Source of the DNA: a virus
DNA length: 49,717 bases
Reading direction: 5' to 3' (one strand)
Virus record (IMG/VR): IMGVR_UViG_3300034073_002380
Location: 1 to 49,717 of that record
Shown here: positions 1-49,717 of the stretch, in pieces
How positions within the stretch are numbered: position 1 is the first letter of the stretch
Layout: the number at the start of each line of letters is the position of its first letter
Notes under the pieces: model-generated
Database searches by the model: none
Told to the model about the DNA's origin: nothing
Seen by the model: the letters and a program-made list of their open reading frames with translations, nothing else
Position numbers and translations under genes: made by a program

Positions 1-127
1 TCCTTGTTGCGCTGAAACTCCTGCTTGGGGGATTGGATCATTGGTTAAGGATGGTGGCCTGGGTCTTCAAATCCATGGCCGCGATGTCCGCCCGAGTCAT
101 GGCGCCCTTGCGCTGGGCCTCGGCGAT
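1..127. repeat. Left copy of 127-bp terminal overlap (circular contig seam)
   Basis: These 127 bases recur identically at 49591-49717. The repeat cuts through the end of the portal gene and the start of the 87-aa gene rather than lying at a gene boundary. A direct terminal overlap of k-mer length is what an assembler leaves on a circular or circularly permuted molecule, so the true unit is 49,590 bp. A biological terminal repeat of exactly this length inside a coding sequence is much less likely. Confidence 0.95.
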
Positions 128-2308
128 CGTGGAGGCGTTCTTGCGCTGCTGGTCCTGCTCGAAGGCGACCTGCTTCTGGAGGCGCTTCTGCTCGGCGTTC
201 GCGGCAGCGATCTGCGACTTGGACTGCGCGGTGATGATCATGGCCTGGATCTTGGCAGCCGTCTCGGCGTCCATGCCGTTGCCAGCAGCACCGGCCTCGG
301 CCTGGGCCTGAGCCTGCTCCTGCAACCGCTGCACGTAGCCCTTGATGTAGTTCGACGCCTGACCGATGCCGTCCATGTAGAGCTTGATGTTCTGCTCCTG
401 GCCGGGGTCCTGGGAAATCAACTGGATCTGCTCCTGGATGTGCTGAATGACGTTCGCCAGACCCAGCACGCGTTCCATGGTCGGCATACCGCCGGCCTGC
501 TCGATCTTGCCGATCGACGCGCCAAGCATCCGGAGCAGCGTCTGGATGTACTCGGGCCGGTTGATCGCCGAGGCGATAACCACCGGCTGACCATCGATGA
601 GCGTTCCCCACGCCAGCGTGGCGCGCTCGACGGCCGGCGAGACAGGCGTGGTGTCGATCGGGGCCAGCCGATTCGCCAGCAGCGGATCGTCGGTGTTGGC
701 CTCGACGTACATGTGTACAACCTCGGCCTGGGAATCCGGTGCCAGCAGCGGCCGGATGGCCATGAGGCGGTCGGCCTGGGCGATCTCGAGCATCTTGTTG
801 CCGGAGCCCATGACGCGCTCTGGCATGATGTCCCAGGAATCCAGGTTGTTGAACACGGACGGATCGACGCCTTCGGCCTCGCACTTGCGACGGAACGCGA
901 CGCAGTCAGGGTGATCGATCGTGCAGAAGCGACGGGCGATCTCACGGTACTGGAAGGTCTGCTGGGTGTACGCCCTGGTCAGCATCGAGCCCATGAGCGC
1001 GTTAGCGTTGTTCACGCGAGCCATCACCTCGGTGGCGGTGAGTTCCTTCGAGGTGCCGTCGTTCACGTCCTGGGTGTAGGCGGCGCTCGACTCGGCCATG
1101 ATCTGCCGGTGCATGGCCATGGCGCCCGACAGCATGGTGTAGTCCACGACGTGGCGCTCGGACTGCGGCACCCACGACAGGCCCTCGGGGATCACGCCCA
1201 TGTTGAACAGGTCGATCTTCTCCATGCGCTCGGCGTCGCCGTCCGCGACGTTACGGAAGAGCCAGAGCATCTGCTCGAACACGGAGTCAGTGAATTTGCA
1301 GCGCAGCCGGTTCTGGAGATGGCAGACCGCGTAGAGCAGGTATCCCAGGGACCTCACCGAGTGCCAGCGGAACGGAGGCACCACGGCGCCGTCGGCAAAC
1401 TGGGTGTGCATCAACTCGAAGATATCGCGCCCGTAGGACCGGTCGCCGGCGTCGAAGAGCCACTGGCCAGCGGTCTGCATATTGCCGATGCCGCTGTTGT
1501 ACTGGTCCACGATGATACGGCGGCGCCAGGACGGGTCGTCGGTGGTCGTGTCCAGGAAGTAGAAATCGTAGCAGCGCAGCACCGGCGTCGCGTCGGAACC
1601 CCAGTAGCCAGAGTTCTCCTTGAAGTCCTCTTCGATCTTCTCGGGGAAGTATTGGCCAGACCAGTCGTTGACCTGGAGGCTGGTGGCTTCGCGCTCGATC
1701 ATGGCTGCCAGCAGCTGGTTCACCAGCTTGAGGTTCCAGCCGGGGTCCACGTTCTCACCGCGGGTCATTCGGATCAGATCCTGCGCGGTGAAGGACGTGT
1801 AGATCGCGAAGTGCGAGAGGTTGTCGAGCGAGGTGAGCGTGTTCGTCGGGACCAGGATGTCCTCGGTGCCGCGAGCCGATGGGCACCAGTCGCGATCACG
1901 CAGCCAGGTGACCGGGCCGATGCCATGAAGCACGGTGGCCGCGAACTGCGATTCCAGCACGGTGGAATACTTCGCAGAACGCTTCATTATGCGGTTGATC
2001 TGCTTGGTGATGATGTTGCCCCACTGGGTGCGCTTGTCGCGGGGGCCGATGTCCAGCCCGACAGAGAAGTAATTCTGGGGCTTCAGGAAGGCGTTGGTGA
2101 ACTGTTGGCGGGCGGCATGGATGATCCGGGTGCCCTCCAGGAAGTTCACGTTGGTCTGGATCCGGTTGTCCCGGGCTTCCTCCTCGGAATACGGAGGATT
2201 ACCGTTAAACGTGGCGTTGATTCGTGCGCGGTTGCGGGACCGAGGCTGCTCGGCCTCCAGCATCGCACTCACCACGTTCCAGACTTTGCTCGGTTCCTTG
2301 AAGCTCAT
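38..2308 (-). CDS. Portal protein (podovirus type, 756 aa)
   Basis: Forms the dodecameric DNA gate at the head vertex that terminase docks on and the tail joins. The call rests on length (756 aa), an N-terminal stretch typical of short-tailed phage portals (residues near 60-110 with FLKPQNYF and a following basic segment), an aspartate/tryptophan-rich middle, and a C-terminal Gln/Ala-rich helical tail (about 660-756) like the portal barrel. It lies in a minus-strand row with terL and scaffold. The start was set at 2308 because TGAGGGA lies just upstream; the frame stays open 66 bases further. The stop overlaps the ATG of the 87-aa gene (ATGA) across the contig seam. The family is recognised from pattern and context, not from a search. 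Confidence 0.85.
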   Translation of the reverse strand: MSFKEPSKVWNVVSAMLEAEQPRSRNRARINATFNGNPPYSEEEARDNRIQTNVNFLEGTRIIHAARQQFTNAFLKPQNYFSVGLDIGPRDKRTQWGNIITKQINRIMKRSAKYSTVLESQFAATVLHGIGPVTWLRDRDWCPSARGTEDILVPTNTLTSLDNLSHFAIYTSFTAQDLIRMTRGENVDPGWNLKLVNQLLAAMIEREATSLQVNDWSGQYFPEKIEEDFKENSGYWGSDATPVLRCYDFYFLDTTTDDPSWRRRIIVDQYNSGIGNMQTAGQWLFDAGDRSYGRDIFELMHTQFADGAVVPPFRWHSVRSLGYLLYAVCHLQNRLRCKFTDSVFEQMLWLFRNVADGDAERMEKIDLFNMGVIPEGLSWVPQSERHVVDYTMLSGAMAMHRQIMAESSAAYTQDVNDGTSKELTATEVMARVNNANALMGSMLTRAYTQQTFQYREIARRFCTIDHPDCVAFRRKCEAEGVDPSVFNNLDSWDIMPERVMGSGNKMLEIAQADRLMAIRPLLAPDSQAEVVHMYVEANTDDPLLANRLAPIDTTPVSPAVERATLAWGTLIDGQPVVIASAINRPEYIQTLLRMLGASIGKIEQAGGMPTMERVLGLANVIQHIQEQIQLISQDPGQEQNIKLYMDGIGQASNYIKGYVQRLQEQAQAQAEAGAAGNGMDAETAAKIQAMIITAQSKSQIAAANAEQKRLQKQVAFEQDQQRKNASTIAEAQRKGAMTRADIAAMDLKTQATILNQ

Positions 2309-2315
2309 ATTTCCC

Positions 2316-2708
2316 TCAGATTGACCCCCGCTCCCGCGAAATCCAGCAATTATCGGGCATCTTACCTCCCCCAAGATAGGGGAGCGGCACCCAGACTTTG
2401 AGCTTCAGATAGCAGCCGCAGACATCGCAGGTGCCAGCATTGCCCTCTCCGTAGAGCACCATGGCCATGTCGTGACGAATTTGCTCTTGCTCGATGATCG
2501 CCTCGGCGACGGACTTCTCGATGCTGTCGGCCTTGGTCGGCTTGTTGTGGATGCAACGCAGGCAGATATCGATCCTGTCCTGCGCGAACCGGCGATCGAC
2601 AGGTGTGCCACCGTCGCCCAGCCACTCGGCCAGGATGCGCGCTCCCTGTGCGGTGTTTTTGATCCTAGCGACCGCACGTGCGGCAGCCTGAAACCCTTGG
2701 TTGAACAT
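2316..2708 (-). CDS. Small cysteine-rich protein next to portal
   Basis: A 130-aa protein with two cysteine pairs: CLRC near residue 49 and CDVCGC near residue 93, followed by a hydrophobic LKVWVPLPYL segment. The four or five cysteines suggest a structural zinc site. It ends 7 bases before the portal start and overlaps the 93-aa gene upstream by 44 bases, so it is cotranscribed with terL, ssb and portal. Similar small Cys proteins sit between terminase and portal in other environmental podoviruses (from memory). A role in packaging or head assembly follows from position only; no catalytic motif is visible. Confidence 0.75.
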   Translation of the reverse strand: MFNQGFQAAARAVARIKNTAQGARILAEWLGDGGTPVDRRFAQDRIDICLRCIHNKPTKADSIEKSVAEAIIEQEQIRHDMAMVLYGEGNAGTCDVCGCYLKLKVWVPLPYLGGGKMPDNCWISRERGSI

Positions 2709-2946
2709 TGGTGGTCGTGGTGGTTGTGGCGCCCGAATAGAGGCTTGGGAATCGGGCGCGGGTGTAGGCTTCGAGATCGTTGACGGCCTTCTCGTAGTCG
2801 GCCGGCAGGTTGTTCGCGGCGCGGTGCTGCTGGATCAGCCGTGCCATCGAGTAGAAGTCGTAGTTCAGCGGACTCGGAGCGTTCCACTTGGTCTCGGGTT
2901 GGTAGAACTGCCAGCCGCCGGGAGGGAATTGGTCGCGATTGATCAT
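2665..2946 (-). CDS. Small conserved phage protein (93 aa)
   Basis: The N-terminal half carries a WQFYQPET...NAPSPLNYDF pattern and the centre an IQQHRAANNLP helix. This arrangement occurs in small phage proteins encoded near terminase and portal (recalled, not searched). The C-terminus has a six-threonine run and ends CRTCGR, a possible metal pair. It starts at ATG 2946, 11 bases after the ssb stop, and its end overlaps the next gene by 44 bases. Function unknown; the late-operon position suggests a virion or packaging role. Confidence 0.7.
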   Translation of the reverse strand: MINRDQFPPGGWQFYQPETKWNAPSPLNYDFYSMARLIQQHRAANNLPADYEKAVNDLEAYTRARFPSLYSGATTTTTTNVQPRVSGCRTCGR

Positions 2947-2957
2947 GCCTCCGAGGT

Positions 2958-3380
2958 TTAGAACGGCAGGTCGTCCCCGTCGAGATCAGGCTTCGGGGCG
3001 GCAGCTGGTACAGCATCACGCCGAGGTGCCGGCGCCGCGCCCTCTTCACGGCTCTTCAGAAACTGGAAGCTCTCGATCATAATCCGGGTGGCGGATTTCT
3101 TCTCGCCGCTCTTCTTGTCGTCCCACTCCTCGCGAGTCAGGCGCCCTTCGATCATCAACGGGTGACCCTTCTTGACGTACTGCGACAGCGTCTCGGCCTG
3201 CTTTCCGAACGCCTTGCAGTCCGCGAAGTACACGTCTTCACGATCCTCGCCGGCCTCCGTTTTCCAGCGGCGGTTCACGGCCATACTGATGTTGCACACC
3301 CCGGTTCCCTTGGGGAGATACTTCAGTTCGGGATCGCGGGTGAGGTTTCCGATCAGGATGACTTTGTTGAATGATGCCAT
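2958..3380 (-). CDS. ssb: Single-stranded DNA-binding protein
   Basis: Binds and protects ssDNA during replication and recombination and recruits partners through its acidic tail. The 140-aa protein opens with MASFNKVILIGNLTRDPEL, the classic OB-fold SSB start, continues with AVNRRWKTEAGE, the aromatic DYVYFAD-like strand and GHPLMIEGRL, then a Pro/Ala linker and the DDLPF tip that in bacterial SSBs contacts partner proteins. The start was chosen at this conserved Met; the frame extends 72 bases upstream without homology. It lies between terL (stop at 3386) and small packaging-side genes, away from the replication operon at 37-42 kb, so it may be expressed with late genes. Confidence 0.95.
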   Translation of the reverse strand: MASFNKVILIGNLTRDPELKYLPKGTGVCNISMAVNRRWKTEAGEDREDVYFADCKAFGKQAETLSQYVKKGHPLMIEGRLTREEWDDKKSGEKKSATRIMIESFQFLKSREEGAAPAPRRDAVPAAAPKPDLDGDDLPF

Positions 3381-3385
3381 GGCGG

Positions 3386-5158
3386 TTACGAGTAAGTGAG
3401 TGCGTGTTGAGACTCCATCGACCGGCGCTTGTCTGACATACGCGTCAGCCACTTTGGTGTCTGCCGCTTGACAATACCCACACCGCTACCGGCTGCAATC
3501 TCAAATCCGTTTCGGCGCGCCATTTCGATCGCGACCACGAACGAATCCCACAAGTCGGGCGATCGGCCCATGCGTTCCTTGGTCTTGTTCTTGGGCTCCA
3601 CGTCGATCAGGCCGGTGCGAGCGATGCCCCACTCGCGCATGGCGCCTTCCTCGGCAACCTCCCGTGGCAGCTTCCGCATCTGCTTCGATTCGATCAGGAG
3701 CCGCGATGCGTACCAGAGTGCCGTCACCATCTTGCCATAGGCTTCGCGCTCAGTCTTCGGATCACCCTGGCGCACCGGACGGTCCAGCGGCTTCCCACCG
3801 AACTCGATCGGCACAACCTGCGGAGACCACAGGCGAGCAAACGCCGACATCAACGTGCCGCGTCCGGTTGAGTCAAACCCAACCTGCTCCGGTTGGATGT
3901 TGCGCTGCTTGCAGTAGAGCATCACGAACTCGGCGATCTGTTCCTCAGCCTGCTGCGCTTTCACGGCCGTCACCGGGATCACCACGGGCGGTTCCGCAAA
4001 TGCCAGCACCGTGTTGCCATTTAGATCCTCGCCGAACTTCAGATCGGTCATTACGCAGCGGTCGCCGCCGACGCCCGAGTACGCCGCGTCGATGCCGATG
4101 ATCCGCGTGATCTTGTCCGCCCGCTGCCACACGACATCGTCGAAGGCGTGATTCTGCTCGCAGAGCGACATCGTGACCACGCGCCTGGTGCCGCCATCCC
4201 GGGGCAGCAGACCGAGGTTCATCATCGAGAACTGCAACGAGTCGCGGCCGTAGTAATCGAGATCCGCCTGAATCTGCTCCGGCGTAATGATTCCGCGATA
4301 CGGGTTCACGCCTTTCGGGAACTTCGCGTTCGGCGTGTCGTATCCACACAGCTGAACTGCCACGCCACCCGGGGCCCGCGTTTTCCAGGTGCGAGTCTTC
4401 TCTAGGTATTCGAGACCTTCCCAGCCACCGATCGACGGGTGCGGTTCGCAGACCACGCCGAGGGCGTCGTTGCGATCCTTGGGGTTGCCCATGGCGATCA
4501 GCTTGAACTCGGGATTCTTGCGGAGGTTGGCGACCGAATCCAGAAAGCCACGCCCCATGAGCGACGCCTCGTCGGCAATCAGCATGACGCGGTCGTTCTT
4601 GAGGCCGACGTAGTTCGAGAGCCCGACAAACGTGCCGCCGACTTTGCAGGCGACACCGATGATGCCATCACGAAAATCCTGCGCCTCGGCATCTTCATCC
4701 GAACTGGTTAGGATGAATCGGCTCTCGATCACGCGTCCAGGAAGCCACTCCCGTTTTGCCTTGGCCTTGTTGTGAAGCTCCTTGATCGATCCCCAGATTC
4801 GCAGCTGGAGACCCTCACGCGTCGTTGACGACATGATGATCGATGTCCCGGTGGGGTAGATGTAGAACGTGCAGAGACCGAACGCGGCTGAGTCGTAGGT
4901 CTTGCCAGATGACCCGGGGCCCATGATTCCGACCTCCTGGTTCTCGACGAACGTGCGGATCAGAAGCTCCGACCAGTCGTGCCAGTCGAAGTGCGGCCAC
5001 AGCGCCGTCATGGCCTGGCGGAAGTGGTGGTACTTGCCACACCCGTACTTCACCCCGCCGGACATGATGTACCCGCCACGGCGAACCATCTCAGCCTCGA
5101 TGAGAAAGCGGTCTTTTGTACGCCACGGGATAGACAGGTAATCGGGGCTTTCATTCAT
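3386..5158 (-). CDS. terL: Terminase large subunit
   Basis: ATP-driven motor and nuclease that packages DNA through the portal. In 590 aa there is a Walker A GPGSSGKT near residue 80, a Walker B VMLIADEAS near 190, and an RNase H-type nuclease with IIGIDAAYSG near 352, VGFDSTGRG further on and DLWDSF near 535. The start is set at MNESPDY (5158); upstream Mets run into the divergent tail gene. Only 28 bases separate this ATG from the plus-strand tail gene at 5187. No neighbouring small terminase subunit is obvious. The packaging mode cannot be read from the sequence alone. Confidence 0.95.
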   Translation of the reverse strand: MNESPDYLSIPWRTKDRFLIEAEMVRRGGYIMSGGVKYGCGKYHHFRQAMTALWPHFDWHDWSELLIRTFVENQEVGIMGPGSSGKTYDSAAFGLCTFYIYPTGTSIIMSSTTREGLQLRIWGSIKELHNKAKAKREWLPGRVIESRFILTSSDEDAEAQDFRDGIIGVACKVGGTFVGLSNYVGLKNDRVMLIADEASLMGRGFLDSVANLRKNPEFKLIAMGNPKDRNDALGVVCEPHPSIGGWEGLEYLEKTRTWKTRAPGGVAVQLCGYDTPNAKFPKGVNPYRGIITPEQIQADLDYYGRDSLQFSMMNLGLLPRDGGTRRVVTMSLCEQNHAFDDVVWQRADKITRIIGIDAAYSGVGGDRCVMTDLKFGEDLNGNTVLAFAEPPVVIPVTAVKAQQAEEQIAEFVMLYCKQRNIQPEQVGFDSTGRGTLMSAFARLWSPQVVPIEFGGKPLDRPVRQGDPKTEREAYGKMVTALWYASRLLIESKQMRKLPREVAEEGAMREWGIARTGLIDVEPKNKTKERMGRSPDLWDSFVVAIEMARRNGFEIAAGSGVGIVKRQTPKWLTRMSDKRRSMESQHALTYS

Positions 5159-5186
5159 CTTGCGGGAATCATGGGTTGGCCTTTGA

Positions 5187-7241
5187 ATGGCTTCAAGCGT
5201 CATGGTCGCCGAAAAAAATCGCATTGTAGACGGCCTACTCACCGCCGAGGGCGGGGTGGACAGCGGTTTTTCGCCTTCGCTCATTCAGCCGAACCAGCTG
5301 GCCTGGGCCGTCAACACGACTGTGCGAGGCGGTTTTCCAAAGGCGCGCCCGGGGATCTGGGTGAAGAATCTGACATTCCTTGATCCCGATCAGGTGATCA
5401 ACAACGGCTACTACAACCGTGCCGTAGAATCAGCGTTTAAGACGGGCTACTTCCAGGGCTGCGGTTCGTACATCAATGATCAGGGCGAGCCATACCTCTT
5501 TGCTGCGATCAGCGGGAAAATCTTCCAGATCGACATCGGCAACAACTTTCTGGTGACCGATCGCACCCCGGTTGGCGGGACGTTCACGGTCAGCACTCGC
5601 GGTCGTGCATCGAACGTGGCCACCTATGTCACGGCGGCGCCGCACGGGCTTTCGCCTGGCATGGTTGTTCGACTCACCGAGCCGGTGGGCGCGCTGTACC
5701 CAGAAGGATTTTTCGGGGACTTCGTGGTTCAGACCATACCGTCCCCCACGTCGTTCACCACTTACTCGCCAGGCATCGACGCTGGCCCGCTCCTCGGTCC
5801 GGCATTCACCGCGTACTGGTTGCAGGCCAACAACCCCCAGGCGACGCACGTCTACTTCCAGCAGGCCGAGAACTGGCTGATCGTTCAGGATCAGCAGAGC
5901 GCCCCCTACCTCTACAACGGCATGGTATTCCGCCGCGCCGCGAGCGACGAAGTTCCCGTCGGTGGCCCCATGGCCTACGGAAAAGGCCGTCTGTGGGTCG
6001 CCAGGGGCTCCGAATACTACGGCGGTGACCTGGTCTACGGAGACCCGTTGTACGGCCGCAACTCGGTGATCCGGTTCACCGAAAACACGTTTCTCAATGA
6101 GGGCGGAGCATTTGCAGTCAGCAACGGCCCGATCACTGGCCTGGCGTTCGCGGCCAACCTGGACACGTCATTGGGAGACGGCGACCTGCTGGTTTTCACT
6201 CCGACGGCCACTTACGCGTTCAACGCCCCGGTGGACCGCGACGTTTGGAAGGATCTCAACTATCCGATCCAGCGATTCGCGCTCCTGAACTTCGGATCGT
6301 TCAACCATGAGTCGATCGTTCCGGTGAACGGCGATCTGTTCTTCCGCGCCCAGGACGGTATCCGATCGTTGATCTACGCCCGGCGCGACTTCACCGAGTG
6401 GGGCAATACCCCGATCAGCCGCCAGGTGGTGCGGGCCTTGGCATACGACACCGAGTTCTACCTGAGTGCAGCCAGCGCGGTGAACTTCGACAATCGGATG
6501 TTGATGACCATCCAGCCGCAGAAGGTCAACGGCCGTGGCATCGTGCATCGCGGTGTGGTCGTGATGGATTTTGACCTGGTCTCTGGCATGGGCCGGAAGC
6601 TGCCTCCTGCCTGGGAAGGAGTTTGGACCGGAGTGGACATCCTCCAGATGCTGACGGTCCGCATCCAGAAACAGGATCGATGCTTCATCTTTGGGCTGAA
6701 TCAGGGAGACATCGGGCTGTACGAGGTCACCAAGAACGGTCAGTTCGATTTCGATGGGTTCGATGATTCTCCGATTGAGTGGACCATCGAGACTCGGTCT
6801 CTGACGTTTGCCGAGCCTGCCAACAAGAAGCGTCTGGTGAGCGCCGAGCAGTGGTATGACCAGGTGATGGGTTCGATCGAATCCAAGGTCTACTTCAAGG
6901 CCAACGAAGGCGAGTGCTGGCAGCCGTGGGCGGAGTTCAAAGACTGCGCGAAGTACCGCAACTGCGAGCCCGGCGAGATCAGCTGTCCACCGGCGGTGAT
7001 CAACTGCCAGGAGGTGAAGTATTACCAGCCGCCTGCTCGCTCTCGCATCGCATTGCCGCAGCCACCCGACAAGTGCGACGTTCAGACCGGTGGCTTCACT
7101 CGAGACGGCTATGAGTTCCAACTCCGCTACGTCAACACGGGCCGGTTCCGCCTCAAGCGCGTGGCAATGGTTGCTCAACGCCTTCAGGAGGATATTTACG
7201 GCGACCTCAGTCGCGTCGCCTGTCCGCTCCTCTCCGCCTAA
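5187..7241 (+). CDS. Tail stabilisation/tubular-type protein (684 aa)
   Basis: Probably forms part of the short tail. Near the N-terminus it reads GVDSGFSPSLIQPNQLAWAV and then an arginine-glycine motif, a pattern typical of podovirus tail-tube or stabilisation proteins. The C-terminus has a cysteine-rich segment (about 585-620) before a final beta-rich part. Residues about 136-207 are a copy of the roughly 70-residue beta module repeated in the downstream tailspike (HGLSPGMVV ... FTTYSPG), linking the two proteins. ATG 5187 and ATG 5202 are both possible and neither has a Shine-Dalgarno. An A7 run at codons 8-10 is noted. It runs 1 base short of the tailspike ATG. Confidence 0.75.
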   Translation: MASSVMVAEKNRIVDGLLTAEGGVDSGFSPSLIQPNQLAWAVNTTVRGGFPKARPGIWVKNLTFLDPDQVINNGYYNRAVESAFKTGYFQGCGSYINDQGEPYLFAAISGKIFQIDIGNNFLVTDRTPVGGTFTVSTRGRASNVATYVTAAPHGLSPGMVVRLTEPVGALYPEGFFGDFVVQTIPSPTSFTTYSPGIDAGPLLGPAFTAYWLQANNPQATHVYFQQAENWLIVQDQQSAPYLYNGMVFRRAASDEVPVGGPMAYGKGRLWVARGSEYYGGDLVYGDPLYGRNSVIRFTENTFLNEGGAFAVSNGPITGLAFAANLDTSLGDGDLLVFTPTATYAFNAPVDRDVWKDLNYPIQRFALLNFGSFNHESIVPVNGDLFFRAQDGIRSLIYARRDFTEWGNTPISRQVVRALAYDTEFYLSAASAVNFDNRMLMTIQPQKVNGRGIVHRGVVVMDFDLVSGMGRKLPPAWEGVWTGVDILQMLTVRIQKQDRCFIFGLNQGDIGLYEVTKNGQFDFDGFDDSPIEWTIETRSLTFAEPANKKRLVSAEQWYDQVMGSIESKVYFKANEGECWQPWAEFKDCAKYRNCEPGEISCPPAVINCQEVKYYQPPARSRIALPQPPDKCDVQTGGFTRDGYEFQLRYVNTGRFRLKRVAMVAQRLQEDIYGDLSRVACPLLSA

Positions 7242-7242
7242 A

Positions 7243-10200
7243 ATGCCTTCCACGAATCCAGTCGATTACGGTGCAGATCCTTGCGGGCTGCGAAACAGCG
7301 CGTGGGCGATCAACGAATGCTTGTTTGCAGCCAAACGATGCGATTTCCCGGTTGGCACATTCCTTCTGGGATCGAGTCCTGGTGCGAAAATCATCGACCG
7401 CGTTCGCACCGGAGGCGTCGCGACGTTCAACACGGCGACGCCGCACGGGCTTGTTGTTGGAGAAAAAATCACCCTGTACGGGTTCACGGACGCATCATTC
7501 AACGGAACCGGGCCGGCGCAGTTCGGCTTCGAGGTTCTCAGCACGCCTACACCGACTCGGTTCACGGTGTCGATGCCGCTTCCGACATACCCAGATGCGC
7601 CGCTGGTTGTCCAAGATGGATGGATCAACCTGATTGGTGGTGGCTACACCTCGTCGTTGGTCATGGGATACCCGCCCATCAACGGAGTGATCGACAACGT
7701 CGCATTCACAGGCCAGGGCGCCGGCAAAACCATCCTGAAATTCGCCAACAACACTTCCACGAAAAGAGGGGACACTTTTGGCTTCAACATCCAGATGCTG
7801 AAGACCCTTGGAAACTACTCTGGAAGCGGAGTTGTTGGCGCACCGGGCGCATACCCAGGGGTTCCGTTGAACGCCCTGAACTGCAAGAACACGCTGATCG
7901 AGGGAATCACTTTCGACGGCAATTACACGAACAACTCGGTCGCTGACATCAAGATCGTTTCGGTGAGCCGGACAAACGGAGTCAACACGTACACCGTGGA
8001 TAAACCGTTGTACGACCCTGCAATTAACGGCACTCAGTTCTATTCCGTTCCGCCTCCGGCGTACAATCCGCCGATTTCGCCTGCGCCGTACACGAATGTC
8101 AGCGCAATCAGCCAGTACATCAGCAACGTGGTGACATCTGGGCCCGGGAATGACTCATCATTCGTTGGGTTTGGAAGCATTACGAACGTGAGTTCGCTTT
8201 CCTTCGAGCGCGATCTGCGCGTGGTGCTGATCAACCAGCGGCAGAACCAGTACAATTTCGTCACGTTCACGAAGCACCCGCAGTGGAACTTCGGATTCAC
8301 GGTTGGAAACACGATCACGGTGACAGGCTTCACCGATCCTGCTCGAAACGGTACGTTCACGGTCAACGGATTCATCGACGCGCAGCAGGTGTTCTGCACG
8401 CGAACGGCTCCGTATCTTCAGCTTTTTTCTTATCAGCGGCTGTCCAATGTCGCGTACATCAAGGCGATCGTTTCGACAAATCTGCTGGCGGGCATGATCG
8501 TCAAGATCGACAATGTGACCGACGTATCATTCAACGGTATCTTCACAGTCACCGGAATCATTTCGCCTTCTGAGTTCACGGTTGCCAATGCCGGCCCGGA
8601 TACCGGAATCAACCCCGGCACTGGATTCACATTCCGAATCACCGAGTTCAACATCATCAACGTCGAGCGAATCGCTGGAGAGGTGATCTATGAGCTTTCG
8701 TTTGACCATGACCTTGTTCCAGGAGACCAGGTCAATATCTCGAATGTCTCGATTCCTGGATTCAATGGAACCGGACTAACAATCCTGTCTCCTCTTCCGG
8801 CACCAAATCAGTTCAAGGTGGCGATCGCTGGCCCAAACGTGCCGCTCACTCCGGAAGCGATCGCCACGGTCTACAAACCTGTCAGCCAAAACGCCCGCGC
8901 CTGGTCTCCGACCGTCTATCCGGATGTTTTGCCCACCGCTCAGGCAAACGCCGGTGTCAACTCGCTCTACACGGTTGCTGGCATCAACCATGTCGGAGAG
9001 AACGCGATCATCAGGAACAACCAGTTCTACGACTTTGGTGTCGGCGTCGCCGATGCCGAGACATTCCTAGTAAAGTCGTTCCTTCCGATGAACGTGGACG
9101 ACCTCACGCCTGGCGCAAAGGTGCTGAACAACGATTTCAGCTACCAGGGGCGCAACTCGATCCAGAGTTCGTTGTACCCCGGTAACGCTGAGGCCAACAC
9201 CCAGTGTGCGATTGGTGGCTATTCGAGCCTGGTCAACCCGATCAACGTGGTCTCAAGGGCTGCTGGCATCGCGACGTTCACGTGTGTGATGAAGCACACG
9301 TTGCGGGCTGGGGATGTGGTGTCAGTAACGATGCCAAACTACGCCTTCGGAATCATCTCTGCTCAACGGCAATCGAATGTTGTGACATTCACAACGTCGC
9401 AGAAACATTTCCTTGCACCTGGAAACACCGTTTTTGTCGATGTCAGCAACAACTCGTTCGACGGGTCGTTCTCGGTTGTAAGTGTCGTAAATGACTTCAC
9501 GTTCACCGTTTCGCAGGTTGGTGTTGATGTCTTTCCGGCAATCGCAGTCACCGGATATGGGGTTTTCGATCTTGGATTTTCCGGGTCATTGACCGTGATT
9601 TCGACCCTCGATTCGTTTCGATTCACAGCATCTACGGGTGGCACAGACGTGCTCCCTGGCCTGTACCTCGACGGCCAGTTGATCATGCTCCGCAGCCAGC
9701 GAATCTTCGCCTCGGAGTGCGAGTTCAAGTACAACCGCATTCAAGGAGGCACCGACCCGGTAAACCAGCAGAGTCCGGTCCATGCCATCACCGCTCGCGA
9801 GACAGACGGGATGGACATCAGCTACAACAACTTCAACGGATTCAAGGGCACGTGCTTCTACGTTGATTCGTACCAGCACAAGGGCACCCACATTCATCAC
9901 AACTCGGCACTGAACGTCTCAGCGTTCATTTCATTGGTAGTTCAAGACTGGTACGCGCTGATCCAAACAGTCATCCCTCCGATTCCAAACCCGGAAACCT
10001 ACTCGACGCTAATTGCCGCCCACAAGGACATGGTCATCGAGAACAACGATGTCCTGCTGACTGGGCCCGCATCCTGGTATTACCAGACGGCATACCCGCC
10101 ACTGGATGCGGTGTTTCTGATCAACAACCACGATGTTGATCGCAGCGCCTACTACTATCCGACAGACTACCAGATCCCGATTCGACCAAAGGCGCCATTG

Positions 10201-10905
10201 CCCGCAGGGGCATCGCGAGACGCAGGCGGCATCTCGACGTTCAGGACCGTCTCGCCGCACGAACTTCAGCCAGGCATGGAAATTTCCGTCGTTGGTGTTA
10301 CGGACGGCACTTTTAATGGCGTTTTCACTGTCCTGAGCACGCCGTCTGTGACGGAATTTACGGTCAACAACCCGCTTGGTTCGATACCGAACACGCCAGT
10401 CGTGTCGGGGGACGGATTCCTTGGCATCAACACCCCGGTCAACTTCCCGTGGCAGATTCGACCGATCGCATTCCAGCGCACTGCTGGCGTTGCCACCTAC
10501 ACGACCAACAAGGAGCACAATCTTCAGCTGGGTCATCACGTTACCGTCGAAGGGTTCTCGGACGACAGCTTCAACGATGAGGTGATCGTCACCGGCACAC
10601 CAACAACAACGACATTCACCTGTTCCAGCCCCGGGCCCGACGTGCCGCTGACCACCGAGACGGGGCAGTTCTTCCAGTACGTCGAGAACATCCAGATTGG
10701 GTGCAACACGGTCCGGCGTCTCAGTGGCAATGGCCTGGTCGTGAACAACGGCGGCCGGTTCGGCGCATCGTTCCTCCAGGGGCGCCCCGTGCGCTGCGTT
10801 GCTCCGCTCGAGCAGTTCTTCTATTTCGATTGTCCCGAGGGCTGTTTGGCGCTTCAATGCGACCCCGGCCCGTGTAAGCCCAACGACTACCTGTACCGCA
10901 TCTAA
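7243..10905 (+). CDS. Beta-helix tailspike with repeated inserted modules (1,220 aa)
   Basis: Candidate receptor-binding protein or polysaccharide depolymerase. It begins MPSTNPVDYGAD, the usual start of pectin-lyase-fold tailspikes. Beta-helix rungs are visible as NTLIEGITFDGN (about 220), NAIIRNNQFYDFG (about 585), VLNNDFSYQG, MDISYNNFNGF, HIHHNSA and MVIENNDV (about 830-930). The helix is interrupted by about seven copies of a 65-75-residue module (GVATF..PH.L..G..V.V.G..D.SFNG.FTV.S...FTV) at roughly residues 52-125, 328-389, 396-463, 466-543, 665-806 (two, nested), 988-1062 and 1074-1142. ATG 7243 directly follows the upstream TAA (TAAAATG) and restores the canonical N-terminus; the frame is open 153 bases further. 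Codon use is AT-richer than its neighbours. Enzyme activity is not shown. Confidence 0.8.
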   Translation: MPSTNPVDYGADPCGLRNSAWAINECLFAAKRCDFPVGTFLLGSSPGAKIIDRVRTGGVATFNTATPHGLVVGEKITLYGFTDASFNGTGPAQFGFEVLSTPTPTRFTVSMPLPTYPDAPLVVQDGWINLIGGGYTSSLVMGYPPINGVIDNVAFTGQGAGKTILKFANNTSTKRGDTFGFNIQMLKTLGNYSGSGVVGAPGAYPGVPLNALNCKNTLIEGITFDGNYTNNSVADIKIVSVSRTNGVNTYTVDKPLYDPAINGTQFYSVPPPAYNPPISPAPYTNVSAISQYISNVVTSGPGNDSSFVGFGSITNVSSLSFERDLRVVLINQRQNQYNFVTFTKHPQWNFGFTVGNTITVTGFTDPARNGTFTVNGFIDAQQVFCTRTAPYLQLFSYQRLSNVAYIKAIVSTNLLAGMIVKIDNVTDVSFNGIFTVTGIISPSEFTVANAGPDTGINPGTGFTFRITEFNIINVERIAGEVIYELSFDHDLVPGDQVNISNVSIPGFNGTGLTILSPLPAPNQFKVAIAGPNVPLTPEAIATVYKPVSQNARAWSPTVYPDVLPTAQANAGVNSLYTVAGINHVGENAIIRNNQFYDFGVGVADAETFLVKSFLPMNVDDLTPGAKVLNNDFSYQGRNSIQSSLYPGNAEANTQCAIGGYSSLVNPINVVSRAAGIATFTCVMKHTLRAGDVVSVTMPNYAFGIISAQRQSNVVTFTTSQKHFLAPGNTVFVDVSNNSFDGSFSVVSVVNDFTFTVSQVGVDVFPAIAVTGYGVFDLGFSGSLTVISTLDSFRFTASTGGTDVLPGLYLDGQLIMLRSQRIFASECEFKYNRIQGGTDPVNQQSPVHAITARETDGMDISYNNFNGFKGTCFYVDSYQHKGTHIHHNSALNVSAFISLVVQDWYALIQTVIPPIPNPETYSTLIAAHKDMVIENNDVLLTGPASWYYQTAYPPLDAVFLINNHDVDRSAYYYPTDYQIPIRPKAPLPAGASRDAGGISTFRTVSPHELQPGMEISVVGVTDGTFNGVFTVLSTPSVTEFTVNNPLGSIPNTPVVSGDGFLGINTPVNFPWQIRPIAFQRTAGVATYTTNKEHNLQLGHHVTVEGFSDDSFNDEVIVTGTPTTTTFTCSSPGPDVPLTTETGQFFQYVENIQIGCNTVRRLSGNGLVVNNGGRFGASFLQGRPVRCVAPLEQFFYFDCPEGCLALQCDPGPCKPNDYLYRI

Positions 10906-10907
10906 CC

Positions 10908-11906
10908 ATGCCAACCGTCGATATTTCAGCCGGCCTTCTGCCGCCGCCAGCCTGCTACGCGTCCGAGCAGGATCGCCTGGACGCCTATGCAAACGCGTTG
11001 ATTGGAAACCTTAACACGGGAGATGAGTGGGCGGCTCAGGAAACGAATCCACCCAATTCGGGTCTGTACTGGCTGCGGACTGACTCAAACGGGCGGCCTG
11101 TCGAGGTGTTGAAGTTTTCGACCCCGGATTCAGCGTGGGTCCGATTGCAAAGCGAGGTCGTTTTTGGCGGCACCTCGACCGGAGCCGCAAGCGTCTACGC
11201 GATCGCCAACAGCCCGGTCTATCCGACGGCTGCATCTGCCTATCGAACTGGTCAGATTTACACGTTCATTGCGAATCACTCGAACACCGGTGCCAGCACG
11301 TTGAACGTCGATGGCCAAGGCGCCAAAGCGATCACCAAAGATGTTGCAACACCGCTGGTCGCAAACGACATCCTGTCCGGACAGGTTGTCTCGGTCTTGT
11401 ACGATGGTGTTCGGTTCCAACTGATCACGCAAAAACGTGATATCACGCGAATCAGCCTGAAGCAGTTTCTCTACAAAGAGATGCCGGCTCAAAGCGTTCC
11501 TCCGAACGGAACGCGATTGGACTTCAATCACGGATTCATCAATCCGATTACAACCCTGGGCATCATCCCGTTCATGGTTCGAGTCGTATTGAAGCGAACC
11601 GCAACCGGATTTGCTCAGTGGAATAGCGCATCTGGCGTTGGAGTGTTTCAATGGTATGAAGGCCAAGAAGTTGAGGTTGGTGCCATGGTTTCATACGGTG
11701 CCTTTGCTGCTCAAAATGGTGGCGCCAATTTTTTGGTCTCTGTCGATACCTCTCAGGTTCACGTCTACTGCAACTACCACTCATTCTCCCCGCCATCGAC
11801 AGACCTTTTCCCGACCCTGTTCTTCCAGAGCGCAGCGTTCGTTCCTGCCGATTACGAAATCAAGGTCTACGCGATGGCAGTGAACCCTCTTTACGTTGAG
11901 CCATGA
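10908..11906 (+). CDS. Tail fibre-like protein (332 aa)
   Basis: Residues about 112-171 form a domain common in phage fibre and collar proteins: GQIYTFIANHSNTGASTLNV, then GAKAITK, LVANDILSGQVVSVLYDG and FQLIT. The N-terminal 110 residues (DEWAAQETNPPNSGLYWLRTD) resemble particle-attachment segments. The remainder is beta-rich with no recognised enzyme motif. The ATG follows the tailspike stop by 2 bases (TAACCATG) without a Shine-Dalgarno, and the stop overlaps the next ATG (ATGA), so the genes are probably coupled. It is likely a virion accessory that attaches to, or works with, the tailspike. Confidence 0.7.
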   Translation: MPTVDISAGLLPPPACYASEQDRLDAYANALIGNLNTGDEWAAQETNPPNSGLYWLRTDSNGRPVEVLKFSTPDSAWVRLQSEVVFGGTSTGAASVYAIANSPVYPTAASAYRTGQIYTFIANHSNTGASTLNVDGQGAKAITKDVATPLVANDILSGQVVSVLYDGVRFQLITQKRDITRISLKQFLYKEMPAQSVPPNGTRLDFNHGFINPITTLGIIPFMVRVVLKRTATGFAQWNSASGVGVFQWYEGQEVEVGAMVSYGAFAAQNGGANFLVSVDTSQVHVYCNYHSFSPPSTDLFPTLFFQSAAFVPADYEIKVYAMAVNPLYVEP

Positions 11907-12994
11907 GAAAGACCCTCGCCCAGGCCAAGAACTCCACGATCCCGCAGGCTGTCGGACTTGCCACCTGCGACGATCGCTTTGTCCAGCTGCTGAACGAGGC
12001 TCAGGCGCGCCTGGCCGACATGGGCAAGTGGTGGGGCACCTACAAAAAGCTCCGCATCTGCGTCACCGCCGGCTGCATCACCTGGCCTCGCGAGGTCAAG
12101 ACGATCGAGGCGATGAACGTCTGCGGGTACAACATCCCGATCCAGAACCAGTGGTACGAGTTCCAGACCGACGAGCGCGCACCGCGCACCGGCTGCGGCC
12201 GTGAGGGCTGCGAGCAGGACCAGCTGCTGGATCGCGGCATGGTGACCCAGTTCCGAGACTCGGTGGGGAACTGCAAGTTCCGGGTGCACCCGTCTCTGAC
12301 AGCCGATGCTGGCAAGCGGATCCTGCTTCAGGGCATCGACCCCGCGACCAATGAGCCGATCCGGACGCTCGACCCGGTGAGCGGCGAGTACGTCTGGGGC
12401 GAGTACGTCACGCTGCCGAATCCCGCTGTCACGCCGTTCGTTGAGACCTCGAACCTCTTCAAGCAGCCGGGCCTGAACGGCGCTCAGAAGCCGCTGACTC
12501 AGGGCCGCATCACGATCGTGGCCTACAACCCGACCACGACGCTTTCCACTCAGGTGGCCGTCTGGGGCCCGAGCGAGGAAAACCCCGAGTACCGCCGCAC
12601 CTACCTGATCAATATGCCAGAGGTCTGCGGCGGCACGAATGGGTGCAATTCGAGTCAGGACAACTGCTGCATAGACCACGGCGACGGCTGCGTCCCGCCC
12701 GAGGAGAACTGCACGAACACGGTCATCGAAGCCATCGTGCGCCTGGAGTTCATCCCGGCGGTCGTGGATTCGGACTGGTTGTTCATCGGCAACCTTCAGG
12801 CCATCAAGCACATGATGAAGGCCATCCAGAAGGAGGACCGGAACCAGTACACGGAGGCCGAACGCGAGATCCAGCTGGCCCTTCGGTCGCTCCGCAATGA
12901 GCTTGAGGCGTACAGCCCGAATGAGCGCAGCGTGATCAACGTGCAGCCGTTCGGGTCTGCCAAGATTCAATATCGGTTCGGAGGATTCATCTGA
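11903..12994 (+). CDS. Probable head-tail/tail adaptor structural protein (363 aa)
   Basis: A 363-aa protein with an N-terminal helical segment (FVQLLNEAQARLADMGKWWG), a middle resembling the beta part of short-tail adaptor proteins (GNCKFRVHP, VWGEYVTLP) and a cysteine-rich patch near residues 235-265 (several Cys within EVCGGTNGCN and CCIDHGDGC). The C-terminal helix carries ALRSLRNELEAYSP. It resembles neck or tail-tube genes that accompany stabilisation proteins in podoviruses, but I cannot assign it to T7 gp11 or P22 gp4 types from sequence alone. It overlaps both neighbours (ATGA upstream, TGATG downstream). Confidence 0.6.
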   Translation: MRKTLAQAKNSTIPQAVGLATCDDRFVQLLNEAQARLADMGKWWGTYKKLRICVTAGCITWPREVKTIEAMNVCGYNIPIQNQWYEFQTDERAPRTGCGREGCEQDQLLDRGMVTQFRDSVGNCKFRVHPSLTADAGKRILLQGIDPATNEPIRTLDPVSGEYVWGEYVTLPNPAVTPFVETSNLFKQPGLNGAQKPLTQGRITIVAYNPTTTLSTQVAVWGPSEENPEYRRTYLINMPEVCGGTNGCNSSQDNCCIDHGDGCVPPEENCTNTVIEAIVRLEFIPAVVDSDWLFIGNLQAIKHMMKAIQKEDRNQYTEAEREIQLALRSLRNELEAYSPNERSVINVQPFGSAKIQYRFGGFI

Positions 12995-13443
12995 TGGAGG
13001 TCGAGAAGCCCATCACCTGGTTGGACTTCCTGACCGACGACGGCATCTCGCTCGATGAGCGGATCGATCGGTGGGAGGCGTTCGTTGCCGACAAGCCGCA
13101 GCAGGAGTGCCCGCTGAAGCACACGTTCCCTGAAGGGATGTACGTGCGTGAAATCTTCATGCCTGCTGGCTCGATCGTCACCAGCCGCATCCACAAGTTC
13201 GACAACCCGTTCTTCATCACCAAGGGCCGCGTCACGGTCGTGAGCGAGAACGAGGGCCTGGTAACCTACACGGCGCCGTACTCGGGCATCACGTTGCCGC
13301 AGACACGCCGGGTTCTGCTGATCCATGAGGATACCATTTGGACCACGGTTCACCTGAATCCCGAGAACAAGACGAACCACGAAGAACTTCTCAACGACCT
13401 CACCTATGTGAGGCAAAACCAATACTTACCATGTCATTCGTAG
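12994..13443 (+). CDS. Cupin-like small virion protein (149 aa)
   Basis: The pattern FPEGMYVREIFMPAGSIVTSR, then HKFDNPFFITKGRVTVVSE and GITLPQTRRVLLIHEDTIW matches the double-stranded beta-helix (cupin) layout found in small proteins of phage tail clusters. One histidine precedes the FDNPF strand, so a metal site is possible but incomplete. The start overlaps the preceding stop (TGATG), and the last 13 bases overlap the next gene. Context points to a tail component or assembly factor rather than a metabolic enzyme. Confidence 0.65.
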   Translation: MEVEKPITWLDFLTDDGISLDERIDRWEAFVADKPQQECPLKHTFPEGMYVREIFMPAGSIVTSRIHKFDNPFFITKGRVTVVSENEGLVTYTAPYSGITLPQTRRVLLIHEDTIWTTVHLNPENKTNHEELLNDLTYVRQNQYLPCHS

Positions 13444-14177
13444 GAACATCAATAGGAGTTGGGCTCGTCGGAACAGGGGCGGGCGCAGCAATGCAAGCAT
13501 CGTCCGCCAGCGCAGCGCGCAGGCAAGCACGTGATGCTGCCAATCTGCCGGGCGTTGATATCGGAGAACTCCTTCGAGAATCGTCTCAGACGGCTCCCCG
13601 CGCCCGCGAAATGGAAGCAGAACGAAATGCGTTCAATCGCGCTCAATTGCTCGAATCACTTGGTATGCAGATTCCCGGCTACCAAGAGGCTCAGGCGGCA
13701 CGAAGTCAGAACGCACTCGCACTGTTGAGGGGTGAGCTTCCGCCTGATGTTTTGGCACAGGTGCAACGGAAAGCAGCTGGTCAAGCCGTTCAAGGCGGTT
13801 ACGCAGGAAGTGCTGCTGGCAGAAATCTGGTGGCCAGAGACATCGGTCGAACCAGCCTTGATTTGGCGAACCTTGGAAACCAGCAGTTTGCCAACATACT
13901 TGGAACAACTCCGTTGTCGCCGCTGGCAAGTTACGAGTTCACCCCGCAGCAGCTGGCAAACATTCGCGCCAACGAGCGGAGCGCCAGGCAGCAGGCGCTG
14001 CTTGGTGTTGCGAGTATGCCGAGCGCCACGGGGATTGCTGGGCAGGCATTTGGTTCACTTGGATCCGGACTGACGAACCTCGGGTTTGCTGCGCTGGGAT
14101 CCAAGTACGGTGCTGGCGGCGGCGCCGGAGGCGAAAGCGACCTGGTCTCGGCTCAACGCAAACTCATGGGAGGTTAA
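13431..14177 (+). CDS. Internal virion/ejection-type protein (248 aa)
   Basis: Starts MSFVGTSIGVGLVGTGAGAA, a glycine/alanine-rich hydrophobic segment, then amphipathic Ala/Gln/Arg-rich helices, and ends with Gly/Ala-rich sequence (SKYGAGGGAGGES). Small proteins of this composition next to a giant ejected protein are typical internal-core or ejection proteins that help form the DNA channel through the envelope. The start at 13431 was chosen because earlier codons in the frame overlap the cupin-like gene; the remaining overlap is 13 bases. Identity rests on composition and position. Confidence 0.6.
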   Translation: MSFVGTSIGVGLVGTGAGAAMQASSASAARRQARDAANLPGVDIGELLRESSQTAPRAREMEAERNAFNRAQLLESLGMQIPGYQEAQAARSQNALALLRGELPPDVLAQVQRKAAGQAVQGGYAGSAAGRNLVARDIGRTSLDLANLGNQQFANILGTTPLSPLASYEFTPQQLANIRANERSARQQALLGVASMPSATGIAGQAFGSLGSGLTNLGFAALGSKYGAGGGAGGESDLVSAQRKLMGG

Positions 14178-14180
14178 TTT

Positions 14181-15065
14181 ATGGCGAACCCATTCTCAGG
14201 ACTCGAAAACATCGGCCAGTCGTACCTCGCAGGCGTGCAGCTGGCACAGCAACGCCAGGCCCGCCAGGACGCGCTCGCGCAGCGTGCTGAAGAGGCACGC
14301 ATTCGCCAGCAGTATTACCAGGATTTGGTGGATCAACGCGCCGAAGCGGCCAGGCTCGCGGCACAGAATCGGACTGACCTCCTCAAGGAAAAGTTTGGCG
14401 AGGGTCTAGCCTATGAGGCAGACGGGGTAACGATTGACCTGGTCAAGTCAGCCAAGAACGCCAAAAGCATCAAGGATCTGGACGCATTGGCAACAGCTGC
14501 CGGCAAAGCCAGCATTCTCCAGCAGGCGTCAGGCTTTGGCGAAAAACTGGAGATTCCAGAAGAGCTAATGAAGCGGCCAGCGTTCAACCAGGGGCGCGCC
14601 GAAGGCCTTGTTTCAGTGTCTGAAACTCGATTGAAAATGCCTGGGATCATGGCATCGCAAGGCTTTTCTCCTACCAACATTCCGGATGACCTTGAATCAG
14701 CAATTCGAGGAACCGCAGCCGTGGATTACTCGCCTGAAATGCTGTCTGCTCGCGCAGCCGGTGGGGAGTCTGTCGTGAATCCGGATCTCTACAAGGGATT
14801 GGATTTGCGAAATGTTTATGGAACGGTGTATGCGAAGCCAAAAAAGGTTGTAGAGCAAAAAGCCCCCAAGACCGAGTACCCTGGAACGCTGAAAATCGAA
14901 ACCGAAGAGGGGCCCCTAACGGTTAAGCTCACTCCGCAGCAGCTTGCGGAACGGCTTTCAAGGCTTGGAGCGCCTACAGCAACCAGCAAAGGCACAAATG
15001 CCGCCCCCGCGCTTCCGAGCTTTACCTTTGATAAATCGACACTGAACTGGATACCGTCTCCGTAA
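14181..15065 (+). CDS. Internal virion/ejection-type protein (294 aa)
   Basis: The N-terminal 75 residues form a long Gln/Ala/Arg-rich helix (QLAQQRQARQDALAQRAEEA), probably a coiled coil. A charged middle is followed by a C-terminal beta segment (GTLKIETEEGPLTVKLTPQQ, about 230-250) and a Pro/Ala tail. It starts 3 bases after the previous stop (GGAGGTTAATTTATG gives a Shine-Dalgarno) and ends 5 bases before the giant gene. With the preceding and following genes it forms the usual trio of ejected proteins in short-tailed phages. No enzyme motif is visible. Confidence 0.55.
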   Translation: MANPFSGLENIGQSYLAGVQLAQQRQARQDALAQRAEEARIRQQYYQDLVDQRAEAARLAAQNRTDLLKEKFGEGLAYEADGVTIDLVKSAKNAKSIKDLDALATAAGKASILQQASGFGEKLEIPEELMKRPAFNQGRAEGLVSVSETRLKMPGIMASQGFSPTNIPDDLESAIRGTAAVDYSPEMLSARAAGGESVVNPDLYKGLDLRNVYGTVYAKPKKVVEQKAPKTEYPGTLKIETEEGPLTVKLTPQQLAERLSRLGAPTATSKGTNAAPALPSFTFDKSTLNWIPSP

Positions 15066-15070
15066 CGCTT

Positions 15071-18000
15071 ATGCCACGCATCGTCGAGATTCCAGATGTT
15101 GCCCGCCTTTCGTTTCCGGACGATCTCAGCGAAGACGAGATCCTGGCGGCAACCAGGAATTTCTACGAACAGTCCAAGCAGGGCGCAATAGGGGCGGCGG
15201 GATCGGCGGCAATACGCGAGCCAGCCCGCCAAACTGGCGGCGCCATGAAAGCGTTGGCGAGGCTTGGTGATTGGTTCCAGCCTCCGGACATAAATCCTGA
15301 AACAGGCATCCCTGTTTGGCAGCGCGCAGAATCTACATTCTTTGGTCCAGAAACCGTAACACCTGTAGAAAAACCTCCCGAAGTGCCTTTGGAGGAAAGA
15401 GGGCTCTACAAAGCCGGGGAAGCTCTTCAAAGAGGGGCCGAAAAAATGTTCCCCGTGAGCCCGCTCAGGGAAGAAGATTTCCTGACGCAAGTAGGCGCCG
15501 GGATAGGCTCATTACCAACCTCTATCATACCCTATGCCGGGCCAGTCATTTACGGCCTCAGCGCGGGGGAAGATGCCGCTGAAAAAGCCGGCAAATTTTA
15601 CGACAACAAAATCGCTGAAGCGATGGCCGCTGGGAACGCCACAGAGGCAAGCCGGCTGCAAGAGGAGAAAAAGAGTCAGCAGGCAATCCAATTCGGAATA
15701 AACGCCCCACTTGGGTATGCAACGGAACGTTTGCTTGGCGTCGTTCCTGGCGTGAAGCAAATCACTGAGGGCGGGGGAAAACTTATCCCAAAACTCGCCG
15801 CCGGGCAGACTGTTGAGAACGCCAAGAAACTTGCCGGGTATTTTGCCAAGCAAGGCATCAAGCCGACAGCCGGTGAATTCGCTCAAGAGGGGCTGGAACA
15901 GGTGGGCGGAAACCTCGGCGAGATGACCTACAATCCAGAGGCAGAGTTCACGGCAGGAGTTCTGGATGCATCTGGAGTTGGTGGAACTGTTGGGGCCGTT
16001 ACCTCAATTCCTTTGGCGTTACTGGGATCCAAGCTGCGGAAGAATCGGCTGGATAGGATCAAGGATTTCCGGGACACAAGGCTGGCTGAAGGACCGCTTT
16101 CGGATCAGCAGATCAACGAAATCAACAACAGAATAGTCGCAGGGCGGCCGTTTACGGAGGCTCAACCAGGAGCATTCCTTAGCCTGCTTGAAGACGATCC
16201 TGCCGTTCAGTCTTCAGTCGGAGGAAACAACGCTGAACTTCTTCCCAACGCGACTGCCACTCTCGCCGGAATCAACTCCGGCGGCGCTCCGTCTGGTCCG
16301 ATTCGTATCGTTCCGCCAGAAGACGAGTCCACACTCACGTCCATTGGCGCGAAGCTGCCGGAGATGCAGCTGGAAACGGATGTCGGAGAAGAAATCCTAA
16401 CCACCACACCAGATGCCATTCAAAAACAAGGCGCAGATGAAAGCCTGCTTCGCGGCGAAGGATCCCAAGTGGGACTGTCAGAAGTGGATCAAGGAGGGCG
16501 GGCTCCCGAAGGAGAAGGGGCCGAAGCCCAAGGCCAAGCGGAAGTACAGCCGCTGACCATCGAAGAGACTCAGGAGTACAACCGTGCCGTTGATTCCCTG
16601 GGTGGAGCGTCTGCTTACGACGTTCTCAATGAAGAAGAACTGACTCGCTTCGAGGATCTTGGTGAGCGCGTTCGACAACTGGAAGATGCCGGCTGGTTGT
16701 TCGATGAGGAAACGGGCTGGACTAATCCGGCTGCGCCCGCGCCGGCGCCTACGGTTGCGCCCGCTGAAACTCCAACTGCTCCTGCTGCCGCCGCGCCCGT
16801 CGCTCCTGTAACCTCACGCACCTTCCCGTTCCAGGATCGCAAGGTGGATGGCATGATTGATCGCGATACTGGAGACATCATCGCGTTCGCTAAATCGATA
16901 GTTGGAACGCCTGACGAGCGCGGATCATCGCCTAAGTACACCATCAGGGTTGACCAGGATGTCACGATAGACGCGTCTTCCGAGAAGGCGCTCGACAATG
17001 CTCTTCAGAAGATTTCCAGCGGCGCACCGGTTCGCGTGTTCAGGAACGCCGGCAAGGGTGTGACGTTGGATTTCAACGAGCCGGGGCCGGTGACACCGGC
17101 GCCTGTCACAACGCCAGCCGCACCCAGACCTGTTGCCACACCACGGCCCGCGCCTACCCCTACGCCTCGGCCCGCCCCTGCGCCTCAAAACGCACTCGCC
17201 AACCAAACCGTTGGATTCGGAAAACATTCCAACCTCCTGGTCAAAGACCTCTTTGCGCAACAGCCGGACTACGCCATGTGGCTGGTCAGAAGCACCAGGA
17301 GCGCCGCGCCAGGATCACGCACGCGCCAGGTTGGGGATTACATCGTTGATCTCTTTGAGTACCAGCAGGCTGTACTCAAGGCAAAAGCTGACTCAGAAGC
17401 CGTTCTCACCAATGAAAACCAAGCTGCCCTCGCAAAACTCCGCATCAACGCCTTTGTCAACCCAGATGGCAGCATTGCAATCTCCGGGAATACCAGGAAA
17501 TGGCAGGATGATATCAAAGCCGAGGGTGGCAGATACTCCAAGGACAGCCAATCGTGGACGATCGATGCCGCCGGCCTTGGGAGATTTATCAGTCGATCAG
17601 GACCTGATTCAGGAACTGCTGGCCAACAAAGAAGTAGTAGCGCGGCTTACACCCGTAATACTGAACTCCGAAAACTCAGAGAGGATGCAGACAACCGGCC
17701 CGACAGAAGCGGACTGGAGGGAGGCGTTGACAACTATCTTGGCGTAGAAACCCAGGAGCTTATCCGGCAAGGTGAAGAGTTTGGGATCCCGAGAGAAGTT
17801 GGAGACGAACAGATTGAAGACGCAGCCCTAATGGTTCAGGCGTTTGCAAACAAGCGCCCATTCTTCATGCTCTCCAGCGCACCTGGAACCGGAAAGACAT
17901 TCGTGCTGGGGGCTGGTATTCGCGAGATGCAGGACCGTTTCGCTCGCAATATCATCTACGTCACCCTCAACCGGGGTTTGATCAAACAGATCCAGCAGGA

Positions 18001-21000
18001 TCTCAAGGCCTACAATCTCGGCCCCGTAAAGTTCATCACCTACTCGGAGATGAAGGACTTACCAGCCGAGGAATCCGACGTGCTGATTTTCGATGAAGCG
18101 CACGCGATCAAGAATCTAGCTGGAAGCGGCTCAGAGCAGGCAAAGAAAGCTCAAGAGTGGATTCTTAAGACCAAGTTCCCGATTTTCTCAACCGCTACGC
18201 CGTTCGAGAACCCCACTCAGACGGCGTACCTTCTGAATACCGGAATCTTTGATTCGTTCGGCGACTACAAGCAGTTCGCTCTTACGTACGGTGCGACACC
18301 GATCAGGGACAGTGGAGGAAATATCGTCCGAACTGTTTGGCTTCCAACTAAAACCAACGAGCAGGATCAGATCGCGGCTCGGAATTTCTTTCGGAAGGAG
18401 GGCATCTTTACGGCCCGGAAAACCCGACTGCCCGCGAACCAGGTTGATTCTCGCCTGGTTGCCATCAAAGGGGATGAGGAATGGACCAACACCTACAATG
18501 CGTTTGCGGCCGAAGCCGAAGCGCAAAAGAGCTCCATTGATGGCACCGAAAAGATGTGGATCATCAATTACAAGAAGCGCCTTCTGGAAGCATCCAAGAT
18601 TCGGAATGCAATCAGTGAAGCACGTCGCGCCCTGAATGCGGGAAGATGGCCGATTATCTTCGTTGAGACCAAGGCCGAGAGAAGCATCGACATCGAAGAG
18701 CAGCGAAGGCTGCAAGACGAATACAACCGCGACAAGGCTCTCGCCAAGATGATGGGTGGCGAGACTCCGCGACGCTCGGATTACCCGGGGTTACTGTCGG
18801 ATGGAATCATCAATGTGCTGGAGGCCACGATGGACCGACTCGGCACAACCGTGATCTCAATACCGTCTGCGGAAGACGTGATCAAAAACGAGATTGGTGC
18901 CAACGATGTCGCGATCTTCACGGGCTCGGTGCCGGATGCGCGGGCCCAGAAGAACCTGGAACTCTGGCGCGGCCCCAGGCCGATGGTCCTGGTTGCCACG
19001 ATGGCCAAGGGAGGAACCGGCCTCTCACTGCACGACAAGACCGGGAAACACCCCACGACGCAGATCAACGTCAACCTGCCGTGGACCGCCACTCAGGTGG
19101 AGCAGGTATCACTGCGGTCTGCGCGGTACGGTCTCAAAGGAACCGCGCAGATGCAGTGGCTCTTTGCCGATAACATCCCGTTCGAGCGCGAACTGGCCGC
19201 CCGTGTTGGTGGGCGAATGAGGGATATGGGCGCCCTGGTTCAGGGAGAAGCGGGTGCTGCTGCAACCAACATCAAGAACTTCAATTTCGAGGATGAGTCG
19301 TTCTCCGAGGCCAATGCTGCCGAGGCGGCCAAGAAGGATCTGACCAAGGAGGAGCCCAAGGTTACGCCACCACCTACCACTCCCGCTCCAGCAGCCGCAC
19401 CGAAGGCCAAGAAGGCCCGCGAATGGACGTTCCGAGGCGACATCCTGGATGACATCATCAATCTGGGCGGCGTCATGTCCAGGTCGCAGGCCAAGAAGGA
19501 GGGCCGACTGGATGCGATCAAGAGCCTCTACGATGACGCTCCGAGGCTGAAGCCGTTCTTCAATAAAATCTTCGCAGGCAGGTCGCGTGGAACCGCCAGC
19601 CGGAACCAGCCCGACGTGTTGCTTCAGGAACTCGCCATGGAAAATCCTGGCAAGTACGGAGACATGACGGTTGCGGAGTTCTGGGCCGAGATAGAGAAGG
19701 CAGCACGCGGACGCGAAGGCGACGCTGCCGAGGCGCGCAAGGAAGCCAAAGCCGCAGCCGCTGGAGCCGAAGAAGCGATGGGATTGGACGCGTTCTTGCA
19801 GGCGCAGGATGAAGCGTTCGCCGACGCGCAGGCCGAGGCCATGCAGCGCAAGGATGAGCCAGGCGGCCCGATCGAGGTATCAGTTGGAAGCCTGTCACTT
19901 GGGGACAGGTTCTCGGTCCAAGGCGAGCAGTTCGAGGTGACCGGGATCACGCCGGATGGCGACTACACGATCAGGGATGGCCAGAAGTTTGGCGTCCAGA
20001 GTCTGACCGAATACGACACGATCTTCGTGGATGAGCCGCCCGATCGCGGCGGAGGGGATACATTCAACTTCCCGTCTGAACCCCCTGATCGTGGAGGCGG
20101 AGGCGCAGTCAACGCTCCCACCGAGGGGCCGGCGCCTGCCGAGCGCAAGCCCCGTCTGGCAGCTGGAGAAAATCAGGGCGACCTGATTGCCAGCACGCAA
20201 GCCGAACCGTTCGCGCTGGTTGGTGAGCAGGTGGTTGACCTGGAGGCTCGCAAGCAAAAGGCTCAGGCCGCTGCCCGCGCCGCCGCCGAAGCCAAGGCCG
20301 CCCAGGAGAAGGCGCAGACTCAGATGGATCTTGGCGACGCCGCCTCCCAGGCCGCCGACGCGATCGCCCAGTTCGTCGAGTCCATCACTCCGAAAGCCGG
20401 GATCACCGAGGGGCCGACGCCGGAGGAATCCGCTCGCCGGGTTCTCAAGGCTCTGGCCGATCTGGCCGCAGCTGCGATTCGGGCTGGCGTGCAGACCGCG
20501 ACCGAGTGGGCATCGAGCCTGAACCTCAAGCTGACGCCCGCGTTGCAGTACGCCTGGGACCAGGCACAAGGCGCCACCGCAGAGCCGACACCTGAGATCA
20601 TCGAGGATGTGCAGAACATCTCTCGTAACGCGCCAAGCAGCGACTTCGGGATGGTCTACAGCACGCCAGAGGAACCGGTGACCACGAAGCGCGGTGCCTT
20701 CGAGGATCGTGTCGCCGGGCGCCGGGCGCTCACTCGGGGGGTCCGTGACGCCGGAATCCAGCTGGCGCTCGACGCGTTCAACGAGGCCGGCGTAAAGGTC
20801 CGTTCCGTGACCGGGGACCTGTTCGCGCCTGTCGATGGCGTTGACCAGGAGGCCGCTGGCCGCCGGCTGATCACTGTCGCTATCGAGAAGCTCCGCCAGG
20901 CCACCATCGAAGGGCGCCGGGACACGACGTATTCGTTGATCAACTCGCTGCGAAACCACTTCGGTATCGCAGAAGGATTCAGCCCCGAAACGCGCAACAA

Positions 21001-24000
21001 ACTCTACGCGATCGGTCAGGAGCAGGCCTCAGAAATCGGCCGGCTGCTTTCCAGCCTGAATGCCTCGGTCAACGACTTCGTGGCCTTTGCCCGAAACGTC
21101 CCCGGCTACCTCAACTCGCTCTACCTCGATGTTTTCAACGGCCGCGAGGTTGTCGGAATCCTAGGCAAGATCATGGCCGCCTACCGTGGCCAGTTCACGC
21201 CGGGCGCGATCGACCAGATCATCAACGACAACCCGGGTCTCCAGCCGGCAATCGACCAGCTGGGAGTCATGGCGTTGGTTGACACCGGTGGTCGGGTCTA
21301 CCGCGCCGTTCAGGGGCGACTCAAGGCCAAGAAGGCGCCGAGCCAGAAGGCCAAGGAGAAGCGCGCCCGGGAAGATGAAGCCATCGACCAGATCATCGAG
21401 ATCGCGTTGGCACTCGGTGTTACCGAGCCGCCGACGCCTGCTGGACGCCGACTGACTTCGGACGAGCGCCTCGCGCTGATGACCAAGCCTGCGACCCAGG
21501 CCAAAGTCCAGAAGGCCACCGAGGATGCCGTCAAGCAGGCAGAGTTCAACGCGGGCTGGAACATCATGATGGCCAGCGCGGCCGGCAATGAAGGCCTTCG
21601 CGCCCAGTACCAGGAGGCCATGGCGGCTGGCGAAGACCCCGCACCCGAGGCCATCGAGGAAGGCCTGGACCTCCCGCAGTACGCCCACTGGCGGACGATT
21701 CGCGACGGGTTCCTGAACTACTCGCCGACGACCATCAAGCTCGCCCAGGACGTGATTCGCGGCCGGTTCAAGGGTGTGCAGTTTGGGCCGAAGAAGCCCA
21801 CCCCTCCGGCGCCTCCCAAGGTTGACCTCGTTCGCCTGGTGCAGTCTCCCAATGAAGAGATGAGCCGCGTGATTGGCCAACAGCTGAACGCCATTGGCGC
21901 GATCATGGATGTTGCCGGCGCATCCCCCGAGGCCAAGGCCCGCGTGATGCAGATGATCACGGCCAACGTGGGTTCTCAGATCCAGCTGGCCCGTCAGCGT
22001 GTGCTGAACAGCTTCCTGGACACCAAGACCAAGACCAAGCCGGTGACCGCGAGCGATCGTTTGCAGCGGTTGATCAATGCCGGCATCACCGAGGACCCGC
22101 ACTACAAGACTCAGAAGACCCGGGACCTCCTCAAGCGGGTCGCCAACAAATTCATGAACACCAAGGAGTTCATGGATATGGCGACGCGGACCCGCGCCGA
22201 GAAACTGGCGTTCCTGAACCAGAAGTTCTTCGAGATCACGACCGCCGAGCGTCTGACCGACGAGTGGATGCAGGGCGCTGTCTGGACGCATCTGACCGAG
22301 AAAATGATGGAGGCCGAGAACTCCGTCGTGAGCCAGATCGTTGGCGCCAAGGACGTGAGCTTTGACCCGGCGCTCCCGAAGACCGATGCCCAGCGCGCCG
22401 CCGAACGCGCCAAGGCCGTCGAGCGCCTGGCAGGCGGCATCCGTGCGGGCCTGCTGGACCAGCGCATCGCCGAGAGTGTGGCGCGCAATCCGGCGTTGCA
22501 ACGGCTGGTGCCCAAGATGAGCGACCTGGTGAAGCGGGTGCTGGAGACGCCGCAGGGAACTCAAGCCCAGCTGGCCAAGGCGTTCTCTCAAGCACTCCTG
22601 AGTGAGCTTGCGATCGACCAGGCGCTGGCCGACAAGACCGGTGTTGCACTGGCCAAGGCATTCAGCGTCAAGTTTGAGCAGGCTCGCGTGAAGGCCTTGA
22701 AGCAGGCCGTCGAGAAGCTCACGCCGGAGGAAGCCAGGCAGGCCGGCCCAGGCACTCCGCTCTGGAAGAAGATCGAGCAGTTCGTGAACGCGGGCGGCAT
22801 GGATTCGACCACGCTCCTGCAAAGCATCGCACGTTCCGCCGGCTGGAAGGTGCCCAGCGAAGAGGAAGTCACGCGCCTTCGCGACCTGGCTCGCCTCGAG
22901 CAGAACCTCAGCACGGCCACTGCCGAGGAGAAGCAGAAGGGGATCACCGACGACATCAAGGCGGCGGCCAACCTTGGCAAGCGCGCCGAGATCATGCGCG
23001 AGATCCAGCGGCGTTGGGCCTCGATGACCATGCCCATCCGTGGCAACAAGGAGAACCGTGCGCGTGCGATCAACGAGTACGTATCGGCCAATCTGCTGTT
23101 CAAGATGGGCTTCATCACCAAGCAGCTGACCGACACGTTCACCCAGATGTTCTACTACACGCCGACGCGAGCAGTCGCAGCGGCGGCAAACCGGTACGCG
23201 ACCGACAAGTCACTGAATCGGCAGACGCGCCTGTGGAAGGATGTCGCGACCTCGCTCGAGGATTCTTACAAGGCGCGCTTCCAGGCGATCAACATGGCGC
23301 TCACGTCTGCCCTGGAGGCAGCCAAGGGCCGTGCCGAAAAGGACACCATCCTGGGAATCCAGAGTGGTATCCGGGCCCTGGACCGAGTGAACGCCCAGGC
23401 TACCGAGTATGCGAAGAAGGGTGACTACGCCCGCGCCACGGTGCTTCGCATCATCGGCATCTCCCAGCTGGCGTTCCGGTTCGCATCCTCACTGGACGCG
23501 CTCCAAGGCGTCCTGGCTGAACAACAGGAGATCGGCCTCTGGGCAGAGTCTCAGTTCCGGTTGCAGGGAATGACGCCTGCCGAGGCGCGGCGCGCTGCCA
23601 AGGCGGCGCTGGGTGACGCGATTGCGGAGTACGCACTGGCCCAGACGCTGGTTGGTGACGATCCCAACATCGCCCCGAAAGAACGCCGGGCTGCCGCATG
23701 GAACGTCGTGCGCGCTCGCCAGTACCAGCGCATCAAGGCAGCCGGCCTGGATGTCGATGCGCTCAAGGAAATCACCCAGGATATCCGATCAACCATCGGA
23801 TGGAACATCGAGGAGACCGGCGGCTTCGGTGGGGTGATCGGGCAGAACATCAAGAAGTTGAGCGACTGGATGTCGAAAATGGGCCTACCGAATCCGGTCG
23901 GCCGCTTCTCAAACGCGATCGCCATCGGCGTGAACCGTGCGCTCACGTTCGCTGGTGGCGGGTTCGTTCCCAAGGCGTTCGAGGGATCGGCCTGGTACAA

Positions 24001-24973
24001 GACCCCGGAAGACCTCGCCCAGCGCAAGATCGAGGCAGCCACCGGGCTCGGTCTGTCTGGTGCCCTCGGAGCACTGGTGCTCTCCGGCGCGCTGCGCGTA
24101 TTCACCAGGTGGCCGGACGACAAGGAGGAAGCTGACATCTGGGAGCGCGACGGGCACCGGCCGGGCACCATGGAACTCGATCTGCCTGGCGGTAAGATCC
24201 TGCGCGTCTCCCTCAACACCGGGCCGATCCAGATTGCTCGCCCAGCTCTGGCCGCCATCGGTGAGTTGCAGTACCAGATTTGGCATCGCAACCGGATGAA
24301 CCAGAAGGCCGAAGCTGCTGCCAAGAAGAAGGGCCTGAAGTTCGAGCCTCGAGAACTGACCGCCAAGGACATCGCCTGGTCACTAGGGTACGGCGCCTAT
24401 TCGGCGGTCGCCCAGGGGCGCACGGCTTCCGGCCTGATTGGGTCCGGTGTGTACCGCCAGTCGCCCGATATCGGCAAGATTGCGGCCGCATCTGTCAGTC
24501 CGCTGATTCCGTTCCAGCCGCTGATGCGCGAGGCCACCGCCATGGCGGGCCCGCAGTTCGATCCGAAGGAACAGACGTTCATCAACCTCCTGGTGCCGAC
24601 GCCCTGGAGCGGCAAGGTCGATCGGAACTTCCTTGGCGACCCCGTTGGCACCCCGCGTGCCCAGGAGCGCATCATGTCGATCCTCACCGGCGGCACCGCG
24701 ATCATCGGAGGCCCAGAAGAAGATCGCGCTTACGAGGTGCTCAAGGCTACTGGGTGGACGCCGGCAACCCAGCAGAACAACCGGTTCTACCAGTTCGGGC
24801 GAGTTCAGCGCCAGGCCACTCCGGAAGAGTTGACCAGGATGCAGGAGGTTCGTGCGACAGAACTCAAGACGCGCATCTCGCAGCTGGATCCTCAGACTGC
24901 GACCAAGCGCCGCCTCGATCGCATCGAAGACATCGCGAATGATCGTGCGAAAAAAGCGGTTGGCGCAAGATAG
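15071..24973 (+). CDS. Giant polyvalent ejection protein with SNF2-type helicase (3,300 aa)
   Basis: This single gene is a fifth of the genome. It opens MPRIVEIPDVARLSFPDDLS, then a Gly/Ala-rich part (about 135-330) typical of large injected phage proteins. Further on are an ExoX-C-like segment (VGFGKHSNLLVKDLFAQ, about 710), a small module with RKWQDDIKAEGGRY (about 805), and an SF2/SNF2 ATPase at about 890-1400: APGTGKT (937), IFDEAHAIKN (1005), ATPFENP (1043), ATMAKGGTGLSL (1310), EQVSLRSARYG (1343). A compact beta module (GDRFSVQGEQFEV, about 1610) is followed by long Ala-rich helices to the end, with a hydrophobic stretch near 3000. Its closest type is the DarB-like/polyvalent proteins packaged and injected to protect or process incoming DNA. 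No methylase or lysozyme motif was seen. Codon use becomes GC-richer after about 19 kb. Confidence 0.8.
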   Translation: MPRIVEIPDVARLSFPDDLSEDEILAATRNFYEQSKQGAIGAAGSAAIREPARQTGGAMKALARLGDWFQPPDINPETGIPVWQRAESTFFGPETVTPVEKPPEVPLEERGLYKAGEALQRGAEKMFPVSPLREEDFLTQVGAGIGSLPTSIIPYAGPVIYGLSAGEDAAEKAGKFYDNKIAEAMAAGNATEASRLQEEKKSQQAIQFGINAPLGYATERLLGVVPGVKQITEGGGKLIPKLAAGQTVENAKKLAGYFAKQGIKPTAGEFAQEGLEQVGGNLGEMTYNPEAEFTAGVLDASGVGGTVGAVTSIPLALLGSKLRKNRLDRIKDFRDTRLAEGPLSDQQINEINNRIVAGRPFTEAQPGAFLSLLEDDPAVQSSVGGNNAELLPNATATLAGINSGGAPSGPIRIVPPEDESTLTSIGAKLPEMQLETDVGEEILTTTPDAIQKQGADESLLRGEGSQVGLSEVDQGGRAPEGEGAEAQGQAEVQPLTIEETQEYNRAVDSLGGASAYDVLNEEELTRFEDLGERVRQLEDAGWLFDEETGWTNPAAPAPAPTVAPAETPTAPAAAAPVAPVTSRTFPFQDRKVDGMIDRDTGDIIAFAKSIVGTPDERGSSPKYTIRVDQDVTIDASSEKALDNALQKISSGAPVRVFRNAGKGVTLDFNEPGPVTPAPVTTPAAPRPVATPRPAPTPTPRPAPAPQNALANQTVGFGKHSNLLVKDLFAQQPDYAMWLVRSTRSAAPGSRTRQVGDYIVDLFEYQQAVLKAKADSEAVLTNENQAALAKLRINAFVNPDGSIAISGNTRKWQDDIKAEGGRYSKDSQSWTIDAAGLGRFISRSGPDSGTAGQQRSSSAAYTRNTELRKLREDADNRPDRSGLEGGVDNYLGVETQELIRQGEEFGIPREVGDEQIEDAALMVQAFANKRPFFMLSSAPGTGKTFVLGAGIREMQDRFARNIIYVTLNRGLIKQIQQDLKAYNLGPVKFITYSEMKDLPAEESDVLIFDEAHAIKNLAGSGSEQAKKAQEWILKTKFPIFSTATPFENPTQTAYLLNTGIFDSFGDYKQFALTYGATPIRDSGGNIVRTVWLPTKTNEQDQIAARNFFRKEGIFTARKTRLPANQVDSRLVAIKGDEEWTNTYNAFAAEAEAQKSSIDGTEKMWIINYKKRLLEASKIRNAISEARRALNAGRWPIIFVETKAERSIDIEEQRRLQDEYNRDKALAKMMGGETPRRSDYPGLLSDGIINVLEATMDRLGTTVISIPSAEDVIKNEIGANDVAIFTGSVPDARAQKNLELWRGPRPMVLVATMAKGGTGLSLHDKTGKHPTTQINVNLPWTATQVEQVSLRSARYGLKGTAQMQWLFADNIPFERELAARVGGRMRDMGALVQGEAGAAATNIKNFNFEDESFSEANAAEAAKKDLTKEEPKVTPPPTTPAPAAAPKAKKAREWTFRGDILDDIINLGGVMSRSQAKKEGRLDAIKSLYDDAPRLKPFFNKIFAGRSRGTASRNQPDVLLQELAMENPGKYGDMTVAEFWAEIEKAARGREGDAAEARKEAKAAAAGAEEAMGLDAFLQAQDEAFADAQAEAMQRKDEPGGPIEVSVGSLSLGDRFSVQGEQFEVTGITPDGDYTIRDGQKFGVQSLTEYDTIFVDEPPDRGGGDTFNFPSEPPDRGGGGAVNAPTEGPAPAERKPRLAAGENQGDLIASTQAEPFALVGEQVVDLEARKQKAQAAARAAAEAKAAQEKAQTQMDLGDAASQAADAIAQFVESITPKAGITEGPTPEESARRVLKALADLAAAAIRAGVQTATEWASSLNLKLTPALQYAWDQAQGATAEPTPEIIEDVQNISRNAPSSDFGMVYSTPEEPVTTKRGAFEDRVAGRRALTRGVRDAGIQLALDAFNEAGVKVRSVTGDLFAPVDGVDQEAAGRRLITVAIEKLRQATIEGRRDTTYSLINSLRNHFGIAEGFSPETRNKLYAIGQEQASEIGRLLSSLNASVNDFVAFARNVPGYLNSLYLDVFNGREVVGILGKIMAAYRGQFTPGAIDQIINDNPGLQPAIDQLGVMALVDTGGRVYRAVQGRLKAKKAPSQKAKEKRAREDEAIDQIIEIALALGVTEPPTPAGRRLTSDERLALMTKPATQAKVQKATEDAVKQAEFNAGWNIMMASAAGNEGLRAQYQEAMAAGEDPAPEAIEEGLDLPQYAHWRTIRDGFLNYSPTTIKLAQDVIRGRFKGVQFGPKKPTPPAPPKVDLVRLVQSPNEEMSRVIGQQLNAIGAIMDVAGASPEAKARVMQMITANVGSQIQLARQRVLNSFLDTKTKTKPVTASDRLQRLINAGITEDPHYKTQKTRDLLKRVANKFMNTKEFMDMATRTRAEKLAFLNQKFFEITTAERLTDEWMQGAVWTHLTEKMMEAENSVVSQIVGAKDVSFDPALPKTDAQRAAERAKAVERLAGGIRAGLLDQRIAESVARNPALQRLVPKMSDLVKRVLETPQGTQAQLAKAFSQALLSELAIDQALADKTGVALAKAFSVKFEQARVKALKQAVEKLTPEEARQAGPGTPLWKKIEQFVNAGGMDSTTLLQSIARSAGWKVPSEEEVTRLRDLARLEQNLSTATAEEKQKGITDDIKAAANLGKRAEIMREIQRRWASMTMPIRGNKENRARAINEYVSANLLFKMGFITKQLTDTFTQMFYYTPTRAVAAAANRYATDKSLNRQTRLWKDVATSLEDSYKARFQAINMALTSALEAAKGRAEKDTILGIQSGIRALDRVNAQATEYAKKGDYARATVLRIIGISQLAFRFASSLDALQGVLAEQQEIGLWAESQFRLQGMTPAEARRAAKAALGDAIAEYALAQTLVGDDPNIAPKERRAAAWNVVRARQYQRIKAAGLDVDALKEITQDIRSTIGWNIEETGGFGGVIGQNIKKLSDWMSKMGLPNPVGRFSNAIAIGVNRALTFAGGGFVPKAFEGSAWYKTPEDLAQRKIEAATGLGLSGALGALVLSGALRVFTRWPDDKEEADIWERDGHRPGTMELDLPGGKILRVSLNTGPIQIARPALAAIGELQYQIWHRNRMNQKAEAAAKKKGLKFEPRELTAKDIAWSLGYGAYSAVAQGRTASGLIGSGVYRQSPDIGKIAAASVSPLIPFQPLMREATAMAGPQFDPKEQTFINLLVPTPWSGKVDRNFLGDPVGTPRAQERIMSILTGGTAIIGGPEEDRAYEVLKATGWTPATQQNNRFYQFGRVQRQATPEELTRMQEVRATELKTRISQLDPQTATKRRLDRIEDIANDRAKKAVGAR

Positions 24974-24978
24974 TGTGC

Positions 24979-25007
24979 TTGACGGTGTACGTCAGTTGCC
25001 ATACGGT
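24979..25007 (+). promoter_or_regulatory. Promoter for the recT operon (TTGACG-N17-TACGGT)
   Basis: The -35 box TTGACG (24979-24984) and -10 box TACGGT (25002-25007) are separated by 17 bases in the only gap of this region. The recT ATG is 9 bases after the -10 box, so the transcript would begin at or within a few bases of the ATG: leaderless or nearly so, with no room for a Shine-Dalgarno. The same box pair and spacing occurs at 37673-37645 on the minus strand. Confidence 0.7.
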
Positions 25008-25017
25008 GACTGACGTA
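24988..25017. promoter_or_regulatory. 30-bp palindromic operator over the recT promoter
   Basis: TACGTCAGT (24988-24996) and ACTGACGTA (25009-25017) are perfect 9-bp inverted repeats with 12 bases between. The whole 30 bp matches its own complement at 12 of 15 pairs. It covers the promoter spacer, the -10 box and the first base of recT. A second inverted pair, TGACG (24980-24984) and CGTCA (24990-24994), overlaps it. A dimeric repressor bound here would block polymerase; the protein is not identified, but the phage RHH protein is a candidate. Confidence 0.7.
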
Positions 25018-26027
25018 TGAGCAATCTTGCACTACAGCAAACCACTCCAACGCAATCCCAAGCACTGAGCGCGTTCTCTTCGGAGAGCGCGTTCGTTTCT
25101 GTGCAACGCATGGCCAAGGCCCTGGCGTCCAGCACGCTCGTTCCCGACGCGTATCGGGGCGAGGCCAACCTCGGCAACTGCATCATCGCGCTCGAACTCT
25201 CGCAGCGCATCGGCGCCTCGGTCATGGCCGTGATGCAGTCGATGGTTCCCATTCACGGCAAGCCCACGTGGTCTGCCGCCTTCCTGATCGCCACGGTCAA
25301 CAGCTGCGGCCGGTTCTCCCCGATGCGGTTCCGCTGGGTTGGAAAGGAGAACACCGACGAGTGGGGATGCCGCGCCTACGCTGTCGAGCGGGAAGGTAAC
25401 CTCGAACTGGTCGGCGCCCTGGTGACGATCGCCATGGCCAAGGCCGAAGGCTGGTACACCAAGAACGGTTCCAAGTGGAAGACCATGCCGGAGCAGATGC
25501 TTCAGTATCGCGCCGCTGCGTTCTGGACCCGCGCCTATGCGCCCGAGATCGCTCTCGGTATGCACACCGCCGAGGAGATCCACGACACGCCAGAGGCCAA
25601 TCAGGTCGTGAAGCCGGTCGTCATGGACGTGACTCCGACGCCGCCCGAGCCGAAGCCGCGCCGCACCAAGAAGGAGCCCGAGGCTGTCGTCGTGCAGGAG
25701 CCTACGCCGGTGCAGGTCGATCAGGTTGATTCGGAACCTGAGCCCGCGCCCGCCGCACCTGAGCCCGTGCCAGCACCTGAGCCCACGCCTGCTCCTGCTC
25801 CCGCACCGGTGGCACCTCCGGCCGAGAACATCGAAACCGTCGAGGGCACACTGCTGTCCATCGGCCTCACCTACGAGCAGCTGGTCGCCATGGCCACCGA
25901 ACTCAGCTGGTGGCCGAACCCCGAGGCGTACCCGACCGCCGCTGACCTGCCCGAGGAACTCGCCAACTGGGTGATCCGCAACCGCCGGGGCATCGCTCGC
26001 CAGGCGGCGAAGGGGGGTGCGAAGTGA
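25017..26027 (+). CDS. recT: RecT-family single-strand annealing protein
   Basis: Anneals complementary ssDNA in homologous recombination and replication. Residues 1-195 follow the RecT pattern: MAKALASSTLVPDAYRG, ANLGNCIIALELSQRIGAS, MQSMVPIHGKPTWSAAFLIA, then KWKTMPEQMLQYRAAAFWTR and APEIALGM. This core is followed by a Pro/Glu/Ala-rich linker (about 200-275) and a separate C-terminal domain (about 280-336, LSWWPNPEAYP), making it longer than usual RecT proteins (about 270 aa). It heads the operon directly behind a promoter-operator and overlaps the nuclease gene by GTGA, behind a GGGGGG ribosome site. The linker plus extra domain may hold a partner, for example SSB or the nuclease. Confidence 0.9.
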   Translation: MSNLALQQTTPTQSQALSAFSSESAFVSVQRMAKALASSTLVPDAYRGEANLGNCIIALELSQRIGASVMAVMQSMVPIHGKPTWSAAFLIATVNSCGRFSPMRFRWVGKENTDEWGCRAYAVEREGNLELVGALVTIAMAKAEGWYTKNGSKWKTMPEQMLQYRAAAFWTRAYAPEIALGMHTAEEIHDTPEANQVVKPVVMDVTPTPPEPKPRRTKKEPEAVVVQEPTPVQVDQVDSEPEPAPAAPEPVPAPEPTPAPAPAPVAPPAENIETVEGTLLSIGLTYEQLVAMATELSWWPNPEAYPTAADLPEELANWVIRNRRGIARQAAKGGAK

Positions 26028-26827
26028 AAATCGTCCACCCCATCAGCGTGGCTCAGTACCGCGCACACCCCGCGATCAACGTCTCTGCACTCAAGGCATT
26101 CAGTCGCTCGCCAGCCCACGCTCTGGCTGGGTTCGAGGAAGAGAAGGAGACCACCGAGGCCATGAACATCGGAAGCCTGCTGGACCACAAGGTCCTCGGC
26201 ACCGACTACCTGTTCACCACCAGCCCCTACGATGAGTTCCGCACCAAGGAAGCCCGGGCCTGGCGCGACGAGACCCGCGAGCGCGGCGTGACCGTCTTCA
26301 AGCAGGAAGAGATCGAGACTGTCGAGAAGATGGTTGCCAGCATCCGGGCTCACCCGGTCGCCTCGCACCTGCTCTTCAACCAGGCGGGGCGTTCCCAGGT
26401 GGGGATCTTCGGTGAGTTCGATGGCTGCGAGCGCAAGGGCCTGATCGATCGTGTGCCGGATATCACGCCGGTCCTGGTCGATCTGAAGAAGTGTCGTGAT
26501 GCCAGCAAGGCTGGTTTCCGTCGCCAGATTGGCCAGCTGCGCTACGACGTGCAGGCCGCGTACTATCGCGATCTGTGGCGTGACATCACCGGCGAGACTC
26601 GGGAGTGGCAGTGGGTCTGCGTCGAAGACTTCGAGCCATACGCAGTGGCCGTGTACCAGCTGGATCGGGAATCCTGCGAGGTAGCATCACGCACTTGGCA
26701 GAGTTGGATTCGGCAGTGGATGGCCTGCGAGGACACGGACTCCTGGCCGGGATACAACGGGGACAGCGCGGGATTGATTTCCAGCCCCACGTGGATCCTG
26801 AAGAATGAAAGCACCACTGACTTCTGA
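26024..26827 (+). CDS. RecE-like PDDEXK exonuclease
   Basis: Expected to resect dsDNA ends to give ssDNA for the RecT partner. The 267-aa protein has the N-terminal VAQYRAHPAINVSALKAFSRSP of the exodeoxyribonuclease VIII-like PDDEXK family. The catalytic core reads FGEFDG, KGLIDRVPD and VLVDLKKCRDAS, then RRQIGQLRYDVQAAYYRD, providing the D, DxK and Q/Y elements. The GTG start overlaps the recT stop, so the two are translationally coupled, as in RecE/RecT and lambda Exo/Bet pairs. Its last 23 bases overlap the next gene. Confidence 0.88.
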   Translation: MKIVHPISVAQYRAHPAINVSALKAFSRSPAHALAGFEEEKETTEAMNIGSLLDHKVLGTDYLFTTSPYDEFRTKEARAWRDETRERGVTVFKQEEIETVEKMVASIRAHPVASHLLFNQAGRSQVGIFGEFDGCERKGLIDRVPDITPVLVDLKKCRDASKAGFRRQIGQLRYDVQAAYYRDLWRDITGETREWQWVCVEDFEPYAVAVYQLDRESCEVASRTWQSWIRQWMACEDTDSWPGYNGDSAGLISSPTWILKNESTTDF

Positions 26828-27062
26828 GCAGATCGCTCGCCTCCTCGGGGGCGTGGCGGTCAAGCCGGTGGCACCTGCGCCAGCCAAGCGCAAGCGCAAG
26901 GTCCGCACGACTGTCACGCCCTCCATGGCGGCTGAGATCCGGAAAACCTACGCCAAGAACTCAACCTACACCTGGGCCGAACTCGGCAAGAAATTCGGCC
27001 TTTCTCAGAGCGCAGCGCGCTCTGTCATTATCAATGAACGCTCTCCAAATCCGAAACACTGA
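26805..27062 (+). CDS. Small HTH DNA-binding protein (85 aa)
   Basis: A basic linker (KRKRKVRTTVTP) precedes a helix-turn-helix: MAAEIRKTYAKNSTYTWAEL, then GKKFGLSQSAARSVIINERS, the layout of resolvase-like HTH units. The N-terminus (LTSEQIARLLGG) is a second short helical part. The gene overlaps the exonuclease end and the next gene's start, within the recombination operon. A regulator or accessory DNA-binding subunit is likely; the target is unknown. Confidence 0.7.
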   Translation: MKAPLTSEQIARLLGGVAVKPVAPAPAKRKRKVRTTVTPSMAAEIRKTYAKNSTYTWAELGKKFGLSQSAARSVIINERSPNPKH

Positions 27063-27795
27063 ATCCGTCTCCATCCAGATTGTTCCAGCCGCATTCACGA
27101 TGCGACAGGACGTGCTGGATGACTCCGCCACCATCATCACCGTCAGCACACCAGCCACACAGAAAGCCGCCGTCGAAGCTGCCCGCGCAATCGCCAGCCT
27201 GCTCAAGGCTGTCGAGACATCACGCAAGGAGGCCAAGGCGCCCGTGCTGGACCTCGGGCAGCGTATCGATGCGACCGCCAAGGAGTTCATCAAGGACGTG
27301 CTGGCAGAGGAAGCGCGCCTGAAGCGACTGCTGACCGACTACGAGATCGAGCAACGCCGGCTGGCCATGGAAGCCGAACGCAAGCGCCAGGAGGAAGAAC
27401 GCAAGCTGCGCGCCGCAGAGGAGGCGCGACTGGCCGAGATCCGCCGTCGCGAAGAGGCCGCACGTCGTGACGCCATGATGGCCGAGACCGAAGCGCAACG
27501 CATCGCGGCCGAACGTGCTCAGGCTGCTGCCGCTGCCGAACGTGTTGTTGCTGCCGCTGCGGCTCGAACCGTCGTTGCTCCGGTGCCGATCCAGTCGGTC
27601 AAGGCTGCTGGCACGATCGTGCGCGACGAATGGAACTTCGAGGTCACCGACCTGGCCGCATTCGCTGCTGCCCATCCTGAGTTGGTGGAGATCACCGTGA
27701 AGCGCGCTGCCGTGTTGCAGAAGATCCGGGCCGGGTGTCGGCAGCTGGCTCACACCAGGATCTTCGAGGAAACCAAGGTGGGGGTGCGCTCATGA
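27034..27795 (+). CDS. Coiled-coil protein of recT operons (253 aa)
   Basis: Residues about 45-170 are a long charged helix rich in Glu, Arg and Ala (EARLKRLLTDYEIEQRRLAM), clearly coiled coil. The C-terminal 60 residues (TIVRDEWNFEVTDLAAFAA ... VEITVKRAAVLQKIRAG) are the small domain seen at the end of DUF1351-like proteins that accompany recT in many phages. Its role there is unproven; assistance to recombination is inferred from constant linkage. The start at 27034 lies inside the HTH gene; the stop overlaps the next ATG (ATGA). Confidence 0.75.
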   Translation: MNALQIRNTESVSIQIVPAAFTMRQDVLDDSATIITVSTPATQKAAVEAARAIASLLKAVETSRKEAKAPVLDLGQRIDATAKEFIKDVLAEEARLKRLLTDYEIEQRRLAMEAERKRQEEERKLRAAEEARLAEIRRREEAARRDAMMAETEAQRIAAERAQAAAAAERVVAAAAARTVVAPVPIQSVKAAGTIVRDEWNFEVTDLAAFAAAHPELVEITVKRAAVLQKIRAGCRQLAHTRIFEETKVGVRS

Positions 27796-28085
27796 ACCTG
27801 CTCAAGGAAGCTCCATCAATCGTCAGCAAAGCCATCTCACGCGGTCTGATATCGTACCCGCATGGCACCGAGTTCACCATCGACGGTCGGCCCAAGCCGA
27901 AGCTCGATGAGGTGCGCTACAAGAAGACGCCGCTGGAGCAGTACGCCTGCCTGCGCGCATGGGAGATGTCATGCAAAGGCATACCAAGGAAGGACATCGC
28001 TGTCGCAATCCGGTGCCCACTGGCGCGCCTGGATGCGGTGCTGGCACACGGCAAGGAGATTCACAAACGGAGGAACGCGAAATGA
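27792..28085 (+). CDS. Hypothetical protein with possible HTH (97 aa)
   Basis: A 97-aa basic protein. The C-terminal half reads LRAWEMSCKGIPRKDIAVAI then a second helix LARLDAVLAHG, compatible with a helix-turn-helix, followed by a basic tail (KEIHKRRNAK). It is coupled by ATGA overlaps on both sides. The start was moved to ATG 27792, since the longer frame overlaps the coiled-coil gene by 60 bases. Function unknown; DNA binding is a guess from charge and helix pattern. Confidence 0.65.
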   Translation: MNLLKEAPSIVSKAISRGLISYPHGTEFTIDGRPKPKLDEVRYKKTPLEQYACLRAWEMSCKGIPRKDIAVAIRCPLARLDAVLAHGKEIHKRRNAK

Positions 28086-28360
28086 CACCTGAAGAACGAA
28101 TGAGTCGGATCAATGATATCAGCTGGTGGCCGACCCACCATCTTTGCAGGAAGATTCCAAACACCCCCGCCGCCCGCGCCAAATTCATGAACACGCTCCA
28201 CGACATCATTGCCCGCAAGCCAGAGACACCCCGCAACAAGGTGGGCGCCGCGCTGGTGACCGACTTCGACAAGGTCTCCGCTGATCCAGCTGACATTGCC
28301 GAGGCCGTGCTCGTCACGCTGGGTGAGATTGAGGCGGTGAAGAAAGGGGGGAAGTTGTGA
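28082..28360 (+). CDS. Hypothetical protein (92 aa)
   Basis: Begins MTPEERMSRINDISWWPTHH, then KFMNTLHDIIARKPETPRNK and a C-terminal acidic-hydrophobic helix (DIAEAVLVTLGEIEAVKK). No recognised family. The ATG overlaps the preceding stop (ATGA), preceded by GGAGGAACGCGAA, a good ribosome site. The stop overlaps the next GTG (GTGA) behind GGGGGG. It belongs to the coupled early accessory row. Confidence 0.65.
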   Translation: MTPEERMSRINDISWWPTHHLCRKIPNTPAARAKFMNTLHDIIARKPETPRNKVGAALVTDFDKVSADPADIAEAVLVTLGEIEAVKKGGKL

Positions 28361-28629
28361 GCCAACCAATCGACGACGGGGGACCGGCGTTTCCTAGCGA
28401 GGAACAAATACGCTGCAACGGTGAAGTATGTGACACTCGCAAGTTCCCCGGCATGACACTCCGCGACTACTTTGCTGCGGCGGCCACTGAAAAAGACATT
28501 CAGGAGTTTATTCCTGCAACCTGTGGAGAAGCTGATCAGTTCCGGCAAAAACACGGATTCTTACCAAGTCGTCAGTGGGCGAGATATTGCCATGCCGACG
28601 TGATGCTTAAGGCGAGAAACCGCCAATGA
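28357..28629 (+). CDS. Small phage protein of the DGGPAFP/GMTLRDYF family (90 aa)
   Basis: Carries the hallmark motifs DGGPAFPSEE (about residues 7-16) and FPGMTLRDYFAAAA (about 28-43), ending with YCHADVMLKAR. Short proteins with this pattern are very widespread in phages and prophages near recombination genes, but their job is unknown. The GTG start overlaps the previous stop behind a GGGGGGAAGTT ribosome site. From here to about 29.93 kb the DNA is visibly AT-richer than the flanks. Confidence 0.8.
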   Translation: MSQPIDDGGPAFPSEEQIRCNGEVCDTRKFPGMTLRDYFAAAATEKDIQEFIPATCGEADQFRQKHGFLPSRQWARYCHADVMLKARNRQ

Positions 28630-28680
28630 CCGTTTCACTCAATATATCAACTCCACCAAACACTGAAACATAAACAACAA

Positions 28681-28935
28681 ATGAAAGACACAATGAACAA
28701 ATACAAAGTAATTAAAGTGGGCATTCATAAATGGATTCTCCGACCAAACAATGGCCGCGAAATCGCTCCTGCTCTGACCGATATCGTGAAGGAGTTAAAC
28801 CTACTTCTCAAAGAGCGCGACAACGCTCATGCACGGCTAAGGCGTCTGGAGATCACCGGAAACCAAATGCTGTCTGGTATCCCGAGAAGTGAGGCGGAGC
28901 GTATCTGGAACGAAGCATTGGAGTCCAAGCCATGA
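28681..28935 (+). CDS. Small coiled-coil accessory protein (84 aa)
   Basis: After a basic beta segment (KYKVIKVGIHKWILRPNNGR) comes a helix (KELNLLLKERDNAHARLRRL) and the tail LEITGNQMLSG...RIWNEALESKP. The tail resembles the end of the protein at 29279-29716 (LKTAGNEMYKF), suggesting paralogy. The 51-base gap before it is A/C-rich (ATAAACAACAAATG) with no Shine-Dalgarno. ATG 28693 is an alternative start. The end forms the first copy of the GGAGTCCAAGCCATGA junction. Confidence 0.65.
   Translation: MKDTMNKYKVIKVGIHKWILRPNNGREIAPALTDIVKELNLLLKERDNAHARLRRLEITGNQMLSGIPRSEAERIWNEALESKP
28920..28935 (+). promoter_or_regulatory. Stop/start junction cassette, copy 1
   Basis: GGAGTCCAAGCCATGA: ribosome site GGAG, the last codons Lys-Pro of the upstream gene and an ATGA overlap of stop and start in 16 bases. 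It is one of six near-identical junctions between 28.9 and 30.8 kb (also 29267, 29913, 30152, 30364, 30750). Confidence 0.85.
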
Positions 28936-29282
28936 CAGACATAGAAATCAACGAAGCGATCGCTTTGCAGCTTGGATGGGTGAAGTGCGCCTGCGGAGAT
29001 ATTCAGTGTGGCGTATGGTTTCCTCATGGAACATCACACCCAAACGAGGCTGAACTTGGTGTCCCAAGTTTCTGCAAAGACCTCAACGCAATGGCGGAAG
29101 CGGAGCAGTTTCTGGACTCTACGAATGGAGGGATCACAGACCCGAATTGCTTGCGATACGCCTACTGCAGCGAGGTCTACCGAATCGTTCCAGACACCGT
29201 TCAACCATTCAGGGCGTCGGCTCGTCAACGCGCAGAGGCATTTCTGAGGACGGTTGGAAAGTGGAAGGAGTCCAAGCCGTGA
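28932..29282 (+). CDS. Phage ABA-sandwich-like protein (116 aa)
   Basis: The pattern MTDIEINEAIALQLGW ... CKDLNAMAEAEQFLDS ... YRIVPDTVQPFRASARQRAE ... AFLRTVGKWKE matches the common phage family with a small alpha-beta sandwich (the DLNAMHEAE signature). The N-terminus contains CACGDIQC, a possible metal site. Proteins of this kind are variable early accessory genes with no known activity. The gene is flanked on both sides by the repeated GGAGTCCAAGCC junction, and its C-terminus is ESKP. Confidence 0.75.
   Translation: MTDIEINEAIALQLGWVKCACGDIQCGVWFPHGTSHPNEAELGVPSFCKDLNAMAEAEQFLDSTNGGITDPNCLRYAYCSEVYRIVPDTVQPFRASARQRAEAFLRTVGKWKESKP
29267..29282 (+). promoter_or_regulatory. Stop/start junction cassette, copy 2
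   Basis: GGAGTCCAAGCCGTGA: identical to copy 1 except GTG for ATG at the start codon. It ends the 116-aa gene as Ser-Lys-Pro-stop and starts the next gene at GTG 29279. Confidence 0.85.
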
Positions 29283-29716
29283 GACATCCAAGCTATTGCT
29301 GTCAGAATTGCGGAGACTTTATTGGATGGATGGGACGATTTATGTTTCCATTCTTCCACAAATGCAGAAACAAAACAACAAAACACATGACTGAATACAC
29401 AACACAAACTACATCAATCAAGTTCGACAAAAACCCCATAAACCCTCTTGTTTTACTTCACTATGATGGTCGTGTGACTATCGGTGATGATCTGAAGCCA
29501 GATGAGGCTGCGAAGCAGATGTTCAATATTTTTAAGGATCTTTGGGCAAATGACGCACAGTCAGCAAAGATCAGGGATTTGGAGCTTCATATTCTCAAGC
29601 TGAAGACAGCAGGAAATGAAATGTACAAGTTTATCAATCCTCCTTCGCCGTGCATGAGGACGACCAGAATGGATAACCTATTGCAGGGCTGGGATGACGC
29701 AAAAGATCAACATTAA
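29279..29716 (+). CDS. Zinc-ribbon plus accessory domain protein (145 aa), possible fusion
   Basis: Reading from GTG 29279 gives CCQNCGDFIGWMGRFMFPFF and HKC, a short Cys motif with hydrophobic segment, running in frame into MTEYTTQTTSIKFDKN at ATG 29388. The second part (109 aa) has PLVLLHYDGRVTIGDDLKP and a helical tail LKTAGNEMYKFI, like the 84-aa protein at 28681. ATG 29388 has an A/C-rich leader (AACAAAACAACAAAACAC) resembling that before 28681, so it may be an independent start. Either two products come from one frame or two small genes have fused. AT-rich codon use throughout. Confidence 0.6.
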   Translation: MRHPSYCCQNCGDFIGWMGRFMFPFFHKCRNKTTKHMTEYTTQTTSIKFDKNPINPLVLLHYDGRVTIGDDLKPDEAAKQMFNIFKDLWANDAQSAKIRDLELHILKLKTAGNEMYKFINPPSPCMRTTRMDNLLQGWDDAKDQH

Positions 29717-29739
29717 CTAACATATAATTGGTCAAAATC

Positions 29740-29928
29740 ATGAATAGTATTTCAGAATCATTACTATATGGATTCATTGCAGGTGCATTGATGTTTTTTG
29801 GAATTCTATGGGGATCGCATCTAGCTGATTCAAAAATGAAAAAAGAAGCCGTGATGAGGGGTTATGCTGAATGGATAGTCAACCATAGCGGCAAAACACA
29901 GTTCAAATGGAAGGAGGCCAAGCCGTGA
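29740..29928 (+). CDS. Small single-pass membrane protein (62 aa)
   Basis: MNSISESLLYGFIAGALMFF begins a hydrophobic stretch (about residues 8-28) that continues GILWGSHL, followed by a charged cytoplasmic-type segment (DSKMKKEAVMRGY) and the tail KWKEAKP. ATG 29740 was preferred over the upstream TTG 29728. The 23-base gap before it is AT-rich with no clear ribosome site. The end forms junction copy 3. Unknown function; small membrane proteins in early regions may be exclusion or takeover factors. Confidence 0.65.
   Translation: MNSISESLLYGFIAGALMFFGILWGSHLADSKMKKEAVMRGYAEWIVNHSGKTQFKWKEAKP
29913..29928 (+). promoter_or_regulatory. Stop/start junction cassette, copy 3
   Basis: GGAGGCCAAGCCGTGA with a full GGAGG ribosome site 7 bases before GTG 29925. 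It encodes the end Glu-Ala-Lys-Pro of the membrane protein. Confidence 0.85.
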
Positions 29929-30167
29929 GTGATATTGAACATGAACTGATCGCCACTCAATGGGATCTGAAAGTCGCCAAAGACCGCATCGAACTACTCA
30001 TGTCCGCAAACGCCGACGTGGCTCGCATCGCCGCAGAGCGAGACGCAGCCGAGAAACGGGTGATGCACCTGGAAGCTGCACTCCGCAAGATCGCCGACCA
30101 GGATTATCGCGGTCCGCGTTCGACGGAATCGGAGATCGCCTTGAGGGCGCTGGAGGCCAAACCGTGA
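29925..30167 (+). CDS. Coiled-coil early protein (80 aa)
   Basis: Almost entirely helical: IEHELIATQWDLKVAKDRIE, ADVARIAAERDAAEKRVMHL, EAALRKIAD, then the signature STESEIALRALEAKP. Short phage coiled-coil proteins ending in a similar ALRKIAD...A..AL pattern are very common and uncharacterised. GTG 29925 was chosen because the junction's GGAGG is at ideal spacing; the open frame reaches 18 bases further. Both ends are junction cassettes. Confidence 0.7.
   Translation: MSDIEHELIATQWDLKVAKDRIELLMSANADVARIAAERDAAEKRVMHLEAALRKIADQDYRGPRSTESEIALRALEAKP
30152..30167 (+). promoter_or_regulatory. Stop/start junction cassette, copy 4
   Basis: GGAGGCCAAACCGTGA, one base different from copy 3 (AAA for AAG, a silent lysine change). 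It joins the 80-aa and 71-aa genes. Confidence 0.85.
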
Positions 30168-30379
30168 CCACCACCCGAATCAACACCCTCGAAGAACTCT
30201 ACGAAGCCGCAGAGGCCAAGCGGGCTGTCGTGTTACCGTGGAGAGGCAGACGGCCATCACCAGCTGCATGGGTGATCAACCTCCCGGGACGCCTGCTTTA
30301 TCGAGAACTCAAGGAAGGAATCTACCTGTACGAAAAACCCACCCGTGATGGGCGTGTAAAGAAGGAGGACAAGCCGTGA
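30164..30379 (+). CDS. Hypothetical early protein (71 aa)
   Basis: RINTLEELYEAAEAKRAVVL, then PWRGRRPSPAAWVINLPGRL and a beta end (EGIYLYEKP) before RVKKEDKP. No family recognised; the arginine/proline centre and short strands suggest a compact alpha-beta fold. GTG start at 30164 from junction copy 4; the stop is in copy 5. This frame is longer upstream but overlaps the 80-aa gene completely, so the junction start is preferred. Confidence 0.6.
   Translation: MTTTRINTLEELYEAAEAKRAVVLPWRGRRPSPAAWVINLPGRLLYRELKEGIYLYEKPTRDGRVKKEDKP
30364..30379 (+). promoter_or_regulatory. Stop/start junction cassette, copy 5
   Basis: GGAGGACAAGCCGTGA: differs from copy 3 by one base, turning EAKP into EDKP, with the ribosome site and GTGA overlap kept. 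Confidence 0.85.
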
Positions 30380-30765
30380 GCGACGAACACAAATGCCCTC
30401 GGTGCAATGCACCATTCTGGCATTTTACCGGAGTTAACACGCGCAAGTTTGAGTGCGGATCAGACACTCAGATTCCGTCCATGGCTTGCAGGTACGCATC
30501 GCAACTTCAGGAGCGCATCAAACTGCTGGCACATGAGCTTGAATCGGCTGGTGTTGAACGCGGCATCGCTGTCGTCAACGAAGGCATTGCGACGAACGAA
30601 AACACTCGCCTGCGCGAGCGCATCACACGCCTAGAATCCTGGATCAACAACCTTGACGAAGTCCTCCGCTACAACGGCAAGGACGGCCAGCGCGAGTGGT
30701 GCGGCAGCGAGGTGGGTTACCTGTACCAGGGGCAGATGGTGTATCTGGGAGGGTGCAAGCCATGA
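30376..30765 (+). CDS. Zinc-ribbon coiled-coil early protein (129 aa)
   Basis: The N-terminus holds CPRCNAPFWHF, then a second Cys pair (FECGS ... MACRYA), a plausible zinc ribbon. The middle is a long coiled coil (LQERIKLLAHELESAGVERG, TRLRERITRLESWINNL). The end reads WCGSEVGYLYQGQMVYLGGC then Lys-Pro. The GTG start comes from junction copy 5 and the stop sits in copy 6. Function unknown; zinc ribbon plus coiled coil suggests binding of a host protein or nucleic acid. Confidence 0.65.
   Translation: MSDEHKCPRCNAPFWHFTGVNTRKFECGSDTQIPSMACRYASQLQERIKLLAHELESAGVERGIAVVNEGIATNENTRLRERITRLESWINNLDEVLRYNGKDGQREWCGSEVGYLYQGQMVYLGGCKP
30750..30765 (+). promoter_or_regulatory. Stop/start junction cassette, copy 6 (divergent)
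   Basis: AGGGTGCAAGCCATGA, the most divergent copy. The last 11 bases before the overlap keep the CAAGCC[AG]TGA core and a GGGAGGG ribosome site lies just upstream (30747-30753). It joins the 129-aa and 65-aa genes. Confidence 0.7.
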
Positions 30766-30959
30766 ATCCGTTCAAATGGTATCGCAACTGGCGAATACGC
30801 CGCATTGAAGAGCGTATCGCTTACCTTGAAAGCTATTGCGACTTTTTTAAGGTCGAAGGCGGCACTCCATACAAAATAGTCGTCTATCATGGACTGGAAG
30901 ATAAGAAGGCCGAGATCGCGCAACTTCGCAAGCGGTTGTACCACATCCGAGAGTTCTGA
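30762..30959 (+). CDS. Small basic coiled-coil protein (65 aa)
   Basis: Basic N-terminus (FKWYRNWRIRRIEERIAYLE), then a hydrophobic-strand segment (TPYKIVVYHGL) and a helix DKKAEIAQLRKRLYHIREF. Two amphipathic helices around a beta turn suggest a helical hairpin. Starts at ATG 30762 in junction copy 6; the next gene begins 2 bases after its stop. Unknown function. Confidence 0.6.
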   Translation: MNPFKWYRNWRIRRIEERIAYLESYCDFFKVEGGTPYKIVVYHGLEDKKAEIAQLRKRLYHIREF

Positions 30960-30961
30960 CC

Positions 30962-31192
30962 ATGACCCCCGACGACCGCCCTCTCGAAGGCCAATTCGCA
31001 TTCGTCTATCGCCACCGGAAAACCGGCGAGATCCGCGTTCTGAACTGCGAGCAAGCGCGTGTCATGGACCGGGCCCGAGGCGACTGGATCCACACGGCCA
31101 CGCTCAATCTGCACGTCTGGGTTCAGCACCTCCTGAACCTGCCAGCACGGAAACGTCCGCACGCAATCCGCACTATCATCGAGAATTTGTGA
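30962..31192 (+). CDS. Hypothetical protein (76 aa)
   Basis: Reads PLEGQFAFVYRHRKTGEIRV (two beta strands), then a helix NCEQARVMDRARGDWIHTAT and a C-terminal basic helix. No family recognised. It starts 2 bases after the previous stop (TGACCATG) without a strong ribosome site, and its stop overlaps the next GTG (GTGA). The run of junction cassettes ends upstream of it. Confidence 0.55.
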   Translation: MTPDDRPLEGQFAFVYRHRKTGEIRVLNCEQARVMDRARGDWIHTATLNLHVWVQHLLNLPARKRPHAIRTIIENL

Positions 31193-31374
31193 ACCTCCTA
31201 CAACGCATCCTCCGAGCCATCCGTGGCCCGCGCAGACGCATCGGCAGACCTCCGCTGCACCCATCCAAGATCGCCGCGATCCGGGGCGCGCCTGACCACA
31301 TCGGCGACACCGAACTCGCGAAGCTCCTTGGCGTCTCGCTTCGGTCCATCCGAAAATATCGGCATGAACGCTGA
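31189..31374 (+). CDS. Small HTH DNA-binding protein (61 aa)
   Basis: A very basic N-terminus (LLQRILRAIRGPRRRIGRPP) is followed by a helix-turn-helix: HPSKIAAIRGAPDHIGDTEL, then AKLLGVSLRSIRKYRHER. Its HTH resembles the resolvase/transposase-type unit that senses spaced half-sites. GTG 31189 overlaps the upstream stop. As one of two small HTH proteins in this operon it could regulate early or middle transcription; no target is identified. Confidence 0.65.
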   Translation: MNLLQRILRAIRGPRRRIGRPPLHPSKIAAIRGAPDHIGDTELAKLLGVSLRSIRKYRHER

Positions 31375-31576
31375 GACCATCGCAGCAGCCCTGGCCGAGC
31401 GCATCGGCTGTGGCTGCCAGCATCCCAATCTGTGCTACACCTGCACACGAATCCTCCGTCAATACCAAGCCCTCAAACGATTCCAACAATGTTCTCTCAC
31501 ATCGGCGAACTCCCCAAACACCTGTACGTCTGGATCCCAGACACGTTCATCTGTACCAACCCCACCGGCCAGCTGA
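31364..31576 (+). CDS. Small cysteine-motif protein (70 aa) with a deep overlap
   Basis: The first 40 residues look real: NAETIAAALAERIGCGCQHP, then LCYTCTRILRQYQAL, with two Cys pairs that could bind zinc. From about residue 42 the frame lies over the next gene for 88 bases and becomes Ser/Thr/Pro-rich (SANSPNTCTSGSQTRSS), typical of a shadow frame. Either the protein carries a non-conserved tail or the ancestral stop has been lost. It starts inside the HTH gene. Confidence 0.5.
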   Translation: MNAETIAAALAERIGCGCQHPNLCYTCTRILRQYQALKRFQQCSLTSANSPNTCTSGSQTRSSVPTPPAS

Positions 31577-32046
31577 TCCCAGCTGTCTGGTTCGGCATCA
31601 ACTCCACCCCGGGCCGCACCTGGGGATGCACCGTCCTGCTCGAATGCGGTGCGATCTATCGCAGCCTGCCGCCCAACGCGATCCGGTTCAGCAAGGATGC
31701 CGACCCCAGCGACTTCTGGTGCCATGAAAACGCCCAACGCTGGGACTGCTACGGCTGGCGCTTCAGCTGCATCGAATACACCTACCTGCGCGGCATGGAT
31801 GTTATCGCCAAGACCAACGGCGGCGAGTTCCTGGGCCAGTACCTCTTCACCGCCGCGCCGTTCGACGACGCGTTCTCGGATCATCCTTCGCAGGCCAAGG
31901 AGTTCACGTTCATCCGAACCAGGTGCCAAACACTGACGATCCAGCCGACCGACAAGCTCCTGGTCATCGACAAGTCATTCACCCCGGACGTGCAAGCATG
32001 GCCTGACAACCTCCGTCGTTCCGACACCATCTACTACTGTGAGTGA
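31489..32046 (+). CDS. Hypothetical protein (185 aa)
   Basis: Several aromatic- and cysteine-containing strands: HIGELPKHLYVWIPDTFICT, LIPAVWFGINSTPGRTWGC, CHENAQRWDCYGWRFSCIEY, TYLRGMDVIAKTNGGEFLGQ, then IRTRCQTLTIQP. No recognised family; the spacing of Trp and Cys suggests a compact beta protein. ATG 31489 follows CCAACA without a ribosome site. The end overlaps the following GTG by 8 bases. It is the largest unknown of the early plus operon. Confidence 0.65.
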   Translation: MFSHIGELPKHLYVWIPDTFICTNPTGQLIPAVWFGINSTPGRTWGCTVLLECGAIYRSLPPNAIRFSKDADPSDFWCHENAQRWDCYGWRFSCIEYTYLRGMDVIAKTNGGEFLGQYLFTAAPFDDAFSDHPSQAKEFTFIRTRCQTLTIQPTDKLLVIDKSFTPDVQAWPDNLRRSDTIYYCE

Positions 32047-32248
32047 CCCCTACACCTTCGAGGTCAACCTGTCAGGCGGCCGCCGGCTGCGCGTCACCAG
32101 GAAGCCCGTCAAGGATTCCAAGGTCCGCAACGACATCGACGTGCGTAACTCAGTGGTGACGTGGGCGTTCAACGACCAGCTGGTGATAGCAGCCGTGCGC
32201 CGGCTCCCCGGGGTGGTCTCCGTCGAGTGGGCACAGAAAAACCCCTGA
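32039..32248 (+). CDS. Hypothetical protein (69 aa)
   Basis: Basic protein with strands YTFEVNLSGGRRLRVTRKPV and VTWAFNDQLVIAAVRRLPG. Ends near the stem of a terminator that faces the other strand. The GTG start overlaps the preceding gene by 8 bases. Last gene of the early plus row; function unknown. Confidence 0.6.
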   Translation: MSDPYTFEVNLSGGRRLRVTRKPVKDSKVRNDIDVRNSVVTWAFNDQLVIAAVRRLPGVVSVEWAQKNP

Positions 32249-32267
32249 GACCTCGCGATCCCAGGGG
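32237..32267 (-). terminator. Rho-independent terminator of the minus accessory operon
   Basis: On the minus strand CCCCTG and CAGGGG (32267-32242) pair around a 14-base loop and are followed by five T (complement of 32241-32237). It lies 35 bases beyond the stop of the IHF/HU-like gene. Its stem overlaps the end of the convergent 69-aa plus-strand gene, so the two operons meet here. Confidence 0.8.
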
Positions 32268-32301
32268 CTGTGACAACCTTACAACTACAAGCGGTTGTAT
32301 C

Positions 32302-32604
32302 CTATTTTTTAGGCGGCACAACCGCAAGTGTTTTTATCACCCGATCGGCCAGATCCCGCGTCGGCTTGAAGAACACCTTCGGCCTCGGTGGGATCGGGAT
32401 CGCGACACCGGGCTTCAGCGGGTTCCGCCCGACCATCGGCTTCGTCCAGCGGACCTCGAAGTGACCCAGCCCTGGGATGTCCATCTCACCCTTCAGGATC
32501 TCCTGAACGATGATCTCCACGACCGAATCCACCACGCTCTGGGCGTGTGGCACCAGCAGGCCGCACTCATCCGCCACCTGCCTCGCGATCTGCCGGCGTG
32601 TCAT
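32302..32604 (-). CDS. IHF/HU-like DNA-bending protein (100 aa)
   Basis: Histone-like fold: RRQIARQVADECGLLVPHAQ, the dimer helix VVDSVVEIIVQEILKGEMDI, then PGLGHFEVRWTKPMVGRNPL, matching the conserved GFG.F.v..r..R.GrNP arm region of HU/IHF, and VFFKPTRDLADRVI at the end. Length (100 aa) is close to IHF. It would bend DNA for recombination, packaging or regulation. The ATG overlaps the upstream stop by one base (TGATG). It is the last gene before the terminator. Confidence 0.9.
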   Translation of the reverse strand: MTRRQIARQVADECGLLVPHAQSVVDSVVEIIVQEILKGEMDIPGLGHFEVRWTKPMVGRNPLKPGVAIPIPPRPKVFFKPTRDLADRVIKTLAVVPPKK

Positions 32605-32834
32605 CAGTTCTCCCCTCCCGGCTGCGGCTGGCCCTCGACCATGGCCTGAATCGCCCGGCGCGCCACGCTGCCAGCGATCAACGCCGGCGTCGGCCGCACC
32701 TGGGTCCCGTCGCCTTCCAGCGGCGGATGCACGTCCAAGCTCAAATGAAAACCGCCATCGGCGTCTTCGATCACGATCGTGACCGTTCGCTTCGTGACCT
32801 CCGCACTGCCGGTGCTGGTAATCTCCGAACTCAT
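32604..32834 (-). CDS. Hypothetical protein (76 aa)
   Basis: EVTKRTVTIVIEDADGGFHL, then SLDVHPPLEGDGTQVRPTPA and a helix AGSVARRAIQAMVEGQ. The pattern resembles small accessory proteins in the cargo regions of phages and plasmids. The start at 32834 overlaps the upstream stop (ATGA); GGGAGGG just before gives a ribosome site. Function unknown. Confidence 0.6.
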   Translation of the reverse strand: MSSEITSTGSAEVTKRTVTIVIEDADGGFHLSLDVHPPLEGDGTQVRPTPALIAGSVARRAIQAMVEGQPQPGGEN

Positions 32835-33193
32835 TCCGCCCTCCTTCCCTGCACCCGGGCAACCTTCTGACCCTGCCACGGCGGCGGGGTCTGCGAAGCC
32901 CGGTTGATCGAATCGATCACCGCCGGGTTCGTCACCGGCTGGATCAATGGCGTCTTCACGACCTGCGGGATCGTCGTGTTGCCACGCGGCCCGTTCACCA
33001 CGATGCCCTGCACGCGGATCGTCCGCCGCTTCTCGTTCAGTTCCTTCATCTGTTCCGATCGCCGCTGCCGATCCTCCTCGGTGATCTGCTTCGGCCGACC
33101 GCGACCGCGACGACCCAGCTGGGAAGCCGCCTGACTCACCGCCGGTGGCACCAGCGGCGCCTCTTCCGGACTCTGATTCTCGTTCTCGTTCAT
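32831..33193 (-). CDS. AT-hook-like basic protein (120 aa)
   Basis: An acidic N-terminus (NENENQSPEEAP) leads to RRGRGRPKQ, an AT-hook core (GRP flanked by basic residues), then a charged helix (EEDRQRRSEQMKELNEKRRT) and a Pro/Thr-rich end. A minor-groove DNA binder is likely from the motif. The leader before ATG 33193 is GGGAACCATAGAAACC, without a clear ribosome site. It is coupled downstream to the 76-aa gene and the IHF-like gene. Confidence 0.6.
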   Translation of the reverse strand: MNENENQSPEEAPLVPPAVSQAASQLGRRGRGRPKQITEEDRQRRSEQMKELNEKRRTIRVQGIVVNGPRGNTTIPQVVKTPLIQPVTNPAVIDSINRASQTPPPWQGQKVARVQGRRAE

Positions 33194-33212
33194 GGTTTCT
33201 ATGGTTCCCGCG

Positions 33213-33563
33213 TTACTGGCGCGGGGAAATCTTCGATTGCACTCTCCGCCAATACGCCAGCGTCCGCCGGCGTTTCCAGCCGTCGGGACCGCCGTGCCAA
33301 ACTCGGGCCACGTCCTGGTTGGTGGCCTCGCGTCCCAGGCGCTCCGTCGAGCAATAATGCCCGGTGTAAATCCGGAACACCCCCAACGCGGCCCATCGAT
33401 TGGTCATCTCGGCCCATCGATACGACGTGCCCGCTATCCGGTTGACGTCCGTCACGACACAGGGACGCACCTGGAGGGCGCCAAGCTCCCCTCGGCGGCC
33501 CCGGGCCTGGTCGTCTCCCCCTGATTCGATCGCGATCAGGGCTGCAAGTAGTTCGCTTTTCAT
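33213..33563 (-). CDS. Lysozyme-like transglycosylase, candidate endolysin (116 aa)
   Basis: LLAALIAIESGGDDQARGRR carries a catalytic glutamate in IESGG, followed by ELGALQVRPCVVTDVNRIAG, a helix and VARVWHGGPDGWKRRRTLAY. This is the layout of small lytic transglycosylase-like phage proteins that cut peptidoglycan between MurNAc and GlcNAc. No signal peptide is present, so a holin would be needed to release it; a holin-like gene lies at 47.2 kb. It sits among plasmid-type accessory genes, about 14 kb from the other lysis genes. Family assignment from motif memory. Confidence 0.7.
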   Translation of the reverse strand: MKSELLAALIAIESGGDDQARGRRGELGALQVRPCVVTDVNRIAGTSYRWAEMTNRWAALGVFRIYTGHYCSTERLGREATNQDVARVWHGGPDGWKRRRTLAYWRRVQSKISPRQ

Positions 33564-33569
33564 GGCATT

Positions 33570-33594
33570 AAAAAAGCCCCGGTCGCCCAGGGCT
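33570..33594 (-). terminator. Rho-independent terminator on the minus strand
   Basis: On the minus strand AGCCC and GGGCT (33594-33575) pair, with inner CC/GG pairs, and are followed by six T (complement of 33575-33570). It lies between the stop of the 79-aa gene and the start of the lysozyme-like gene. Transcription would be reduced here unless the lysozyme gene has its own promoter, or an antiterminator acts. Confidence 0.8.
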
Positions 33595-33623
33595 CGTTGT
33601 TGTACGTTAATCGTTTGCCGTGG

Positions 33624-33863
33624 TCAATCCTCATCACCAGGCAGGTGACTCAGGCACGGCGGCTGGTAGGTCGAGCCATCGATCACCTGCGCCTCGGGGT
33701 ATGCCGTGACGGCCTCCTCGAGCGTCTCGAAGTCGTCCAGCCAACTCCGCCGGCTCTGGCCAGACAGCACGCTGTCCCGGCCATAGGTTCCGTGCTCGTA
33801 CACGGTCCAGCGGTCGCTCTGGTACGTCGCGCCTCGGCCGCGTTCAATGGTAAGGTCGCTCAC
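33624..33863 (-). CDS. Hypothetical accessory protein (79 aa)
   Basis: Reads SDLTIERGRGATYQSDRWTV, then YEHGTYGRDSVLSGQSRRSW and DDFETLEEAVTAYPEAQVID, a pattern known from small plasmid and phage accessory proteins with unknown role. The GTG start at 33863 overlaps the upstream stop (GTGA). A much longer open frame upstream (to 34232) is the shadow of the 200-aa gene and was not used. Confidence 0.65.
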   Translation of the reverse strand: MSDLTIERGRGATYQSDRWTVYEHGTYGRDSVLSGQSRRSWLDDFETLEEAVTAYPEAQVIDGSTYQPPCLSHLPGDED

Positions 33864-34462
33864 TTGTCCACCCCCATCGTTCCCACGTTGATCTGCATCT
33901 CGCGCCCATCGACAAACCGGATCGTCGCCATCTCGCCATCGATCGCGATGATCATCCCCGTAAACCCATCCGGACCTGTGGCGAAATCCCCTATCTGGGG
34001 CGCGTCTGCCAGCCGGCCCTGTCCATCGATGGGCCACGTGGCCGGCTCGGCGCCAACGGCGGCCAGTTCCAGGTGCCCCTGGGCCTCCTTGGCGTCGCGC
34101 TGCATGGCAGCCCATCCATCGGCCGTCATCGGGTAGGCCCGGGCCCTGGGAACCTCGACCTGGGCGTTCGGCCGGAGCCATGCCACCTTGGGCAGTTCGG
34201 CGCCGTCGTGGTCCGTCCATTCGTCGCCGCATAAGAACGCGGCCCCGGCCAGGAAATGCCGGCGCCCGAGGACCCAGTGGGTTTTGCCAGGTGTGACCAT
34301 TCCTTCTTCATCGACCCAGAGTTCCCCACCTTCCGGCAGGCGGACCCGCTCGAGGTAGTCGGCGCCGATGCGTTTCAAGACGCCGTCCCAGGTGAGGGTG
34401 GCGGCTTCGATCTTGCGGGTGACAGGATCGATGATCCACCCCCGCGCTTGTTGGTTGTCCAT
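33860..34462 (-). CDS. Hypothetical accessory protein (200 aa)
   Basis: Starts MDNQQARGWIIDPVTRKIEA, continues TLTWDGVLKRIGADYLERVR and VLGRRHFLAGAAFLCGDEWT, and ends with a beta-rich segment (GDFATGPDGFTGMIIAIDGE). Similar proteins occur in plasmids and mobile elements of proteobacteria (from memory), with no known activity. The leader (AGACAACACGAAC) is A/C-rich with no Shine-Dalgarno. The stop overlaps the next GTG. Confidence 0.65.
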   Translation of the reverse strand: MDNQQARGWIIDPVTRKIEAATLTWDGVLKRIGADYLERVRLPEGGELWVDEEGMVTPGKTHWVLGRRHFLAGAAFLCGDEWTDHDGAELPKVAWLRPNAQVEVPRARAYPMTADGWAAMQRDAKEAQGHLELAAVGAEPATWPIDGQGRLADAPQIGDFATGPDGFTGMIIAIDGEMATIRFVDGREMQINVGTMGVDK

Positions 34463-34499
34463 GTTCGTGTTGTCTTCTGGTTACTGGCCAGAGAGGGCA

Positions 34500-34513
34500 G
34501 CCCCACGTGGGGC
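34500..34513. promoter_or_regulatory. 14-bp perfect palindrome between accessory genes
   Basis: GCCCCACGTGGGGC lies in the 64-base gap before the 200-aa gene, 38 bases upstream of its ATG (minus strand). It could be an operator or the stem of a weak hairpin; there is no T run. No second copy was noticed. Confidence 0.5.
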
Positions 34514-34526
34514 GGCCGTGCTCTAA

Positions 34527-34937
34527 TCAGTCAAACCACCGCCGGGCAATGCCCCGCCCGAGGTTCCGGCGCGCAGTCGCCCGGATCTTGTCGCAGCTGG
34601 GGGCGCCGGCCTCCCGCCAGTAAGCCCACAGCGCCGACGCCAGCGCCCGACACGCGGCCGCCCGGTATTCGGTGGGGAAATATTGGCAGGCGCAAAACTC
34701 CAGGCGCTTCCCGTCCCAGGTCAACCGGCCAGACTTCAGAACGTCGGCCAGGATCGATTCAGGCAGGCACGTTGAGAGTTCCACGATTCGGAGCATGGCG
34801 CGAGCCTCCCGACCGTCGCGCAGAATCCGGCGGTAATCCTGCATAAACGCCTCCCGGCTGCCGCCGTAATTCACCCACTCGATGCCGGACCGCTGGCCGA
34901 TAAACCGGTGCATCGCTTCGAGGATCTCAGTCTTCAT
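34527..34937 (-). CDS. Plasmid-type hypothetical protein (136 aa)
   Basis: The N-terminal HRFIGQRSGIEWVNYGGSRE, then AFMQDYRRILRDGREARAML is a signature I recognise from proteins of conjugative plasmids and genomic islands of proteobacteria; the function there is unknown. The C-terminal half contains CACQYFPTEYRAAACRALAS. The ATG overlaps the upstream stop. Its presence points to exchange between this phage and plasmids or islands. Confidence 0.7.
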   Translation of the reverse strand: MKTEILEAMHRFIGQRSGIEWVNYGGSREAFMQDYRRILRDGREARAMLRIVELSTCLPESILADVLKSGRLTWDGKRLEFCACQYFPTEYRAAACRALASALWAYWREAGAPSCDKIRATARRNLGRGIARRWFD

Positions 34938-35281
34938 CGGACCCCCTCCACGCCGCAGTTGATCCGGTTTGCCGGGCTCAGGGCGATCTGCTCACGCCAG
35001 GCGGCCTCGGCGGCCTCCCGGGTCGCATACGTCCCCAGGCGCTGCCCGAACCAGTAGTTCCGCAACTCCCAGGCGCGGACCGGTTCCTCGAGTCTGTCCA
35101 GGTGATCGGAGATGAATTGGACCAGATCGGTCCCAACCTGGGCGCCGTCCTGGTCAATGCGATAGAGCCCGGGCCCGGACAGTCGAGCGTGTCGGCGCAT
35201 AGCCTCGACGGCGCGCTGCAAGGTTCGGAACTGGCCGACCTCGGCGCCGGTGTGCGTTTCAACGAGTGTGAAGTGTTTCAT
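34934..35281 (-). CDS. Hypothetical accessory protein (115 aa)
   Basis: Strand-helix pattern HFTLVETHTGAEVGQFRTLQ, RAVEAMRRHARLSGPGLYRI, then ELRNYWFGQRLGTYATREAA, twice a 'strand then amphipathic helix' unit, which suggests an internal duplication. The leader ends CACTACAAGC before ATG, with no ribosome site. The end overlaps the 136-aa gene (ATGA). Function unknown. Confidence 0.65.
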   Translation of the reverse strand: MKHFTLVETHTGAEVGQFRTLQRAVEAMRRHARLSGPGLYRIDQDGAQVGTDLVQFISDHLDRLEEPVRAWELRNYWFGQRLGTYATREAAEAAWREQIALSPANRINCGVEGVR

Positions 35282-35307
35282 GCTTGTAGTGGATCAACCG
35301 ATCCGCA

Positions 35308-35334
35308 GGCGCCCCGCCTGTCACCCAGGGCGCC
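35308..35334. other. GC-rich hairpin in the accessory operon
   Basis: GGCGCCC (35308-35314) and GGGCGCC (35328-35334) form a 7-bp perfect stem with a 13-base loop in the gap between the 75-aa and 115-aa genes. It has no T run, so it is more likely an mRNA processing or stabilising element, or a rho-associated pause, than an intrinsic terminator. Confidence 0.45.
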
Positions 35335-35340
35335 GCCGGG

Positions 35341-35568
35341 TCAGTCGCGCTCGCACCTGGAGATCGTCAACTCCCGGCCGCATCGGCACAGGATCCAGAG
35401 CGAACCGGATTCGTTCAGGGCGCGCATGATGCCTGGGAGATCCAGGGAGCGCGGGCCCCAGCCGATGACGCGATACCAGGCCGAGAGCGCGGCGCTGTGC
35501 ATCGTGGGGAACAACTCGACGCCTTCGTGGGCGTGGCTGTCTTGAATGGTCCAGACGGTGGTTTTCAT
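35341..35568 (-). CDS. Hypothetical accessory protein (75 aa)
   Basis: TTVWTIQDSHAHEGVELFPT, then MHSAALSAWYRVIGWGPRSL and a C-terminal CRCGRELTISRCERD with three cysteines. The start at 35568 overlaps the preceding stop by one base (TGATG). No family recognised; small alpha-beta cargo protein. Confidence 0.6.
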   Translation of the reverse strand: MKTTVWTIQDSHAHEGVELFPTMHSAALSAWYRVIGWGPRSLDLPGIMRALNESGSLWILCRCGRELTISRCERD

Positions 35569-35693
35569 CAGTGGTTGGGTGTGAGCCCCTGGGACGATTC
35601 GAGGAGGCCCTGGGCAATGACCAGGGCGACAAGGGCCAGGGCGATCAGCGCCTGGCAAACGCGGCGGCGGGTGGTGGTGGGTTTGTCTTTCAT
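35568..35693 (-). CDS. Very small membrane protein (41 aa)
   Basis: MKDKPTTTRRRVCQ is followed by a hydrophobic helix ALIALALVALVIAQGLL (about residues 15-31) and a short polar tail. Basic residues before the helix suggest an N-in orientation. The start was set at the internal Met because the longer open frame upstream is Pro/Arg shadow sequence. It is coupled to the next gene through TGATG. Too short for most gene callers. Confidence 0.55.
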   Translation of the reverse strand: MKDKPTTTRRRVCQALIALALVALVIAQGLLESSQGLTPNH

Positions 35694-35755
35694 GGTGTTA
35701 TCTGGCGTTCTGGCCAGACCAGGCGCAGCGCCCCGAAGGACGGCGCCGGATCTGA

Positions 35756-35971
35756 TCAGCGGCTGAGAGCCTGGCAAACTCGGGCGAACTGTTGCGCCTG
35801 GTGAGGCTGAGGATGCACGGCCCAGATCGAAGACCGAGTTGCCCGGACGAACCGGGACGGCTTCGCCTGGCCGCAGCGGACCCATTGGCCGCGTTGGAGT
35901 CGAAGGGCGCCGGAGTAGAGGGCCTCTGTCATGCCGGGATTCCAGAGGTCGATGGTAGGGAGGTATTTCAT
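35756..35971 (-). CDS. Hypothetical accessory protein (71 aa)
   Basis: KYLPTIDLWNPGMTEALYSG, then ALRLQRGQWVRCGQAKPSRF and a basic end VRATRSSIWAVHPQPHQAQQ. The 'LQRGQWV.CG...PSRFV' pattern occurs in small plasmid cargo proteins. It starts 4 bases after the stop of the 73-aa gene. Function unknown. Confidence 0.6.
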   Translation of the reverse strand: MKYLPTIDLWNPGMTEALYSGALRLQRGQWVRCGQAKPSRFVRATRSSIWAVHPQPHQAQQFARVCQALSR

Positions 35972-35975
35972 GGGA

Positions 35976-36197
35976 TCAGAAGATCTCAGCCCGGGCTTCC
36001 TCGTATCGGTCCGTGTGGATTCGGGCGACCCGATGCATCAGCGCCTCGGCGGCCGCGAACGTCTCGCAGTCTTCGACCAGGTCGGCCCAGTCGGCGCCGT
36101 CGTAGCATTCGATGAAGACCTGGTAGCCGTAGCCCAGATCGTAGTTTTCGGAGGCGATCGCCTTCAAGCGGGCGATCCAGTCTTGCGTGTTGTTCAT
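35976..36197 (-). CDS. First gene of the minus accessory operon (73 aa)
   Basis: Acidic helical protein: NNTQDWIARLKAIASENYDL, then GYGYQVFIECYDGADWADLV and AAEALMHRVARIHTDRYEEA. Acidic surface and size recall DNA-mimic or plasmid cargo proteins, but no family is certain. The leader is SD-less and A/C-rich (AACAAAAACAACATG). TTGACG (36234-36229) ends 31 bases before the ATG, the spacing seen at other promoters of this phage, though the -10 is poor. Confidence 0.6.
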   Translation of the reverse strand: MNNTQDWIARLKAIASENYDLGYGYQVFIECYDGADWADLVEDCETFAAAEALMHRVARIHTDRYEEARAEIF

Positions 36198-36338
36198 GTT
36201 GTTTTTGTTGTTAGAACTGCGACCGAGCCGTCAAGGTCGCATAAACCGCTTTGCGTGTCAAGGCCTGGTTGTCAGATTGTGCGGATTCACTCGGTAAACA
36301 TTGGTTGAAATCAGTGTGCTGTCAGTCATTGTCATGTC
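36198..36338. promoter_or_regulatory. Divergent control region with repeated TGAC/GTCA boxes
   Basis: The 141 bases between divergent genes hold minus-strand TTGACA (36261-36256) and TTGACG (36234-36229), both within CCTTGAC direct repeats 27 bases apart, and on the plus strand a GTCA-rich run shortly before ATG 36339 (TGTCAGTCATTGTCATGTC). No -10 box matches well. The repeated TGAC half-sites resemble those at 24980-25015 and 41886-41901. Confidence 0.5.
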
Positions 36339-36677
36339 ATGCCAGCATTGGAAAAACGGGTGCCTGAGGTTGATGGAAAATCTTTGACCAGGAGAGCGAA
36401 GCGCGGGGAAGTGGTCATTGCTCTGGCTCGGGCAATGGAGCCCGGCGCGATGGCTCTACGGCTCAGGCGCTGCGCGGTTGAGATGTCAGACCTTGCCCAG
36501 GATGCCGGCGCCCCCGCTGCCGACCGAGTTGCAGCCGCTCGGGCCCTGGTCTCAATCCAAGGCCAGCTGCTGGATCTGATCGGGTGGACCAAGCGCCCGG
36601 CCTCTGCTCCTGGCAAAGGTCGCCCCTCCGCTCCCATGCTCGATGTCTCCCCTGTCGGGCCGCCTCCGGACCTGTGA
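36339..36677 (+). CDS. Hypothetical helical protein (112 aa)
   Basis: KSLTRRAKRGEVVIALARAM, then EPGAMALRLRRCAVEMSDLA, ADRVAAARALVSIQGQLLDL, followed by a Pro/Gly-rich tail. Mostly helical and basic. Size and helix content would suit a small terminase subunit or a regulator, but no DNA-binding motif is certain. It stands alone on the plus strand between two minus operons with a GTCA-rich upstream region and no Shine-Dalgarno (GTCATGTCATG). Confidence 0.55.
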   Translation: MPALEKRVPEVDGKSLTRRAKRGEVVIALARAMEPGAMALRLRRCAVEMSDLAQDAGAPAADRVAAARALVSIQGQLLDLIGWTKRPASAPGKGRPSAPMLDVSPVGPPPDL

Positions 36678-37251
36678 CCTGGTCGGTACCTTGCTATCCG
36701 AGGTAGTGCCCAGGTCGAAGCCACACCCAGACCAGGACAGCGGCGCGCCTGGACAAGGAAGGCCGGCCTGGTCGATGGCGCCGGGACCCATAAGGGATTC
36801 CTTACGGCCCTGACCGTCCCCACGGTGTGCCCGGGGTGGGGGGCCCGCCGACCACGGAGCCACTACGGGACCCCCTCCCCAATACCTAGGAGCATTTCCA
36901 AACCGACATAGAGCGTTTTACAAGATAGGGGTCTACTAGGGCCGCATGAGGGGTATCGCTTGATCTTCACCCTGCGTTTGACCCATACATTCCCAGTGTT
37001 TTTCTGCTTCAAAGTAGCAGGGTCCAATAGGGGTCTAGGGGTAAAGTGAAAGTTAATGGTTCTACAGAATGTTGTCCTGATGGATGGATTCCGACGCTCC
37101 AGGAAATTCTCCAGCCGCCCCGCCATGAATGTATTAGGTGACTCCCTTAGCCTCATACTACCCCCCTACTTTGGAGCCACGAGGCCCTGGAAGTGAGGAG
37201 GCAAACGGAGGGTGAGACACCATCGAAATCCTCCCAGGAAATTTTGGAGTC
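36678..37251. other. 574-bp gene-poor region with direct repeats and a stem-loop
   Basis: No convincing gene. Contents: ATAGGGGTCTA twice (36925-36935, 37027-37037), TCACCCTGCGTTT at 36967-36979 and again at 37252-37264 over the end of the 128-aa gene, several G/C runs, and an inverted repeat AGGGTGAGAC/GTCTCACCCT at 37209-37218 and 37249-37258. Located at the end of the replication operon, it is a reasonable candidate for an origin or packaging site. A 97-codon minus frame (37156-36863) is probably chance. Confidence 0.5.
36925..37037 (+). repeat. Direct repeat ATAGGGGTCTA, two copies
   Basis: Exact 11-base copies at 36925-36935 and 37027-37037, each followed within two bases by further CTA/GGG runs. 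They lie in the gene-poor region; iteron-like if functional, but two copies are few. Confidence 0.5.
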
Positions 37252-37258
37252 TCACCCT
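37209..37258. other. 10-bp inverted repeat at the end of the replication operon
   Basis: AGGGTGAGAC (37209-37218) and GTCTCACCCT (37249-37258) are exact complements around a 30-base spacer that itself contains TCCT-CCC-AGGA. The right arm overlaps the stop codon of the 128-aa gene. It may act as an mRNA 3' structure or part of an origin; there is no T run. Confidence 0.55.
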
Positions 37259-37638
37259 GCGTTTTCCAGGATCAGCCACTTCACGTATCCGTTGGACTTC
37301 TTTTTCTTCACCAGGCTCGGATTGCGCTTTGCGTACAATCCAAACGTCGAGGCGAAGGAGAAGAACTCGCTCCGAGGTTCCGGTTGATGCAGCCAGAGTT
37401 CGCGTAGTGTGTATCTACCAGGTGCAGGTAGAACGATTTGCGATTCACTGGAAGAGACGACGAGCTTGAATTGCTCGACGTCTTCCTTCACTCGGATGCG
37501 GTTGCCGTCAACTTCCAGGCGCGGCATGAGCTTCGCGATGGCGACGGCTTCGTCCCAAACCTTGGGAAGGTTGGCGGTGCGGTGGATGGCCTGGCCTTTG
37601 CGAAGGCGCAGGAGATAGGTGTGGAGGTAACTGTTCAC
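37252..37638 (-). CDS. Stand-alone copy of the primase C-terminal domain (128 aa)
   Basis: Residues about 90-128 (FFSFASTFGLYAKR, then NPSLVKKKKSNGYVKWLI) align with the end of the adjacent primase-helicase (LFRFNTACGVYLAR, then TRFKKAKTNGKVKWAI). The N-terminal 85 residues (TANLPKVWDEAVAIAKLMPR, LEVDGNRIRVKEDVEQFKLV) have no clear match. The lysine-rich NG.VKW end is probably DNA-binding. The GTG start has its own promoter inside the primase gap (TTGACG-N17-TAGGGT), with 6 bases from -10 to GTG. Function unknown; a replication accessory is likely. Confidence 0.65.
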   Translation of the reverse strand: MNSYLHTYLLRLRKGQAIHRTANLPKVWDEAVAIAKLMPRLEVDGNRIRVKEDVEQFKLVVSSSESQIVLPAPGRYTLRELWLHQPEPRSEFFSFASTFGLYAKRNPSLVKKKKSNGYVKWLILENAG

Positions 37639-37644
37639 AAGCGA

Positions 37645-37673
37645 ACCCTAACACCCTCGCCCTGTGCCGTCAA
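37645..37673 (-). promoter_or_regulatory. Promoter for the 128-aa gene (TTGACG-N17-TAGGGT)
   Basis: Minus strand -35 TTGACG (37673-37668) and -10 TAGGGT (37650-37645), 17 bases apart. GTG begins 6 bases after the -10 box, so transcription would start at or next to the start codon. It matches the recT promoter in -35, spacing and TA(C/G)GGT. Confidence 0.65.
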
Positions 37674-39883
37674 TCCAAGGCACCGAGTTTTTGAGGCGGC
37701 GAGATGGCCCACTTCACCTTGCCGTTGGTCTTGGCCTTCTTGAATCGCGTCGGATCCTGCTCATGCAGTCGCGCGAGGTAGACGCCGCAGGCGGTGTTGA
37801 AGCGGAAGAGGCGATCGGCCTCGCGGGAATACTTGGAGTCGCGGAGGATGGTTTCGAGGTCGGCGGCCGTTCCTCGCCAGGTGAGGAATTCGTTCTCGAA
37901 GATCACGGTGTCGATGAGGCCGATGAGTTGGTGTTCGGGTGACAGCTGCATGAGTTCCTCGAGGATGGCGGGGTGCTGGTAGGCTTTCAGGCCGCAGCGG
38001 GGTTCGACGAGGTGTTCGGGGACGGTGAGGCCGTCGAGGTAGTGGGCGAAGGCTGGGAGTTCGGTGTCGATGATCTCGCGGAGGACTTCGATTTCGGGGC
38101 CTGGCCAGGGGAGGACGTGGCGGACGCAGCGCAGGATGATGAGCTTGTCGAGGAGGGATGGGTCGAGTGGCGGGAGGACCTGGAGGTTCTCGGGCTCGTC
38201 GTTGAGGGAGATGGACATGGCCCAGATGGGGCGGAGGGTGACGGCCTGGCGGTTCTTGGGGTGGCAGGACTGGTCGATGTCGAAGAGCATCGATTTGATG
38301 TGGGAGCCGAGGGATCGCCGGGAGTGGATGTCGCGGCCGGGTGCCTCGTCGGAGATGCAGAGGTGCTCGGAACTGAAAAGGTCGCCGTTGAACTCGGTGG
38401 CGCCGCTCATGTAACGGTAGGGCTTGGCGATGCGGCCGCCGAGGAGGCGGGTGATGACGGCTGCCTGGACGAAAGACTTGCCGCAGGCGGCGGGGCCGAC
38501 GAGGGCGAGGGCCTGCGAAGCTCGCCAGGTGTTGGTGAGGACAGCGCGGCGGCGGAGTGCCAGCCAGAAGATGAGGCGCCAGTACTGGTCGTCGTTCTGG
38601 TCGAGGAGGTTGTGGAGGTAGGTCTGGATGCGTGACGAGTCGCCGGGGACGGCGGGGAGTGGGGCGACGGATTCGGTGACCAGGATGTTGCCGTAGAGAC
38701 CGGCGCGGTGACCGGCCACGCAGCCGGCGTAACGGATCCGGGTGTCGCGGGTGCGCCGGAGGAGTTCGCGGTCCACGTCGGAGGCGCCCGTCTGGTCCTT
38801 GGTGGGTGAGACGCCGGACTCGGTGAATAGGGTTCGGACACGCTCGCCGTTGATCTGGGCGTAATCGCCCCAGGAGTTGCGGGTCCACCACTGGCCGGAG
38901 TTCGGGTCGTAATGGAGGTCGTCGAGCGGGTTGGCCGAGGCGGGCACCGGTTGAGCGGGAACCGGCCGCGGCAGATCGCCAGCGGCGTCGAGGAGGCCCT
39001 GGATGGAAACGTCAGCGGGGATGGGGTCGGCGAGGTCCCAGCCGTCGGGGAGCGTGGCCGGGAGGTTGACGACGCGGGCGGCGGGGAGGCGGGCCTTGAG
39101 GTAGGTCATGGCGTCGCGGCCGGGTTTGTCGTGGTCTGGCCACAGGATGACCGGGGTGGCGCGATCCAGCAGGGGTTCGAGTGCGGCGCGCTGGACACGC
39201 TTGGAGCCGCCCTGCCAGGTGATGACGACGTGGGACGGGAAGAGCTTGGAAGCGGCGACAGCGGTTTTCTCGCCCTCGACGATCAGGACGGGGTCGTTCG
39301 GGCGGCGGCTGAGGAGGTGGAGGTTGAAGAGGGGGACCGGGTCGGGGTTGGGCCATCCCTTCCAGCGCCAGTGACGGGGGTTGAGCGGGTCGGGAAGCTG
39401 GTTGTCGGGCGGCAGGAGACGGAGGGGGCGCACGTCCTTGGAGCCGTCGGGGAGGTCGAACCGGACGACGTAGGCGCGGATCGTGCCGTCCGGGTTGTGG
39501 TACGGCCAGGCTGCGGTGCCGTAGCGGTAGGGCTGCGAGGCGTCGGCGCGGTGACCGAATTTGAGGGGGTCGAACTGGCGTTGGGTGGGTTGGTGGTCGT
39601 CGCGGATCCCGAGGAATTGGCGGGCCCAGGCGGCAGCGCGGCCGATCGGGAGGGTCTGGTTTTGGGCGATGAGGGCCAGGAGATCGCCGCCCTCGCCAGC
39701 GGCGTGGTCGTACCAGAGGCCCTGCTTGGGGCCCTGGAGTTCGACGTAGCAGGAGTCGCCGGCGTCACCGAAGACGTTGCCGACGATCCACTGGGTGCCG
39801 ATGCGGCGGCCAGCGGGAAGGAGTTGCGCGCAGAGTTCTTCAACGCGGACAGCGAGTGCGTCCGCGAGTTCGTGGAGTTCCAT
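37670..39883 (-). CDS. Toprim primase fused to helicase ATPase (737 aa)
   Basis: Primes and unwinds DNA. Residues about 45-70 (CYVELQGPKQGLWYDHAAGE, then GGDLLAL) match the N-terminal domain of phage/plasmid primases without a full zinc finger. A Toprim core follows: PVLIVEGEKTAVA (198-210) and VILWPDHDKPGRDA (245-258). The C-terminal half is an ATPase with LALVGPAACGKSF (about 460-472) and LCISDEAPGRD (about 508-518), of the DUF5906/virulence-associated E kind or SF3-like. The last 45 residues recur as the separate 128-aa protein. No start-proximal ribosome site (TACAAGCACCC before ATG). It is the only polymerase-like enzyme found, so host DNA polymerase must be used. Confidence 0.85.
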   Translation of the reverse strand: MELHELADALAVRVEELCAQLLPAGRRIGTQWIVGNVFGDAGDSCYVELQGPKQGLWYDHAAGEGGDLLALIAQNQTLPIGRAAAWARQFLGIRDDHQPTQRQFDPLKFGHRADASQPYRYGTAAWPYHNPDGTIRAYVVRFDLPDGSKDVRPLRLLPPDNQLPDPLNPRHWRWKGWPNPDPVPLFNLHLLSRRPNDPVLIVEGEKTAVAASKLFPSHVVITWQGGSKRVQRAALEPLLDRATPVILWPDHDKPGRDAMTYLKARLPAARVVNLPATLPDGWDLADPIPADVSIQGLLDAAGDLPRPVPAQPVPASANPLDDLHYDPNSGQWWTRNSWGDYAQINGERVRTLFTESGVSPTKDQTGASDVDRELLRRTRDTRIRYAGCVAGHRAGLYGNILVTESVAPLPAVPGDSSRIQTYLHNLLDQNDDQYWRLIFWLALRRRAVLTNTWRASQALALVGPAACGKSFVQAAVITRLLGGRIAKPYRYMSGATEFNGDLFSSEHLCISDEAPGRDIHSRRSLGSHIKSMLFDIDQSCHPKNRQAVTLRPIWAMSISLNDEPENLQVLPPLDPSLLDKLIILRCVRHVLPWPGPEIEVLREIIDTELPAFAHYLDGLTVPEHLVEPRCGLKAYQHPAILEELMQLSPEHQLIGLIDTVIFENEFLTWRGTAADLETILRDSKYSREADRLFRFNTACGVYLARLHEQDPTRFKKAKTNGKVKWAISPPQKLGALD

Positions 39884-39912
39884 GGGTGCTTGTAGGAGGT
39901 TGTGAGGCGGTG

Positions 39913-40113
39913 TCAGGCCTCGGAGTTCAGGTCGTATTCGTTGGCTTCGAGAAGGGCTGCCTGGAGTTGCTCAGGCGTGGCTGGTTTGTTGCCGGCGAGG
40001 ATTCCGAGGCGCTCGTAGAATCGATAGGTGGCCTCGGGAGAGAGGTGCTTGGGGGATTCCTGAGTGAGCATCTGGGTGAGGGTGGCTGGCGTTGGTAATG
40101 GGGCATCGATCAT
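39913..40113 (-). CDS. Hypothetical protein (66 aa)
   Basis: PATLTQMLTQESPKHLSPEA, then TYRFYERLGILAGNKPATPE and QLQAALLEANEYDL: three helices, acidic end. Its ATG overlaps the nuclease stop (ATGA) and it ends 29 bases before the primase start. A replication accessory by position; no family recognised. Confidence 0.6.
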   Translation of the reverse strand: MIDAPLPTPATLTQMLTQESPKHLSPEATYRFYERLGILAGNKPATPEQLQAALLEANEYDLNSEA

Positions 40114-40481
40114 AGGTTGTCGGTGTCGGAGATGGAACGGGCGATGATGGCGAGGCCGCCGGCGGCGTTGATCTGGTCGAGCCAGTTGCGCTGGTCGGGA
40201 CGGAGCTTGCCGGTGGGGGTTTTGACTTCGATGGAGAGGAACTGAGCGATGCAGCGGCCGACCATGTCGGGCGTGATGGTCACAGTGCGCCAGCCGATGA
40301 GATCGCCGGACCCCGGGAACAGGCCCATGCGGACGTGGCGGGCGTCAGACAGGAAGACGCCTTCGGGGTCGCGCAGGGCCTTGCCGACGTAGCCCTCGCC
40401 GACCTGGTTGCGGAAGAGGCGCACGTGCGGTTTCGAGCCAGCGGCGCGGAGGATGAGAGCCTGGAGTTCGGTTTCGGTCAT
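40110..40481 (-). CDS. VRR-NUC domain nuclease (123 aa)
   Basis: A PDDEXK-type nuclease of the VRR-NUC family: LILRAAGSKPHVRLFRNQVG, GLFPGSGDLIGW, then FLSIEVKTPTGKLRPDQRNW with the catalytic D and ExK, and INAAGGLAIIARS. Stand-alone VRR-NUC proteins in phages sit beside SF2 helicases and are thought to cut branched DNA. The ATG at 40481 overlaps the helicase stop (ATGA); the frame extends 60 bases further into the helicase gene. It is coupled to the 66-aa gene downstream. Confidence 0.88.
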   Translation of the reverse strand: MTETELQALILRAAGSKPHVRLFRNQVGEGYVGKALRDPEGVFLSDARHVRMGLFPGSGDLIGWRTVTITPDMVGRCIAQFLSIEVKTPTGKLRPDQRNWLDQINAAGGLAIIARSISDTDNL

Positions 40482-41860
40482 AGGATGGAGGTGAGAAGAC
40501 TGGTCTTCCGAGAGCGGGCTTTCCAGCGGAAGAATGCCCATCCCGGTTTGTAGCCACGGCGGGCTGCGAGAGCACGGAAATCATCCAGGGTTCGGCACAT
40601 TCCTTCCTCGCGGCGCTCGTCGCGCTTGCGGGCGATGTCCTCGATGGACAGGCGCTGAAGCTCGCCATCGACCTCGTCGATGTCACGCGGAGCGATGACC
40701 CGGGCGGTGCCGCACTGCGGGCAGGCGGTTCCGGCGAAGATGGCGTAGCACTTCGAGCACTGCTTGGTCTCGACGGGCTTGGACTTGGCCTTGCGCTTCT
40801 CGCGGCCCTCGAGATCCCACTCGCGGTCCTGCTCGGCCAGGCCGTGACGTAGGCAGTTCCCTACGTGATCGAGGATGACGGCGTGGGACTTGCCGGGGTA
40901 AGGTCTGAGAGCGCGACCCAGCTGCTGCAAGTGCATCGAAAGCGACATCGTCGGGCGAAGAAGAATCGCCGCGTTGACCGTGGGAAGATCAAACCCCTCG
41001 GAAATCAACTCGCAGCTGGTCAGAACCAGGATCCGGCCGGCCGTCAGGTCTTCCACGCGCTTCTTGCGAGTCTCCTGATCCAGCTGGCCGTCAATCGAGG
41101 CAGCCGGTATGCCAGCAGCCTCAAACTGTGCCGCAACGTGCTGCGAGTGAGCGACGGAGATGCAGAAGGCCACCGCCCGCTGGTTTGGGCAAAATCGCCG
41201 GTAGTGCGTTACCGCGTCGCCGGTTATTTTTGGAGTATCGACTACCTCGGCCGCCTCACCGAGATTGTAATCGCCGGCGAGCTTGGAGACACCTGAGAGA
41301 TCCACGGCTTCGCGGGGCGCGTAGTAGACCGGCCGGGCAAGGAATCCGTTCTCGATGAGCCACCCGACGGTAGGGCCGATGACCATGCGATCGAACACGG
41401 CGCCGAGACCCTTGCCATCCAGGCGCTCCGGAGTCGCTGTCACGCCGATGAATTTGGCGTTTGGCCAGGTGGCGAACATCTCGATGTAGGACTTCGAGAC
41501 TCCGTGATGCGCCTCGTCGATGATGACCAGGTCGGGTTCGGGGACCTTGTCGAACCGACGTGCCAGCGTCTGGATCGAGGCGACCATGGCAGATTGTTGA
41601 GCCATGAATTTGCCAGACTGGATGAATCCATGGGGGACATCGACGCGCTTCAGCGTGGCACTGATCTGCTCGAGGATTTCCTTCCGGTGCGCAACGATGA
41701 TCACCCGGGATCCGCGTTGCAGGACCTGGTTCGTGATGTAGCTGAAGAGGACAGTCTTTCCGGATCCAGTCGGACTGACCGCCAGCGGCCGCTTGGCGCC
41801 GGACCCGAATGCAGAACGGATGTCCTGAGCAAGCTGGTTTTGATAGGGGCGCAGTTCCAT
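40478..41860 (-). CDS. SF2 DEAD/DEAH-box helicase (460 aa)
   Basis: MELRPYQNQLAQDIRSAF (Q-type start), Walker A SPTGSGKT (29-36), IIDEAHHG (113-120), GVTATPER (about 139), then the second RecA lobe with ILVLTSCELISEGFDLP and motif VI QQLGRALRPYPGK (about 325). A C-terminal zinc ribbon (CSKCYAIFAGTACPQCG, about 383) and basic tail follow. Related to RecG/RadD-like phage helicases that unwind branched DNA. ATG 41860 was chosen at the conserved start. First gene of the replication operon; TTGACA (41900-41895) lies 40 bases upstream in a palindrome shared with the divergent RHH gene. Confidence 0.92.
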   Translation of the reverse strand: MELRPYQNQLAQDIRSAFGSGAKRPLAVSPTGSGKTVLFSYITNQVLQRGSRVIIVAHRKEILEQISATLKRVDVPHGFIQSGKFMAQQSAMVASIQTLARRFDKVPEPDLVIIDEAHHGVSKSYIEMFATWPNAKFIGVTATPERLDGKGLGAVFDRMVIGPTVGWLIENGFLARPVYYAPREAVDLSGVSKLAGDYNLGEAAEVVDTPKITGDAVTHYRRFCPNQRAVAFCISVAHSQHVAAQFEAAGIPAASIDGQLDQETRKKRVEDLTAGRILVLTSCELISEGFDLPTVNAAILLRPTMSLSMHLQQLGRALRPYPGKSHAVILDHVGNCLRHGLAEQDREWDLEGREKRKAKSKPVETKQCSKCYAIFAGTACPQCGTARVIAPRDIDEVDGELQRLSIEDIARKRDERREEGMCRTLDDFRALAARRGYKPGWAFFRWKARSRKTSLLTSIL

Positions 41861-41885
41861 TGTGAGCCGAAGGCTGCGTTCCTGG

Positions 41886-41901
41886 GCTTGACGTGTCAAG
41901 C
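41886..41901. promoter_or_regulatory. 16-bp palindrome between helicase and RHH genes
   Basis: GCTTGACGTGTCAAGC is a perfect 7-bp inverted repeat with a 2-base centre, containing TTGACG on the plus strand and TTGACA on the minus strand. It lies 25 bases before helicase ATG 41860 and 21 bases before RHH ATG 41923. It can serve as overlapping -35 boxes for both and as an operator; -10 boxes are weak. Half-sites TGAC/GTCA match those at the recT promoter. Confidence 0.7.
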
Positions 41902-41922
41902 ACAAGCTACACACTCGCCGGC

Positions 41923-42096
41923 ATGAAGAACACGATTCGCGTGAGTTACAGGTTGCCGATCGAGGTGGCGCAGATGTTGGAAGATGAAGCGATCCGATCG
42001 CGTCGGACGAAGACCGCGGTGCTCATCATCGCAATCGAGGACCACGTGATGCGTTCGGCCGCCAAGAAACCCGTTGACACTCGGAAAACCCGATAG
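41923..42096 (+). CDS. Ribbon-helix-helix (CopG/Arc-type) regulator (57 aa)
   Basis: MKNTIRVSYRLPIEVAQMLE carries the beta strand that inserts in the DNA groove, followed by helices DEAIRSRRTKTAVLIIAIED and a basic tail (SAAKKPVDTRKTR). The size is typical of RHH repressors, which bind paired inverted half-sites as dimers. ATG 41923 was chosen; the frame is open 30 bases further. The palindrome at 41886-41901 and the recT operator are candidate targets (inference). Confidence 0.8.
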   Translation: MKNTIRVSYRLPIEVAQMLEDEAIRSRRTKTAVLIIAIEDHVMRSAAKKPVDTRKTR

Positions 42097-42170
42097 CACG
42101 ATTCCGCCACGACGCATCTCCTGGTTTCGTCAACCAGGCGCGAACTGGGCGCGTTATTCCAGTTGGCCAA

Positions 42171-42188
42171 GAGCGCCGAAGGGCGCTC
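42171..42188 (+). terminator. Hairpin after the RHH gene
   Basis: GAGCGCC (42171-42177) and GGCGCTC (42182-42188) form a perfect 7-bp stem with a GAAG loop, 75 bases beyond the RHH stop. No T run follows, so it is an imperfect terminator or an mRNA structure before the capsid leader. Confidence 0.4.
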
Positions 42189-42307
42189 GCCGGTTCCACG
42201 GCTCGGACTCGCCACCGAGGTTGGATTGATGGTCCTGACGGACCTGCAATCTGCCTCGTTGTCTCGGAGAGGTAGGTGAAGCAAACCCCCGGGGCAGGAG
42301 AGCCACT

Positions 42308-43912
42308 ATGGCCGCAGGAAATGTAATCAGCTGTAAGCAGTTCGCTTCCTTCCTCGTCTCGCAGGAACCTGTGTATGACAAGGAAGTGCTCAAGGATATC
42401 CGCCCGTTTGACGGGATGATCGGATATTACAACACCGGATCGTTCGACGCGTATTCCGGCACGACCCACACGTTCGATCGCTTCAACAGCGTGTTCCCGA
42501 ACGTGACCGGTTCGTGGGAAAACCCGACCGGCGCCAGCTGCACTGGCCAGCCGTGCGACCCGACCGAGAACAAGATCGGATGGGGCTGGACCCGCAACAC
42601 CTACTCGCTGGAGAAGCAGAGCTGGGGTTCGGATATCCTGTGCTTCGACCAGATCATGACGAAGACGAAGGCCAAGGAGCACTTCCGTCAGATCATCGAC
42701 GACGTTCTTCGCCCCGCGACGAACTGGATCACCACGTACTACCTCCAGCGCAAGGCGATGGAGCTTTCCGGTTCGCTGGCTGGCGGTAACGCCTTCGCCT
42801 GCGCCGCTGGTCTGCCTCCGATCAACTTCTCGTGGGTTGGCGCTGGCTACACCACGCTGCGTGTGACTGACAACGCTGGTGTTGCCGTGGCTTCCGCGAC
42901 GATCGGCAAGCTCACCCCTGAGATCCTCCAGTCCCGCGTGACTCGGCAGTATTTCTTGGGCGCCATCCAGGCCGGCAAGGAAGGGTATGACTCTCTCCAG
43001 CTGCACACCGACAAAGATACCTTCCGGTATCTGTCGAAGACCAATCAGACGCTGTACGATGCCTGGCGCTTCGGCGTTTTCGCCCCGGCCGCCAAGGAGT
43101 TTTTCAAGTACGGCTTCATGGGCTACGTCGGTGACTTCATGGTGAAGGTGCTCCAGTTCCCGTTGCGCTTCAACGCGACGGCGACCCCGGGCAACTACAC
43201 CCTGGTGCTGCCGTACAAGAACGTTACTGCCACCGAGGGCATCAAGTCCGTCTTCAACGAAGACTACGACAAGGCCCAGCATCAAATCAGCTACATCAAC
43301 AACCCGCGTGCTCTGCGCGTGTTGCCGTTCCGCCCCGAGGCCGTGAACCCGAATATGCCGTTCATGGTTCGGGATTACGGTGGGCGGTGGAAGTTCGCGA
43401 CCAACGACCTGGGCGCGGACTGTGCGGGCAAGCCGATCGACAACAGTCGCGGCAACAAGGGCAAGTTCATCGCCGATTTCCAGTTGGCCGTGAAGCCCGA
43501 GCATCCGGAATGGCTTGAAGCCATCTTCCACAAGGTCGATCGTGGCTGCGTGGAAATCATCAGTCCCTGCGAAGCCGACCCTGGCAACCCGGCGCAGAAC
43601 TACAACAGCGCGGACCCTGTCTGCGGTGTCACCGTTCAGTTCACGGCGGTTCCGAACGACGCGGGCAACTACGTCATCGGCACCACTGGCATCATGTGCG
43701 ACGACAACATCGTCACGAACGCTGGTATCAGCGAGGCCACTCCGGCCGCGTTGGTCGCCGCGTTGCAGGTGGTCTGGGACGCTGAGTTCGGCGCCTCCTC
43801 GGGCACCTGGAGCGTTGTGTCTGGCAACCTGATTCAGCTGGCCAGCAGCGCGTTCCCGACGACCACCGAGGTCGTGCCCTGCACCAACGTCACGTTGGAG
43901 TTCAGCATCTGA
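42308..43912 (+). CDS. Major capsid protein (534 aa)
   Basis: Shell protein, called from its length, its position as head of the virion gene row and its content: N-terminal VISCKQFASFLVSQEPVYDK, a middle LKVLQFPLRF-type beta core (VLQFPLRFNATATPGNYTLV), DYGGRWKFATNDLG and a C-terminal domain (about 400-534, TVQFTAVPNDAG) rich in beta strands. It resembles large capsid proteins of podoviruses with an HK97-type fold, though no single motif proves it. A good ribosome site AGGAG lies 7 bases before the ATG. A strong hairpin follows the stop. It is the only large gene in the 42-48 kb plus row besides the fibre. Confidence 0.75.
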   Translation: MAAGNVISCKQFASFLVSQEPVYDKEVLKDIRPFDGMIGYYNTGSFDAYSGTTHTFDRFNSVFPNVTGSWENPTGASCTGQPCDPTENKIGWGWTRNTYSLEKQSWGSDILCFDQIMTKTKAKEHFRQIIDDVLRPATNWITTYYLQRKAMELSGSLAGGNAFACAAGLPPINFSWVGAGYTTLRVTDNAGVAVASATIGKLTPEILQSRVTRQYFLGAIQAGKEGYDSLQLHTDKDTFRYLSKTNQTLYDAWRFGVFAPAAKEFFKYGFMGYVGDFMVKVLQFPLRFNATATPGNYTLVLPYKNVTATEGIKSVFNEDYDKAQHQISYINNPRALRVLPFRPEAVNPNMPFMVRDYGGRWKFATNDLGADCAGKPIDNSRGNKGKFIADFQLAVKPEHPEWLEAIFHKVDRGCVEIISPCEADPGNPAQNYNSADPVCGVTVQFTAVPNDAGNYVIGTTGIMCDDNIVTNAGISEATPAALVAALQVVWDAEFGASSGTWSVVSGNLIQLASSAFPTTTEVVPCTNVTLEFSI

Positions 43913-43923
43913 TCGGTCAAACT

Positions 43924-43949
43924 GGGGGCTCTCCTTCGGGAGGGCCCCC
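43924..43949 (+). terminator. Strong UUCG-loop hairpin after the capsid gene
   Basis: GGGGGCTCTCC (43924-43934) pairs with GGAGGGCCCCC (43939-43949) over 11 bp (one G-U), with a TTCG loop, 11 bases after the capsid stop. No T run follows, so it may protect the capsid mRNA 3' end or reduce downstream transcription; it is typical placement after a high-copy gene. Confidence 0.65.
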
Positions 43950-44020
43950 TCTCGAGGGGCTGGTAGCCGCCCGGCGCGTCCGGGATGCTGGCAGCCTCTC
44001 AACAAGGAAAGGATTTTACG

Positions 44021-44284
44021 ATGTACGGACAAATGATGGGCAAACGAAAGATGGACGGCATGGGCCGCATGGGTCCCGAGGTGGAGACTGTCGAGTTCAC
44101 CCCTCCGAAAGAACTGAAGCTCGAAGGCGAGTCCGGCACCGCCATGGTTGACTGGCGTACCACGCCGCGTGGCACCATTGAAATCATTGGTTTCGACGGC
44201 ATCACTCTCGGTGAGTCCGGCCGCCAGGACATGGAGGAGGATGCCGTAGAGAACGAGATGGACGACATGGAGGAGGAAGCCTGA
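44021..44284 (+). CDS. Small acidic head-associated protein (87 aa)
   Basis: Met/Gly-rich start (GQMMGKRKMDGMGRMGPEVE), then a beta part EFTPPKELKLEGESGTAMVD, TPRGTIEIIGFDGITLG, and an acidic helix (EEDAVENEMDDMEEEA). The start at 44021 has AAGGAAAGG upstream. The position directly after the capsid gene suggests a decoration or head-completion protein. No family recognised. Confidence 0.6.
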   Translation: MYGQMMGKRKMDGMGRMGPEVETVEFTPPKELKLEGESGTAMVDWRTTPRGTIEIIGFDGITLGESGRQDMEEDAVENEMDDMEEEA

Positions 44285-44285
44285 T

Positions 44286-44690
44286 ATGCCCGCCTTGACG
44301 CCATCTCAGATCGCCGCCTTGAGTGGCTGCTTCGACTGCCTGTCGCCTGGCGTGAAGGAGTCCTTCATGGTCACGCTGCTCCAGCAGATCCAAGGGTCGC
44401 TTCCTGGTGCTTCGCTGACGACCACCAGCCCGGGCGGTCTGCTGACCGTTACGGCCACATCCGCAGCCAACCTGGCGCGGAAGAAATTCACGCTTCAGAA
44501 CCAGAAGAACGAAGAGTTGTTCGTGAAGTTCGGCACTGGTGCCAGCACGACGGATTACCACATCGTGCTTCCGGCTCACAACACTGGTTCCAAGCATTCC
44601 GACCCTTTGATGCTGGATGGATACACCGGCGCAATCAGCGTCGCTCCAACCACCGGCTCCCCGTCCTACACCTTCGCTGAATTCGTCTGA
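44286..44690 (+). CDS. Small virion protein (134 aa)
   Basis: PALTPSQIAALSGCFDCLSP, then SLTTTSPGGLLTVTATSAAN and LFVKFGTGASTTDYHIVLPA: a beta-rich protein with a fibre-like strand pattern. It starts 1 base after the preceding stop, with GGAGGAAGCC upstream. A head or fibre-attachment protein by position, ahead of the S74 tail fibre. Confidence 0.6.
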   Translation: MPALTPSQIAALSGCFDCLSPGVKESFMVTLLQQIQGSLPGASLTTTSPGGLLTVTATSAANLARKKFTLQNQKNEELFVKFGTGASTTDYHIVLPAHNTGSKHSDPLMLDGYTGAISVAPTTGSPSYTFAEFV

Positions 44691-44693
44691 CCT

Positions 44694-46361
44694 ATGCCCA
44701 CCCCTTCCATTCAAACGCTCGTCACCGATGCGCAGCAGATCCTGAATCTCGATTCGATCTCTGCTATTCGATCCGTCGTCGCCGTTGCCTTGGCCAACGC
44801 CAACACCGGCACGCCGCTCAACCCGAACCTTACCACGCAGCAGCTGTGGAATGAGTTCTACCAGGTCGTCACCAAGCCGAAGAGCGACATCGAGTCGATC
44901 ATTGCCAACCAGTTGATGAAGCTGCTGTACTCGCCTCCGGCGCCCGGCGGTGTGGGCGCAAATGGACAGGTGATATTCAACGATGGCGGCGTGCTGGCAG
45001 GTGATCCGCAGCTCCTGTGGAACAAGACCACCAACCTGCTGACGGTTACTGGCTCCGCCACCATCACCGGCGATCTGACGGTGGACACCTCGACGTTGAA
45101 GGTGGATTCGGCGAACAATCGGGTGGGTGTTCTCACTGCATCTCCATCCACATCTTTTCACACTCAAAGCGACGGTGTTGCAAGTGGCGCTGGGTGGACA
45201 GCGATTGGAAGATTTAACAACACCGCTCAAACAAAAGGTGTTGATATTGGGTACAATCCGTCGAACAACAATGCTGTTATTACCGCGTTAAGCGGAGGAA
45301 CTGCTTCTGGTTTTGAGTTCTGGTCATTTGATAGTGGTTGGGCCACCCGAATGACCCTGAACTCCACGGGGCTAGGCGTGGGTGGAAGTCCGTTCAGCAA
45401 GCTGAGCATAATTGATACAACCAACAACTTCCCCGGTTGTTTCCGTGGTGCTGGAGGAACAAATTTCGTTGCCATTGGAACCAGTGCACTCGGTGCTTCC
45501 ATCAATGGTTACACCACTGGATTCGGTGCTGCTGCCGACCTCATTCTCCAGCCGAATGGCGGCAACGTCGGCGTGGGGGTTACGCCGAGTGCGTCAACGG
45601 TCAGAACTGTTCAAAGCCAATATGGTGTTTTTGTTGGAAATGATGAGTTAAATGTCGCTTCAAATGCGTATTTTGGAAGTTCTTGGAAATACGTTAGCGC
45701 AGCAACTGCGGCTCGTTACAGCCAAGCCGCTGGTGTTCACTATTGGTTCACAGCAGCCGCAGGTGCTGCTGCTAATGATCCTATCACGACATTTGCAGCG
45801 GCAAACGCCAAGATGACGCTCGACGCGAGCGGGAATCTGTTGGTGGGGACGACGAGTGCGCTTGCGTCTGGAAGCACATTCCAAAATCTTGGTATAAATC
45901 GACAGGTTCTTACTCTCAAAGGAGATACGGCGGTTTCTTATACATCGGGAATTTGGAATGCCAGCACAACCGGAGACGCTTTATTCCAATATTTTGGCAC
46001 TGAAACCACACTAACTGTTCGTGGAGGAATCAGCTACAATCGAGCAGGCGGTCTTGTTTCGTACAACACGACATCCGACTATCGCGCAAAGGACATCATC
46101 GGACCTATTTCCAATAGCGGTTCGCTGATTGATTCGCTGAAGGTGTATGTCGGCAAGATGAAGGGCGCGACGGTTGAGCGTCCGATGCTGATTGCCCACG
46201 AAGCGCAAGAGGTTGCTCCTTACGCTGTCACTGGAACAAAGGATGAAGTCGATGCTGATGGCAATCCGAAGTATCAGCAGATGGATGTCTCATCGTTTAT
46301 CCCGTTGTTGATTGCTGAAATTCAATCACTCCGCACCCGTGTTGAAGCACTCGAAGCCTAA
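44694..46361 (+). CDS. Tail fibre with S74 intramolecular chaperone (555 aa)
   Basis: A trimeric fibre that autocleaves. The N-terminal 100 residues are helical (attachment). The middle is repetitive, beta-rich and AT-richer: FNDGGVLAGDPQLLWNKTT, GVTPSASTVRT, LDASGNLLVGTTSALASGST. The C-terminal 110 residues form the Peptidase_S74 chaperone: TTSDYRAKDIIGPISNSGSL (Ser-Asp cleavage dyad near residue 460), LIDSLKVYVGKMKG, PMLIAHEAQEVAPYAVTG, then a terminal helix. The ATG follows the previous stop by 3 bases without a Shine-Dalgarno. It gives this phage a second host-contact protein beside the beta-helix spike. Confidence 0.9.
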   Translation: MPTPSIQTLVTDAQQILNLDSISAIRSVVAVALANANTGTPLNPNLTTQQLWNEFYQVVTKPKSDIESIIANQLMKLLYSPPAPGGVGANGQVIFNDGGVLAGDPQLLWNKTTNLLTVTGSATITGDLTVDTSTLKVDSANNRVGVLTASPSTSFHTQSDGVASGAGWTAIGRFNNTAQTKGVDIGYNPSNNNAVITALSGGTASGFEFWSFDSGWATRMTLNSTGLGVGGSPFSKLSIIDTTNNFPGCFRGAGGTNFVAIGTSALGASINGYTTGFGAAADLILQPNGGNVGVGVTPSASTVRTVQSQYGVFVGNDELNVASNAYFGSSWKYVSAATAARYSQAAGVHYWFTAAAGAAANDPITTFAAANAKMTLDASGNLLVGTTSALASGSTFQNLGINRQVLTLKGDTAVSYTSGIWNASTTGDALFQYFGTETTLTVRGGISYNRAGGLVSYNTTSDYRAKDIIGPISNSGSLIDSLKVYVGKMKGATVERPMLIAHEAQEVAPYAVTGTKDEVDADGNPKYQQMDVSSFIPLLIAEIQSLRTRVEALEA

Positions 46362-46367
46362 TATCCC

Positions 46368-46775
46368 ATGATTACCATCTCTTGGATCATCGAACGCCTT
46401 CTCGTTAAGCCGACTGAAGGCTCGCTCACGGATGTCGTCATCACCGCCGACTGGCGTTGCAACGGCGCCGATGGCACCTACAGCGGCACCTGCTACGGCA
46501 GCGCGTCGTTCGCTCCTCCGACTGGCAACTTCACTCCGTATCCTGATCTGACCGAGCAGCAGGTGCTGGAGTGGTGCTGGTCGAATGGTGTCGATAAGAC
46601 CGCCATCGAAGCCAACGTGTCCGCTCAGATCGCTGACCAGATCAACCCTCCCGTCATCGCTCCGCCGCTGCCGTGGTTGCCTCCGGTTCCTCCGCCCCAG
46701 CCCGAGATGATCGTTCCTCCGATGCTGCCTCAGGTTGAGCCTCCGCTCGTCGATGCCAGCAATCCTGTTGCCTGA
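46368..46775 (+). CDS. Small protein following the fibre gene (135 aa)
   Basis: Reads ITISWIIERLLVKPTEGSLT, then CYGSASFAPPTGNFTPYPDL, TEQQVLEWCWSNGVDKTAIE, and a proline-rich tail (PPLPWLPPVPPPQPEM). The 'ITADWR..DG.YS...YGS.SF....F.PY.DLTE.QVL.W' pattern is common in small phage proteins next to tail fibres, with unknown role. The leader (TAATATCCCATG) lacks a ribosome site. Confidence 0.7.
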   Translation: MITISWIIERLLVKPTEGSLTDVVITADWRCNGADGTYSGTCYGSASFAPPTGNFTPYPDLTEQQVLEWCWSNGVDKTAIEANVSAQIADQINPPVIAPPLPWLPPVPPPQPEMIVPPMLPQVEPPLVDASNPVA

Positions 46776-46804
46776 TGCTTGACGTTGGCGCATACTATCC
46801 ACCC

Positions 46805-47005
46805 ATGAAAGTCATCACCCTTACCATCGACGAAACCGAAGCCCAGAATCTCGTTCAACTGATCGAGGGAGCTATTCGATCCATCGGAAGCCAAGCTGCT
46901 CGCGTTGGCGTGCCGCTCCAGGACAAGATCGCTTTTGCAGCTGCCAATGGCGTTGAGGCCCCGAAACCGACCACTGAAAATGCAGGAGAACCCAAACAAC
47001 CTTGA
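46805..47005 (+). CDS. Hypothetical protein (66 aa)
   Basis: A beta strand KVITLTIDETEAQNLVQLIE runs into a helix and GSQAARVGVPLQDKIAFAAA. Starts at ATG 46805 after ATACTATCCACCC. Its 3' end overlaps the next gene by 26 bases. Unknown; small proteins of this pattern sit before phage holin genes. Confidence 0.6.
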   Translation: MKVITLTIDETEAQNLVQLIEGAIRSIGSQAARVGVPLQDKIAFAAANGVEAPKPTTENAGEPKQP

Positions 47006-47183
47006 GGTACGCATCGTGAGATTGGAGACCATCATCGGTGACAAAGACGCCGGCATGGTCTCCGACATCCACGGCATCAAATCCACGCTCGAGGGCCTGA
47101 AGCAGTTCCAGTGGAAGCTGTTTGGCGGCCTTGGGGTTTTGGTTGTGCTGGCACAACTCATTGGTAGGATCGGACTGAAATAA
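46980..47183 (+). CDS. Membrane-anchored helical protein, lysis cluster (67 aa)
   Basis: A helix (NLEVRIVRLETIIGDKDAGM, GIKSTLEGLKQFQWKLFG) ends in one transmembrane segment (GLGVLVVLAQLIGRIG). This is the layout of hemolysin XhlA-like proteins that work with a holin. ATG 46980 lies inside the preceding gene. It is followed 9 bases later by the holin-like gene. Confidence 0.7.
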   Translation: MQENPNNLEVRIVRLETIIGDKDAGMVSDIHGIKSTLEGLKQFQWKLFGGLGVLVVLAQLIGRIGLK

Positions 47184-47192
47184 CCACCAAAG

Positions 47193-47375
47193 ATGAACGA
47201 CTCCATCAAATCCATCGTCCGCCACGGACTATCGTTCGGAGGCGGGTTCCTTGTTGCCAAGGGCCTCGTCACCGTTGACCAGGCGAACGAATTGGCAGGT
47301 GCCGTGATCACCATTCTCGGCGTCGGCTGGTCCGTGTGGAAGAACCGCAAGGCCGCTACTCCGCCGGCTCCTTGA
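47193..47375 (+). CDS. Holin-like membrane protein (60 aa)
   Basis: KSIVRHGLSFGGGFLVAKGL and ELAGAVITILGVGWSVWKNR form two hydrophobic segments with a charged C-terminus (NRKAATPPAP), the pattern of small phage holins of the GRH.L...GG..V..G / GA...L.G..WS.W type. It would open the inner membrane and let the endolysin out. The leader ACCACCAAAG before ATG lacks a good ribosome site. Confidence 0.75.
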   Translation: MNDSIKSIVRHGLSFGGGFLVAKGLVTVDQANELAGAVITILGVGWSVWKNRKAATPPAP

Positions 47376-47379
47376 ACCT

Positions 47380-47559
47380 ATGTTTGGCATCCTCTCCTCA
47401 CTGACGAAAGCCACACTCGGTGTCGTCGTTGAGACTCCTGTCTCGATCGTTCACGACGCCGTCAACAAGGGCATCATGCTCAGCGATGATGACCTGCGAA
47501 CCGAAAAAGCGATTCGACGCATTCTCGAGAACCTCGAGAACGCAACGGATCCTGAATGA
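47380..47559 (+). CDS. Small protein of the lysis cluster (59 aa)
   Basis: Below the usual size cut-off: FGILSSLTKATLGVVVETPV, SIVHDAVNKGIMLSDDDLRT, EKAIRRILENLENATDPE. A hydrophobic first half and acidic helical second half. ATG 47380 is 4 bases after the holin stop (TGAACCTATG); its end overlaps the next ATG by 4 (ATGA). Small proteins of this pattern (mixed hydrophobic helix, then TEKAIRRILENL) are frequent next to phage holins. Function unknown. Confidence 0.6.
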   Translation: MFGILSSLTKATLGVVVETPVSIVHDAVNKGIMLSDDDLRTEKAIRRILENLENATDPE

Positions 47560-47729
47560 ACTGGATCTACCAGTTGGTGAGGGCGCTTCTCGATTTCATT
47601 CGGGAGGCGCCCCAGCCGAAAATCACTGACGGAAATGCTCCGAAGCCTCTCAAAGACGATCTCCACGATCGCATTGCTGACCTGCATGGGCTGCCAGCAG
47701 ACCAAGGTGATCCTCGTTCCCCACGGTGA
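47556..47729 (+). CDS. Small lysis-cluster protein overlapping the lipoprotein gene (57 aa)
   Basis: NWIYQLVRALLDFIREAPQP, then DGNAPKPLKDDLHDRIADLH and GLPADQGDPRSPR. Its first half is an amphipathic helix. The gene overlaps the lipoprotein gene (47635) by 95 bases in another frame, an arrangement reminiscent of Rz/Rz1 pairs, although no transmembrane segment is visible here. ATG at 47556 overlaps the previous stop. Confidence 0.6.
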   Translation: MNWIYQLVRALLDFIREAPQPKITDGNAPKPLKDDLHDRIADLHGLPADQGDPRSPR

Positions 47730-47859
47730 TCCCGTGCTGCTCGCGGAGCCCGTGAAGGCCAAGGTCTACGCGTTCGACGCGCAGGGAAACATGACTGGAT
47801 ATCCGACGAAGGTGACGATTCCAGCCGGCTGGTACGCTCTCCCGAAACGCCGCCCATGA
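47635..47859 (+). CDS. Rz1-like lipoprotein, candidate spanin (74 aa)
   Basis: A signal peptide MLRSLSKTISTIALLTCMGC ends at a lipobox LTCMGC, so Cys20 would be lipidated. The mature part reads KVILVPHGDPVLLAEPVKAK and TKVTIPAGWYALPKRRP, typical of small phage lysis lipoproteins (PHGDPV...IP.GWY.LP). It would sit in the outer membrane, implying a Gram-negative host. It begins inside the 57-aa gene and overlaps the next ATG. Confidence 0.7.
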   Translation: MLRSLSKTISTIALLTCMGCQQTKVILVPHGDPVLLAEPVKAKVYAFDAQGNMTGYPTKVTIPAGWYALPKRRP

Positions 47860-48101
47860 TCACGTACCGAGGCCAGAAATTCGCAGGCTACAACAAACCC
47901 AAGGCGACCCCGGGCGCTTCGAAAAAGTCTGCCGTGCTGGCCAAGGAGGACGGCAAGGTGCGCTTGGTTCGCTTCGGTGATCCCAAGATGCCGATCAAGA
48001 AGCACATCCCGGCCAACCGAAAAAGTTTCCGGGCCCGCCACGGTTGCAGCGAGCCCGGCACGAAGCTGAGTGCTAAGTTCTGGAGTTGCCGCGCCTGGTA
48101 G
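47856..48101 (+). CDS. Small conserved basic phage protein (81 aa)
   Basis: TYRGQKFAGYNKPKATPGAS, SAVLAKEDGKVRLVRFGDPK, then KSFRARHGCSEPGTKLSAKF and WSCRAW. This highly recognisable pattern (RKSFRARH.C....TK..A.YWSC) is common among phage virion-side genes, with unknown function. The C-terminus has two Cys and may bind metal. It ends 1 base from the end of the convergent scaffold gene. Confidence 0.75.
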   Translation: MITYRGQKFAGYNKPKATPGASKKSAVLAKEDGKVRLVRFGDPKMPIKKHIPANRKSFRARHGCSEPGTKLSAKFWSCRAW

Positions 48102-48102
48102 G

Positions 48103-49371
48103 TCAGTACGCCGACGGCAGTTCGTCGATGGCATCCTCCGCGTTGCGCGGTGCCACCCGGGTAGCGGTCGAGGTGCCTTCGCCCTGGCCGGGTTCAGACG
48201 ACCGGACCTTGCCGACCTTCTTCTCGAGTTCGGCCACCTTCTGCTGGAGACGGATCACCCGCAGCCGCTCGCGCCCGTAGGCCCGCGCCCGCAACGCCAC
48301 CTGTGCCTGGGCTTTCGTGATGAGGTCAACCTTGTCGTCGTAGCCCATGTCGGCGTCGATGCCTTCGCCCTTGAGTGCGATCTTGATCAGGCGATCACTT
48401 TCATCCAGGAGCTTGTTCCCCTCTTCGTCGCCATCTTCACGGCCGAACAGCTGGTTGTGCGACTTCTCGAACTCGGTGAACTGCGAGTCGAAAAGCTCGC
48501 GGGACCTGGACTGCCGCGACTCCAGCTGCTTCTTCTGCTCGACCTCGCGCTGGGACCCCTTCTCCTTCCACTCGGCGATGGACTTGTCCCGGGCCTGGGT
48601 GAGTTCCAGGATCCGCCGGCGGTGAGCCATGATCTCCGGAGCGGCCGCCCCGAACATCTCCTGAGCGATGATCGCCGCCTTGGCCACCGGCACGTTGAGG
48701 ATCGCCATGATGTCCTCATGGCTGGCGTCGCGCTCGGTGCCGTCGGCATCGGTCACCCGGATGCCTTCGATGTCTCCGAGGGCGGTCTGCCACGCCTCGC
48801 GCAATGGCGCCTCGTACTTCTGCTTGTACTCGCCGGAGCGGGTGTAGTTCAGGTAGCGGACCTCGGTGTCGAGTTCCTCGGCGTTCTTCCGAATCGAATC
48901 CATCTCGGCCTTCAGGGCCTTGGTGGCTTCCTCGATCTCCTTCTTGGTGCCTTCGGATCGGGCGCGCTCAAGCTCGGCGACCTTGGAGGCGAGGTCATCG
49001 CGCTCCTTCTTGGTCATCTCGTACTGCTCACGGAACTGCTTCAGTGAAGCGGGCTCTGACTTGGCAGGCGCGTCCTGCTTGGCCGGGGCCGGGGCCGGCT
49101 CTTCCTTCTTAGGGGTGAACTTGTCCAGGTTGAACAGGTCATCAACCGGAGGCTTGGCGGCTTCGGGAGCGGTAGCGGCGGGCGCAGCGGGTGCCGCTGG
49201 CGCGGGTGCCGGAGCGGGATCAGGCGTGACCGGTGCAGGTGCCGGGCTCGCCGACCCCATAGGGTTTTCGAGCGCGTTTCCTTCGAGCGCATCGATGCCA
49301 GCGAAGGCTTCGGAGTAATCGGCGCCGCGATCGGTGGGCGCGTCGGGTGACAGCAGGAGTTTCGGGTTCAT
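48103..49371 (-). CDS. Scaffolding protein (422 aa)
   Basis: Guides capsid assembly and leaves before or during packaging. An N-terminal Pro/Ala linker (about 40-110, with long stretches of Ala-Pro repeats) is followed by long charged helices (EQYEMTKKERDDLASKVAEL; DGTERDASHEDIMAILNVPV; KQLESRQSRSRELFDSQFTE) and a coiled-coil end (RLRVIRLQQKVAELEKKVGK), typical of podovirus scaffolds. It is on the strand opposite to the capsid gene, reading toward it from beyond the lysis genes. The ATG overlaps the 87-aa gene stop (ATGA). Confidence 0.8.
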   Translation of the reverse strand: MNPKLLLSPDAPTDRGADYSEAFAGIDALEGNALENPMGSASPAPAPVTPDPAPAPAPAAPAAPAATAPEAAKPPVDDLFNLDKFTPKKEEPAPAPAKQDAPAKSEPASLKQFREQYEMTKKERDDLASKVAELERARSEGTKKEIEEATKALKAEMDSIRKNAEELDTEVRYLNYTRSGEYKQKYEAPLREAWQTALGDIEGIRVTDADGTERDASHEDIMAILNVPVAKAAIIAQEMFGAAAPEIMAHRRRILELTQARDKSIAEWKEKGSQREVEQKKQLESRQSRSRELFDSQFTEFEKSHNQLFGREDGDEEGNKLLDESDRLIKIALKGEGIDADMGYDDKVDLITKAQAQVALRARAYGRERLRVIRLQQKVAELEKKVGKVRSSEPGQGEGTSTATRVAPRNAEDAIDELPSAY

Positions 49372-49631
49372 TCAAGGTTCTGATTCACGGTCGGTTTCTC
49401 TCTCTGCATTGCCACCAGCCCGTGAAGCTCCTCGATCAGCGCCTTGGCGCCCTGCCGGCGGCAGTTGGCGTTCCAGCCGTGTTGAGGGTTTTCGGATGCT
49501 GGCAGGTTCCAGCAGAGATTGTTGAAAGCAGCCATCAGCGCGGCTTGGAAGTCCGCGCTGTCCAGCACACGCTCGAGGGCCATGACGCGGTCCTTGTTGC
49601 GCTGAAACTCCTGCTTGGGGGATTGGATCAT
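49368..49631 (-). CDS. Small protein between portal and scaffold (87 aa)
   Basis: SPKQEFQRNKDRVMALERVL, DSADFQAALMAAFNNLCWNL, QGAKALIEELHGLVAMQREK: helical, with one WNLPAS turn. The ATG overlaps the portal stop (ATGA) across the contig seam, and its stop overlaps the scaffold ATG. Similar small helical proteins occur between portal and scaffold in podoviruses. Function unknown. Confidence 0.65.
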   Translation of the reverse strand: MIQSPKQEFQRNKDRVMALERVLDSADFQAALMAAFNNLCWNLPASENPQHGWNANCRRQGAKALIEELHGLVAMQREKPTVNQNLE

Positions 49632-49717
49632 TGGTTAAGGATGGTGGCCTGGGTCTTCAAATCCATGGCCGCGATGTCCGCCCGAGTCATGGCGCCCTTG
49701 CGCTGGGCCTCGGCGAT
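49591..49717. repeat. Right copy of 127-bp terminal overlap
   Basis: Identical to 1-127, and should be removed to obtain the 49,590-bp circle. It contains the start of the 87-aa gene and the last codons of the portal gene. Confidence 0.95.
49628..49717 (-). CDS. Portal protein C-terminal end (partial duplicate at seam)
   Basis: The last 29 codons and stop of the portal gene, repeated because the contig ends overlap. It is the same gene as at 38-2308, not a second copy. Confidence 0.9.
   Translation of the reverse strand: MAEAQRKGAMTRADIAAMDLKTQATILNQ

Follow-up and report, generated by a model that had tools for sequence, protein, structure and literature searches.

Why do neighbouring, otherwise unrelated small genes of a phage end and begin with nearly the same letters? 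The question arises in a window of 49,717 nucleotides (the whole stretch of viral DNA analysed, IMG/VR record IMGVR_UViG_3300034073_002380), in which an array of small genes sits just downstream of recT (Table 1). It bears on a debate over phage mosaicism, in which homologous exchange at boundary sequences is set against random joining followed by selection; one source cites the boundary-sequence concept and states that such sequences are not findable at most mosaic joints (PMC3029335). We propose, with a probability of roughly 0.8, that the window carries an accessory-gene array whose junctions are codon-locked and serve as seams for exchange via homologous or annealing recombination.

Table 1. 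Array genes, recombination genes, cassettes and internal seams of the window
Feature	Position	Strand	Basis and remarks
RecT-family single-strand annealing protein, 336 aa	25017..26027	+	PF03837 1.4e-5; phrog_561 3.1e-70
RecE-like / PDDEXK exonuclease (DUF3799)	26024..26827	+	profile matches
Array gene 1, 84 aa	28681..28935	+	ORF; no Pfam/PHROG match above threshold
Cassette 1, GGAGTCCAAGCCATGA	28920..28935	+	strict pattern, matrix, shuffle test; left edge of L229 homology
Array gene 2, 116 aa, family F12	28932..29282	+	ORF, clustering, AlphaFold2 model
Cassette 2, GGAGTCCAAGCCGTGA	29267..29282	+	strict pattern, matrix
Array gene 3, 145 aa	29279..29716	+	ORF, family comparison
Array gene 4, 62 aa, family F8; alternative TTG start 29728	29740..29928	+	ORF, clustering
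Cassette 3, GGAGGCCAAGCCGTGA	29913..29928	+	strict pattern, matrix
Array gene 5, 80 aa, chimeric	29925..30167	+	homology comparison
Internal-seam-like position in gene 5	30057..30074	+	L171 homology begins there
Cassette 4, GGAGGCCAAACCGTGA	30152..30167	+	strict pattern, matrix; right edge of 99-nt 92.9% L171 match
Array gene 6, 71 aa	30164..30379	+	ORF
Cassette 5, GGAGGACAAGCCGTGA	30364..30379	+	strict pattern, matrix
Array gene 7, 129 aa; Cys-containing N-terminal head, coiled-coil-like middle	30376..30765	+	ORF, homology
Internal seam in gene 7, CGCATCAAACTGCTGG	30514..30529	+	L040 homology ends there
Sixth, diverged junction, GGAGGGTGCAAGCCATGA, spacer 2 nt longer	30748..30765	+	below weight-matrix threshold
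Gene 8, 65 aa, after diverged junction	30762..30959	+	ORF

A repeated junction in the array

The strict pattern GGAG[GT][AC]CAA[AG]CC[AG]TGA matches the window exactly at five gene junctions (cassettes 1 to 5); shuffles gave a mean of 0.01 matches at ≤1 mismatch, and five matches occurred in 0 of 100 shuffles. At all five sites the upstream ORF closes as (E)(A/S/D)KP-stop and the downstream ORF opens at a GTGA/ATGA overlap, as the preliminary description had stated. That description counted six near-identical cassettes, of which five stand: the site at 30750 (AGGGTGCAAGCCATGA) has three mismatches in register, scores below the weight-matrix threshold, and fits better as GGAGG-GTGCAAGCC-ATGA, its spacer being 2 nt longer. 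The gene head downstream of this diverged junction follows three different upstream sequences in the window, L244 and L228. One array junction has no cassette, a stop at 29716 being followed by an ATG at 29740. A looser pattern allowing three mismatches was dropped, as its count in the window was at chance level, and the repeat claim thus depends on the strict pattern.

The 30-nt junction consensus is TGGCACAAAGCCAAGGAGGCCAAGCCGTGA, with the core GGAGGCCAAGCCGTGA: each junction combines a gene tail and its stop, a Shine-Dalgarno AAGGAGG spaced by 7 nt, and the start of the following gene, which overlaps that stop. From this textbook layout, in which AAGGAGG precedes the overlapping GTGA by 7 nt, we infer that translation is coupled at the cassettes. 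Promoter-like sites numbered 0 in positions 27700–31600 (sigma-70 consensus only), and no terminator-like site was found on the plus strand at the cassettes. Codons are locked position by position both in the cassette tail and in a second seam inside genes (described below): tail Lys −8 is AAA and Lys −6 and −3 are AAG, while the two Arg of the internal RIKR are CGC and CGG. Because the codons are fixed, both seams are probably conserved at the DNA level.

Scans of the array proteins against Pfam, PHROG and NCBIfam gave no function. The AlphaFold2 model of gene 2 (pLDDT 78) had fold matches to uncharacterised phage proteins only, and megablast and blastn against 50,697 phage records (named phages) returned no nucleotide match. 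Relatives of gene 6 were found by tblastn in L015, L021, L029, L040, L054 and L007.

The cassette across viral contigs

A weight matrix of the 30-nt junction found 563 cassette copies in 186 viral contigs, with up to 11 junctions on a single contig carrying the cassette. An ORF of at least 40 codons closed at 551 of 563 copies (98%), and another of at least that length opened at 537 of 550 (98%). Intervals between cassettes hold exactly one ORF in 287 of 373 cases. The 509 testable junctions represent 434 gene-family pairs, and family F0 alone has 30 different upstream families at its 38 junctions. Single-linkage protein clustering produced one merged family of 495, a result that probably reflects the chimeric nature of array genes, and stricter greedy clustering was used instead. 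A cassette search of 84,980 genomes gave five matches: L251 has an array, and the other four are single matches.

Homology mostly ends at the cassettes

Homology between contigs breaks at 76–78% of cassettes (76% per site, n=386), compared with 2–3% at random positions outside arrays, 12–13% at other overlapping gene junctions outside arrays, and 11% elsewhere within arrays. The break rate climbs with matrix score (0.38, 0.75, 0.85), and right ends of alignments are enriched 18-fold within the 4 nt that follow the TGA. In the window, all five cassettes carry a homology edge: cassette 2 is the left edge of a 652-nt block shared with L184 (94.9% identity) and of a 479-nt block shared with L129 (97.1%), and its GGAG is the right edge of another L229 match; cassette 3 ends the L184 block and begins an 80-nt match to L008 (93.8%); and cassette 5 begins matches to L040 (168 nt, 88.7%), L016 and L008. 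Blocks of 95–100% identity end at cassettes on both sides; a two-gene block of 649 nt, for example, is 100% identical in L030, L053, L112 and L153, with a cassette at either edge and unrelated sequence beyond.

When flanks were compared on matching sides of contigs, 98 of 138 locus pairs with a common array segment of at least 95% identity had flanks without blastn-detectable similarity. By these comparisons, single genes and gene blocks evidently pass between phages with their edges at the junction, and the gene pool is common to phages whose flanks lack recognisable nucleotide relatedness. Only one pair, L126/L100, is a clean whole-module insertion, probably because array turnover is too fast. 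Within-genome homogenisation of the cassettes was considered and rejected, since identity within a phage (0.669) is not above that between phages (0.677).

The preliminary description had proposed the repeat as a homology seam for whole-gene exchange, and the break rates, the cassette-bounded blocks and the replicated arrangements reported below bear this out. Its expectation that gene changes would be bounded by the cassette holds only in part, and the refuting condition that it set accordingly applies in part: non-cassette junctions within arrays also break, at 0.50–0.54, and selection for gene boundaries therefore contributes.

A second seam inside genes

An in-frame seam, CGCATCAAGCGGCTGGAGGAGGC (RIKRLEEA), joins N-terminal heads to C-terminal tails in 272 genes with 223 head-tail combinations. 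Homology breaks at this seam at 77–82%, against 13–16% in controls, which shows that half-genes too are exchanged. Within the window, gene 5 has an L008-like head and a remainder like L006, L009 and L171, and the C-terminus of gene 3 is common to family F14 genes bearing another N-terminus. The internal seam had been overlooked in the first reading of the sequence.

Alternative explanations

Could the repeat be no more than a preferred ribosome site with a stop/start overlap, kept or re-evolved for coupling, with illegitimate recombination falling anywhere and clean gene boundaries alone surviving? AAGGAGG, its 7-nt spacing and the GTGA overlap are ideal for coupling, and the breaks at cassette-free array junctions fit as well. 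Yet conservation extends to the CCAAGCC of the spacer and to AAAGCC upstream; outside arrays, overlapping junctions use other spacers and have GGAG in the site window in 18%, against 87% inside; break rate follows cassette score; and the internal seam breaks at 77–82% with no gene boundary present. We consider this explanation improbable. We give still less weight to the idea that the KAKEAKP tail, along with the RIKRLEE motif, is conserved at the protein level, serving as a C-terminal signal or an interface of coiled-coil type, with exchange incidental: unrelated proteins do share the tail and the internal seam does resemble a coiled-coil motif, but the codons are fixed per position (Lys AAA/AAG, Arg CGC/CGG), KP is often replaced by KL (CCG in 261 and CTG in 94 of 431), and the tail is of low confidence (pLDDT 57) in the sole model made.

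Every carrier is a metagenome-derived record and repeats are known places for chimeric joins, which raises the question of whether assemblers joined unrelated contigs at short shared repeats. Against this, 138 of 439 junctions were found again in another metagenome, and for 152 swap pairs each of the two arrangements turned up again in metagenomes of independent origin, which makes misassembly an unlikely source of the swapped arrangements; moreover, purifying selection acts on the exchanged genes (median dN/dS 0.15–0.43). As a general account of the arrays, misassembly is about as improbable as the peptide signal.

Candidate recombination enzyme and proposed mechanism

On our preferred reading of seam-directed exchange, any two arrays would have microhomology at their seams, allowing in-frame joining by homologous or annealing recombination; the joined product would keep a working ribosome site, and most crossovers would give an expressible gene. 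During co-infection, the joining would most likely be the work of a phage annealing protein, which in the window's group would be RecT, and array turnover may be kept up because novel small proteins directed against hosts or their defences are selected for. Rad52-like (Red-beta/RecT) relaxed recombination drives phage mosaicism (PMC3945230, PMC2327257), and these enzymes, active on short or diverged homology, are plausible candidates, the window encoding both RecT and a RecE-like nuclease. Counting against this, the stretch of identity at the seams mostly falls short of the Red-beta minimum of 23–27 nt (PMC3945230): between cassettes paired at random, the median run of contiguous identical bases is 6–10, and just 4–5% of pairs reach 23.

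Among the 27 RecT-type relatives for which sufficient sequence exists, 25 have arrays. Among 26 carriers found through the cassette only, records that may be fragments, 12 have a RecT-family match (PF03837), two more a Sak4-like match above cut-off, and 12 neither; searches with ERF (26 records) and Rad52 (14 records) gave no matches. A RecT search of 289 Verrucomicrobiota gave six matches, all distant.

More tentatively, the DNA-locked seams, located at the ends of genes and midway along coiled-coil genes, may together form a dedicated diversity generator in which heads, tails and whole genes recombine in frame combinatorially; if so, new small proteins would be drawn from a cross-lineage pool, much like exon shuffling without introns, and in-frame domain shuffling would be a route to new phage genes. 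To judge from sequence, the arrays look like a natural mix-and-match system for accessory proteins in uncultured phages. These phages have a boundary sequence that is explicit and occurs repeatedly, blocks of near identity mark recent transfers, and an internal seam is present, so the mosaicism question becomes testable on one natural system. The 30-nt matrix also offers a handle for mining undescribed small, quickly changing phage genes, which may act against hosts.

Relation to known systems

Integron attC sites are imperfect palindromes, whereas the five cassettes have neither a stable nor an unusual fold (RNA energy parameters; z-scores −1.1 to +0.8), and no integrase match was found among the subset of window proteins scanned. 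The SAS/ESAS of cluster K mycobacteriophages are short repeats upstream of many starts in unrelated families, which their authors only suggest to be recombination targets; the SAS consensus is GGGATAGGAGCCC rather than GGAGGCCAAGCCGTGA, and the available part of the source reports neither stop-codon overlap nor a shared tail, unlike the cassette (PMC3203893).

The closest precedents are the lambdoid boundary sequences and the PeSLs of T4-type phages. The latter are said to be mobile regulatory cassettes (Arbiol 2010, Comeau 2014). They comprise a repeated promoter and stem-loop between accessory genes, thought to mediate shuffling (PMC4503421). They resemble the cassette as a short repeated element between accessory genes with gene shuffling between phages, but the cassette lies within coding sequence and has no promoter or plus-strand terminator match and no unusual fold.

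Lambdoid boundary sequences, the nin region included, were reportedly described by Susskind and Botstein and by Clark et al. in 2001. Like the cassette, they involve small genes that overlap within a variable stretch, and homologous exchange has been proposed to occur at their short conserved border sequences. Correspondingly, a short conserved sequence lies at gene borders here (563 sites, 186 contigs) and relatives' homology stops there (76–78% against 2–13% in controls). The nin junctions of lambda differ from those of Medea1, and neither set resembles the cassette. Unlike in lambda, one contig can repeat the sequence at as many as 11 junctions, and a second seam lies inside genes; over the 14 nt before the start, six ATGA/GTGA junctions of lambda are 41% identical, compared with 81% in the window and 84% across arrays.

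A repeated cassette joins the array genes

Six near-identical stop/start/ribosome-site cassettes between small accessory genes had been proposed in the preliminary description. Five of them hold: the strict pattern GGAGKMCAARCCRTGA has exactly five copies in the window, a virus record of 49,717 bases, and at each of them the upstream ORF closes as KP-stop and the downstream ORF opens with GTGA or ATGA, whereas the junction at the sixth site has diverged, has a longer spacer and is missed by our weight matrix for the 30-nt cassette. Shuffled sequence, with one mismatch allowed, gave on average 0.01 matches of the strict pattern and never reached five; the repetition is well above chance. The ribosome site together with the stop/start overlap would permit coupled translation.

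The matrix (trained on loci found by RecT; threshold 14 bits, which no match in reversed control sequence attained) located 563 sites on 186 contigs, counts that are uninformative on prevalence because many contigs were collected by the motif itself. ORFs of 40 codons or more are closed by 551/563 sites and opened by 537 of the 550 testable ones; 287/373 cassette-to-cassette intervals are exactly one ORF. Per-position information of the consensus, TGGCACAAAGCCAAGGAGGCCAAGCCGTGA, drops sharply past the TGA, and the cassette therefore moves with the upstream gene, as its tail. Lys codons in this tail are fixed by position (AAA at −8, AAG at −6 and −3), and GCC is the main codon for Ala at −7 and −4 (27% background): the cassette is conserved at the DNA level. 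Overlapping junctions outside arrays have other spacers. Genes of the F8 type often have a sibling junction, GGAGTGCAAATGA (K-E-C-K-stop), as near 12749-12763 of locus L041.

The window RecT as query collected 79 loci. In most of the close RecT loci the repeat lies 1-3 kb downstream of recT, on the recT strand. Of the RecT-type relatives for which 4 kb or more of downstream sequence is present, 25/27 have one cassette or more, vs. 2/30 distant relatives (a single site each). The consensus 21-mer has matches in viral contigs (at least 120 stretches), whereas 84,980 genomes of bacteria and archaea gave only five. One of the five, JAURFH010000292.1 (4 kb, from a Verrucomicrobiota MAG), was the only genome-collection contig seen with an array (several such genes); it is a weak hint of a Verrucomicrobiota host, and a binning error is possible.

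Features of the window
Feature	Position	Strand	Description
ORF, 3,300 aa (single)	15071-24973	+	helicase-like ATPase region, ResIII/SLFN-type, residues ~906-1069
Strict cassette copies	28920, 29267, 29913, 30152, 30364	+	
Diverged junction	30750		longer spacer
In-array junction without cassette	29716/29740		
Matches to L229	one begins at 28920, another ends at GGAG of 29267		
Block shared with L184	29265-29916		94.9% identity; edges at cassettes 29267 and 29913
Block shared with L129	29267-29745		97.1% identity
Chimeric gene	29925-30167		first part matches L008 (94%, 80 nt), next part matches L006 (96%, 80 nt)
Match to L171	up to TGA of 30152		common tail
Matches to L040, L016, L008	begin at 30364		
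Protein just downstream of array, 186 aa	31486-32046	+	phrog_3704 match (labelled ferredoxin), E 8e-17
ORF beyond array, 186 aa	32302-32862	-	DNA-binding protein match, phrog_379
L-numbers denote compared loci.

Homology breaks at the cassettes

The cassette had also been proposed as a homology seam for gene swaps. Among contigs with a cassette site, on which all break and junction tests are conditional, 509 junctions comprise 434 distinct gene-family pairs, and 78% of between-contig alignments lose homology at a cassette (per site, 76%; n=386). Outside arrays, right-end controls broke at 2-3% (random positions) and 12-13% (other overlapping gene junctions); other positions within arrays gave 11-13%. 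Left-end controls were somewhat higher (in the same order 5%, 17% and 31%, vs. 78% at cassettes). Break rate climbs with matrix score (0.38, 0.75, 0.85), and right ends are enriched 18-fold in the four bases after TGA. In alignments of at least 97% identity, 57/111 left ends (12.8 expected) and 59/112 right ends (8.3 expected) lie in the cassette. These breaks bear out the seam, but in-array junctions that lack a cassette break as well (0.50-0.54), as do GGAGTGCAAATGA-class junctions (~0.54); from the former it follows that selection in favour of clean gene borders plays a part too.

Exchange is clearest for a two-gene block of 649 nt that L030, L053, L112 and L153 share at 100% identity; it has a cassette at both edges, beyond which L153 differs from the other three. 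In 98 of 138 locus pairs with an array segment at least 95% identical and comparable flanks, the flanks have no blastn-detectable similarity; modules therefore move between phages with different backbones. L007 and L008, close to the window by RecT, keep 85-87% nucleotide identity over the recT-exonuclease stretch but have largely different arrays. Cassettes are no more alike within one phage (0.669) than between phages (0.677) and thus belong to a common pool. GC content dips to 45% at 29001-30000 (array genes 2-4) vs. 60% for the rest of the genome, consistent with imported modules. Family F0 occurs twice in the array of L007 (13606-13788 and 14651-14830) with identical 5' ends, suggesting recent duplication or re-acquisition.

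Misassembly is argued against by the recurrence of 138/439 junctions in another metagenome and by 152 swap pairs with both arrangements replicated. The median dN/dS of 15 array families (0.15-0.43) marks array genes as selected protein-coding genes; none of their proteins has an assigned function.

A second seam lies within genes

Non-cassette breakpoints cluster at CGCATCAAGCGGCTGGAGGAGGC, in-frame RIKRLEEA, with 301 copies on 149 contigs and a per-site break rate of 77-82% vs. 13-16% in matched controls. As these copies were gathered by DNA similarity, codon bias was checked on copies gathered by protein motif: CGC encodes the first Arg in 75% of them (34% background), and the fourth-position Arg is nearly always CGG (18% background). 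When 272 genes are cut at the motif, their heads fall into 143 clusters and their tails into 105, paired in 223 combinations. Array genes of many loci also share in-frame LERELNAAN and ENDALRADLLLW (the latter codon-biased, 76 distinct copies), which may be additional seams. We found no precedent for an in-gene seam in the part of the literature covered; its novelty is therefore a matter of judgement.

Mechanism and known systems

We show exchange with edges at two seams between phages of unrelated flanks; it probably proceeds by homologous or annealing recombination at the seams, presumably during co-infection. The RecT and RecE-like nuclease genes a short way upstream of the array make a link to RecT suggestive. 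Red-beta needs at least 23-27 identical bases vs. 31-34 for RecA (PMC3945230), and RecET is able to join 5-13 bp, at ~1e-8 (PMC2327257); only 4-5% of random cassette pairs share 23 contiguous identical bases, which would make exchange infrequent or dependent on partial identity. In the 26 carriers collected independently of RecT, a RecT-family match is present in 12, a Sak4-like match above cut-off in two more and an ERF match in none; no Rad52 was found among the 14 of these carriers examined.

The cassette works like the proposed lambdoid boundary sequences and T4 PeSLs, but has the sequence or structure of neither. Over the 14 bases that precede the start codon, identity is 41% among lambda nin junctions vs. 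81% among window cassettes, and of the features compared with PeSLs, window cassettes lack a promoter, a + strand terminator and any unusual fold. In the portion of the account covered, cluster K SAS are not reported to share a stop codon. Pseudomonas phages Medea1 and Cruim01 (L252, L253) have nin-like regions in which the 3' end of the gene right before ninG resembles the cassette, other junctions there being different; in Medea1 this end reads AAAGCCAAGGAGGCCGAGCCATG.
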